Shown here: one piece after another, positions 1 through 64,000 of the stretch | Layout of the letters: every line of letters begins with the position of its first letter | Position numbering within the stretch: the first letter of the stretch is position 1 | NCBI RefSeq assembly: GCF_030253575.1 | Contig: NC_080569.1 | Span: forward strand, 3,221,001 to 3,285,000 | Direction: 5' to 3' | Source of the DNA: Rhododendron vialii | Taxonomy: Eukaryota; Streptophyta; Magnoliopsida; Ericales; Ericaceae | DNA length: 64,000 bases | Notes under the pieces: model-generated | Seen by the model: the letters and a program-made list of their open reading frames with translations, nothing else | What the model was told of the DNA's origin: nothing | The model's database searches: none | Program-made: the position numbers and the translations under genes

Positions 1-519
1 TCGATATTTGCTGAGTTGATTTACTCCTTGCATGGTTACACGTTCAAAAAGCAATGTAGTTGTTGGTCCTGCCTGGAATTTAAATATTTTTTTATTTGAA
101 GTCCGCAGTTCTGTATATTTGATGATCAAATGGAAATTTTTCTTTACGGAGAGTGGCTTACCCGACTTTTAATTTACTGTGAATTGTTTAAATTAAATGT
201 TATGCTACAAGTACTAGCTGCAGCCACCACACATGAAATTTTCCTCCCCTTGAGATGGTCTGTTTTTGGAGAACCCAAATTGTCATTCGATACAAGAAAC
301 GACAGCTGAATTTCAGATGTAACTCAATTTAGGTGAATGGCAATATGTGCGTTGATATTTCCATGAGCAAGGTTTTGAATCGCGCTTATGAAGATCAACT
401 GAACATTAGAGCAATTACGAAGTCAAAATCTCATGCTATTGAATGTGGCTTGTGCCAATGCCTGTCGAAGTTCCAGAATGAGGATACAAGATACTCTTGA
501 AATGACAGAGAGTTATAGT
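1..519. other. 3' flank of the tryptophan synthase gene
   Basis: This is non-coding, AT-rich sequence downstream (in gene orientation) of the tryptophan synthase alpha stop codon. It should contain the 3' UTR of that gene. I see no other gene or repeat in it. Confidence 0.5.
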
Positions 520-3500
520 TTAAGGCAACACAGATTTCAATGACTTGGCGAAGATTTCTAGTTCTTTCAACCCTTCCTCTGGAGATTTTGCTTCACCCAG
601 CAGTTTCACCATAGCACTACCAACAATCACCCCATCAGCTCCCCATGATACTACCTGTAATAAACACAATCAAAGTTTGATTAGGTGACTGCATTTAGCA
701 TTTCGGCTTCAAAAGAAGTCCACCAATCGATTAGGTCAAGATGTTTGTGTCAACAAGAGAAACCTGCTTCACGTGCTCAGGTTTTGAAATGCCAAAACCT
801 ACTGCCACCGGCTTACTTGTTGCCTGCCAACAGAAGTCCAATGAACCGATTACATCATAAAGCTAAAGTTCTAAATATGATCAGCCTACAAATCAGAGCT
901 TCAAAATGTTGTTCCAGACAAGGTCCCAACGTTATTTATTTGTTTTTTGTTTTTTTTCGGAGGTCCCAACACGAAGTTGAAACACATTCTTTACTTGACT
1001 TAGTTCAAACACAAAAATCTCTGAATAACTACAAATCAATAAATCGTATGTGATTCAAATTTCGCAAATGTGCAAAAGTTGCAGCAGTAAGGGTTGGGAT
1101 AGAGAGCAGGCAGATGATTCAAACTGTGATGATGTGGCGGTACTGCAAGGTGAGATAGAGGGTTCCGAACTTGCCAGAGAGAATGGGGACAGATGAAAGA
1201 CAAAGCATTACAACTTGTCCCATGTCTATCATGACTGATCTACTTCAGAGCTCTCCCAAACAAGTGCAAATAACACAAAACATAAGTTTGAACAACTGGA
1301 CCCTTTTCAAAATTATACGCAAGATGGTAATTTTAATTTTCTTGTAATTTGCATAACAAGATAGAAGACAAACCTCTTTAATATCCTTCAATAGAGATTC
1401 AACCTTTCCACTAACAGATGCGCGAGCTCCAGTGACTCCAACCGAACTCACCTATGATTCAGAACTGCGAATCATAAGTTCAAAATTTTTACAGCAATGC
1501 TCTGAACTATAAAGGAAGGGGGGCTACTGGATTTCCATTACCTTTATCATTTTTCTCAACTTTTAATTCAAAAACTGCGCCAAAATCAATTTGGAAACAT
1601 CCAAGAACCATGACATAGTGAATGACAGTGTAGGGTGTTCTCAGTCTTACAGTAATTTTTGAAGTAGTTATATGGATGCAGAATTGCAGATCATATTTAA
1701 ATTTCAAACATCCTCCTTATCTTATTAAAAGTTGAACAAATAACATTCATATTAAGCAAAAGCTCATAAGTAAGTGATGATTAATCGCAAACAGAAATAC
1801 TCGGGAAACGGTAAAGGTATAGGTGAAGTAATTCCCAAACCTAATTATACCCTCAGAATTCACCATTAAAACTGAAGAATGACCATTAAAAAATGATGGT
1901 GGCGAAAGTTTAGAAGTTCATAAGGACTCCGAATGTCACATATTTTCTTTCAAAATCTTCCATCAAAGTCATAAACTGGCCCAAAATCATGTCAGTCAAT
2001 GGGAATTCCTTATCTTGCCAACATGAAATGCAAGGGCAAATATGGTCCATCATGAAATTCCCACATGAAGCAGCAATCCTATCAGTGGAACTCCAACCTT
2101 CCTTAAAATTGGTACCCCCACAAGCCCCAAGGGCCAATGCTATGTTTACAGATAGACGAGTTGAGATTGGACTAATGTACTGATATTTGGCCAATACAAT
2201 GTTTTGGTTGAATCCTCTAGCCCTTTTCAAGGAATCCACACAATGGATTTTTACATGTTGTGTCAATGCAGGTCAAGCTAATAATTCTAGGTTGAAGGGG
2301 AACGCTGATAATATTAGGTCTTACTCAGTAAAACAACCTTCATGGATGCCATGAGCTAATGAAATACCACTAATCTACTGCAAACTGTTGACAAAAGAAA
2401 GAAGATTGATGAATAAGGTTTATCAATCACAGAACCATATCTTAAAGTATTTATAAACAATAACTACATGGAAAAAAGGATCTTACAAGATACACAAATC
2501 CCTCTGAAACTTCAACAATGGCTTTCATTCGCTCTGTTGGAGTAGTGGGCGTCGTGAGCAGTACCTTAATTACAAAAAAACCAAAAAATCAGGCGATCAT
2601 CCCTTTAAGTGAAGCAAAATAGAGTCATGAGTAAACTACTAATATCAAATTGCCCACTTCCTGCTTATCAAATTCATGAAAGTAAAATGAGTCATTGAGA
2701 GCAATAAAGCTAGTTGTTTCACATTTATCTGATAATTTGCTCACATGGAAACAAAATTACCAAGAAAGAAATACCAATAGTGTGGCACGTATTTGCTCAA
2801 CACCTCTCCAAAATGATTTTTTCTTCCTTTTTTTTTATTTTTTTTGAAGTGGAGGGCTTTTTGTTCCTTGAACAATCCTTTTCTTGGTTCCTCTTGGATT
2901 AGGTTGACTTCCATGGAGTTGTGATCAAGGATAATTTTACTCACTTCGTATTCTATAGCATTTTCAGGGAAAGCCCTCCCAAAACAGTTCTAGAGAACTT
3001 GATTTCCTTGTCAAGAAAGAAAAAACTAGGAAGAGGACAAAGGAGAGTCAAACGACGGAGAAACCAATAAACGGAAACTGAAACCTATGCCACTTCACCG
3101 ACTTTAGGCTTTTCAATGTAGCGATGAGCACAAACATTATCATTTAAACAATACACAAATGTGAACATGAATAACAAAACCTTATACAATATATAGATAT
3201 GCTTTTTAAACCACTCACCAAGCAAAAATTACATTTAGTGAAGCATGGTGATTTAGCACCATAACAGATGTGTCCGATACCTCAGAGAAGAATAGACTGA
3301 TTGCATGGAGAAACTAACCAATTCAATATTATTCTTAACAGCTTCCTTTCTCAAGCTCTCAGTTTCTTCCAACGGCACGTCTGGGACAACAAGACCTGAA
3401 AAGAAGCATGTTTATAGAGAGAGAATAAAAGGTACGGGTATCGAAGCACGAAATATTTACAAGGATAGCATGTATTTACTAATACATAAGCATCTTGCAG

Positions 3501-6415
3501 GGTAAAAAGTTGAACTTAGGTTGGGCTTGGTTTACTGAAATGATTTTGAGAAGGAATCGAATGTTCATTTCCTTGGCCTCCCGACGGAATGTCCATTCAC
3601 CTACATTGTTCACTGATAGTCCCATTTGTCACATAAATGCTGCCACTTTTTAGCGCACCAAAGGTTGGAATGAGTATGCCAAGGGAATGATCATTCCATT
3701 CCAGTGAACCACACCAAACACTGCCTTAAAGTCTATAGATAAAGGGAACAGCCAACTATATAAGCATCATAAGAATAATATATCCATGAATCAAGTTGGC
3801 ATTATGTGACGCATACAGATTCTAACAGCTGTTGAAATGATCCCAAAAGCTCTTTGGTAATTGGGCACACATGCCCTGAACTGGTGGAAAATGAATTCAG
3901 AATGAAGAAACCACAACAATATGAGAATCCCTTCGTCTTCGGACTCCTATCTAATGATCCAGGACATAATCCGAAACATGGAGAATAAAATAAGATGGCC
4001 TTTTGTTTTCCTTGTTTGATTTTTCAGAATGTTTTGCAGCAACATTACTGGTAAAAAAAATTGTACAAGTTTGAAGTTCATTGGTATGTCTAAGCAATTC
4101 CATGTAATCATATGCAATAAACAATCATTAGTTTTGCTAAGGCATTTCACGAACAGAACTTCAGGCAAGGTGTTATGGTAAGGACTAAACTTCGTCATTG
4201 GCCAAGCACCACAAAATCTTAAGGTAAATAAACTTAATGGCACTGGTTGTGCCTTTTTTGGGTAATGCATGTTCCAATTATCACTGTTTCTTAAACACAG
4301 ATGACTAATCTATTGTCAAATCATTTTTGTTCGTTAGCAGTCTTCCATTTACTTTGGAAAACATGTCCAACACAACTTCCTGGGGAAAGAAATTTGAGCT
4401 GAAGATGAAGAAGACAGGTTTTGTACATTACCGTGTACGCCAACATCTTTCACAGTAGACATGAACTGCTCAACCCCACGCTTAAGTATTGGATTGTAGT
4501 ACGTAAATAACGCAAGTGGACAAGATATCTGAGGTACTACCTGTTTCGTTAATAAGATGAATGTGATATTAGACTCCCATTGGGAACAATCAACCACAAA
4601 CAGCAAAAAGATTCTTAACTAGTGTAAGGTTCCAAGTTAAACTAAATAACTTAAGAGCGCATTGTCCATGGTTAGGAATGTAGAGTCATGACTGTGATAG
4701 TAAAAAGCCCCAACATTCCACCAAAAGCGAACACCAAAAATCAAAAAAAGACAAATGCAAAATGCTACTTCTCTTCATTTAAAGAAATTGTCCAACAATA
4801 CCACAAGTTTTAACCCTTTTAAGTTACAAAAACAAGCATCAGTGACAAATGCTCCATCACCTTTCTATCAGAAACAGATCTAGATTTAATTGCAGGTGTG
4901 ATGATAGCCACAAGGTTGCTTAAATCCAATTTATTGCAAAATGACCATCAACTTTGTAAACTCTTAACAAGCAAACAATTCTGGCCAAGTTTAGCTTCCA
5001 ACTGGTGCAAGAGAAATGCTGAGTTGAATTGACGCAAACATACATAGAGGAAAACAAAACATTGTACAATCATCGTACCTCCTTCAACATCGAAAGAATT
5101 GCATTAAAATTAGTCCCTCTTGCCAGTGCACGTGTAGCAGCGGCCTGAATTATTTAGTGTTATGGACACAGGAGAAGAAAAATTAGTACTACACACTTCG
5201 TGAATTACACAAAACATGATCAGACAACCGAACTGACAAACCTGTATAACTGGACCATCTGCCAAAGGATCAGAATAGGGCACACCCAGCTCAATTATGT
5301 CTGATCCACAAGCATCAAGAATTTTAAGCGCCTCTGCCGTTGTTGAAAGGTCAGGATCACCAGCCGTAATGTATGGGATAAAAGCCACCTTTTCACCACA
5401 CACACAAAAAAAGTCAGCATTCAGCAAAACAAAATACAAAAGAAAAGGATATCTTCCCATCATTGATAGCTCCAAGTCCTGTTTTATTAGGTTCTAATAC
5501 TGGAATGCCCGATTTAATTTCGCAGGCAAGTGGACACCATGTCATCAACGTTAGTAAGGAAAAACATTAGATACTACTGGTAACTGGTTACACTGGCATG
5601 GATCTTTTCACCGAGCGGTAACTATCTAAAAAACTGGGTAGAAAAGTATGAGTTACAGCTTTCATCCGGGAACAAAATGAGATCACGACACAGGATTAAA
5701 AAATTGGCATGAGTTCTCAACCTTGTATAACTGATCTTAGACGTAGTTCCGCTAAGGTTCTTATTTTCTAAGTACTTATTTTCCGCTTTACAATATAGGT
5801 CATTCTCTAACGATACATCATCTTTAATTCTTAAAAAAACAAGTACTTATTTGAAATATATATATATACATATATAAGTATTATTTCCCTTAGCGGAACG
5901 GGGCCTAACTGTGGCCAGCAGAATCATGCATAACTCCCAAATCAGTCAGATATGAAGCATACCAATCGGGATAAAAAAGAAATCCCAAGGATTAAGAGAA
6001 ACCCCGAAAGGTCAGAAAGCTATTGATCAGACAAGTACCAGAACCCAGAAACTAAAAGCAGAAATCAAGCAAAGTAAAACACCCAGAAGTCTAAGAAAGC
6101 TATTGATCGACAAATACCGGAATCTAGAAACAGGAAGCAGAAATAAGTCAAACCCTTGAACAACAAAATTTCAATGAAAAAGTTAAGCGACAAATAATAA
6201 ATACTGACTTTGCCTTGATTTCTCAACCGGGTGAAAGTCTTTGAGAGTCCAACTGTTGGGGTGGAGACACTGAGAATAGCCATTGGGGTCTTGAATTTCC
6301 TGGATGGAATCGCAAATCTTGGGGTATGGGAGGGTTGAATGAGAATATGGTTGTGGTGGGAGTTGCTCGTATTCTTCAATTGCAAGAAGCTGTTTGCTTT
6401 CAGGGCAATGGCCAT
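520..6415 (-). CDS. TSA1: Tryptophan synthase alpha chain, plastid precursor (9 exons)
   Basis: Alpha subunit of tryptophan synthase; it cleaves indole-3-glycerol phosphate to indole and glyceraldehyde 3-phosphate and works with the beta subunit in the plastid. Exons (gene order): 6415-6209, 5388-5242, 5144-5079, 4540-4432, 3395-3319, 2564-2487, 1451-1374, 823-764, 654-520. These join in frame to 318 residues, close to the usual plant length. Exon 1 (69 residues) is a Ser/Asn/Lys-rich transit peptide ending in LRNQGK. The barrel starts at [11 protein letters not shown]. The catalytic pair is present: Glu102 in [11 protein letters not shown] and Asp113 in LADGP. The last exon carries [17 protein letters not shown], the phosphate-binding end of the barrel. 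Introns hold at least two MITEs. A paralogue acting as a stand-alone indole-glycerol-phosphate lyase (benzoxazinoid type) cannot be excluded from sequence alone. Splice sites are manual; the first donor is a weak GTCAGT. Confidence 0.95.
3519..3725. repeat. MITE in tryptophan synthase intron 4
   Basis: Imperfect terminal inverted repeats of about 25 bp start with GGTTGGGCTTGGTTTACTG and end with the complement of a similar sequence. TTA lies directly at both ends (3516-3518 and 3726-3728), as expected for a PIF/Harbinger (Tourist-like) insertion. It has no coding capacity. Confidence 0.55.
5740..5905. repeat. MITE-like foldback in tryptophan synthase intron 1
   Basis: The ends GTAGTTCCGCTAAGG and CCTTAGCGGAACGGGGCC are inverted copies of each other and flank AT-rich sequence. 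The ends resemble the Tourist-like MITEs at 34.3-35.9 kb. The target duplication is unclear. Confidence 0.45.
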
Positions 6416-7060
6416 CGGAACATCAAAATCTGCTGGGCCTTTGCGGCGGCTGTGTAAGTGTCTGACTGACCGATGCTGGGCTTCGCTTTACAGAGGGTTC
6501 CCCCCCGGCTGAGGTCCTTGAGGATTTGTTTTGGCCCCACCTAAAAATGTACTCTCAGATGACAGATCAGCCTAAAGTTATTGGATTATGAGGAAATATT
6601 TTGGGCAACGAGGGGAGAGATAAAAAAGTAAAAATAATAATAAGAGAGAAAATTTGTAAGGAATCATGCGTAGAAAAAAATGATAAGTCTCTAGATCCAA
6701 ATCGAACACAATAAATGTTCTACACATTACTGTAGACATTCCGATTTGGACTTTTCAAATTAGTTTACTTTTGATTTTTGATTCTCTGATGATGAAACGA
6801 ATCAAGAACATCCCGAAAACGATAGCATGTTTGAGCTTTGGGTGCTTGACACTTTTTTGAACCTGACCTAGTCTAAACCAATTCAAAAGCCAAAACCATA
6901 CTGGCATGTTGAGAACCAGCACGCACGGGTCAAGGTGCCAGGCGTAGGTCAAATGGTCTTGATTGACCGTTGACCAATGCGTGATCATTTGGACCTGCAA
7001 ACACGCATCCACGACCCGCGCGCTGGTTAAAATTGCAACTGACCTTATACTTTCCATTTC

Positions 7061-7215
7061 TGGAAGGTTTATGGAAAATAGAGAGTTTCTATTAATGGAA
7101 GGTTTCTAGAAGGTTTTCATTAATAGAATGCTTCTCATAAATGAAAGGTTTCTATTAATGGAATAGTTTCCATTAAATGAATGTTTTTCATTAATGAAGG
7201 ATTTTCATTAATGGA
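7061..7215. repeat. Degenerate short tandem repeat
   Basis: About six diverged copies of a 24-27 bp unit built on the theme GGAAGGTTTCTATTAATGGAA lie just upstream of a TATA motif. This is typical of the U3 part of an old LTR. Confidence 0.5.
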
Positions 7216-8085
7216 GGGTGTTTGCCCTATAAATATTCCATCACTCTTTCAATTAGAGGGTTAGAAAAGAAGGTTACAAAATCTTACACCCCATTTTTAC
7301 ACCTCATTCAATCTCAAACATCAATACTCAATATCGTTTCAAATCCTAAAACCAAAGGTATAACACATTTGTACTGCATTGTATTCTGATCCTTGAGGGG
7401 TGCTGATAGGGTCAAGGCTGGTAATTAATATCAGTCCTGACCTAAAGACTAACAGGTTTCAAAAACCATGCGAACAACGAACCTGCGCGCATCGGTTGTT
7501 AGGTCGTGCGCGTTACTCTGTAGTTGCGCTCGCAGATCTACGAGGGGACAGGGACCTTGTTATTTTCTTGTTAGATCATCACTATGAACATGTAAAACCA
7601 GTTTACTACCACTATCTCCGTCCCCGATCCCCGAATCCAAATCCATCCCCATCCCCTCCCCGATCCCCACCAGGAAATTATTTTTACCCTCCATCCCCTC
7701 CCCAAACGGGGAACGGAGATCCCCGTGAGGAATCGAGGATCCAACTGGAACCACAGGCAAAAACGGTATTCTTAATCCGGTATCCCTCCTACAGCAAGAA
7801 GCCAATAACAAACAACACACTTAAAGCTCTTTAAAGCTCTTTAAAGCTTTCGTTTCTTAGTCTCTCAACACGACGCTATTGCATGAGTTTCCGACGTGAA
7901 CAATATTTATCTGACTAGAACTATCGATTTGAGCTCTTTTTTCTACTAATCTTCTATCCGTGGTAAATGAATTCAATTACTTCTATGTTAATTGACAGTG
8001 AGATTTAGTTTCTTTCTTTCTTCCTCACTTATGTATATATAGTACTCCTATATAATTTTCATTTATGTATATAACTTATTTATTT

Positions 8086-8094
<9 letters not shown>

Positions 8095-8131
<37 letters not shown>
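8095..8131. repeat. (CA)n microsatellite
   Basis: Uninterrupted CA dinucleotide run after an AT-rich tract. Confidence 0.9.
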
Positions 8132-8135
<4 letters not shown>

Positions 8136-9540
8136 TACAAACGGGACGGGACGGGGCGGGGCGGGGACAGCCTCATACCCATCCCCTACCTGTTTCCCAT
8201 TTTTTAAAAAAAATTATCCCCATCCCCTACCCAATCCCCGAAAAATTTCCGAATTCCCAATCCATTTGGAACAGGGAATGGAGTGGGGTGGGGCGGCCGG
8301 GATTGCCATCCCTAGTTCTGTTGGAACACCAATTGGGATACATCTGGAGATGTCCCAGAGTCTCGATCTTGGGAGAACAAATACTGGAAATAGCCTGGAT
8401 GGGCGCGCACAAGTTACCAACCTGCACGCATAGGTTGTCTTGATCCAATCATTTTTCAGTGTGTTGCTCTTACATGGGTGACTTGACCTTTGGCCACTGT
8501 TTTGTCCCCCACATTGTTTATGGGTGTTTTGTTAGATTGTAGGGTTTTTCAACCTTTAAATTGTATGTTCTAACTGCCTATATATAGTTTGGCTTGTTAT
8601 GGATGTGCACTGGTCATTTCCAGATCCTATAGGGTTAAAAATAAGAGCTGTGGGTTTAAACCTACTAGCACACGCAGGTCTTGGTGTGGCTCATGCTAGT
8701 CTGGTTAGCATGCAATGACTTGATCAGTGCATGCTGGTTTTTTCCTGCGCACAACACTCCAAAACAGTGGCTTTCCAGTCTGTTTAAAACTCTCACAGGA
8801 GTCTGTTTTCATCATATACTAATTGCTTTCGCATTAATGCTATCGATCACATCCTTCAAAAGTGTTACAGTTTTAATCCCCATTAAACTGTTCTCTTTCC
8901 CTGATTGGTTAAAGAATTGATTAATCAAACAGATCGCAAATGTTTTTGCAAATGTCCAAATAAAAACCGATCTCCGGATTCGGCAAGAGGGGTGTTTTTA
9001 AAAATCTTTCCTTCTTGTAATTTAGCTCCCGAACCCAGATATTGTTATGACGGACTGGTGCCTTCACTTTTTCAAATTAAACAACGCAGCGAGCGTTTCA
9101 AGTTTAGTTACTTGAGTGTCGGACCTTCAAATCCAAGTGACGATTCTGAATTGAGCGCTCGTCAGCGCAGCGCTCTTTCAATCCACCTTACATTTTTAAG
9201 GCACATTGCCCACAATTACTCCTATTTAGGGAAGTAAAAATTAAATGTGATTCCCTATATAATAAGCCGATCCTCATTAATCATGGATGGATAACATTCG
9301 AATATTGTTATTCCTGTTACATGTAGAACTCTTATTTCTAGGGCGCTGCTATTCGCAATCCTTTATTTTCTCCCATAACTCACTACATTTCGATAAATGG
9401 TTGTTGAAAATCATACATAACATTTCCGTAAATAGCTGTTGAAAATAAGATTATATTTCGGTAACTACATGTCGAAAATATGTTCAACTTTCGGTAAACA
9501 ACTGCTGAACATACATTTTCAGTAACGGAAAAGATATCTG

Positions 9541-9735
9541 CACCGACGGTTTTCGTAGGGAAACCGTACCGACGGCCACGTGCGGCCATCTCCGGCCACC
9601 GGACAGCCGATCCGAGCCGTCCAAAAATTTAAAAAAAAAAAAAACGAGGGGGCCTACGCGGGAATCAACGGCATCCGAGGTGTGTAAGGTGCTTGATCCG
9701 AACACCATTTTTTCGTGTATATATGTATATTCCCG
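9541..9735. repeat. Single-arm copy of the 46.8-kb foldback element
   Basis: This stretch matches one arm of the palindromic element at 46757-47146: the same order of GTACCGACGGCC, CTCCGGCCACCGGAC, CCGATCCGAGCCGT, an A-run, TACGCGGGAAT and CGGCATCCGA, ending in TTTTTCGTGTATATATG. No second arm follows, so it is a half or truncated copy. Confidence 0.65.
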
Positions 9736-11482
9736 CGAATAGTTTTAATTTTAGTTTTATTTTTAATCATTACCCTATTTTTTTCTCAAATCATTACCCT
9801 ATTTTTTCAATTATTACTTTCTCATCTCTTTCTATCTCTCTCCAATCATTACCCCTATCTTCAATCATTATTCTATTTTTCTCTCCACCTACTACCAAAA
9901 CTAAACTAAACTAAACTCTCAACCAAACACAACCGTTAACGTCTCTGGTTCTAAACGAAGAGAGAGAGAGAGGAGGAGGAGGAGGACGACCCCACCAACG
10001 AACACCACCATTGCGTCCGCCACCACCGACTAGACCACCACAACCACCACCGCTACCTCCGTTAGCGCCTTCCATCCGCCGACAAGGTCTCTCTCTCTCT
10101 CTCTCTCTCCATTGTTCCGATTTTTGTCAGATTAGGGTTGTGGCTAAACTCAAATCGATTGTTTATAACTTGTTCGTTCGATTGTTTGGAATTCGAATTA
10201 GGGTTAGGGTTAACTGGAATTGGGGATTTTGAGCCAATTTGGTAGCTACGGTGAAGGGTATAGATATTCTATTATATGTGATTTCTGGTACTCAGTTGAT
10301 TGAACGGTTCTACGTAGTTCAGCGAATGTTTCCCCCTAATCATGTTTTCGATGGTGATGTGCTTTCTGGAACGACATCAAGTGTAGTGCACCATGCTGGT
10401 GTTTTAGAAGGCTGGTTTGGAGTCCACTGGTGGGCGATTTGGCCGATAAAGATTAAAAATGAAAAGAAAAGAAAAGTGGTGAATGAGAATGCAAAATAAT
10501 ATTAGACCAGCTCTATCCCACTTTTGGTATCTCTTTTCCACAAAGTAAATGTAGTTATGTGTTAGTAGCACTTTACATGTTTGATGAAATGTTTGAATGG
10601 TTTTCTTTGCATGGTAAGAAAAATACAAGATTCTTCCCACAAGAAACTTTTGCTATCTCTTTTCTACAAAGTGAATGTAGTTACGTAGCATTAGCACTTT
10701 GCATGTTTGTTGAAATGTTTGAATGGTTTTCTTTGCATGATTAGAAAAATAAAAGATTCTCCCAACAAGAAGGTCGTGCATACAATACAAAAAATTGATG
10801 ATAAAGATTCATTTGAAAGCAGAATAATCAAAGTAGCTATTTCAACTGGTTACGTTTTCGGCTATATTGAGTATTGTCATTCTCTTATTTTTGTTTTGGT
10901 TGTGTATGCATTTGAATTTGTGAATTCTGAATTTAATTTTTTGGGTGGTTGTGGTTGTTTTTACATGAGAGAGCTACTCTTTTGTGTTTAACTTGCCGTC
11001 AAATATCATCGTATGAATTTCAGTTACACATTTGAATCGATTTGTTGAGATGTCAAATTTTTAGGTAGAAAGTCCAATTGACAATACTAATAAAAGATTC
11101 GGCTATTGTCCCATGGATGCTTTCCAGTGGGACTCTCTAACTCGGCGACATACATAGAACTACTAGGTTAAGGGAATACCCATTTGGAGTTTGCTTCAAA
11201 ATGAAGCTTTGAAGATTTACCACTTTCCAAAATCGTCCTACAAAAAAATTCATACTTTCTGTTATCAAACTGAGAAAATTGCGCAGGCAATTCTCCTCGC
11301 AGTTTTCAAATGCCCTGGGAATTTGACAATGGAGACAACCAGACAATCAACTCTCATTTTGGACAGTTTGACTCTTGATTTCCCAATCACCTAACTCGTC
11401 TTAATACTATAGTCATGCTGGCATTTTATTTACATTGCACAACAACTATGTTTTTTCGGAACTTTTTCCATATGTTCGGTTG
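9736..11482. other. Gene-free region; possible gene 5' remnant
   Basis: No recognisable protein. At 9.95-10.25 kb a GA/CT-rich leader, CCACCA-rich sequence and a stretch reading ATTAGGGTTAGGGTT look like a plant 5' UTR or first-exon region, but no conserved frame follows. This could be a truncated gene or a non-coding transcript. A 126-bp tandem duplication follows at 10521-10772. Confidence 0.35.
10521..10772. repeat. 126-bp tandem duplication, two copies
   Basis: Units 10521-10646 and 10647-10772 share blocks such as GAATGGTTTTCTTTGCATG and TATCTCTTTTC, with about one difference per ten bases. It overlaps short reading frames that are not conserved. Confidence 0.7.
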
Positions 11483-11766
11483 GATGCTGTAACGACCCTG
11501 AATTTTGGTCTATAAAAATTTCGTTAAATATTTGAATTTTATTTAATTTACTTATTTTCTTTTGAGTGGCTATATGTTTTCTTGTAAATTTCGTTGTAGT
11601 TAGATTTTGGTCTCGACTAGAAAACCTACGTGACCAATTTAGTTAGTTTCCAACCGACTACTTGGAGGAACCAAGCAACCGACTTACCTAGTTACTAGAT
11701 GAACCTTTTGGACCTTTTGAACCTTTTGCCTTTGCCCATTGGTCCATAATGGTTAGGGGTAATCTT

Positions 11767-12355
11767 TGTCCATTGGACAATAAGCCTCTTATTAAAATAT
11801 TTTTGGTAAGTACAAGATATAATATTTTTATGGTTTATAAAAACTTGTGCTAGTACTTATATGCATTGTTTATTGGGGATTCTCCCACCCCTCCATTATC
11901 CATTGGTTAATAACCACAAGGGTAATTTTTGTCCATTGGGTAATAAACTTTTTATTATAAAAGTACATGTAGTCTTTTCAAAATTTTATTTTAATAAAAG
12001 GTACTTGTACTATTTTGTCCAATGGTTATTAACCGCAAGGGAAACTATTATCCATTGGGTAATAACCGTTAGGAAAGTTAGTGACCATTGGATAATAGAG
12101 TCTTTTGACCAAATAAAGTACCGATGTGACTAGGGAACCTTCCAATAAAATTGATTTGACTTGTACTTTATTATTATTTTAATGGAGAGAATCCTAACCT
12201 TTTTATTTAATTAGGGTACTTGGTACCACACCTATATTTAATATAGGGCTTTTGTCACATGCTTAAAAGTACTTCTTGATTATTTTACTATAAAGTTCCC
12301 TAGTTATTATTGTCCATTGGATAATAAAAGCTCTATTTATTATCCATTGGGTAAT
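11767..12355. promoter_or_regulatory. Cluster of palindromic CCATTGG motifs in the solo LTR U3
   Basis: Eight or so copies of a motif close to TTATCCATTGGATAATAA occur at about 11767, 11895, 11929, 12014 (reversed), 12047, 12081, 12308 and 12338. The core TTATCCA/TGGATAA is palindromic and includes an inverted CCAAT box. They lie upstream of the TATA box of this LTR. The regulatory role is inferred. Confidence 0.45.
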
Positions 12356-12700
12356 AGAGTTATTCTTTCACCAAGTACATGGACTTATTAAACTAGTCAT
12401 TTTTTTTCCTAATTGCCCATGTGATGAAGTACCAAAATTTTATTTTGAAAGTACTTAGTAGCCTTGTAGCCTTTAAGGCCTAATATTCTCCTAAGTACCT
12501 TTTTATTATTTTGTATTGGGGTTTTTTACCCAATTGGATTTGTTTAATGGGAGGTGTGATCTACCTAGATTACAAAGTACCCTAGTTTATTTATTTAAAG
12601 AGACATGTGCTTATTTATTTGGAAATCTTAGCCTTTAAATTTCCTTGACCTTAGTACCAAAGGTACCCATTGTTTATTGTTACTTGTACTTTTATATGTG

Positions 12701-12711
<11 letters not shown>

Positions 12712-12783
<72 letters not shown>

Positions 12784-12784
12784 C

Positions 12785-12828
<44 letters not shown>
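12712..12828. repeat. (TG)n and (AG)n compound microsatellite
   Basis: A TG run (about 12712-12742) is followed by interrupted AG runs (about 12746-12828). It produces long artificial Ser/Leu, Arg/Glu and Val/Cys reading frames on both strands that are not genes. Confidence 0.92.
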
Positions 12829-12830
<2 letters not shown>

Positions 12831-13203
12831 GGAGAGAGGAAGATGGGATTGTACTTTTCTTGACCTTCCATGATCTTTCTTCATCTTTCAAATCCATGGA
12901 AGAATCTTTTCCCTAACCAAACATAGCTCTCCATTGTACATCTTTCAATTGTTTAGTACCCAAATCTTGTACCATTGTCTCCAAATCTTCCAACAAATCT
13001 TCCATAAATCCCATCCTTGGTACAAACTAGCCATGCAAACCTACCTTTTAGCCTAACCTAGCCATGCAAGCCTAATACCCTAGCCCATCAAGCTTTCAAT
13101 CAAAGTTTGACAAGTGAAAGATTGAGTTATGGAGCAAATCCATGGAGGATTTAGAGAGAGAGAGGGCCGGCCTTGTGAGAGGGGAGAGAGCCAAGAGTTT
13201 TGC

Positions 13204-13212
13204 CTATAAATA
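13204..13212 (+). promoter_or_regulatory. TATA box of the solo LTR
   Basis: CTATAAATA followed by a C/T-rich initiator-like stretch (13225-13265) marks a probable U3/R boundary and gives the plus strand as the direction of the ancestral element. Confidence 0.55.
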
Positions 13213-14130
13213 GCACCCCATGCTTCTCATTCAACTCACACCTTCACCTAGCAACTTCTCTCTCTAAAAAAATTGTGTTCTTTCTTTAGTTCTTACTTTG
13301 TTCTTGAGTAGTTCTTGAGTTCTTCAAGAAACTCATCCTAAGCCGCCACTAGACCGCCACTCGACCACCCTCTCGATCCAAAAGTAGTAGTAGTAATAGT
13401 CAAGTAGAAGTTTCGAGAGAAACCTTTCTCTTTCGAAGCTACCGGGAGCATACCGTAGGAAGTTACTCCGCCCGACCACCAACGTACTTTCCGTAGCCGA
13501 CTAACCTTCCGTAGCCGACTACCGCCAAGAAGTAAGGTAGAACCCCTTGACCCTAACTCTACGTATAGAACCGTATGATAGAAATTAGGTTATCTTTCCT
13601 TACGTACTTATCGTTTGATTAGAAGTATTCGTATTTTGATATTTAAGATAGTTATGAGTATGCGTATATGGGTTGCTTGTATTACTTGTGGTATGTGATA
13701 AAGCATAAGTGATTTCACTCCAAAGACGTCCGTACATGTGGCGTTGTGCTTTGAATAAAGCATAAGTGATACACTCCAAAGGCGTCCGTACATGTGGCGT
13801 TATGCTATAAGTAGTAATTGAGCGTGATTAGTAATATAAAATTGGATGATCTTGTTAAAGATGATTCTTGCTTACGTTTGTCCTACCGCGGAGTCTTTGT
13901 ATGTAAACGAGACACAAAGAACCGAGAAAGTAGAAACATGACACCTAGGGTGTGGTTAATGAAAGGAAATATTTTTCGAGGAGAAAATATTTTGAAACTA
14001 CATAATGACCGATTTTGAGTGGCATTATGTGAGTTATGTGTGTGCGTGTATAAAAGAAATATTTGAAAAGAGTGAAAAGTTTTGGAAATCCGCAATGTGG
14101 CCGGACTTGCCCATTGTGTGAGGTGTGTGT

Positions 14131-14990
14131 GTGTTCCAATGGGAATCCGGAAAAAGCGGAACCATTGTGAGGTTGTGTGTGTTCCAATGGAGATAGCGGA
14201 ACCATTGTGAGGTTGTGTGTGTTCCAATGGGAATCCGGGAAAAGCGGAACCATTGTGAGGTTGTGTGTGTTCCAATGGGAATCCGGAAAAAGCGGAACCA
14301 TTGTGAGGTTGTGTGCGTTCCCATGGGAACCCGAACCGACGGAACCATGGTGAGGTATGGCTTGGTTATCCGCGGAGAGGAGCCAATGCAATTGTGTGCC
14401 AATGGGAACCCGGCGTGGCGGAACCATTGTGAGGATACTCGGGAGACCGGCGCGGCAGAACCGAGGTTGGGTGTGTTAAAAATAAATTTTGGTTTGAAAG
14501 GAAATGTTTTGGAAACCGCAATGTGGCCAGACGTGGTAGCCCATTGTGTGGAATGTGTTTTGTGTGTATTCCAATGGGATCCGGGAAAAATGGAACCATT
14601 GTGAGGTTGGGTGTGTAGCTTGGTTATCCACGATACGGAGCCAATGCAAATATTTTTGTGTGCCAATGGGAACCCGGCACGGCGAAACCATTGTGAGGAT
14701 ACTTGAGAACCCGGCGCGGCGGAACCAAGGTTGGGTGTGTGTAGCTTGGTTATCCGCGGTACGGAGCCAATGCAAATATTTTTGTGTGCCAATGGGAACC
14801 CGGCGCGGCGGAACCATTGTGAGGATACTTGGGAACCCGGCGCGGCGGAACCAAGGTTGGGTGTGTAGCTTGGTTATCCGCGGTACGGAGCCAATGCAAA
14901 CGATTTTAAAAAGATTGGGTGTGTAGCTTGGTTATCCGCGGTACGGAGCCAATGCAAATGATTTTAAAAGATTGGGTGTGTAAACAAATG
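14131..14990. repeat. Two-level tandem repeat array inside the solo LTR
   Basis: Four to five units of about 48 bp (GTTCCAATGGGAATCCGG then GCGGAACCATTGTGAGG) run from 14131 to about 14365. A longer unit of about 120 bp (TAGCTTGGTTATCCGCGG, then GCCAATGCAAA, then CGGCGCGGCGGAACC) repeats from about 14610 to 14960, with a truncated last copy. Open frames in all phases over this array are by-products of the repeat. Confidence 0.85.
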
Positions 14991-15562
14991 ATTTTGAAAG
15001 ATTGTTTGTAAATGAAACAGTTGACACAGTCTACGATGAGTCACGTAGGAGAAACACGAAACTCTTGGACACCAACGATAGATGATTAATGAATGTGGAT
15101 GTGTCATTGATTAAACTGTGTATATACTTATCATGTGGAAATTGATGTTGTATTATAGTTTTGTTTATAAGTTATGGGTTAGCGGGTATGGGATTACTCT
15201 CCTGAGCTTTGTAGCTCACGGTGTTGCCTTTTGGTGACCCTGACATATTATATCGGTGGCGACGCTGGTATAATGTGTTAGACTTTGTAGATGATCAGGG
15301 TAAGCAGATCACCGTGGAGGCTTTGGAGCTGAGGAGCTGGCAAGAATGGAGGAGCTGAAGAGCTGTAGTTAGGAACCCTAGAATCCCCCTCCGTTTATGT
15401 AAATATTGAACTCTTGAGAGAGTTTTGTTGTAATAACGAGCCAGACTCCATTTCATTTTATGAATAAAATGTCCTTTTAACGCACCCAAAATTCAGGGCG
15501 TTACAGATTTTATCAATAAATTGTCTTCTTAACGTACCCAAAATTCGGGGCGTTACAGATGC

Positions 15563-17100
15563 CTTGACAACGCATCAGTTCAATGGATGGCAGAAACTTT
15601 GGCTTTGGAATTATTAAGCACTTGTAAATTTATGTAAATAACTTTTGCCCACAGTTCTCCCTCCAATTATTCCGGTTTAGTTATTTCATATCATGTCAAT
15701 TTATTCACCAACAAAGAAGCTCACGGGCACGAAATCCTCGTGCGAGCATGCCGGCATGCACCTAGTTTAATGTAAAATATTCTCATCAAATAAATTTTGG
15801 AGGGATTCGTAATAGGCATTCAATTCCGAAATGTTTAATTATTCTGATGACGAATAGGATCTGTGGTATTTTTTCCTTTTTTTGTTTAAATGAAATTTTT
15901 TAATGAAGCAGCACATCTTCCAACCACACTAGTTCCACGTAATATAGTTGTGTGGTACGGAGTTAGCGCCACATGACACATAGCGCTAATAACTTGGGTA
16001 GCACCATTTCAAATGACTATACCGAGTTGTTTTAAAAATAGTTTGAAAATTAGAATACTTTGGCTAATTGTTTTTTTTTTTAAAAGGAGTACTTTGAAAA
16101 AAACCTCACAAAATTGGAGTAAAAAAAAACCATCTCCACTGCTTACTCAAATCTTGACTCAAACTCAAATTTGAGTAAAAATACCCAAAACCCTCATTCA
16201 CTCCTTACCCAAACCTATACCAAATTTGAGTTTTACCCGAATTTAGATTCAAACCCATACTCAAATTTTTGAAGGTAAGTTTCACACCTTTAAATTTACA
16301 ATATTGCCATTAATGAAGTTTTTACTCAAATTTGTGCATATTGGTGCTTGGCTTTGAGTTTACCCATTGAAACACATATTACCAAATCAAATTTGGGTAA
16401 AAATCTGAGTAAGAAGTAGAGATGCTCTTAAATGGTCAGATTGATAAAACAGTACGTCAAAAGACAAAACTGAATAAAAAGGGAGATTTAGTGATAAGTC
16501 CACTGTGAGAAACTTGTAGAGTCTTTAGTCCACTTCAATAATTTGTAGAGTTCCTAATCCACTTGCTTAATAAGTCCATCTCCACCACCCCCACCCCTAC
16601 TCCACCACCCCCACCCCGCTCACCACATCACCACCGGAAAGTTTGTTGGAGTGCCTAAACCACTAAAACCATATGAAACTAAATGCCCAAACCATTAAAA
16701 TCTTGTGAAAGTGCCTAAATCATTAAAACCATACTAATAAACTAAGTGCACCCTAAAACGCTATGAAAGTGCCTAAAATTCTTAATCCAATGAAAGTGCC
16801 TAAACTACTAAAACCCTATAAAACTAAGTGCACCCTAAAACCATATGAAAGTGCCTAAATTTTCCGGCCAATTTTTCGGCGCCGACCAATTTTCCACGCT
16901 AACTTTTTGACGTCGGTCAACTTCCTGGCGATGATGTTGCAGGAGGGTATAAATATTAAATTAAAATAGAGTGGATTGGGCCTACTATGAAATGTTAAAA
17001 ATGGACTAGAGACTTTAATAACTTGGGAAGTGGACTAAAGACTCTTCAAGTTTCTTGCCGTGGACCTAAGACTAATTTTTTAATAAAACTAAAGTATAGG
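15563..17100. other. Intergenic, with one foldback element
   Basis: No gene. 16130-16430 has inverted ends (CCATCTCCACTGCTTACTCAAAT and its near complement AGTAAGAAGTAGAGATG) with AT-rich TTTGAGT-type sequence between, typical of a MITE. The rest includes 16.6-16.9 kb, where AGTGCCTAAAC/CCATATGAAA phrases recur irregularly. Confidence 0.5.
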
Positions 17101-17177
17101 GGGGCGAAGTGTTAACTTCCCGATTTTACTCAGGCGCACATCGGCATCCGTCGGAGGAAAAGAAGCAGCGGGAAGAG

Positions 17178-20100
17178 ATGTTGGGGTTTTCGTACGGAGA
17201 GGTGTTCCTACTCCTTGGAGCCACTGCTGCAGTCATCGGTACCCCCACCCCCCCTCTCTCTCTCTCTACACACATATACGTATGTATGTATGTATGCAAA
17301 GGCGGTGGTCAAATGTTGCAGTCAAATTCTTTGTGATTATTTTACTAAACGAACGGCATTATTAGGTCCCAAGGATCTCCCAATAATAGCGAGAACCGTC
17401 GGGAGATTAGCAGGTCGTGCCATCGGATACGTCCAACTGGCTCGTGGCCAATTCGATAATATCATGCAGCAAAATCAAGCTCGTCAGGTCTTTCTCTATC
17501 CTCCCACCCCCCAACATATAGGTAAATTAGGTACAAATAGCTGATTAGTTGTATCACAGTATTTAGCTTATTGTGTTATTCTGCAAAAAAGAATGTCATG
17601 TTATTCAAGCGGTAGTGATTTTCACACACTCTTTTTTGTCTTCTTGTGATGTGAATTTACATCGTTGTCCTTCTAATTCTGAAAGAGTATACAAAAAAAA
17701 GGTTAAATTTGTAAATTAACATCACATGAGGACAAAAAGGGAGAACGGTTATGGAAAAAGAGGGTGTCAAAATCAATTACCTTGTTGAATCTACTTTTTG
17801 AGTTGTGTCTTACGGGTATCAATCCTTGTTTGGTGGTTGTTTTCGGAATAAGATTAGCAATAGTTACTTCTGGATCTTATCTATTTTCCAGTAGAAATGA
17901 TTTTTAAGAATGTGGAAACATTTGTCTAATATTTTTTTAACGGTTATGCTATTGGCAGCCCACTGGGTGGTCAATAAGGGAAGAAGAATACAAAAAAAAA
18001 TACAGTTTCCGATGCACTTTTAACGCTTTCAAGGCACAACACATTTTTTTGGCCATTTTTCTACCATATTGACAATGCATTGGGCTATTATTAGCATTTT
18101 CCTTTTCTAGAAGACATGTTATTTTCCAAGTAATCCCTGAAAAAGATGTTTGAACCATCAGCCAACCAAGTTTTAGTCAAAGTTCTATGCAGAATTAGTT
18201 CTCAAGAACTACAAACAGAGAGTTAAAGTTCTGTGAAAACTCTATGATATTGTGTTGTGTAGTTCACACACGTGTTTCCTTTGACTGGAATAAACAGCAT
18301 TGCATTGGTAGTGTGTTCTGACGTTCTCGTGGCATGTAACTCCCAGGTGCATAAAGAACTTCAAGATACAATGTCTCAACTAGAGGCCATACGTCATGAA
18401 ATTCGAACCATCTCTTTTATGAATCCTGGTCCATTGACTCGGAGGCTTGTGGACAATATTGACCAAACATCTGTTTCTAGTGGTATCGTATTTTTCTGAG
18501 ACCTTTCAATTCTGAAACGAATAGATTTGATTTTTCATGAGTGAATTTGACGCATTTGGTGGTTCTCGTTCTGTTCCAGATAATGCTGAACTACCAAAAC
18601 CTGATGCAACCCAACAACCTGACATTGAGAACAGACCAACTATTTCAGATGCCAAGGTTTTGCTAAGCATTATAACAAATTATCGATATGATATTGGTTT
18701 AACCCGAGTGACTTATATCAATATTGATGAAGTATTTTCTTTCCCTTCATTTTCCCCAGAATTTTATGTCAGCAACCTCAGGATTTTCTGATATGCACAG
18801 TCAAGCAACAGCTTATGCTAAATTGGCTGAATCGGCGGCTCTTAACTCGGGGTTGAAGAAAAGTAGTGAAGCTATTGACGAGCTAACTGATGAATCTGGT
18901 CTTATGGTTCTGCCGGTATCCGCTGAAAGCACTGGATTGCTGCCAGATTGCAAGGGTAATAATCTTCTCTTCGGTACAACACCACGAGTTTGCATCTTAG
19001 AATGTTGCTTCTTACATGTGAAGTTTTGTTACCTCTTAGTCCTAGTGTAAAGTAGTTTCTGTTTTGGTCATATCAGGAATTCTTAGTGACTAGAATGGCA
19101 AATTTCTGAATCTGTTATTTGGGATGTGTGTATCCATCAAATTGCCTTTGTTTCAGTTGAAGCTATATAGCCTATATGTACTTGCAATCTGTTTGTTTCT
19201 ATAAGTGATGCTTTTATGGAAATTGCTTTCCTAAGTGAGGAGGTTCTAGAAGAGATGAAATTGGGCTCGTCACGTTTCACATGTTTTAAGGTGTCGGGAA
19301 ATTTTGAAGCCTCTTTTGAATTTTGATGGAATAGCAACATTTCGATGTCTCCTTTGAGCTGTAATTGTGATCTCGAAAGGAAGTTCCAAAATTTGGTGCA
19401 ATGGTTAGGAATGTACTGGACCTTCAATAGATGAAGCAATGCTGTATAGTCCTACTGCTCGTGCGAGAGTTTTGACAAGTTGAGGAGTTGTAGAATGAGT
19501 TGAATACGCCTCTTAGAATTTTGACTCAAGACAAGTGAAAACTATTCTTTGACCCCATTTTCATCTAACCATGTTTTTTGGAACTTGTGTTATTTGCACA
19601 AGTGACTACCCTCAGACTCGAACCTAGTTCTTATGCTTGACAACTTCAGCTGATGCTTCCACAAAAGTACCGTTTTACCCTCTCAAGTAGAGGGGGACTG
19701 ATTTATCTTTCAAAAAGTTTAACACTTGCGTCAAATTGGTTAGTAATGAAACTTGCATTAGCCAACCGTAGGTCCTCCTTTACTACCTTTGCCTCTATGT
19801 TAAGTGTACTCCTTTAAATGTTTTGAGTACATGTGCGGCTTTATACTTAGATAAGGGTATAAGATCCGTGTCCGACATGATTAGTTGGGCTTTCACTTTG
19901 CAAGCATATTTTGGAACTCAAATTTAACGTAAACAATCAATAGAACTCCTATATTATGCATGCAATGGCATTTATAAAGACCATTTATCCTGGGAAAGTT
20001 AAAGGAACAGGCTATGGAGAATTCTTATATTATGCATGCAATGTCCTTGAGAATTAATGCAGATGAATCTGACACATAGACACATACCTACACCTGCACT

Positions 20101-20452
20101 CTACTCGAATACATGTAACATAGACCTTTGTTGTGTCCAAGAATACCTCGGCTTTTAATGCCTGTAAATATTAGTTTTGAAAATTCTGGCTTGCTTGATC
20201 AGTGCTTTCCGTTTGTGCATGTTATTTGTCCATTAGGTTTTGTGTTACCTATCATGCATATTTGATGCATAGTCTGGCCATGTGCTTGCATTTTTACATT
20301 CAAAAACTTATGAAGAGAAATAACCTGTCAGTTTGGTATCAGATAATGCAGAAGGATCAGACATAGTGTTGGAAGCAATATTGGAAGCAGAGGTGGCACG
20401 TAATGCCAAAGAGTTTTTTGTGCAGCATCAAAATCAATTAAAGAATGAATAG
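17178..20452 (+). CDS. TATB: Mitochondrial TatB-like twin-arginine translocase subunit (6 exons)
   Basis: Member of the TatA/B family; plant mitochondria are known to encode such a protein (Arabidopsis At5g43680, recalled), thought to act with mitochondrially encoded TatC in export of folded proteins. Exons: 17178-17238, 17366-17487, 18347-18482, 18580-18656, 18760-18955, 20343-20452; together 233 residues in frame. Residues 1-21 form the short hydrophobic segment with the conserved early Glu8, followed by the family hinge GPKDLP (21-26) and a long amphipathic helix (IARTVGRLAGRAIGY onward, then VHKELQDTMSQLEAIR). The rest is polar and poorly conserved, as usual for TatB. No cleavable presequence follows this ATG, but the frame is open upstream to 17109 without an ATG. 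Plastid Tha4/Hcf106 is the alternative; no plastid transit peptide is seen. Confidence 0.82.
17611..17781. repeat. Small foldback MITE in TatB intron 2
   Basis: The left end GTGATTTTCACACACTCTTTTTTGTC is mirrored by the right end around GACAAAAAGGG and GAGGGTGTCAAAATCA. The arms are 30-50 bp and it is non-coding. Confidence 0.5.
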
Positions 20453-22391
20453 AAAGGTATTTATCTTACGGAACATTCACCAATTATGTTATAGAACATT
20501 CAGTAGTCCATTTGTTAGGACCATCAAACATTTCATTTGTCTATGGGATTTAAATATACTGTGAAGTTTTAGCAGCTTTGGGAAAGGCTGCTTTTGGAAG
20601 GCTTATGTGGTCAACATTCCCTTCTTAGTTCTTAGACATTTGGATTCAAAGCATTTTACTGTCATATAGTAGTGGAAAGTTGAAAAACCAGTTAACATGC
20701 ATGTGTAAAACATTGTACATTGACCTTTATTTGGAAGGTTTCTACACGAGTACACGGGCACAGGCTTCGTATATGTGCATGCATGTTGACATACGTTCTT
20801 GATCACATTCATCATATGTTTTGTTCATTAGAATAGCTTATTGTGATGATACGATACTAGGGTTTAAGAATATATAGTGGCAAATAAAAGAAAGCCCAAT
20901 TTAGTAAAAACAGTATTTCCTTTATCATCATTTTTGTTGCGGTTATGCACAACCATGGAGAACTTGACTCTCTATTATCTGGCTTGTTTATGCTTCCAAT
21001 CGCTGATGAAGAATATTGCTTCTAGAAGGAATGGAATCGAGCAAAAAGCTTGCAGCATTCAAGATCTGCACATTCCACTGAAGTGTAATGGAAATGACAG
21101 AGGCCCATAACTGAAGGATCCAAACAGTAACCATCGGATTGGAACGGCTCTGATTATTAAGCATAACTCTGACTAGATCCATTAGCTGAACATCTGTAGC
21201 TAACTTGTGTAGATTACCGAAGAGCTGCGGATGACAATTGAGATCAGAAGATAGTTTTCCTGCTAGGGCAGTTGTGTAGAATTCTAAAGTAACTTTTCAA
21301 CTAGGAATTGCTCATATGATTTTTGTACTGATTCTTATTGTTCTTCAATAGCCCCTTCTGGTTGTGCCATTACTAGTCCCGTTGCCCCTGACTATTGTTT
21401 AGAGAGCATTCTTCCGATGATATGTCATGCAAGCCAAGCTAAGGACTATCATCTGTCCACCCGAGACCAAAGCCTAGGTTAATAAGAAACCAATCTAGGA
21501 AAACACCTATTGGGGCAAAGCCCCATTACACCCATTGGGCCAAGCCTAGAACCTAACCCTATGGGTCTGTGACCCAAATCTACAACAAAGCTCAAAGAGA
21601 CGGGCCAAGCCCAGTCCAAAAATGGGCTAAGCCCGACCCGGCACCACCACTGCCGAACCCTAAACAGATCAACCCATCCCGCTGCCCCACCAAGCCGCAG
21701 GCCACCAACCACAGGCGAAACCACACCACCACCACAGCACCGATCTAGGCCCAAACCCAACACATCCGGACTTCGAAGACAACGACCCACAAGAATTATG
21801 TGATTCATGAGAACTAGCATAACAAAGTTGATTATCATAACATTATTGAAGGAATGAGTACGATTTCAACTCCTCGAAATTGTTTGTCGATTAAAACCAG
21901 CAAAAAAGTTTGATTGTTGGTAGCATTGTGGAATGGTGTTAGCAATTATGGGAACTGAAGATTAATCATCGAACTAACAAGTACTACTAAAAATATAGTC
22001 AAGCTACGCATAACAGTGAGCTACACAAATTAAGCAGTACAGAGATCACAAAACAGAACCAAAAGTAAAGAACAGTTCTGAGTCTTTCAGAAAACAAATT
22101 GTGTTTTCCCACCACCCTCAAGCAATTCGAAAATCCACCCAAACCAATAAAACAAATAGATGATAAAGTCATGATAAAAAGACAAGAAAAGAAAAAGAAG
22201 ATGAAGTACGCTTCATCGGAATCAAGGAGGCTCCTAACCCTTTGTGGTCAACACGTGTACTGGCTGTGTCGCTTTGGGTAATAAAAAAAAACCAACTAGC
22301 AAGAAGCCTCCTTTTAATACCCAGCCTAGCAATGTCGTTTGCACGTCCAGCACTTGTGCTCTGCAAGCCCCCCGGTTCCCGCTTCATCATC
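20453..22391. other. Intergenic region between TatB and the A20/AN1 gene
   Basis: It contains the 3' UTRs of the two flanking convergent genes. A GC-rich stretch at about 21.50-21.80 kb with CCAAGCCCAG/GGGCTAAGCCC phrases stands out from the AT-rich surroundings and may be a transposon remnant, but no conserved protein was found there. Confidence 0.4.
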
Positions 22392-22835
22392 TCAAAACCT
22401 CACCACCTTATCGGCCTTGACCACCGGATTATCCCTAGCAATGGTGTCCTTCCCCACAGCCTTAAAATCGAACTTGCACTCGTGCTCCTCCGGGTACCTG
22501 TGGGCTCCACAGAATGTGGCCCCACACCGGCACAGGAACCCCACCAGTCCCACCTTCTTGTTGCAGCTCGAGCACCTTTTCGGCGCTGCCTTACCCATTG
22601 ATTCAAACCCAGTTGACGGCGACAGCAAAGATGCAACATGAGCTTTAAACACCCTGAAATCATCGTCATCAAGTTTCGCCGTTGAGGCTTTTTTGTCGGA
22701 CACCGCTTGCTCTTCCTTGCCGCGGAGGTCTCGGTAGCACTTGGAACACAAGTTCATGGTCGCCGACGTGCTGAAAAACCCGCATCCGTTCTTGCATAGC
22801 TTAGGCTCGGATTCTTGGATGCCTTCAGAACCCAT
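22392..22835 (-). CDS. A20/AN1 zinc-finger stress-associated protein (SAP)
   Basis: Intronless 147-residue protein with the standard plant SAP layout. The N-terminal A20 finger has Cys14, Cys18, Cys30 and Cys33 (CKNGCGFF then LCSKCYRD). After a short acidic/Lys linker comes a C-terminal AN1 finger starting RCSSCNKKVGL, with CRCGATFCGAHRYPEEHEC supplying the remaining Cys/His ligands. It ends ARDNPVVKADKVVRF, a typical SAP tail. SAPs act in abiotic stress responses and bind ubiquitin or act as E3-like factors through the A20 domain. The lack of introns is normal for the family. A CT-rich leader and a TATA box lie upstream. Family assignment is near certain; which SAP orthologue it is cannot be told. 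Confidence 0.97.
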   Translation of the reverse strand: MGSEGIQESEPKLCKNGCGFFSTSATMNLCSKCYRDLRGKEEQAVSDKKASTAKLDDDDFRVFKAHVASLLSPSTGFESMGKAAPKRCSSCNKKVGLVGFLCRCGATFCGAHRYPEEHECKFDFKAVGKDTIARDNPVVKADKVVRF

Positions 22836-22858
22836 CTCTCTTCTTTTCTTCTACTTCT

Positions 22859-22861
<3 letters not shown>

Positions 22862-22897
<36 letters not shown>
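22862..22897. repeat. (CT)n tract in the SAP 5' leader
   Basis: A CT run, reading GA in gene orientation, just upstream of the SAP start codon. GA-rich leaders are common in plant 5' UTRs. Confidence 0.85.
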
Positions 22898-22900
<3 letters not shown>

Positions 22901-23030
22901 GTTCTAGTTCGTTGTCTCTGGATTATGCGAATAGTTATAGATAAGCTATTGCTAAGGTCGGCTACTGAAGAGGGTGGTTTGACAAATATAGCCAATTCTA
23001 CTTGAAGACGAAGAGAAAAATTATGGGGGG

Positions 23031-23040
23031 TATTTATAGG
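23031..23040 (-). promoter_or_regulatory. TATA box of the SAP gene
   Basis: On the minus strand this reads CCTATAAATA, about 200 bp upstream of the SAP ATG. It would place the transcript start near 23000 and give a 5' UTR of about 170 nt including the GA tract. Confidence 0.6.
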
Positions 23041-23229
23041 CAATTGCAGTGTTTCAATACTTGTTGGAATTGGGATTTCCAATTGTACAAGGAAATTAGA
23101 GTTGTGATTCTTTAGTCGTTTTTGAATAATTTTTTTTTATTTTAGAAATTGAATAAGATAAACTGGTAACGTGTACCATTAAAATGAAAAAATTCCAAAC
23201 CAAAGAGAATTGGGAAAACTAGGGACCCA

Positions 23230-23341
23230 CATAGCTTCTTGAAGAATCTAGAAACAAATGCTGGAATTCCCAAAAATGCTAGGGGCATAGCTTCTTGAAG
23301 AATCTAGAAACAAATTTTGGAATTCCCAAAAATGCTAGAGG
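23230..23341. repeat. 56-bp tandem duplication upstream of SAP
   Basis: Units 23230-23285 and 23286-23341 are nearly identical (CATAGCTTCTTGAAGAATC, then GGAATTCCCAAAAATGCTAG). A second, diverged duplication around CTGTATGTGAGA and CACRTTYTGGAATTCCCAATCAGAA follows at 23.37-23.53 kb. It lies 200-700 bp upstream of the SAP TATA box. Confidence 0.8.
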
Positions 23342-23539
23342 TACATCAATTGTGTTACACTTTAGCCACACCCAACGGGTCTCACTTGTATGTGAGAAAG
23401 GTGTGGCACGATGTGCCCTAGCACGTTTTGGAATTCCCAATCAGAACGGGTTCCACCTGTATGTGAGAGAGATGCGGCTGAGATGTAGCACAGATGTGCC
23501 CCTAGCACATTCTGGAATTCCCAATCAGAAGGAAAATTC

Positions 23540-24567
23540 TGTTTTTGAATGGCAGGAGATTCTTTTAGGAAATATATAAATAAGTTTTAACGGAATTCGA
23601 TTTTGGTGGAGTTCTAGGTATAATTGGTGAAGTTTGCGACGTGTCACCATAAGAGAGGTCCAAACTATAGGCCATGAAAATACCATCCATACTAGATTAT
23701 ACTTCAATCAGAACTCTTTTTAATTACGGCAAATTTCCAATTAGATTATATTTCAATTATTTCAGTTCTCTGGTTATTGGAGAAATTGATTTCAATGTCC
23801 CACCATTAAGTCAACCAGAAAGTCCGTTCACACAGACTTTTCATAGAAGAACATCACCTAGAAGAACTCCACCAAAACCGAATCCAGAGAAATTGATAGA
23901 GATTGCACTTTCGATCGTCGGATAGTAAACTGTTACATGAGATGTTTAAACCAAAACCAAAACCAAGCATTAAACCCGCGCTGCATCTGCTAAATTAGTT
24001 GGAAAACAATTGCAAGAAAATTGCGGCAGCAAGTATGAGAAATTCACTTACTAAAAATGAGGAACTTTTAAGTAAGACTTGTAATTTCAGTACCCGAAAG
24101 GTTGGATGATAATGAACTCGCGCCGAATACGGAACAATGGGAGTAGTAAAAACCAGAAGCAAATACAAAAGCAACGCATAATGTGGTTTCAACAAGCAAG
24201 TATTTGAATAGCAAAACAGTGAAACACATGTCAAAGTTCTCGCCCGTGTCGAGGGCTGATGTGTATTATCGAGTAACCCAAACAAATGCAACATCAAGAA
24301 CTTAAAACTCATCTTGGCTCCACAACAAATCAAGCGTTCTCACACTAAACACTGTCAACTGTCCATTTAGGTTTGATTATGAAGTGAACAAAGACATTGC
24401 AGTCGAGCTAACTTGAGAGGCAATGACCTTATATGGAGATTAAATATAACCAAATCCAGTTAAGCAGGGAAATCCAAAAAATTGAAGTCAAGAACGGTTT
24501 ACAACTCAGGGATGCCCATGAACATATGAGCCTGGATTATTCAACGGAAAAATTTACCCAATTTGCT
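23540..24567. other. Intergenic, no gene seen
   Basis: AT-rich sequence between the SAP promoter region and the NDUFV2 3' end. Nothing conserved was recognised; the right part should hold the NDUFV2 3' UTR. Confidence 0.4.
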
Positions 24568-29300
<4,733 letters not shown>

Positions 29301-29464
29301 CTTCGATCTGATGATGATGATGAGAGAGAGAGAGAGAGAGAGAGCGAGGTCCTCGTCCCTGTGACTGAGGTGAGAGGGTCTAACGTTTACAGGGGTGCGT
29401 ATAACGCATGCGGATGAGTAGTATTTGTGGTTTGTACCGTTTGTAATCGTACGTGTGCTTTCCA

Positions 29465-29600
29465 CAGTGGTGACCTGAGTTCGAGTCCCACGGAAAACAA
29501 GTTTGGGTTTCAGGACTATGGATAGCTTCTGAACCTCTCATTGACTAATATACTATCACCCTGCTAATTTCCGTTGATGTATACCGGATGACAAGAAAAA
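29465..29600 (+). mobile_element. Diverged SINE copy, same family as at 26.2 kb
   Basis: It shares CAGTGGTGACC, GGTTCGAGTCCCA-like box B, GGACTATGGATAGC, CTTCTGAACCTC, CTAATxTCxxxTGATGTATAC and a 3' A-run with the SINE at 26212-26393. The start and target duplication are not clear. Confidence 0.6.
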
Positions 29601-29708
29601 AAAAATTTCAAAGGCCGAAAAACCTTTCGACACAGAGGCACGAGTTTTTCGGCATAGATAATCCTGGACTATACTAAGTCGGAGCTAAAACTGGGGCCGT
29701 GAGATTTA

Positions 29709-30490
29709 GGGCCTGTTTGGGAGGCTCATTTTCCCATTTTCGTTTTTCCCTTTTCCTTTTTTGGATGTTTGGTTGAGAAACCCGAGTTCCATAAGAATGA
29801 GTTCTCTGATTTGAACAATGAAGAAGAGAAGTGAAAAAGAGGGAAAGATGAGCTTTTCCCATTTCCGTACACCAGTTGCTCCAAAAGACTCCACTACCCT
29901 CTCCCTTAATTTGTCAATAATCTGCTAGAACTCCTTCACCTAAAGTCGAACTTGACGACGGAGCACGAATGCTATGCGTCTCTTCAGTGTGTCTCTGTCC
30001 CTTCAAGTTCATCCACAAATAACACAAACTCGACCTATTCCCCGTCGCCATTTTCTGTTAAATCTGAAAACCCACAAATTCAATACCCAAGGCCTGACTT
30101 TTATGCACATTATTAGATCTGGAAAAATGGGTCTATTTAGCAGTTGTGGTGGTTTGGAGATTGGCGAGGGAGGGCGGTGGTGGAGTTTGAGATATGTGAG
30201 AGAAGATTTATTACAGTTTTTTTTTTTTTTTAAAGTACTTGTTCCGTTAGTCGTTTGGTTGATGGAAAAATAGAAGTGGGTTGAGAAGTAGTAATAACCA
30301 GGGGCAATATAGTAAAAAGACAATCAATAATTCATTTTCATCCTATATCTCCCAAACACTACTCCTGCTACAAAATGCATTCAGCACATATCATCCAAAC
30401 CCTCTACCAAATACAAAATACATTCTGACTATAATTCAAAAAGGCAAAAAATTAAAAATGAAAAGCCAAAAAGTAGGCTCCCAAACACCT
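29709..30490. repeat. MITE-like element with GTTTGGGAGGCT ends
   Basis: The left end GCCTGTTTGGGAGGCT is inverted at the right end as AGGCTCCCAAACACCT. The interior is non-coding, with a T-run. The ends resemble widespread plant hAT-type MITEs. Confidence 0.5.
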
Positions 30491-31702
30491 CTTACTAGGT
30501 TGTTATGTATTTGGGCTTTCAGATTTATTTATGTGTTCATCGTTGAAATTGATGAAGGAAATGATGGGCCTATTTTCAGGTCAAGTCTGACTAAATAGTG
30601 GAGTGTAGCCCAACATATCAGTGTTGGGCCAACACTGATAAGCAATTTGCGTGGGTGAAGTGCACAAAAAAATTACTCGCTACGACTTTTTTTATTTTTG
30701 AGGGAAGAGGAACATATATTTAGAACAATAAATAAGTTATAGTTCTCATTAAGGACATATTGGTCCAGAAAAATACAAAAAATTTATGCAAAGAAAAAAG
30801 GCAAAAAAAAAAAAAACCCAACTCCGGTGTCGGAATCCACCGATTCGCTCGTAGAGCCGTAAAGGTGAGTAGATAAACCGTGATCTGCATCCAGATGTTA
30901 CTTGTTCTCGCCGCAGGTCGCTGTTGACACCTTCAACTCCTACAACTTTTATTTGCGAAAGGGGCAGGAAGAAGCACTTTTTTCACCGGCTACTCAAAAT
31001 TTGTTTAGCTTTAAATGGTAGACTATATTCAGACAGCCAAATCAAATTAGGTAAAATGTCATTAGAATGTGTGTAAATAGCTACATACTCTAGAATTTTA
31101 GATGCACTTTTTGAATAAATTAGGTTAAAATGAACAATTTGGTCTTACGCCTTAGAGAATCCCCGACCCAATACCCTCTAATCTCCTGATAAATAAATAA
31201 ATAAATAAAAACCTCTAATCTCTATTTGTGGGGCTATAACCAATGAACCATGCATAGTATTCGATTCACAAAGTACTTTTAGAATGTTTACTATTTACAA
31301 ACTCCATCGATCCAAATACTCTATCTTCAAAATACAACCACTATTACAAGACTTCAATGCTTGGTTGCGAGCATCTCCAACGAAAGATATCAAATTTGAC
31401 GTGACATACCAAGTGAAAAAATTGGCATGTGAAACAACTCTAATAAAAGTGTCAAAGCTTAAGTGTCATGCAATGACTTGTTGTCTCATTTTTTTTTTTT
31501 TTAAAGTCTAGGAACACAAACTTAAAACATTAATCCTGACACAACTTTATCCGGAACCGTCCGAATATATGTATGCATTGGACGATCCCAAACACAATTG
31601 TGTTTGAATTTGTGTTTTAAATCTATGTGCTTGTTAGTGCTTTTTTTTTCTTTAGTACTTTATTAAGCAATACCCTCAATCTTGGCCAAAACTTGATAAA
31701 TT

Positions 31703-31708
<6 letters not shown>

Positions 31709-31753
<45 letters not shown>
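31709..31753. repeat. (TA)n microsatellite
   Basis: Uninterrupted TA run adjacent to the foldback element that follows. Confidence 0.9.
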
Positions 31754-31756
<3 letters not shown>

Positions 31757-31772
31757 GACGGTTCAAGGGACA

Positions 31773-32087
31773 CCCAAAAAAACACCCCAAATCTCAAACT
31801 CATAGTTTCTGATCAAATTTTTATGATCCGAACCGTTCAATGTGTGCAGAATGTGATTTTAAGGGTACCCGCGAGAAATTAGCAAAAAAAATGATCGAGA
31901 AAGACTTGATTTGAGCAGTTTTATTTGAGCCGTTCAATAAAAAATTGTTTGAAACTGTTCGGATCAAGCCCTTTCCGGTCATTTTTTTTGTTGATTTCTC
32001 GTGAGTATCCTTAAAATCATGTTCTGATCATATTGAGCGGCTCGGATCATCAAAATTTGATCGGAAACTATGAGGTGTTTTTTTGGA
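31773..32087. repeat. Long foldback (palindromic) element
   Basis: Almost the whole length is self-complementary: CTCATAGTTTCTGATCAAAT near the left is mirrored by ATTTGATCGGAAACTATGAG at the right, and AATGATCGAGAAAGACTTGAT by ATCAAGCCCTTTCCGGTCATT towards the centre. It is non-coding. Confidence 0.7.
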
Positions 32088-32805
32088 TAAAGCAAATTGT
32101 CACATAAGCCTTCAAAAAAGTTCTACATCCCCATTTTTTAAGCCAAGAATGGAGATATGGCAACCATCTTTTTGTTAAATACCTATTGACATCTTCACTT
32201 TAATTTGGCTGCTGTAAATATTTTACGCGCACACTTTTTAATTATATATACAGAACTAGTTCTCAACCAATAAATACATGGTAAATTGAACAAATTAAGA
32301 AAAAGATTAATTAACATATTCTATTTCCTGTTTCTTTCTTCAATTCCAATCAACACGGCAAAGCATACCTGTGAACAATACTTAACTTCGTATATATATA
32401 CCGTCCTCTCGAATATTATTACTATGAAGGCCTAGCAAGAAAATGCAATTACAATTTTTCCCCACTTCTTTACAAAGAGACATATCTGAAGCAGATATGT
32501 GTATCTCCATCTCTTGCTCAATCAGTTCAATGGGTTTGCCAAAAACCAAAAAATCACAAAGGCTTAAAAGTTAAATAAAACCAAGCCACAAATAAAATTG
32601 CAAGTTTTGTTATGTTCCAAAAAGGAATTCGATCCTCTCCCGTCTAATATACCAATATCCAAACATGGACGGGAGAGAATTCGAACCCTTCAAGCAAGTC
32701 TATGCACCTTAATTAACCTCCCACTGAACGTACGGGATTTCTCTCCCTGGCCTGTGTTTTGTGTGTGATGGTGTTTAATGTTTGTGGGTTCTATATATGA
32801 ACTTT

Positions 32806-34016
32806 TTAAGGACATCCCAAGCCTTTGGCATCTGATCCTTTCATGATTCTCATCCTTTTGCAAGAGGTAACAAACATTTCCCATGGGACATCTCCAACCA
32901 GCATCCAATCACCATCTTTGTCTTCATAGGTGGGTGCCTGATCAGATCCATTGTATCCTTCCCCCTCTGAGTACACACCTGAACATTGAATTAATAGTAA
33001 GTACTATTACTTTGAGACTTCAAAATGAACAATTTGGTCTCAAGGCTTAGACAAAATAGAGATCTTATTTTGTTACTTCCGTAAAAAGTTATAAATTATC
33101 CAAGTTCGAGCTGAGACTACAAATGACGTGATGGTTCTGAACTGTTATAGTATGACGAAATCCACTTCTGTGAAAGTTAAGGGTTCTTACCAATAGTGCA
33201 CTTGAACATAATTTCCAAGGCCTTGAGGAGATCTGTGTAGCTCTGGTAAACATTCAGATCAATCTTCCTGAGATAAGGAGCTCCATCCATGCTCACTTTC
33301 ACATAAATTCCTGAAGCGTCCGGCTCAGTTTTCTTTGGATGGAAGCAATTTTTCCGGTAGGATCGGACGGGCGGCCACCCCACCACTTGTGCCCTGCCAA
33401 TACATCAGTCATAACCATTGTTAGCCCTGCTAGTCGCTGTATACAACTCCATACAAGCAAAAAATATTCTCACATATAATCACATGATTGACAAAAATCG
33501 ACTCATGTCAATCAGGGGGGGTTGGTGATCAAATCATGAGACTGTTTCTAAGTTCTACCAATGTGTTGGATCTGAAACTTCTTAGATATTATCAACTCTT
33601 GTCGGTGAGGGTGTTGGCCCGGCGAACAATTCTAAAAACCAAACAGGTTTATTTCTTCTGAGGTGCAAGTTCAAAACCTCTCGGCCTCTTAGGTTCTATT
33701 AACTCTGATTGGTCATTCAAATGTGAGGCTTTCTACGATTCTAAATGATCATCTAGAGATTCTAGACGCACAAATGACACGAACACTAAGAAATATCAAA
33801 AACAATTCTGGTAACTTACTTGGCAGGGGGGGCACAGGAGTCTTGATCTTCGGCGTTTTCGGTCTCTAATGCGCCATTGATCATCTCCGACGAGGACCTT
33901 TTGTTAGGAAACAATTGTTTCTCCGTCGCCACATCGGCTGTCCCCGGCAGTCCTAATCTCAGTTCAGTCGCCTTGAGATTAAGATGATCGGACTCGTAAG
34001 TCATTGCGCTTTCCAT
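32806..34016 (-). CDS. Aux/IAA transcriptional repressor (3 exons)
   Basis: Short-lived nuclear repressor of auxin response; it binds ARF factors, recruits TOPLESS and is degraded through TIR1/AFB when auxin is present. Exons: 34016-33820, 33393-33191, 32978-32806; 190 residues in frame. All four domains are present: EAR motif LRLGL at residues 19-23 within TELRLGLPG; degron [13 protein letters not shown] (GWPPV at 71-75) with the canonical core; a PB1 domain with the basic-face block [17 protein letters not shown] and the acidic-face block [19 protein letters not shown]-terminal [18 protein letters not shown]. The start is the ATG at 34016; a GTG nine bases upstream is not needed. Size and sequence fit the small IAA1-4/IAA19-type clade, but the exact orthologue is not assigned. 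The intact degron predicts normal auxin-dependent turnover. Confidence 0.96.
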
Positions 34017-34182
34017 CTCCCTCACTAATCTTTGTAAAATAGTTCAACAAACCCGGCCACCTTCTTGGTTGAACTTTCCGACAACGATACGCGTAGCAAT
34101 ATTCCGATGTATTCTTCTGGAGGCTATGTTTTACCAATGGAGAATTGATTTGTGTTTTCGAAGAAGGTATGGCACACGAGAA

Positions 34183-34190
34183 CTATATAG
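34183..34190 (-). promoter_or_regulatory. TATA box of the Aux/IAA gene
   Basis: CTATATAG about 170 bp upstream of the ATG, with a GA repeat (34204-34222) further upstream. I did not find a TGTCTC auxin-response element in the nearest 300 bp. Confidence 0.45.
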
Positions 34191-34300
34191 AGCTGAATCT
34201 GATTAGAGAGAGAGAGAGAGAGAATGTGGAAAGTAGAAACCCCACACGCCTATCTTACACGCGGCCGGTCTCTATCATACGATTGGCATCATGAATCTTA

Positions 34301-34539
34301 GGCTCCGTTTCAGTACTCAATATAAGTACTTATTTTTTAAAAAGGTAATTTTAAGTTAAAAAATAATGTGTTTACGCAAATAATTTTTCTACCAATATGA
34401 ATCTTGTTTGATATATCTCATCGAGATCTTTTATATGGTGCAAAAAAAATTAAAAAATTATTTTTCATTTACATTATTTTTGAGTTTAAAAATATGAAAT
34501 AAGTACTTATTTTTTAAAAAGGTGTTCTGGAACGGAGCC
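34301..34539. repeat. Tourist-like MITE, copy 1
   Basis: 239 bp. The ends GGCTCCGTTTC and GAACGGAGCC are inverted; the next-to-end AAGTACTTATTTTTTAAAAAGG is repeated in inverted form. TTA flanks both sides (34298-34300, 34540-34542), the PIF/Harbinger target duplication. Confidence 0.8.
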
Positions 34540-34808
34540 TTAGTGGAGCAATGTTACTGATACCGTATTTTGATACCATATTTTTACTCCATAAATACAA
34601 GTGTGGTGTCACTTGACTTGCTCATTTTGTGTCTATGATGTAAAAAATACGGTGTCAATAGACTTTCTCATCTTAGTCACACAATCATTCAAAATAACGT
34701 TGGTTTTCGCTTTCGATTTTCGCACAAACATTGTGTTTGGTTTGAGTCACAAGGCCCAACTATTTCACTCTACACATTGTCCCAAATAAGTTCTCTCTTC
34801 AATTATTA

Positions 34809-35049
34809 GGCTCCGTTCCGGAACCACAAAAAAAAAACCCTTATTTTTTAAGAAAATAATTTTAAGTTCAAATATTATGGGCTTATTGAAATCTAAAAAT
34901 ATGCAATATGGATCTGTTTTGAAAGATCTTGATGAAATCTTTTATACGATGCAAAAAAATTAAAAAATTATTTTTCATTTACTTTATTTTTGAGTTTGAA
35001 AATGTGAAATAAATTGCTTATTTTTTAAGAAGATTTCTGGAACGGAGCA
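34809..35049. repeat. Tourist-like MITE, copy 2
   Basis: 241 bp, same family as 34301-34539 (GGCTCCGTTCCGG ends, GATCTTGATGAAATC-type centre), again flanked by TTA (34806-34808, 35050-35052). Confidence 0.8.
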
Positions 35050-35411
35050 TTATTCTCATCCCTCTATCTATCTCCATTCATTGTCTAAAAAAAGGATCTA
35101 GAGACCTGTAGTGAGCAAACTAAGGGTGCAGTGAATCATCTTAGCAATAATGGTTTGGATTTAAAATAAAAAATTTCCTCGGGAGAGAGTTCTCTTTCAT
35201 GAAAGAATTTATTTTGAATCCAAACCATTGAAAACAGTTTCGGAGCGCTGCGATGGCTCACTACACTCTATAACAACTTTGCTCATTGCAGGATCCTCAA
35301 ATTCCCCCAAAAACCTCTCTCAAAACCCAAATCAAACAAAGCAGTTACTTCTTGCTCATGAATTTTAATCATTTGGGAGATTTTTGAAAAGCGCATTTGA
35401 CGCTAGCATGT

Positions 35412-35971
35412 GTGCTCCTGCATCTCTAACCCATCTCTAAAAGTTCAAAATGATAAATTGATATGACATATTAGAGGGAGAATTTGTAATTTATTCTCAT
35501 TTTTTGCATTTTATATGAGAATGTAGGAAGGACTCATCCTACTTTTTAGATATTTAGGTCTCCAAACCATTTTGGAGATAAAATTTCTAAAAAGTACGAT
35601 ATGCCTCCCCTGGACCCTTAGGCTACATTCCAGAACAAAAAATAAGTCCTTATTTTTTAATAAGACAATTATAAGCTCAAAAATTATGGGTTTATTGAAA
35701 TCTAAAAATATGCAATATGGATCTTGTTTGGAAGATCTCGATGAGATCTTTTATACAATGCAAAAAAAATTGAAAAATTATTTTTCATTTACTTTATTTT
35801 TGAGTTTAAAAATATGAAATAAACTGCTTATTTTTTAAGAAGGTTTCTGAAACGGGACCTTATATTCTCTCATAAAGTATAAAAAATAGGAATAAATTAC
35901 AAAATTTCCATCCAATATATCACATCTATTCTCTAATTTGGACATTTAAAGATGAGTTAGAGATGCTCTTA
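35412..35971. repeat. Outer MITE split by a Tourist-like MITE
   Basis: The left part TGCATCTCTAACCCATCTCTAAA and AATTTGTAATTTATTCTCATTTT is mirrored by the right part ATAAATTACAAAATTTCC and GATGAGTTAGAGATGC. The two halves are separated by Tourist copy 3 at 35621-35859, so this element was there first. Confidence 0.65.
35621..35859. repeat. Tourist-like MITE, copy 3 (nested)
   Basis: 239 bp, same family as the copies at 34.3 and 34.8 kb, flanked by TTA at 35618-35620 and 35860-35862, inserted inside the older MITE at 35412-35971. Confidence 0.8.
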
Positions 35972-36776
35972 TCGTGCTGGGGGAGTGAACTTTTCGAAAG
36001 GCGCGTGGGAGAGAAGTTTCCGTGAAACGGGGCAACCGCAGCTGCGGAGTGATTACTCTGTGTCTGTCGGTCACATGACAGGCAAGTTTGGGTCGGCTGT
36101 GACGGGTTCAGGGGACAGGAAAAGGAAAGCATCCACCAAACGTACTACAGCATTAGTGGGCGTGGGGCCCGAGATTGGACGGCGGAGATGAGTTTTGAGA
36201 GGGTCGTAGGAGAGAATTTAGGAGCGTTGGATCATGGGGGGAGGAATGAGCGCATATGGAGTGGGGTCCAACATGTTGTCGTTGATGTGGGTGGCAATGC
36301 CTATCTGGGTGTTTGAGTCTGAAGTGGGACCTTTTTTCAAAAAAATTATATATATTTTAAAAAATGAAATGGTACCCAAGTCAATATTGATCGGGTTATA
36401 CTCATTCCGTCACAATTTGTGTCCATTCCGTGGGTTGATTTTTCACGTGGTCCTTATGATGCAAATTATATTTTGTATCACGATCTCATTAGATGATTCG
36501 AAAGATTCATTTAATTGGCCTCAACGAGTTTGGCACATGTAAAAGATTAGATTGATCGGAGGCCGGCATTCACCTGAATAAGCCATATTTGTCACGCAAA
36601 AAATGAATGGTCAGACTCTCTGATCACTTAAATTTTTCTTCAAATAAATATACAATTCAAGTCTATAGGACTCTCTTCATTTGGAGTTTTGAAAAACCAA
36701 TTTTGGGAACATATCAATCAATGTGCAGCCAACCTACGCACATCTTAATTAATTCTGAGTCACCAATCTCTCGTTG

Positions 36777-37206
36777 GAGAATAAATTCTATCCACCGCCG
36801 GTGTAAAATTTCATTTTTCCACCACCGCTTATTTTGGGCCTCACCGAGTGTCTATTGTTGTGATCTGAACCGTTCATATTTTAAGACCTATAATACAGTA
36901 TTGCCATGCAAAAAGTCAGCTTGATCGAATATCAATAGATATATCAAAATTAGAATTTTGGTTTATAAAATGGACGATCTAATTTCTGTCAATAATGATA
37001 AAGATAAACTATTCATTTTACAAAGCAAAATTTAATTTTTGATACTCCTATCGATGTTTGATCAAATTTATTTTTTGCATGGATACACTACTATGTGGGG
37101 TCTACAAGATGAACGGTTCAGATCAACAATAAACACACGGTAGAACTGAAAAAGGTGGTGGTGGAAAAGTGGAATTTACCACTGCCGGTGGAAAGAATTC
37201 AATCTT
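36777..37206. repeat. Mutator-type MITE with 9-bp target duplication
   Basis: 430 bp. The terminal GAGAATAAATTCTATCCACCG is mirrored by CGGTGGAAAGAATTCAATCTT; inner arms include GTGATCTGAACCGTTCAT mirrored by GAACGGTTCAGATC. CTCTCGTTG flanks both ends exactly (36768-36776 and 37207-37215). Confidence 0.75.
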
Positions 37207-37215
37207 CTCTCGTTG

Positions 37216-40200
37216 TCCTGCATGCAACGAAATTGCATTAAATCGAGATAAAATCCTAGATGAATTGACCCACAAGTGTTGATAGAACCTATATATGGCT
37301 TATATTGCCATCGTTCGGTCCCTTGTTAGTTGACGATGGAGTTGGCTTTTCCAGGAATTAGTTAGGGTTCGCTCATAAGAAGTTTGAACACCTGAGTTAT
37401 AAGAAAAAATAAGCCACCACCTTAATTTACTTAAAATTCTTTAATTATGGCATTTATTATTATTATATTTTTCTTGATCCGATTAACTTAGGAGTTAGGG
37501 CAGGTTGAAACTAAGGTTTTGACCCTAGCTGGATCGTTTTATGAATTTAATTATTAGGCCTAATCATGCTTTCGGTCGGTTAAACAGAATAAAGCATCTC
37601 TAATGATGATGCATTATAATTAATTTGGTGATATACTTTACTGGTATATAACAAAAATACACTTTTCTAATTTCTACATATAGGCGACGACCTGCTCTAA
37701 CGACATGTGCTACTAAAATTGTAATATTATTATTATTTCAATAATGGACTTTCAAATGCTACCAGATTATTTCACTGCAAAAATAGTAGACGATATACAA
37801 GTATATATATAATACTACTAAAAATGTAGTACTAGGCTACTAGCTACGCTTACTTTGATTTGGTTCGCCACCAAACTACGGTGAGATCATGATGCTCCGT
37901 CTTTCTTTTTGGAAAGGACGTCGTGACCTCAACTTTTATTTTCAAAGTTATACTATACATACAATCGACACTTTCTTACATTTCACGACAATGTGTATGG
38001 ATCGACAAGGAGTAGAGTGAGGTTTCGAAAAGAGAGGAACGAAATTAGGAGAGCGCGCATAATATTGGACCAATAATTTCTTCACGCAGTTCACATCTGT
38101 CATGATAATACAGTTTTTTTTCAGTTTAAGTCGGTGTACTCGATTCCTTCAGTGTCTGGTTTAGGGTTAGCTCCGCTAGCTCAACCATTGTGAGGAAGTT
38201 TCCCCCTGACTTGGTGTCAAACAGACCTGGCAGGAAAACTAATCAGTGGCCACCCAATTCACGCATCGGTAGGTGGCACCAGTCTATGAGTTTGCCGAGT
38301 AGATTATTCAACGTTCCTGGAATACTACGTGACGTTGTCAATGTGGTACTCCCAACATTTTATTTGGCAATAAAGCATGCGGTGAGTCGGTGAAGATATT
38401 ATTACACTTTCTTAGAGGGTGGTTGGGAAACAATGAGTGATCCGTATTGTGTGATGATGATATTTTATTTACAGAAAATACCTCGTGAAAAATTGACCAT
38501 GCCACGTAGTATTCCGGGTCATTGGCCGAGTTTGCCAAACAACACATTTTGGCAGGATGGGTAGTTTTAAATTGGCCATGCCTATCCAGATGTGTACGTA
38601 GACCCAACATTTAGGTTAGGTGTGAGTGTGACATCCCAAAACTTACCCACATATACTAACATCACACCAAAACACACAACTCATCCCCCATGGGAAAGGC
38701 CAAAAGAGTAGCAATGTTACATCAAAGAACAACTCATACCTGTCGGAGGGAGCCCTTAAACATTGGGAGCGAGTCCTACCACTGGACAAAAGGAGTGGGT
38801 CCAATTTCAGCAATGAACGGCTCGGATTTTAATCCGAGCACTGGACGGTCCAGATCAATAGGAGTTTGAATCAAATCCGAGTCGTCCGTGCTAAAATGGA
38901 CGGTTGGATCTTGTAGTGAGACTGTGCACTACAGGATTGCCAAATCCGAGTTCCACTTGGATTAGGCAGTAGGCACCCTTTTCTTGCATTTAAATTTTCC
39001 AAGGACCACACAGAAAAGGTGTCCACTGTCCACCTCTTCTTGTTTTGTCGAAATTGAATGAAACCTTATCTTCAAGTTGTAGCTATGTGTATTTGCATTA
39101 GAGGAAAATTCGATTACTCATCATATACAGAAAATTTACACCATAATGTTCATGTAGTACTCTGACTATTGTAGTGTGAGATTTCCTACGATGGCTATGG
39201 AATGTACCCATCCTTATTCAGGCCTTCTTTAGAGCCCGCAATGTTTAAAGGAAACAAATCATACCAGAGTCTCAGGTCGGGTGAGAATGATTTAAAGCAA
39301 CCGACTTCCGTACTCTGTATGCGTTATCAACCTTATAGATTTTCGTGTGACGAATGAAAATGTCACCCAACCTGAGTATAAAAATGTTGATGGGGAGAAG
39401 TAACTTTTTTGTCATTCATAAAGGCATCAAGAGAAGTGCCTCTAAGACTTCCGGACCCCCCATTTCAAGTTATTTTCAACTCATGATCTTAAACTCGGGC
39501 CGGCCGGACAACCATAAACAATATTGTCATGTGGTGATCAAAAAGATCGATTTTTTACCTAATACTACAGTATTTACTTTGTGGCAAAACACAATAAGTT
39601 TTTTTTTGTTTTTGTTTTTCTACTTACCTAAAACACAATAAGTTGGCTACTGCTACTTGGCAGCATTGTCTTTCGACATTAATTGTAGAAAGCCTAATAA
39701 GGGTGAGAGAATGGCAGCATCTTTATTTGGATGGGTGCACGAGTGCGATGATTTTAGCTGTTGTGGACCCTGAAGCCACACGTGAAATGAGGTCTGGCAC
39801 TAGGCCACTTGGTACTTTTGGGTTGCACTAGGGACCTGGACCAGGACGGTTGTAAACTGTATGCAGGCCCTACCTCGCATCCCTTCTTGTTTCCCTGCCC
39901 TCTAAAAACTACACGGACCCGAGGATGCTGCCACACGGTCCACGAGCGCATCCGAACCGTCTATCTCGGCAATTAATAGTCTTCTTTGGAAGAATTCATT
40001 TTTTAATCAAGACCATTAAAAACGCTTTTGGACAGTCTGGGTGTGCCCTGGACCTGCTCGGCAGGGTGCTTAGCAGGGATCGCTTGGCAGCGTCCACGGA
40101 TTCAAAACTACACATTGCTGGCGTGGGACCATTCTATGTCTATGCATCATCTATGCATACATAGATATGTTTATCTACATGCACATACATTAACATAATA

Positions 40201-40639
40201 AATAAATAGTAAAGATATAGCATAATAAGCCAATTTCATGAAAAATATATTGTATATCTTCAAAATTTCAAATTATGCAACTGCTGCTAACTGATCAATC
40301 ACAAGTCCACTGATACGTAATCCGTTTTGAACCAACGGAACAAGAGAAACATCGGAAGGAGAAGATGAATCTCACTGACGGATAATCTCACGCGGCAAGA
40401 GAGCACCCAATCCACCAGACTAACTCTTCTTATCAAGTTGTACTGTTGGTTGCTTTGTAGTATGTGAAAAGATAATTTGTTCTACCTTTCTCTCGAATTG
40501 TAATGCATCCCGAATATTTCTTCCTATAAACTGTAAATTTATAGCAGAGCACAAAATCAAATAGATACATCTTAGATCGCAAAGCTACAAGCCTATTGTG
40601 TCAGTTTCCTCATGGCCAAGTGAAAAGTAATTCCAAATC
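37216..40639. other. Intergenic, no gene seen
   Basis: No conserved coding sequence. Several stretches (38.8-38.95, 39.75-40.1 kb) have the GC-richer ACGGTCCAGATC/CCGAACCGTC style of degraded MITEs. At 38634 the phrase TGACATCCCAAAACTTACCC resembles an LTR start, but no matching end was found. The last few hundred bases form the RPC8 3' flank. Confidence 0.4.
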
Positions 40640-41100
40640 TCGGAAGCCGTCACTCTTACGGCTTGTTTTAGGGAACTCGAACACACCAAAAAATTTGAAC
40701 GAACAGGCTACCACCATGAAATGGGGCCTAAACCTTTAGGGTCGTCTTCACCAGTAACATCAAGCGAACCCTGCAATATATATAGATAGTATAGCGGTTA
40801 CCTCACTGTTAACAGAAACTGCAATTTTCTAAAAGCAGCAATGCTTCTGATAGAGTTTTGGAACATGAGAGTAGAGCTATTACTCAGAAGCCGTCACTCT
40901 TACAGCTTGTTTTAGGGAACTCGAACATTACCAAAAAATCCGAACGAACAGGCTACCACCATGAAATGGGGCCTAAACCATCAGCATCAAGTGAACCCTG
41001 AAAAATATACAGATATCGTGGTAACCTCATTATTAATAGAAACTGCAATTTCCAAAAGCAGCAATGCTTCTGATAGAGTTTTGGAAAACAAGAGCAGTCT
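40640..41100. repeat. Tandem duplication carrying the RPC8 last exon
   Basis: Two direct copies of about 215-240 bp, roughly 40642-40877 and 40886-41100, share CCGTCACTCTTAC, TTTTAGGGAACTCGAACA, GAACGAACAGGCTACCACC, CAGCAATGCTTCTGATAGAG and more. Each contains a full acceptor site and last exon of RPC8. Copy 1 has 18 extra exon bases relative to copy 2. Confidence 0.9.
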
Positions 41101-44100
41101 TATCATTTTCAATGTATAAGGCGCCAGTAAAATGTTTACTGCTGTAAGTTAGAGGAGAGCTTTGGATCCGTTTCCATATATTTCTAGTAACAGGCTTAGC
41201 TCCGAATCAACACCCTCTAAAACTCTATTTTAGAGGATGAAAAAAAGGCTTTTTTTCTTCAAAGCGTGGTTATTGAGTGTTACACTATCCGTGTCAACTC
41301 CAACCCCATTACTCCATTTCTTCAAAATCCTTCTCTATTTTCTATCTAAAACTCCAACAATTCTCTCATTTCCTCCAAAATCTGGTTCACTACATTTTTA
41401 TCAAAACATATTAAAAAAGCGTTCGCCTATGAATTAGCTCCAACAGAATATTGATCTCTTTTTAAAGGTATTATGAATATCATCCTAATAGTACTAACTT
41501 ATGAAAAATGAACATAGAAATTAAAAGTTTTATCCATTTAATGAATAAAGTTCAATTCTCCATATTTGCAGGATGATCCTCAATTTTTCTTTCCATCCTC
41601 TGTACTTGGAGGACCAACACCCATCCCCTACCATGGAGAAAAGTTTTTTAGGATGGGTAGGAGGAGAATGATCCATACTACAGCAAAATGGAGAAATGGA
41701 GGATGGGTTGGAGATGCCCTAACACACAAAATTCAGTCATCAAGTATCCCCATATATTTCAATAAGAAAATACCAATAAAAATAGGTTTATCAACCATGT
41801 ACAGAGGTTGTGCACAGTTGCAACTTAAAGCTCTAATGTTGTTCTTTCTTTTTCTTTCTTTTTGGGGGGTAAATACTAATGTTGTTCTTTGCGATGGAGA
41901 AACAAGTCTTTTTGGTCTCTCTCACCTCTCAATCCTTAACATCACACGTTCAAAAGAAGGTATCGGATGCCACAGCGAGAGGGGGCAGAAAAATCAGGGA
42001 AGTTAAGTTAAAAGGTGGACTTACTGTAATCACCATAGGAGCAAATGGCTTGGATTGTTTTTCTTGCTCAACTGGTAACCGATTTGGTGGTTTTGCTTTC
42101 TCAACTGAAGAAGGATTTGGTTGTTTTCCTTGCTCAACTGATGATGGACTTGCTGGTTTTTCTTCCTCAACTGGTATTGAAGGATATTTTATACTTTGAA
42201 CTTGGAACCGAATCTGCAGTTGAACACAGGAACTAAAGATTCAGTTAATTAATAAAGAGTCATTATCTTAAAGAACTGAAAAAAAATAAATTAAGAACTG
42301 AAAAGCTTCAAAGAACAATACCAACCTCATCGGTTCCATCTATAGGAAAACTCTGTCCTTCATACTCCCATACCCAGCTGATTTTTTTTTGGAGAGCAAG
42401 ACACAAAATCATGAACATTAATTGAGGTCATGAATGTGCTAAACGAATTATTGATAAAAGACTTGATCGGGAGCATACTCTACAGTAAGTATTGGAAATG
42501 AATAATCAGTTCAAACACAACTCTTACCTATTTACCGGGTCAGCCTTAAGATGGGATGGATTTGGCATTAGATGGACAGGCACGTAGATATCCTCAAAAA
42601 ATCCAAGCGATACTGACAATAACAAATTCAAGTCCAATGTAAGGGCACTATTCAAACTTAATTTAACATTCTTCCAAATTAGAACTACCAGATGGACAAG
42701 ATTTCATATGCGAATTAGGGCCGCAAGATAGTGGGATCAACAGTAACATAAGTGATACCCGATTTGGAAAATGGGAAGGAAGAAAAAAATAAAAGATAAC
42801 GGGGTAAAGCTCACCACCCGAGATAGGACGCCAGGGGATACATATAATCACCACCCGAGGTGTCTAACAAGGGATACAGGGCTAAACAAAATCACCACCT
42901 ATCGGATCCACTGAAGGATAGAGTAAACAAGAAGAACTAATCTTCTCACAAGCCAAAGGCTAATTCAATTCAACTCAACTCTCTACTCATTTCATTCATG
43001 ATCAAGACATTATATTGGACACTCTTGGAACATCCTTCCAAGTTCCAAGCATAGGAAAAATAAATGTGCATATCTGTTTACTCTTGTACTGTTACTGCAA
43101 TCAATTTGAGGGTACAATAAATATCGTGAAGGGTTTCGTGGTCAAAGATGGAATCTTCCTGACAGCAGGTGAAGGTAGGAAGTTCGTCTAATTGCCTCAT
43201 TCAAAAGCCTTCATGCCAAAAAAAATAATAGCAAACTGCGACAAAAAGGGAAGGAAAATATGCATCGTGCAGCAACTTGGCAAGTCGAACAATGACATGC
43301 TTAGACAAAATTTGTTGCAAGGACTTTAGCAGAAAGAAAAGACACTAATTCGAGGAAAACAAAGAGTAACATATCATAAAGCAAATGTAACGTGATTAAA
43401 ATGGACAAGAAGTATACGAGTCATACAACGTAAACCGTTAGCATCAGATTCTTTGAGTTTTGCAGCTATAACCTCTCCCACAAACGGACGAAACATTATC
43501 AGCCGGAAAAGCACCTGCCAAGAACACCATTACGTCCCTTGTTAAGTAAACATGCATGAAGGGGTGTTGTGACACCCAAAGGAAAACCTCATTAACTGAA
43601 TTTTACACAGATTTTGTGAAAGCACAAGGACATTCATATGGAGACATCACCAACACCATACTTGATGAGAAGAAGGAAACAATGACATCACCATAACCAT
43701 ACTTGATGAGAAGTAAAAAGACATTTACCATAATGAAAGTAGAATAATTCCCGATGTTCAAGGAAATGTCATATTATGATAATGCTACACGACTATAGTG
43801 TTTACTGGAGCAGCCCTCAATCTCATTGAAAGTAAAAGGGAAAGTCTACAATACACATCCCTTAAAAGTGCGTACCATATGCACCTATTGTATGGTTCAT
43901 TCATAACATTTTAGTGTGTTTCGTAGCTTTTGTTCTAGAACTCATAACTTTTCAACAATACAATTCGTAACATTTTCATTATGATTCTTAACATTTGGTG
44001 CATTCGTAACTTTTATACTAAAATCGTAACTTTTTAGCAATACCATTCATAACATTTTCTCTATAAATCATAACATTTTGGGGGTGTATATGATACACAC

Positions 44101-46320
44101 CCAAATAAGGAGGGTGTATTGTAGCATTTCCAGTACCAATTCGCATATTGTTGAAGGGACTCGATCTTTCCTTAGGGAAAGCAATGAATCAATTTTGTTC
44201 TTCTGTTTTTGGCTCGTCACGAACCAAAAACATCAATTATCGGATAATTGAAATTAAATTCACTAAAATAATTGAATTTAAAGCATCATATTTCTTCTTT
44301 ATACATAAAGTTTACAAATAGACAACTTTCTTGCAATACATTTCAATTATTGTAGTGAATTTAAACTCCATACTGAAGAAATGCTAAAACTCAATCTTCT
44401 TAAGAATCTATGGAGAGGTTCTTTGAAGACCATCGTGACACATTTGTATTCGTGGGGCCGAGGGCCCTTACTATCGCCCTGCTGGTGCTTTTCTTTTTTG
44501 AACTTACCTTTATGGACATTGTTAACTTCTTTTCGACCAGATCCTCCTTTACCAAACCCGTTTGCACTGGTACCCATGTTGATGAAGCTCTGCACGGCCT
44601 TGGCTCATTCGGTTATGGCCTCAGCTAGTTTATAGTGCTGGTCAATAGACTCAATACGGAGATAAGCTCATCCGTGTCTTTCCGCTCGTTGAGAACGAAA
44701 TCCTTGAACACTTGGCAAGCAACAACAATCTATTGGTAGTTTGGTACTAGGAGCAGCCCACAATCTCATAGAAAGTATCCCAGTAGAAGGAACTCAGACT
44801 TGGCCTTCCCTAGGTAAAAGGAGTAGGCCAACACCGGTCGTTTATCAAACCACAAGAGGCCGAGCTCCCCCAGACTTGATTGGAACAACTTGCACATTAA
44901 GGCTTCGTCAGTTGAGTAGAGAGACGTCATCTGGCAAAAGTGGACCAGGTGATCACTTAGTAGAAGGATCCTTCTAAAATGGGTGCGCTCCCTAGACGGG
45001 AGCTCGAATCAGCGCTCCCATCTTGGGAGCGAGCTCGCTCCCCTCAAGATGGGAGCTCGCTCCTAACTAAAATGGGAGCTTATCGGGCCGATAAGGCAGT
45101 TATTTTCTTACTTTTAAGGGAATTATGCTATTGTGGAAATAAGAATATGAAAATCACATTAGTCAAGAAGCTTTGCAAATTGAGAATATATAACTTCCTA
45201 TAATTACACTTTAAGATCAGATTTCAGTAAGTATCACTTTTTCTTTAATAGTTAAGTATTTAAAGATATTTTATATACATATTTTTATATAATCTATATA
45301 CGCTCCTTGGGCGCTCCCCACCTTAGGAGATTCTAGGTGCCTCCACTAGCCCGCACCCGCTCCCACTTCTGCTCCTGCTACTAAGGGTGAGCATATGCGT
45401 CAGTCTTAGGTTCAAACCTGTTAAACTTTGAAACGTTAAAATTCCTTGGAGGCCCTCCGTAATGGCGACGAGACCAGTTGTTCAAGAAATTAGGTCCACC
45501 TTAGACTAGTCTAAGAAATAGCAGAAATAACAACTACAAAATAGTTTTCCTAGATCTCACCACACGACAACCTCACTGCTAACTTACCGTATGTACACAT
45601 TTGTTCCCCACTAACAAGGACCTTCTCATTTCCTGTGCAAATGTATCAATTACTCATTTTCAATCTGCAACAAATATTAACGTAGTTCGAACTTCTGAAA
45701 TCCTCTTACAATCATCTCCACACAAACAAAACGCGACTCGCTGAAGTGCTATTACAGGCAATAGTATGGTGTTCCGCACAAGGAATTTCAGCTAACGAGG
45801 CTGACATGGAGCTCTCTCTGAGTTCAACCAGAATCAATGGAGTTTACACATGGCACTAAACCACAAGAAATAAGTAATCTAACGGCCTCCCATAAGTACA
45901 ACTACAAGGAAATATCTAGAATACAGTAATTCAAAAAGGCATGCTAAAGAAAGAATTGAACGGAAAAACATTACAATGAGTTTCACAATACAGGCCATAC
46001 GCACCGTATAGGTCGAAGCACCGTCTCCGGGAAAAATAAAGCCCTTGCCAATTTCCTGAATATCGTAGACTGAGACGCAAAGCCCCAAGTTCGCAATAAC
46101 CTTCGTTTGAACAGCAAAAAAATCAAAAACACGTCAAAAAAACACAAGGATGAGAGAAGAATGGATTTCAAAGGTAACGAATAGAAAACTGTGGTGAGAA
46201 GAATTGGACCTTGTCTAAGAAGAGAGCTTCAAGTTCTCCCCTGATTGCGACGTGGAGAGGAAGGTCGAGGAGGTGAGGCGGCAAACGCAGCGTGTGCTCG
46301 ATTAAACTTAAACAGAACAT
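40708..46320 (-). CDS. RPC8: DNA-directed RNA polymerase III subunit RPC8 (Rpc25/Rpb7 family), alternative last exons
   Basis: Stalk subunit of RNA polymerase III, orthologous to yeast Rpc25, needed for initiation on tRNA and 5S genes. Exons: 46320-46210, 46100-46005, 43514-43427, 42612-42528, 42377-42326, 42213-42025, then a last exon at either 40997-40953 or 40770-40708. With the proximal copy the protein is 221 residues, with the distal copy 227. Residues 1-80 are the Rpb7 N-terminal domain (LIEHTLRLPPHLLDLPL, then FIFPGDGASTYT). The S1/OB domain follows (FRPFVGEVIAAKLKESDANG, LSLGFFEDIYVP, SWVWEYEG). Both last exons end in the family signature GLGPISWW then TAG. Between residues 160 and 193 lies an 11-residue repeat not expected in the family. 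Intron 2 (2.5 kb) contains a MITE and transposon-like DNA. Exon boundaries were checked by phase. Confidence 0.92.
42067..42165 (-). repeat. 33-bp coding minisatellite in RPC8 exon 6
   Basis: Three 33-bp units (42165-42133, 42132-42100, 42099-42067) plus a partial fourth encode EEKPASPSSVE, QGKQPNPSSVE, KAKPPNRLPVE and QEKQSKP. Each unit begins, on the plus strand, with CTCAACTG. The unit length keeps the frame. Confidence 0.88.
43839..44131. repeat. MITE in RPC8 intron 2
   Basis: The ends GGAAAGTCTACAATACAC and GTGTATTGTAGCATTTCC are inverted. The inside has five or more copies of a CATAACATTTT/CGTAACTTTT word. Confidence 0.65.
44347..45000. other. Transposon-like DNA in RPC8 intron 2
   Basis: Moderately GC-rich stretch with short minus-strand frames containing a basic, Gly/Lys-rich segment (GKGGSGRKEVNNVHKGKF) reminiscent of a gag-type region. 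No diagnostic domain is visible, so this is a weak call. It is followed at 44.98-45.37 kb by a cluster of GGGAGC/GAGCTC words. Confidence 0.3.
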
Positions 46321-46756
46321 TTGAGCTTTGATTAGTGAGAAGATGGTTTAGGAATGGAAACTGTCGTCGGAGTCCACGGAGGTGCTGGTGAAGCAGGCGG
46401 AGGCGGAGCCGAAATCGGGGAGAGAGAGAGAGAGGGGGGGGAAGGTTTATGCTTTTTTCCTTTCTTGTTATTAATAAATGTTTAGTATGTCTTTAGCTAG
46501 TATTATTAATTATTAAAAATATGTCTTGAGCCGTGATTTTCCCAAACAATGTTCCTAAACAACTTTTTAAAATTCCCCAAGTGGCCCAAGATGTCTTTCT
46601 TGGAGAATTTTAATATTGAGAATAATTTCCTTGATAATTAATTTTATGAAAATTACTTGGAGGTCCTTGGTCCCACTAAAATTATCCAAATTGTTGAAGC
46701 CAAAATCAATTAAAGAACTTATTTGAGGGTCGTTAACATTATTATCATCAGAAATC

Positions 46757-47146
46757 CTAGCCGTACCGACCAATTTCAAACCGAAACCGTACCGACGGCC
46801 GCTTCGGGCTGTCTCCGGCCACCGGACGGCCGATCCGAGCCGTTCAAAAATTCTAAAAAAAAAAACCGAGTGGCCTTACGCGGGAATAAACGGCATCCGA
46901 TGTATGTAGAGTGGTTAGATCGAGTACCCTATTTTTCGTATATACTCGTGTATATATGTATACGCGAAAACTAGGGTACTCGATCTAACCACCCTACACA
47001 TATCGGATGCCGTTTATTCTCGCGTAAGGCCCCTCGGTTTTTTTTTTTAGAATTTTTGAACGGCTCGGATCGGCCGTCCGGTGGCCGGAGACAGCCCGGA
47101 GAGACCGTCGGTACGATTTCGGTTTGAAATTGGTCGGTACGGCTAG
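46757..47146. mobile_element. 390-bp foldback (palindromic) element between RPC8 and GAUT
   Basis: The two arms of about 185 bp are near-exact inverted copies: CTAGCCGTACCGACCAATTTC and GAAATTGGTCGGTACGGCTAG at the ends, CTCCGGCCACCGGACGGCCG inside, and GATCGAGTACCCTA near the AT-rich loop (about 46940-46970). It is non-coding; open frames seen on both strands follow from the symmetry. The target duplication is unclear because the ends are themselves the palindrome CTAG. Confidence 0.85.
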
Positions 47147-48378
47147 CACTTCTCTATTATCATAGGGATACAATTGAAAACGAAGCATAGAAAATACGGA
47201 TAATAAATTTTGAGTTGACTACACCGTGTTTGCTAGATATATATTTTTGCATCATTTTCTTTTTTGATTTGAAAAAAAAAATAAAGATAAAAACGTGTTT
47301 CATATTTGGATTATTTACATAATCAGTTTCTAATTTTATTTTAAAAAAAATCTGCTTTTGTTTTACCCGAAAACTAATCTGGTTGATGCATTTGAAACTA
47401 GACAACGATAAAAAGGAAATTGCAATTTTAAAAAATTCAGCATACATTATTGCGAATAAACTTGCTTTCTTTCTCGCAAATCGGTAGTAGAGATCATTAC
47501 ATCATCTATAAGGTATAAAGTACAAATCACGGGACACTATATCTATTATGAGAGTCCACGAGATAATCAAGCCTAACAACTAAACTAACAGGATAAATAA
47601 GCCCATCAAAAGGACCACAATCACTATAAACCCAACCCAATTACAAGCCCCGTTAAGAGGAGAAATAACCTCAACAAATACACCCACACATAGGTGGGAA
47701 GACTCGTACTCCTAACCTCCTAATGAGATGCAAGAGTCATGGCCAACTGAGTTAGCATCAGTTGGTTAAACTTGCTTTTTGTAGACTCCGTATTTTGCAT
47801 AAATGTGACGAGAAAAGCATTAAGGTTTTTTCCTCTTAAAAATACCTCAATTCTTCAAATATTCTACCAACCAGAATAGACTAATTTGTAGCAAACCAAT
47901 TTATTTTGCAGCTTTTATTGTAACACTAACATTTAATCCATAATTCAAAGCTGCAACAAACACACTTCATAGCTTCTCTAAAATCTTGAATCTGGAGCAG
48001 AATCAACAATGTAAAATATAAGAAAAAGCTGTCGTAAACAGTCCCCATATCATTAATTTGAAAATCAAGAATCCCTTCTTAATTCCTACTATTGATTTCT
48101 AGAATGGATTATGTACACACAAGCACCAGGATTGCGACTAACCCACATAAGGACTTGCCTTATTCCACCACCCCATTATTCCTAACCACTAACTCAGCTC
48201 CTACATGATTTTGGCCGAAAAAATTCCCTGTCAAAATTTACGAAACGGAAAAATATGGGAAGAATGAGAGAAAAATCAAGTAAAAATGCGCAGTGTCCCC
48301 TCTCACACGAAACGTCGAATCTGTGCGGTGAATTTGAATCAAATTTCAGGGCTCCAATTGCAATGGTTCAGGATTCAA
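47147..48378. other. Intergenic between the RPC8 promoter side and the GAUT 3' end
   Basis: AT-rich with no gene. 47530-47765 may be a SINE on the minus strand: read in reverse it has CTAACTCAGTTGGCC (box A-like), then GGTTAGGAGTACGAGTC (weak box B). The right-hand part holds the GAUT 3' UTR. Confidence 0.4.
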
Positions 48379-51300
48379 TCATCTCTGAATGTTGCATTGT
48401 TGGAGGTACGGATGTCCATAGTTAACATGCCTCCTCCAGTATTCCTTGTACTTATCAGGCCCGGTATCCAACCACGGCTTCATGATTCCGTTGAAGTGTA
48501 TGACTGCAGCCTGCTCGATGTCTACCCTCCTGACGCCAGAGTCGTGACCTAGGCCAAGGATGTGCCATGTCCTGTCCAAGGCCATGGTATGGTTGTAGAA
48601 GGTGACCCAACCTAAGGGCAGGCTACCCGCCTTCCACAATGGCCTTTCATCTCCCTGCATGATTCCCAATTATAAGAATAAGCATAGCAGTTGTATTCAC
48701 AGAAAAACCAAACGTGTGCATAGGCCTAACAATACCACCAGAAAAGAGAGGTACATAAGCAATTAATGGTAAACCACTCTCATGAACCCTTCCAATGCCT
48801 GATTGATGGGCTAGAACAAACACAGAAAACAAAAATGCACATCAGCTAGACTCGAAACCATTGCAACACATAAACGAGATAGCATCCGATAAGGTTTCCA
48901 ATCTCAGTAGTTATGTCACCTTGCAAGTTCCCAGCAATTGACATTGTGCTTGTGGAGCGGAGCTTACTCCCTTAGTACTAGAGGTAAATTCCAATATTGC
49001 ACGCCACCGTTTGGCCAATCATATTTTAACCGGGGAAAGGGAGGGAGTGTCATTCTTGAAATTAACCTAAGACAGGTCTTCACCCACAAACCGATGACAG
49101 TCAAATAAAACCAGATCTGGGAACACTGAAAGATAATGTCTATAACTCCAACATGATGCAATTAAAGTGATATTACTCGTATCATTGCAACATCATTCTT
49201 CTCAGAGACTAAAACGAATCACCTGACAGGTCTACAATTAAGGCACAAATAACGGAGCAAAACAATCAAGAGAGTCTTGTCCAAAAGCCTCAGAAAGTTA
49301 GCTCCATCCAACTCAAAACCAATCGGTAATGAGTGGAGAGGCCACCCAGGCTCATATACCAGTTTTGAAGGTTATAATTAACCCATGTGGGACAAGCTTT
49401 AACAGGGTCAACAAAATAAATAGCTTGAATCCATTAGAAAAAAATGAACTTGCAGAGAAAGGGTTTGAACCATACGAGTTGCAGATAGTTGTGGTAGACC
49501 CCAGTTAGATTATGTCTCCACCACTCTCGAAGATCAAACACATTCATCCCAAAAGCCCATGTGCATGCCTCGCGATCAAACCTCTTTTCAATGCTTGGGT
49601 CTGAAAAGTTGACAAACATATCCATCCGGCGAAATGAGGCTTCACCTTCCTGACAAGTCTCCACCGCTCCATTTACTTTGCCCTCCATACTGATGTTCCA
49701 AAGTCCTGTCAGATCCCTTTGCACAACCACGTCATGGTCAAGAAGCACTATCTTATTCAGCATAGGGAACACATCTGGCAGATAGAATCTAAGGTGGTTC
49801 AGTGCAGAGGTATATCTTAGGTCAGGGGAGTTTTCCTTCTGCAGTGTTGCATTGTACTTGGTGGACAACCATTCAAAAGAGTTTACACTCTGGATCTGCA
49901 TTGCAGATTTGCCCGGAGGATTTAATAAGAACCACATAGACATTGCTGGGAGGTTTAGAGAATCTGTCACTACGTGAAAGACTAGCTTCTCTGGTTCCTG
50001 CAAAGCAATAATAATTCGGTTCTACTTCAGTTCAAGATATTTCAGTTCAATGCCTCATAAACATAAACAAGACGTTTCCATATTCATACATCAATCACAC
50101 AACTGAATCATCATGCTATTAATCAATGGAGTTGGCACAAAAAAATTGGGTGCCGGACACGCTTCTTTAACAGCCTATCCTTTTCACTAACAAACTTTAC
50201 AAGCGCTGAAATTTGTTGTCATCAGACTTGCTTCAGTTGTGCGGTCCTGTTTACTATAACAGGGAAGCCATGAACAGTCTTGATCCTAAAGAATTAATCA
50301 AGTGATGAGCAAAACAATATGTATCCATAAGAATCCAATTCGTATAACTAACTACGCAAAAAAGAAAGTGAGAGCTTTATGATGAGTCGCACAACAAAAA
50401 AAAAAAACACTCCACACCTGCACAATACAAGAAAGGTGGATTAAGTGTCAAAACTAGCATGCAGATGGTCATATCCGTGCGGCAGGTGAACTGCTGGCCA
50501 AAACTGTAATAAATGACAATTGAAAAAGATAACACAATACTAATTACTTTTTGGACCAAAAATATGCTATTCAAGTGATATGGCACCAAATAAACCTCAG
50601 GCAGCTTACCTTAGAGGTGGAAATGGTAGAGTTCACAACCACAGCACAGGCCAGAACATTGTCACTGAAGACAGCAAAGTGATAGAGATCAGGATCATGC
50701 AATTTCTGCTGATTAGGGAACTGCCACTCCTCTGGCTGCAGGGCAAAGTATTCAGCAGTCAACCGCATGGACAGGCAGTGAAGGCCTTTGGGGGTTGTCC
50801 TTCCAGCAAGCTGAAGAAGAAATTGAACTTGACTCTTCTGTGCCCTAGCCTGTTCCTCCAAATTGTAAGTCATAGCACGGAGTTTAGAGACCATGGCAGG
50901 GCAGTCTGCATACACACGGCTGGCTTTTGTCAAGGTAGCCTCCATCGCTCTTATCCTATGCAAAGCCCTGAAAAGTTTTTACTGATTGTTAGATGAGATG
51001 TAGGTAATTATGTCAAAGAGTAGCCATGTGAATGCCATCCAGTTACTTGATTACACATATTTGGTGGCACCAACTAACCAGACTTGGCTGCGGAATAATT
51101 GAATTTAGCACTCAAGAGACTTTCCTTTATCTTGATTGCCTAGGTAGCCGGATCTCCAATCCCATTTCAGAGGAGCAAGAACCAGACTCGGTACACAAGA
51201 ACAGTCTAACATAAGAAAAGGATCGAAACCCAAGTTTAAAGAAAGAAAACGTGCACATCAACAAACATAAAGAAAAGCAGGTCTTATTTCACCAGTTGTG

Positions 51301-53476
51301 GATCTTGTACGACAGATACTCAACAATATGCATTAGAACGATTTATACAGATACTCAACAATATGCATTAGAACGATTTATATCTCGTCTATTCCCTTCC
51401 TAAATATTCAATCCCTCGCATCTCTTTCAAGTAAATTATACCCACTTTTATTGCTCTCCAAATCTATTTAAGCAGTAGGAAGTCGATGGAAAATGCACTC
51501 CTACTATCTTATTGGTTTTGCGTTTGATTCCATAGAGCATCATACCTTTGTGTAAAGATGATAACAACCAGTAATGGTGGTCGAAAAAGGAGTATGATAT
51601 AACAGGACAGATCCAGACCAACCATTTGAAACTAATCCTAGGGCCTCGGTCTTGGAAAATGATATGCCAATAATTCTTTCAACTAAGTATCATGACTCTC
51701 ATTTCTGTCAAACATATGATGAAGAATGGCTTCAAAAAGTAAAAAGAAGAGATTAGAAGTTTACCCCGGAGACAAATCAGAATCCTTGCTAGATTCACCA
51801 ACAGCTCGTTCCAACATTCTAATTCGTAGTCTCAACTCTCTTACTAATTGGGATTTGCTACCAGGTGGAGCAAGTTCCAAGTATGCATTGGCCCTAATCA
51901 ATTGATCTTTAATCTCTTTCACCTTCTCATCCGATACCCTCCTTGTCAATGCCTGTATATTTCGATTGCCTTGAACCTTTGCCTGTATATTTCGATTGCC
52001 TCGAACTGTTGCCTGTTCCGACTGTTTCTGCTATACAAAACCAGATCATGTTACTCAGCAGACCGCAAAGCAAAAGAACTTCATATTTCCACATACACTG
52101 TTTGCATATCGGATTTGTATGGGAAAGGAATAGGAAAGAGAAAGAATGGAAGATAGAATCAAACTTTTTTATTTAGTTTGATTGGCTTGGGAAATAAGAG
52201 GAAAATGAGAACATATTTTGTCAAGATATTCTCTCTTTTTTATGAAAAGAAAAGGCAAACGAATGAGTCATTTTTCATTACCTTCTCATTCCCTTTCCCA
52301 CACTAAATACAAAATCTGAACGTAAGGTATTTTCTTACAAGAACTTGATTTAGGAAGGAAGTTCTTCTAGATTACATCCTAAGAGGCATTGACTTTTGAG
52401 ATTATCATGTCACATCTATGTGGATATCATACCAATGATGGTTTCTCCAGGTGCACCTGTTGATAATCTTGTTTTGCATCCTGATTAGCACCTATGGTTC
52501 AAGACAAAGAGGACTTCAATAAACATCCATCATAGATAGACAAATGAGGATCGATGAAGGGAAATATATAACAATAAAATCACCATTTCTCTTTGGTATA
52601 TCTGTGCTGATTCTGGCATTTTCAGATCTGTCAGACCTACTACTCCCATTAGAAGAAATGTCAGCAACCTCAGAACCTAAAACACCATCTTTATACACAA
52701 CTAGTGGCGGCTCTTCCACGCTTTCACCGTCTTTCTACACCAAAGGATCCAATTCCGTTTCTTAAAAATAAGCAACAAAACAAACAGGAACAACTTCATC
52801 ATATAAATCAAACCAAAAGAGTACCTCCTCAATTGAACTAAGCGTGAGAGCATCTGTCCTATATTTCTGTCCTCAAAAAGCAAAAAGAAGTCATTAGATT
52901 TCTATTGGATAAACCCCTAAATCCCTGTTGGTTGCAGAGAAATGTATGGCGCAGATTTAAGAGAGAGAGAAAAAAAAAAAAAAACGAAACTAAAACTGTA
53001 CAGCAGTGTGACAGAAACATCTATTTGATTTAGTTGAAGGCTCGAAGCTACTCTCTTTGGTCAATCAAACATTTTTTTGCCAAAAAAAAACAACGGTTTT
53101 CTGTCTGATTTATCCTCTGCTTCTGTGCAATCAACCAAATAGTAGTACAAGTACTAACAAATGAAATCAAAAGCAAATACTGAGATTCATACGATAGTCG
53201 ACAAATCTTCGATATACTCCTCCGATGCTGCAAGAAGAAGAAAAAAACTCAATCAATCAGACGCGAGGATTGAGAGCGCGAACGCAGAGCGAGAATTAAA
53301 ACTCCGGCTTATGATCACTTCGTTAATACACGGAGATGAACTAAAATATGTCGGCTTATGTTACCTTCGGATTTGAAATTTCTCAACGTACTGGAGAGTA
53401 GAAAAATCGGAAGTAAAACAGAAACAGAGAGCAGAGAGAGGATGGATATCCTCGTGCATCGGCGATTCTGCTTCAT
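48379..53476 (-). CDS. Galacturonosyltransferase, GAUT5/GAUT6 type (9 exons)
   Basis: Golgi type II membrane GT8 enzyme of pectin (homogalacturonan) synthesis. Exons: 53476-53365, 53227-53193, 52866-52825, 52734-52584, 52491-52433, 52030-51765, 50967-50610, 49997-49476, 48654-48379; 606 residues in frame. Residues 1-8 (MKQNRRCT) are the cytosolic tail and about 9-30 the membrane anchor (ISILSLLSVSVLLPIFLL). A variable Ser/Glu-rich stem follows, with a 10-residue duplication, then the helical LAPPGSKSQLVRELRLRIR region. The catalytic domain starts near HCLSMRLTAEYF. It has the metal-binding DHD at 428-430 in VLLDHDVVVQRDL, GAVETC, CTWAFGMNVFDL and C-terminal AAVIHFNGIMKPWL. Start MKQNRRC resembles Arabidopsis GAUT6 as I recall it. 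The acceptor of exon 6 is AGCAG, so one residue may be optional. The neighbour RPC8 supports GAUT6 orthology. Confidence 0.94.
51951..52010 (-). repeat. 30-bp coding duplication in GAUT exon 6
   Basis: Units 51951-51980 and 51981-52010 differ at two bases and encode VRGNRNIQAK and VQGNRNIQAL. It lies in the variable stem between anchor and catalytic domain and keeps the frame. Confidence 0.85.
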
Positions 53477-53729
53477 CAAAATCCGCAAGTGTCCACACTA
53501 GGGTTTTCGAACATTGCTTTTGTATAGGTTCCGCAAAAACAGTTTAGGGTTTCTCTCGTGTTCCTGGTTCTTCTCTTCTTCGTGCTTTCTAGAGAGAGAA
53601 AGGTACCGTGTTCGTGACTGCAACGGCTTTCTATATCACGTAATCACATTGACTGTCTCGTTTTGTTTTTATGTTTCGGGCATTATATACCTTGGGAGGT
53701 TTACGTGGAGACTTGAGATTTGAGCACGG

Positions 53730-54432
53730 AAAAACGCAATTTTAAAACACAATTTCGGATGCAATACTGGCATTTGAAAGACGTTCGACGCATGTGATCT
53801 CTAGTACATCGACTCCAAAGTACAATTGGGTCGGGATTTTTGTCCGAAAATTGTATTTCTAGGATTTTTTGCCTCCATGAGGGATAGAACTACGGAACTA
53901 TTTATTGAGTATGATTTCGTTTGGCTAAATAAGTTAATTGGCTTATTTTTTTGTCTTTATTTAAAAAATTCATATTTGTTAGTTTTTGGTCTATTTTTTT
54001 AAAGATTATTGCATCGTCATGACAAGAGGAATCTAAAAAGTAAAAAATTATAATCAAAACCTATTTTTTTTGAATAAAGACAAAAATAAGCCAATAAGTT
54101 AATTTTTTAGTTTTTATTCAAAAAAAATTGAATTTCAACCATAATTTTTTACTTTTTAGATTCTTCTTGTCATGATGCGATAATCTTCAAAAAATTAACG
54201 AAAAATTAATAAATATAAAAAAATTGAATAAAGACGAAAAATAAGTCATTCAGCTTATTTAGCCAAACGGAGCATTTGTAAAAATACAATTTTAGAGCAC
54301 AATCTCAAATACAATTGCATTTAAAGGCATTTTCTTTGCACATGATCTCTCGTACATCGAACGTCACCAAAACGCAATTGTGTTTGGAGTTTTTACCCAA
54401 AAAATGTGTTTCTACGATTTTTTTGCCTACAT
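53730..54432. repeat. Direct repeats flanking a foldback MITE
   Basis: 53730-53878 and 54280-54432 are diverged direct copies (CAATTTTAxAxCACAAT, CATGATCTCTxGTACATCGA, TTTTTGCCTxCAT). Between them 53918-54269 is a MITE with ends CGTTTGGCTAAATAAG and CTTATTTAGCCAAACG and largely self-complementary inside. Confidence 0.65.
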
Positions 54433-55256
54433 AATCGATGGAAGTGTGGAAAGAACTCAAAGAAGGTGATGAGTGATGATGTGTTGGATGATGGAGTAAA
54501 TTCTTTCCAATAGCCAGCGAATCAACGCCACGTGACAGCTCAGGATTGTCGAATCGCATATTTCGGATATCTTGAGGATTAATTACACTGGATTTCCCTT
54601 CTTTCGAGAAAAAACGAAATTACACTGGTTTCCCTGAGATTTCTGATAATTTCAGGTGGCCTGTTAAGAAAAGAGACAAGGAAATGGAGAAGGAGAGGTT
54701 TGTTTCAGGGGTTAGGAGGCAAATGATTGGTTGAGAAATGGTGTTTGTTTTCAGAATATATAATCTCTGTTCTAAAATGTTGATTCATCTTTTCTTTTTG
54801 GGATGTGCCAAATTTTTTGACCATTTTAGTTTGTCATAAAACAATTTAAGCTATTTCCTTGTTTGTCATTCATATCTATATTCGAATTCAAACAAAAAGT
54901 GGAGGCAAAAAATAGATTAGAGTTTAAAAGATAATAACTACATTTTCAAAATGGGGGTAATTTTTTAAACTCATCTATTTGAAAGAGTGAAGATTTTTGT
55001 CCTTAAAAATTTGAATTTTCCAAAAGGGATTAACATTTGGGGATGGAGGGAGTAATAAGCAGAAACATAGAATTTGATTATGTTTTCAAGGGTAAGTTCA
55101 AAACAAGACGTTTTAAGACAATTTGAATATGTTTTTAAGGGTAAGTTCGAAACAAGACGTTTAAGACTGGCAGAAGTCATATTCCTAATAGGTGGCCGAT
55201 GACAGCTTAACAATAATGGGATTTTGGCTTTCAAAACAAATAATCTTGATTATCAA

Positions 55257-55530
55257 GGGTGGTAGCCCAGTTGGCACGGGTGATGGGGCTTAAGTGCCTT
55301 TCCCTCCTTGTGCACTCGGGTTCGAGCTCTTCCAGTTACAAAAAACATATATGAGCTGGAGGGTCGCGTGGAGGGCCCTGTACCAGCTGTGCGCCTAAGT
55401 GATGCTATGGTGACAGTCTGTCCTCTCGGACAGTAGTTATGGTTTGAACCGGATATTCCACAGCGGGTCAGAAGCCCCTATGGTCACGCCCAATGGGGGT
55501 TGCTATGCTGGTCGCCCCCTCCTATCCTTT
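55257..55530 (+). mobile_element. tRNA-derived SINE with 11-bp target duplication
   Basis: Box A TAGCCCAGTTGG matches the tRNA consensus exactly and box B is GGGTTCGAGCTC. The 3' end is a short T-run. TTGATTATCAA flanks both sides (55246-55256 and 55531-55541). The T-tail and 3' half recall Au/TS-type plant SINEs. Confidence 0.78.
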
Positions 55531-55994
55531 TTGATTATCAAAAAAAGAAACAAGTAATCTTGAAAATAAGTTAGGACAAAAAGGGCGTCCGGAAGTTGGG
55601 AAAATTAGTATAAGTGCAAATATGTTTGGGGAAATTCTCCAATTACAAGAAAACTCAGGGAAGGTCCAGTAGTTAACCCAGATCTATGTGTCTGAATCAT
55701 GTGCTGCAAGCCAACAATGGAATGACACGTGTATCTCTGACCAGACACTAAATTTGACTTCTACTGAATTATTTGGGATCTCACTCCTGGTGTCGCCTTC
55801 ACTAGGTAATGATTGCAGGCTCCTTTTTTTAAAATTGTTCTTTGATCTAGGAGTATTTTTTTTATTACTCTTTGATCCATGCCGGCGCATATTTTGGCCA
55901 TTTGGTCCATTTGTTTTGCATTCCTCTAAACATGTCAACCTACAGTTTTCTACTTCAATTTTCCGTCAATACAACCAGTACAGTACAATATATA

Positions 55995-56362
55995 TGGGTT
56001 GGGCTCCCAACCAGTTAGCTAATGTCCAGTTTTGTCCTGGGTGAGGATAAATACAACTCAACCACATTGGGATCAATGGCTAGATATAGGACCAACAAAA
56101 CTCACACACAAACTTTTGTTTTCCTCGAACGCTGGTCAATTGTGAGGGGAGTAAAATCTCCAACCAACCGGAGTAACTCTTGGGGCTGTGTTAAACTCTG
56201 TGTAGGCGAGATTGGGAATAGGGGGGTGCACTAGTGTAGGCGGGAGGAAAATAGAAGTTTGTCCTATATCTAGCCATTGATCTCAATGTGGTTGAGTTGT
56301 ATTGATTCTCACCATATACTTAACAAAACTGGACATTAGCTTACTGGATGGAAGACCAACCC
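55995..56362. mobile_element. Foldback element with 12-bp flanking direct repeat
   Basis: The arms of about 100 bp are inverted copies: AGCTAATGTCCAGTTTTGT, TACAACTCAACCACATTG and GATCAATGGCTAGATATAGG on the left reappear as complements on the right. GTACAATATATA occurs at 55983-55994 and 56363-56374. Mutator-type is likely from the duplication length. Confidence 0.72.
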
Positions 56363-57101
56363 GTACAATATATACATGAACCATGGAAAAAGTGAAGAGC
56401 GGAAAATATTGTGGGAACATAAATTGCAACGTGAACACAACGTAAAAATATTGAAAAATTATTTAATGCGCCTGAGGCAACGCCATGTAGTGTCTCAGGC
56501 CTCTTCTTAACCATACATTTTTGTGGACACCGAGACTAAGTGAGAGAACCCCACACCAATGTTTGGTGGGAAGAGGCTTGGGGCACTGAATAGTCTCTCT
56601 AAAATATGGGGTAAATTTCAAGAAGTTGAATGGGCGATTGTACCCCTCAAAAAGGGAGGGTACAACCCTACAGAGTCAGGATGGGTTGCTATTGAATTGG
56701 GTTCCCTCCAATGGAGCTAGGGTGAGGGAAGGAAGAGGGAGGAGGGGAATGGGCGACTGTACCCCTCAACAAGGTCACATCCTGGGCACATGACCATTTT
56801 CCATCCCAAAAAAAGGGCATCCAACTAAGTGTTGGCATTGAAACCAATTAAAAAATGCAAGTATATGTTTGTCCAAATTAAAACGTGAAGGACCAAAGAG
56901 AATTTTCGCTTAAAGTCAAAGGAATATAACAAAAAAATTCCCTTCTTTCCTTTTTTGGGCAGCTACCAAGTACTCCATGTAGAACTAATTCCAGCCTTGT
57001 CGAATATGACAATTGAATTCAATAACCAATTTTACAAGAAATCATGTTTAGCAAAACTGCAAATAGCAGCGTATCACTTCTAATACTATCCGCGCGGATT
57101 G

Positions 57102-58759
57102 TTACATATCGTGGAAGAACTTGAAAGTTTTGACATCGTCGACGATGAACCTCACCGCACCAACGCAGCCCAACACCGCAACAACAGAGAACCAAGTAGC
57201 AATTGCGAGATTAAGGATCATCAGCGAATACCGAATCTTCGTGTCTCTGGGGGCTTTTCCGGCTTTCATGTATGCTAAAACAGGGAAGACAAAGTCCAGT
57301 GGAGTAAAACCAATAGCTCCGCAGATAGCAACAAAATCCCCGAAGAAAGGCATGGCTGCAGCGATAAGAGTTATAAGAGCCATGTAGATTGAAGTGAATA
57401 GGAGACGGATAATATGGTTCCGAAGAGGCAAACTGCTGGTTGTTTTGTTTGACAGCATTCTTTCCTCAAAGTATGCATATGTTGGCCTGCAATATATCTG
57501 ATGACAGAATGGAAATGTACCGGTTAGTTTTTCTTTGTGTTGACAGGATTCAAGAGTTAAAAGATGCATCATATTTACGCGATACCAAAGTTTATAGCCT
57601 TTGAAAAAGCTTGAAGTTTTGATTGGGAGAAAAAAGTGGTGAGGGGAAAGCTATATACCTGAAAGCATCCTGATATCTGAATAACGGCAAATAGATTAGC
57701 CATAACGGTTGTCCACTCGGGAGTAGTAAGTGAAGCCACAATGTAAGGCTGGACAGCGTTTCCAAATGCCCAGTAGCCACAAAAAGCTAATTGCCAGTAA
57801 GTCATAACAATAATGCCATAAGCTGTCGATACACCTTTGTACATGTTCTTCTTTGCAGGTTCCCTCATCGTACTCTACTAAGACATCACCCGAAAAACAG
57901 TCCACTTGATTGTCACAATTCATGTAATTTCAAGCGTTTGCATTCATAAGCTTTATAAAGTGCTATGTCAATGAACACCAAAACAATTTTGTCAAGATAT
58001 GAGATACGATGCAAATTGAGTTCTAAAAAATTGCATTTAGAGAATGCGGGAATTTACCTGTATTTCTGGAAGCATAGCATCTCCAAATGAAAAGGCTATT
58101 ATCCCAAGGGCATTGAATGCTGTAAACATCTTCAATGAGGAGCTTCCTTGCAAACTGTAGCTAACTGATTCTCTATCAATCTTCTTACCTACAACACGAT
58201 AGACATTCTTTCTCTGTGCAGTCCGAAAGACATCAAGGATGTGTTTGGATAAAATATTTGTGGAGGAATTTATGAAGGGAAATGGAAAGAAAACCAAAAC
58301 TTTAGCCTCTTCATATTCTTATCGTTTTCTATCTTTACAGATCTTTCCACAAATCCGTAATGCAAACACAACCCAAAGGAGCACACAGCGAAAACTTTAC
58401 CAAGCTTACCATTGTATATGGTGACACCAATGGCTGTACCCGCGAAGCCAATGGTACTTAGAGTGCAAAGTGCATTTACCCATCTCAAAGAATGGATGTT
58501 TGGGAGCTGAGAGAGAAAAAGTTCCAAGATCCCGAAAAGAATAATGAAATGCTGCAGTGTTAAGGTACCATCACTGTGATAGTATTTGTATACTGCCTGC
58601 AAAATTATTGAAATAAAAGTGAACACATAGAACAGCTACTGGTCCCGTTCATTGGAATCGTAATGGTTGAAGAAGTCTGGTCTCGTCAAATACACTAACC
58701 TTAAGGCCAGTTCCTGCAGCAATCTGAATGGCAATGTTATTACCCAAGGAAGCCACCTG
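57102..58759 (-). CDS. GAT1-like amino acid/GABA transporter, C-terminal part (5 exons, 5' end missing)
   Basis: Member of the amino acid/auxin permease (AAAP) family, closest by recall to plasma-membrane GABA transporter 1 (Arabidopsis GAT1, At1g08230). Exons: 58756(or 58759)-58700, 58596-58410, 58188-58058, 57874-57659, 57497-57102; 328 residues in frame to a TAA. Recognisable blocks are SLGNNIAIQIAAG, LSQLPNIHSLRWVNA, FNALGIIAFSFGDAMLPEIQ, GYWAFGNAVQPYI, AVIQISGCFQIYCRPTYAYFEE and GAIGFTPLDFVFPVLAY, ending KFFHDM, with about eight hydrophobic membrane segments. The family is normally about 450 residues, so about 120 N-terminal residues are absent. Nothing coding for them was found between 58760 and the copia LTR at 59346. 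They may lie beyond the copia insertion and the window end, or be lost. The first acceptor is a CAGCAG tandem site. Confidence 0.88.
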
Positions 58760-59345
58760 CTGAAAAAATGCAATAGACCAATAACCCCCAGATCCTTCAA
58801 AGTCAGAAAGGACAATTGCAGTCAACCCAAAAGCACATGTAAAACAGAAGCCGGTTCATTTCACTTGACACTAAATTCTAAGAGCAGCTAGAAAAGCAGT
58901 AAGATTTGGAGAATGTAGACTCAAAAGTTCTTAGCCTTTAAGCGGATCCTTTCAGCTTAAGTGGTCTAAATTTTAAAGTTTAAAGCATTCAGCTTCAAGA
59001 ACTAGGTGTGAAGTGCGATTCATCAATATCCAGGGTATTAACAAATCGAACAACAAGAAAATGTTAATCATAGCAACTGACTGTCTGAGTAACTACTGGA
59101 GTACACATGAAAGTTATAGCCGGCACATGAGTTCATATTAATCACTGACTATGTCAACAAGGGGACCATCTCCCTGTCAAACCCCGGGGGCGCAGTAGTA
59201 GGCACTGTCAGCCAGAGGGTCCTCAGGAAGCTTTGGTCTGGGTTCGACTCTCACATACCCATGTGCTATCAATTCATATGTTGGGCCTGAGGCTTTCCCC
59301 TGGCTTTGATAGGGCTTCCATTAGTGATTAGTCCCCCGAATTAGT
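58760..59345. other. Intron or 5' flank of the GAT1-like gene
   Basis: No exon was found. 59175-59340 contains GGTTCGACTCTCAC, similar to a tRNA box B, within sequence that looks like a SINE fragment adjoining the copia LTR. Weak call. Confidence 0.35.
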
Positions 59346-60047
59346 TGTTGGAAAAATGGAATTTTAACCAAAGAGAATTTGGTGGGACCCACACCGCGCG
59401 AGGTGGACCTAAATTCCATTGAGAGATGAATGAGAAATTGTCTCTCAAAGTGGGTTTTGGACCGACAACAGTGCACGGTTGAATGGTCAAAGCTGGGTTG
59501 ATTACCCAGAGTTATTACCCATGATTGTGTATTCAATGTCGAGAATAATAACTGTATCAGTTTTATTTCAGAATTGAATTGCGGAATCAATTCCCCTATT
59601 GATTATTGGCTCCTCCATAAATATTCGTATTCATTGTCGTATTGATGGTAGAGGCTCCTCCTTCAGCTATATAAAGGGACCTCTATCTTTGGTTTCAACA
59701 CACCGAAAACAATCCAAAGCATTCTTCTGCAATACGATTATTCTTTTCGAGAGAGAGAGTACAGACACAAGTTGGTTCGACGGGCAGTCTACGGCGGTGC
59801 TCCGGCGGCTGAGTGGTAACCGAGTCAACCCTGGGAGACGAACACCGACACAACCTCCAGCACCGGTGAGGCGGCGAATTTGTCTTAAGGGCACCGTTGT
59901 ACAAAACGGGTCTCGGTTTGGAATTGTCAAAACTCTTTTTACAGTTTATGTTTACATTTCATATTCTGTAATTTTGCGATTCATGTTTATGTTGTAATTT
60001 TCAGAAATAGTAAAATTGTTAATTGTTTTCCGCACTATTTTCCTACA
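59346..60047 (+). repeat. 5' LTR of the copia element
   Basis: 702 bp, starting TGTTGGAAAA and ending TTTTCCTACA (imperfect 10-bp inverted ends, TG/CA). A TATA box lies at 59668, followed by a GA-rich stretch. No match to the usual initiator-Met primer site (TGGTATCAGAGC) follows the end. The boundaries are inferred from one LTR only. Confidence 0.65.
59668..59675 (+). promoter_or_regulatory. TATA box of the copia LTR
   Basis: TATATAAA followed after about 30 bp by a CA-rich initiator-like stretch (TTTCAACACACCG), placing transcription start near 59700. Confidence 0.6.
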
Positions 60048-61638
60048 ATCTTAAGACAAATTTTTCTCTTTTGGAAAAATAGTGTTTCCTGTCGAAACAG
60101 TTTACAAACCTTTTCCGGGAATTGTTAACAAGGTTCACGCATCCATTTTAAAATCGGTTTTCTGTGTTATCAGATTGGTTTTCGGTCAGTTTCTTTCTTT
60201 AAAACACTGTTGAGAATTTGGAGACCGTGACCAAATTTTTTTTTATTTTATTATAAAGTCAGAGCATTCTAGTTAGCATCAATTTTTAGAAACTGTTCTG
60301 ATTAGCATGTTCATTGGCTAAAATCTTTTGGTATTTGCTAGTGGGTTATGAGCAGTAAGCTGTTTTTTTTTGATAATTGGCATGCAGTAAAGTAGTTTTC
60401 TACCTGTCTAGAATTTGAAACTGCCTCTGAGTTGGTTATTTTCCCATCTCTACTGGATTAATTAGCATCTCGGTTTCGATATTTATGTTAATCTCAGATG
60501 AGTATCGTGGTTTTGCATGATCAGAAATTTGAGTATTGAATTTACTGATTTGCATTGCTTGATTGTGTTTTTTGGTTTTTAAAAGAATTAGTGCTCACGG
60601 ATTTTGAACAGTTTCGTTATAGTAGAGTTTTGTTCTATTGGTTTGACTTTTCAAAGTATATATATTCTTGAATTGGTCTTTCCTTGAAATAACTTCAGTA
60701 ACATCTTTGGAAAATTATTGTTTGCTTCTGTATCACATGCTTGTACTACACAGTTGTGACCCGCCATATGTGTTCATAGTTTTTGAATTACTCTTTTGTC
60801 CTCTACTGATCAGTACATGGTTTTGATATTCTGAACTTTTTGGCTCTGTTGTGTCATAATCATTTTGCTTCTGGATTGTGCTTCGAAAACGGTTGTTGTT
60901 TTTGGATAAGCATAATAGTGTTAGAACTGGCATGCAGTAGACAAATTTTCCCCTATTCCTAACGCTTTTGTAAGGGTGTTTTAAAAAGTTTTTATTTCCG
61001 CCAGTGAAAAGGTGATACTAGTTCTCCACTGTTTAGTGAAATTTGGTTTTGAATTTTTACATTGAATAGTCAGTTACGGGTAAAAAGGAAAAACTGTTAC
61101 AGTTTTATTTGGGTTATAAAAAGCTAATTGTTATAAACTTGATTACTCAGTTATATTTGTTTGACTTTTCAACCTTGATAGTTTTGTAACAGTAGTAAAG
61201 GGTTTTTTGAGTAAAGGCAAATTACAGCTTTATTGTGCTTTGAATACGTGGATGGGAAAATTTTGATTTTCCTAATACTTTGTGGATCAATAATAGTTTC
61301 TGTCAGTTACTTTTAGGGGCTTCAGTGCATATTTATTTGACCTTTTGACTTTATTAGTTCATTTCTTATATTTGACTGTGGACTAATATTTTGTTCCTCC
61401 AGAACCGCAAGGTATTTCAAAATTTTGACGCTACTGTTTTGTAAAACAGTGATCAATTGTTTCTAATTTATTTGTTGCTCTCGGCTTTGGCAGAGAACTT
61501 TTATATACACTTGTAGTACGATTCTATTTTCATTTTCAGTCTAGAAAGTACCAAGAGCATTGGTTATTTGTGATATTTTTTCTGTTAGAGATTAAGTTCT
61601 TGGCACTAATTTGTGTTTGATCTTAAATTTCAGAAAAG

Positions 61639-64000
61639 ATGTCAACTGAAACTGGAAATGGAAGTGGCAGCGGGAACCCCAATGGCAACAATGGGCAACC
61701 TCCCGTGACTTTGGCTCAGAATCCTCCAATCCCAACGGCAGTGCGTGCGGTTCCTGTGAACCACGGGGAGAAACCCGAGAAATTCACTGGTGTGGATTTC
61801 AAGAGGTGGCAGCAAAAGATGCTGTTTTACCTCACGACTCTGAGCCTTGTGAGGTTTTTGAGTGAGGATGCACCTGTCGTTGCTGAAGATGAGCAAGACA
61901 TGCAAGTCCTGAGGGACCAAATCACTTGGACAGAGAACGACTACTTGTGCAAGAACTATGTTCTGAATTGCTTGCACGATGCACTTTACAGCGTGTACTG
62001 TGTAAAGAAGTCGGCTAGGGAACTGTGGGCGTCCTTAGACAGAAAGTACAAAACCGAGGATGCCGGATCAAAGAAATTTGTCGTCGGCCGGTTTTTGGAC
62101 TACAAAATGGTGGACTCGAAAACTGTGATCAGTCAAGTCCAAGAACTCCAAGTGATCTTGCACGAAATTGCTACCGAAGGGATGCTGCTGTGTGAGCCTT
62201 TCCAAGTGGCATGCATGATAGAAAAGCTGCCCCCTGGTTGGAAAGACTTCAAGTTGTACTTGAAGCACAAGCGAAAAGCTATGACGATGGAGGATCTTAT
62301 TGTTAGGCTCCGCATTGAGGAGGACAATAAGATGGCTGAAAGGAGGGTAGGGAGCACCTACGCCGCCAAGGCTAATGTTGTGGAACATGGTCAATCTTCA
62401 GGAACGAAGAAGCATCAGTCTGGAAAGCAGTCTGGGAAACAGTCTGACAAGCAGAAAGGCAAAGATGTCAAGCTGGGACCTAAAGGAGGCGTTGCCAAGA
62501 AAAAGTTTCAGTTTCAAGGCAAGTGCTTCAATTGTGACAAGGTTGGGCACCGTGCTTCAGAGTGCACCAAGCCTCCGAACCCAAGGGCGCGCGCGCATTT
62601 GGCAGAACTGGAGGATGGCTCTGATGTCAACCTGTCAGCAGTGGTCTCTGAGGTGAACTTGGTGGGGTCAAACCCTCAAGAGTGGTGGGTTGATACTGGA
62701 GCTACCCGCCACATTTGCTGTGATAAGAAGCTGTTTACCTCCTTCGAGCCGGTTACAAACGGCGAGAAGCTGTTCATGGGGAACTCTGCAACCTCTGAAG
62801 TGGAGGGTCAAGGCAAGGTGATCTTGAAGATGACATCTGGCAAGGAGTTGACTCTCAACAATGTCCTGTTCGTGCCGGACATTCGCAAGAACCTGGTGTC
62901 CGGTTCTCTGCTGAGCAAGCATGGCTTCCGCATGGTGTTTGAAGCGGACAGGGTGACTGTCACCAAAGCTGGGGTATATGTGGGAAAGGGCTATATGACT
63001 GGTGGTCTATTTAAGCTCAATGTAATGACTGTAATTCCACGTATTAATAAAATGAAATCCCCAGTTGCTTACTTGCTTGAGTCTTCCAATTTGTGGCATG
63101 GTAGACTAGGTCATGTTAATTATGATGCTTTGCGAAGGTTAATTAACTTAGACCACATTCCAGCTTTCCAAATTGATAAAAAACACAAGTGTGAGACTTG
63201 TGTTGAAGCCAAATTGACCAGGTCTTCCTTTCAAGCGGTTGAAAGAAGCACTGAGCCATTGGATTTAGTTCACACTGATGTGTGTGATCTAAAGTATGTC
63301 CAAACGCGAACTGGTAAAAAGTATTTTATTACTTTCATCGATGATAGCACCAGATATGGCTATGTATACTTGCTTAATAGCAAGGATGAAGCGTTGGACA
63401 AATTCATTCTTTATAAGAATGAAGTTGAGAATCAACTTAGCAAAAAGATTAAGGTGGTGAGAAGTGACCGAGGTGGTGAGTATGAATCACCGTTTGGAGA
63501 ATTTTGTGCACAACACGGAATTATCTACCAAACCACTGCACCTTATTCCCCTCAGCAAAACGGAATTGCTGAACGGAAAAATCGTACCTTGAAAGAGATG
63601 ATGAATGCTATGTTGATAAGTTCTGGGTTGCCACGGAACTTGTGGGGGGATGCTATCCTCTCCGCAAATTATATACTTAACAAGGTACCTCGCAAGAAAG
63701 TCAATAAGACTCCTTACGAGATGTGGAAAGGCAGGAAGCCTACCTACAGTTACCTTCGAATGTGGGGGTGTCTCGCAAAGGTAGCTGTACCTCCACCTAA
63801 AAAGGAGAAGATAGGGCCAAGGACTGTTGATTGTGTGTTTATTGGTTACGCACATAACAGTACTGCCTATCGGTTTCTTGTGTATGAATCTGAGATACTG
63901 GATATTCACAAGAACACTATCATGGAATCTAGGAATGTGACGTTCTTCGAACACATATTTCCTTATAGATCCATAAAAGAGTCAAGTTCCGTGAAACGGA
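61639..64000 (+). CDS. Copia gag-pol polyprotein, N-terminal 787 codons (gag, protease, integrase)
   Basis: Structural and enzymatic polyprotein of a copia retrotransposon, open without a stop from ATG 61639 to the window end. The gag part (about 1-290) includes [12 protein letters not shown] and [12 protein letters not shown], typical of UBN2/Retrotran_gag families, then a Lys/Gln-rich linker. A CCHC zinc knuckle lies at 296-309 ([14 protein letters not shown]). The aspartic protease has its DTG at 352-354 ([11 protein letters not shown]). The GAG pre-integrase block is [17 protein letters not shown]. The integrase core has Asp547 (HTDVCD), Asp610 (RSDRGGEY) and Glu645 ([10 protein letters not shown]), the complete DDE triad with the last two 35 positions apart. 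Reverse transcriptase and RNase H would follow beyond 64000. The catalytic residues are intact, so the element may be functional; transcription is unknown. Confidence 0.96.

Follow-up and report, generated by a model that had tools for sequence, protein, structure and literature searches.

That tandem duplication of exons gives rise to alternative splicing is well established, and homologous terminal exons are among the known cases (PMC9013439, PMC3228551). Terminal-exon duplications have been described in Drosophila, for pip and for the 3' variable regions of PGRP-LC and CG42235 (PMC9013439), and human capping protein beta has duplicated terminal exons as well (PMC3228551). Among plant genes, Arabidopsis FLM/MAF1 carries two mutually exclusive exons (PMC3266260). 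The RPC8 gene of Rhododendron vialii is a new example of this known phenomenon of tandem terminal-exon duplication. Like the Drosophila genes and capping protein beta, in which one of several adjacent, homologous 3'-terminal exons or exon clusters is chosen per message, it has two homologous last exons lying side by side. Unlike all of these genes, it is known from its sequence only: in the cited passages the Drosophila and human cases are presented as alternative isoforms (PMC9013439, PMC3228551), and translatome reads are given for both FLM/MAF1 exons, which are internal exons of a MADS-box gene where that of RPC8 is terminal (PMC3266260). Capping protein beta is furthermore described with several poly(A) sites (PMC3228551), whereas one shared 3' end is likelier for RPC8 here. 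General expectations about plants point both ways, one study arguing that alternative splicing contributes to the plant proteome only to a limited extent (PMC2674458) and another reporting that splice isoforms are widely translated in Arabidopsis (PMC13136898). Within the open-access literature on RPC8/RPC25/POLR3H, titles and abstract openings report no duplicated RPC8 last exons.

The RPC8 gene and its duplicated last exon

The window analysed here, meaning the whole stretch of 64,000 nucleotides, contains an intact RPC8/RPC25 (POLR3H-type) gene on the minus strand (46320-40708). It encodes a small stalk subunit of RNA polymerase III, the polymerase responsible for transfer RNAs. We take its counterparts to be human POLR3H, yeast Rpc25 and Arabidopsis NRPC7/At1g06790. 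Exon borders (Table 1) were placed manually, guided by reading frame, GT-AG splice sites and resemblance to the family; exons 1 to 6 (42025-46320) are open throughout and separated by GT-AG introns. The predicted protein carries both domains that define the family, SHS2_Rpb7-N (PF03876, 57.0 bits) and RNA_pol_Rbc25 (PF08292), each above its cut-off, the latter with either last exon. A genome-wide search found a single RPC8 locus: seven of the 11 matches fall within it, and the four located elsewhere, on C10, C1, C4 and C7, show at most 38% identity, so the genome yielded no second RPC8 gene as an outgroup.

In its whole length and its Pfam domains the protein is like RPC25/RPC8 elsewhere, and in the form that ends in the upstream copy of the last exon it shares the C-terminal GS(4)G(L/M)G..(S/A)WW of the PDB orthologues. 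It differs from them by its second last exon, which adds six residues, and by an 11-residue tandem repeat encoded by exon 6. This repeat is rich in Ser, Pro and Lys, lies in the linker ahead of the C-terminal motif, and derives from a 33-nt tandem repeat (42057-42173, minus strand; 3.5 copies, 79% matches). The linker is shorter in the PDB orthologues, by an alignment in which nine residues were missing from the S. pombe row. Intron 2 (43515-46004, minus strand) is long, at 2,490 nt, and contains seven inverted repeat pairs (for example 44247-44276 with 44342-44371, and 43839-43864 with 44106-44131), perhaps from inserted elements.

Table 1. Features of the RPC8 locus, with positions counted from the first nucleotide of the window
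Feature	Coordinates	Strand	Basis and remarks
Exon 1	46320-46210	-	Frame, GT-AG, family resemblance
Exon 2	46100-46005	-	Frame, GT-AG, family resemblance
Exon 3	43514-43427	-	Frame, GT-AG, family resemblance
Exon 4	42612-42528	-	Frame, GT-AG, family resemblance
Exon 5	42377-42326	-	Frame, GT-AG, family resemblance
Exon 6, last shared exon	42213-42025	-	Donor ACA/GTAAGT (slash marks the junction); phase 0; holds 33-nt tandem repeat
Upstream duplicated unit (end of intron 6, acceptor, exon 7 coding part, first part of 3' UTR)	41097-40883	-	Pairwise alignment; 215 nt
Upstream acceptor AG	40998-40999	-	TATATTTTTCAG/GGTT; branch-like TTAAT 35 nt upstream
Upstream copy of exon 7	40997-40953	-	GSLDADGLGPISWW-stop; canonical spacing; probable main last exon
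Downstream duplicated unit	40874-40639	-	236 nt; 8 nt separate the units
Downstream acceptor AG	40771-40772	-	TATATATTGCAG/GGTT; branch-like TTAAC 38 nt upstream; TGCAG core
Downstream copy of exon 7	40770-40708	-	GSLDVTGEDDPKGLGPISWW-stop; 18-nt in-frame insertion
TATAAA, candidate shared 3' end	40538-40543	-	Hexamer search; first searched hexamer past the upstream stop

A first-pass annotation of this DNA had reported a tandem duplication of about 230 bp that includes the acceptor. Pairwise alignment confirmed it, the two unit lengths making 230 bp a fair figure, and the coordinates and translations given for both exon copies proved exact. The duplicated block runs from the last part of intron 6, through the acceptor and the coding part of exon 7, into approximately 70 nt of 3' UTR, such that the adjacent homologous copies each include an acceptor, a reading frame and a stop. 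Because exon 6 ends at a codon boundary, both copies join it in phase 0, and both end in TAG, as had been claimed. The predicted protein is 221 residues long with the upstream copy and 227 with the downstream copy, bearing out the six-residue difference that was expected.

The two units differ at 22 of 214 ungapped columns (10.3%; Jukes-Cantor distance 0.11) and by gaps in four places (1, 3, 18 and 1 nt), the longest of which lies in the coding part and keeps the frame. By part, the mismatches amount to 14 of 100 columns in the intron, 3 of 45 in the coding sequence and 5 of 69 in the 3' UTR. Neutral rates in plants run from 2e-9 to 7e-9 per site per year, which would date the duplication to very roughly 8 to 28 million years ago, an estimate good only to an order of magnitude. 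The copies are alike beyond chance: a BLAST search of the duplicated block against the window returned two main pieces (E = 1e-34 and 3e-17), followed by 13-mers (E = 0.37), and a search of the genome (532,647,506 bases in 13 contigs) located the block once. This single location, and the lack of any further strong match in the window, led us to reject both a dispersed origin of the block and the existence of a third copy. A repeat search of the window recovered the duplication in pieces; it is absent from the list made by Tandem Repeats Finder, probably because of the gaps between the units.

Elsewhere in the window, five of the seven neighbouring open frames that were tried found a match, and those at 17116-17544 and 50571-50978 gave none. 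Minus-strand frames at 5110-5493, 22392-22850, 49434-50021, 57102-57650 and 58270-58635 belong to neighbouring plant genes; the matches were to tryptophan synthase alpha, an A20/AN1 zinc finger protein, glycosyltransferase family 8 and an amino acid transporter, the last piece falling just under the Pfam cut-off. At 13883-14931, overlapping open frames on both strands contain repeated peptide-like units (for example HNLTMVPLFPDSHWNT), as a tandem repeat array would give.

C-terminal spacing of the two copies

For comparison we used four PDB sequences of RPC8, which represent three proteins (human, S. cerevisiae and S. pombe), one yeast protein being present twice. Of these, 3ayh is presumably the S. 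pombe RPC8. The human chain is named as such in its description (PMC8837262), and 6eu0 is described as the S. cerevisiae chain (PMC10201443). In all three proteins the C-terminus follows the same pattern: (G/A)S, four residues, G(L/M)G, two residues, then (S/A)WW, with S. pombe contributing the AS in place of GS and the AWW in place of SWW. The earlier statement that the GLG-SWW end is conserved in the family is thereby supported for the PDB orthologues.

The upstream copy has exactly the spacing of the orthologues (GS-4-GLG..SWW). The downstream copy departs from this fixed spacing and requires a six-residue gap in the alignment, its insertion being placed between the conserved GS and GLG-SWW pieces. 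Within the OB fold these two halves of the motif presumably form adjacent strands, which would place the insertion in the connecting turn. Immediately before GLG, the upstream copy and the two yeast proteins have D, the human protein has P and the downstream copy has K. The PF08292 score is 63.0 bits without exon 7; adding the downstream copy raises it to 75.1, and adding the upstream copy to 86.3. In phmmer searches, the human and S. cerevisiae chains align to the end of the query that carries the upstream copy; with the downstream copy, their alignments stop at residues 170 and 177.

Both C-termini are thus family-like, but it is the upstream copy that has the canonical form, and the insertion of the downstream copy is most simply derived, a polarity that is judged from animal and fungal outgroups only. 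Among pattern matches from viral and general genome contig collections, which are not meant for plants, none of 14 and none of 40 was confirmed as a plant RPC8 orthologue. As to the spacing in RPB7 and archaeal proteins, the sole non-RPC8 alignment among the matches listed in a profile search ends before the C-terminus. The Arabidopsis protein ends in VDQEE, according to our own translation of the reverse complement of a primer given in PMC4809280, so that plants differ beyond SWW. A stop directly after SWW is present in both copies here, and therefore most simply predates the duplication.

Acceptors, 3' end and the main last exon

Using a hand-set, plant-like score, we ranked the 88 AGs between approximately 41964 and 40640. 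The downstream acceptor ranked second (10.5) and the upstream acceptor third (9.9), the first place going to an AG at 41678 within a repetitive element of intron 6. AG-free stretches of 26 or 29 nt lie ahead of the two acceptors. As neither is visibly broken, the choice between them is not decidable by sequence alone. The upstream acceptor is nearer to exon 6 and hence transcribed first. RNA structure as a selector between the copies was rejected: the fold of 40640-41120 is within the range of shuffled sequences and no stabler than they are (z = -0.74; 24 of 100 shuffles fold at least as well). A search for RNA families in 36000-48000 gave no match at the gathering score.

The intron 6 element itself (41280-41725, minus strand) is dispersed and lies upstream of the duplication. 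With 40 of 114 candidates scored, the genome shows at least 42 matches to it, and the best other copy among the matches listed is 74% identical over query positions 9-446. Its look is MITE-like; with the settings used, a search for a terminal inverted repeat gave no pairs.

Between the upstream stop (40953) and 40544 there is none of the 12 poly(A)-like hexamers for which we searched, the first beyond that being the TATAAA of Table 1. Poly(A) signals in plants are loose, which leaves room for a 3' end between the copies. Given that no searched hexamer lies there, we infer one shared 3' end, with alternative acceptors. Of the first-pass picture of two competing last exons, the duplicated exon and the two plausible acceptors stand, but the arrangement is better described as two acceptors that share one 3' end.

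The explanation we favour, with a probability of about 0.6, is that the upstream copy supplies the main C-terminus of RPC8 and that the downstream copy is a derived spare, rarely or never spliced in. A tandem duplication of approximately 225 bp at the 3' end of RPC8 has doubled the final acceptor together with the exon 7 coding sequence. Exon 6 would be spliced mainly to the upstream acceptor, giving the normal C-terminus, and transcription would continue to one 3' end past both copies, so that the downstream copy would usually be left as 3' UTR in these messages. A message using the downstream acceptor would skip the upstream copy and encode a minor isoform, longer by six residues. In Arabidopsis, a null allele of the gene is described as lethal (PMC4809280), and given also the single RPC8 locus in Rhododendron, one copy of exon 7 should stay functional. 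In the same Arabidopsis gene, a mutation at the intron-exon junction before exon 6 is described as causing intron retention and partial loss of function (PMC4809280), which indicates that acceptor use late in this gene can matter. The upstream copy, canonical and proximal, is the natural candidate for the functional one, and its length and motif are as in the animal and fungal proteins.

The slightly higher score of the downstream acceptor and its fuller TGCAG core count against this explanation. They would fit a reversal of roles, with the downstream copy as the main last exon and the upstream copy skipped as an intronic decoy, as would the position of the downstream acceptor nearer to the candidate 3' end. 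We consider such a reversal unlikely, since the unused copy would then be the one that keeps the orthologue spacing and has the better family score, and since the proximal acceptor has no evident defect. The first-pass interpretation is thus supported in part: the duplication, the phase, the acceptors and the conserved end hold. The annotation did not mention, however, that the two copies are unequal, the upstream copy being canonical and the downstream copy derived-looking.

Divergence of the downstream copy and a possible second isoform

A further point against the upstream copy as the main last exon with a rarely used spare behind it is that the downstream copy has kept its acceptor, frame, stop and all residues outside the altered stretch, despite 19 differences in 169 flanking columns. 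When the two codons flanking the insertion are left out, the coding part shows a single mismatch, a synonymous one, in 39 columns. These observations, the open frame, the insertion length divisible by three, and the placing of both acceptors within the top three of 88 AGs would suit a situation in which both acceptors are appreciably used, giving two functional RPC8 isoforms with C-termini six residues apart and two forms of the Pol III stalk. However, the difference between 1/39 and 19/169 is not significant (one-sided Fisher P = 0.078, with the codons dropped after seeing the data), and over all 45 coding columns the 3 mismatches are not significantly below expectation (hypergeometric P = 0.28). 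In simulations, a neutral copy given half the flank divergence kept the AG and all residues outside the two codons in 17% of runs, and one given the full divergence did so in 2.7%; the AG, an open frame and the same stop were kept in 64% and 42%, respectively. No test for selection on the downstream copy beyond its surroundings was significant, and the exon is too short for such selection to be demonstrable, so that its conservation leans only weakly towards selection. The longer form also departs from the spacing common to the yeast and human proteins. Taken together, two functional isoforms appear quite unlikely, and we regard as improbable the proposal that one gene would provide two forms of the Pol III stalk through alternative acceptors, the longer form, with its partly acidic six-residue insertion, possibly being a regulated variant.

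That the duplication is an assembly artefact, with two haplotypes or overlapping contig ends placed in tandem, is extremely improbable: assemblies are known to contain false tandem duplications of such a size, but ordinary heterozygosity or read error would give less divergence than the mismatches (22/214 columns) and four gaps seen between the copies. The window contains no N, and the search of the 13 contigs located the block once.

Should both copies be in use, a single plant would possess two C-termini for an essential subunit of Pol III, and the locus would be a natural test of how far the GLG-SWW end tolerates change. Even if only one copy is used, the gene represents a terminal-exon duplication caught midway, with one copy canonical and the other diverging.
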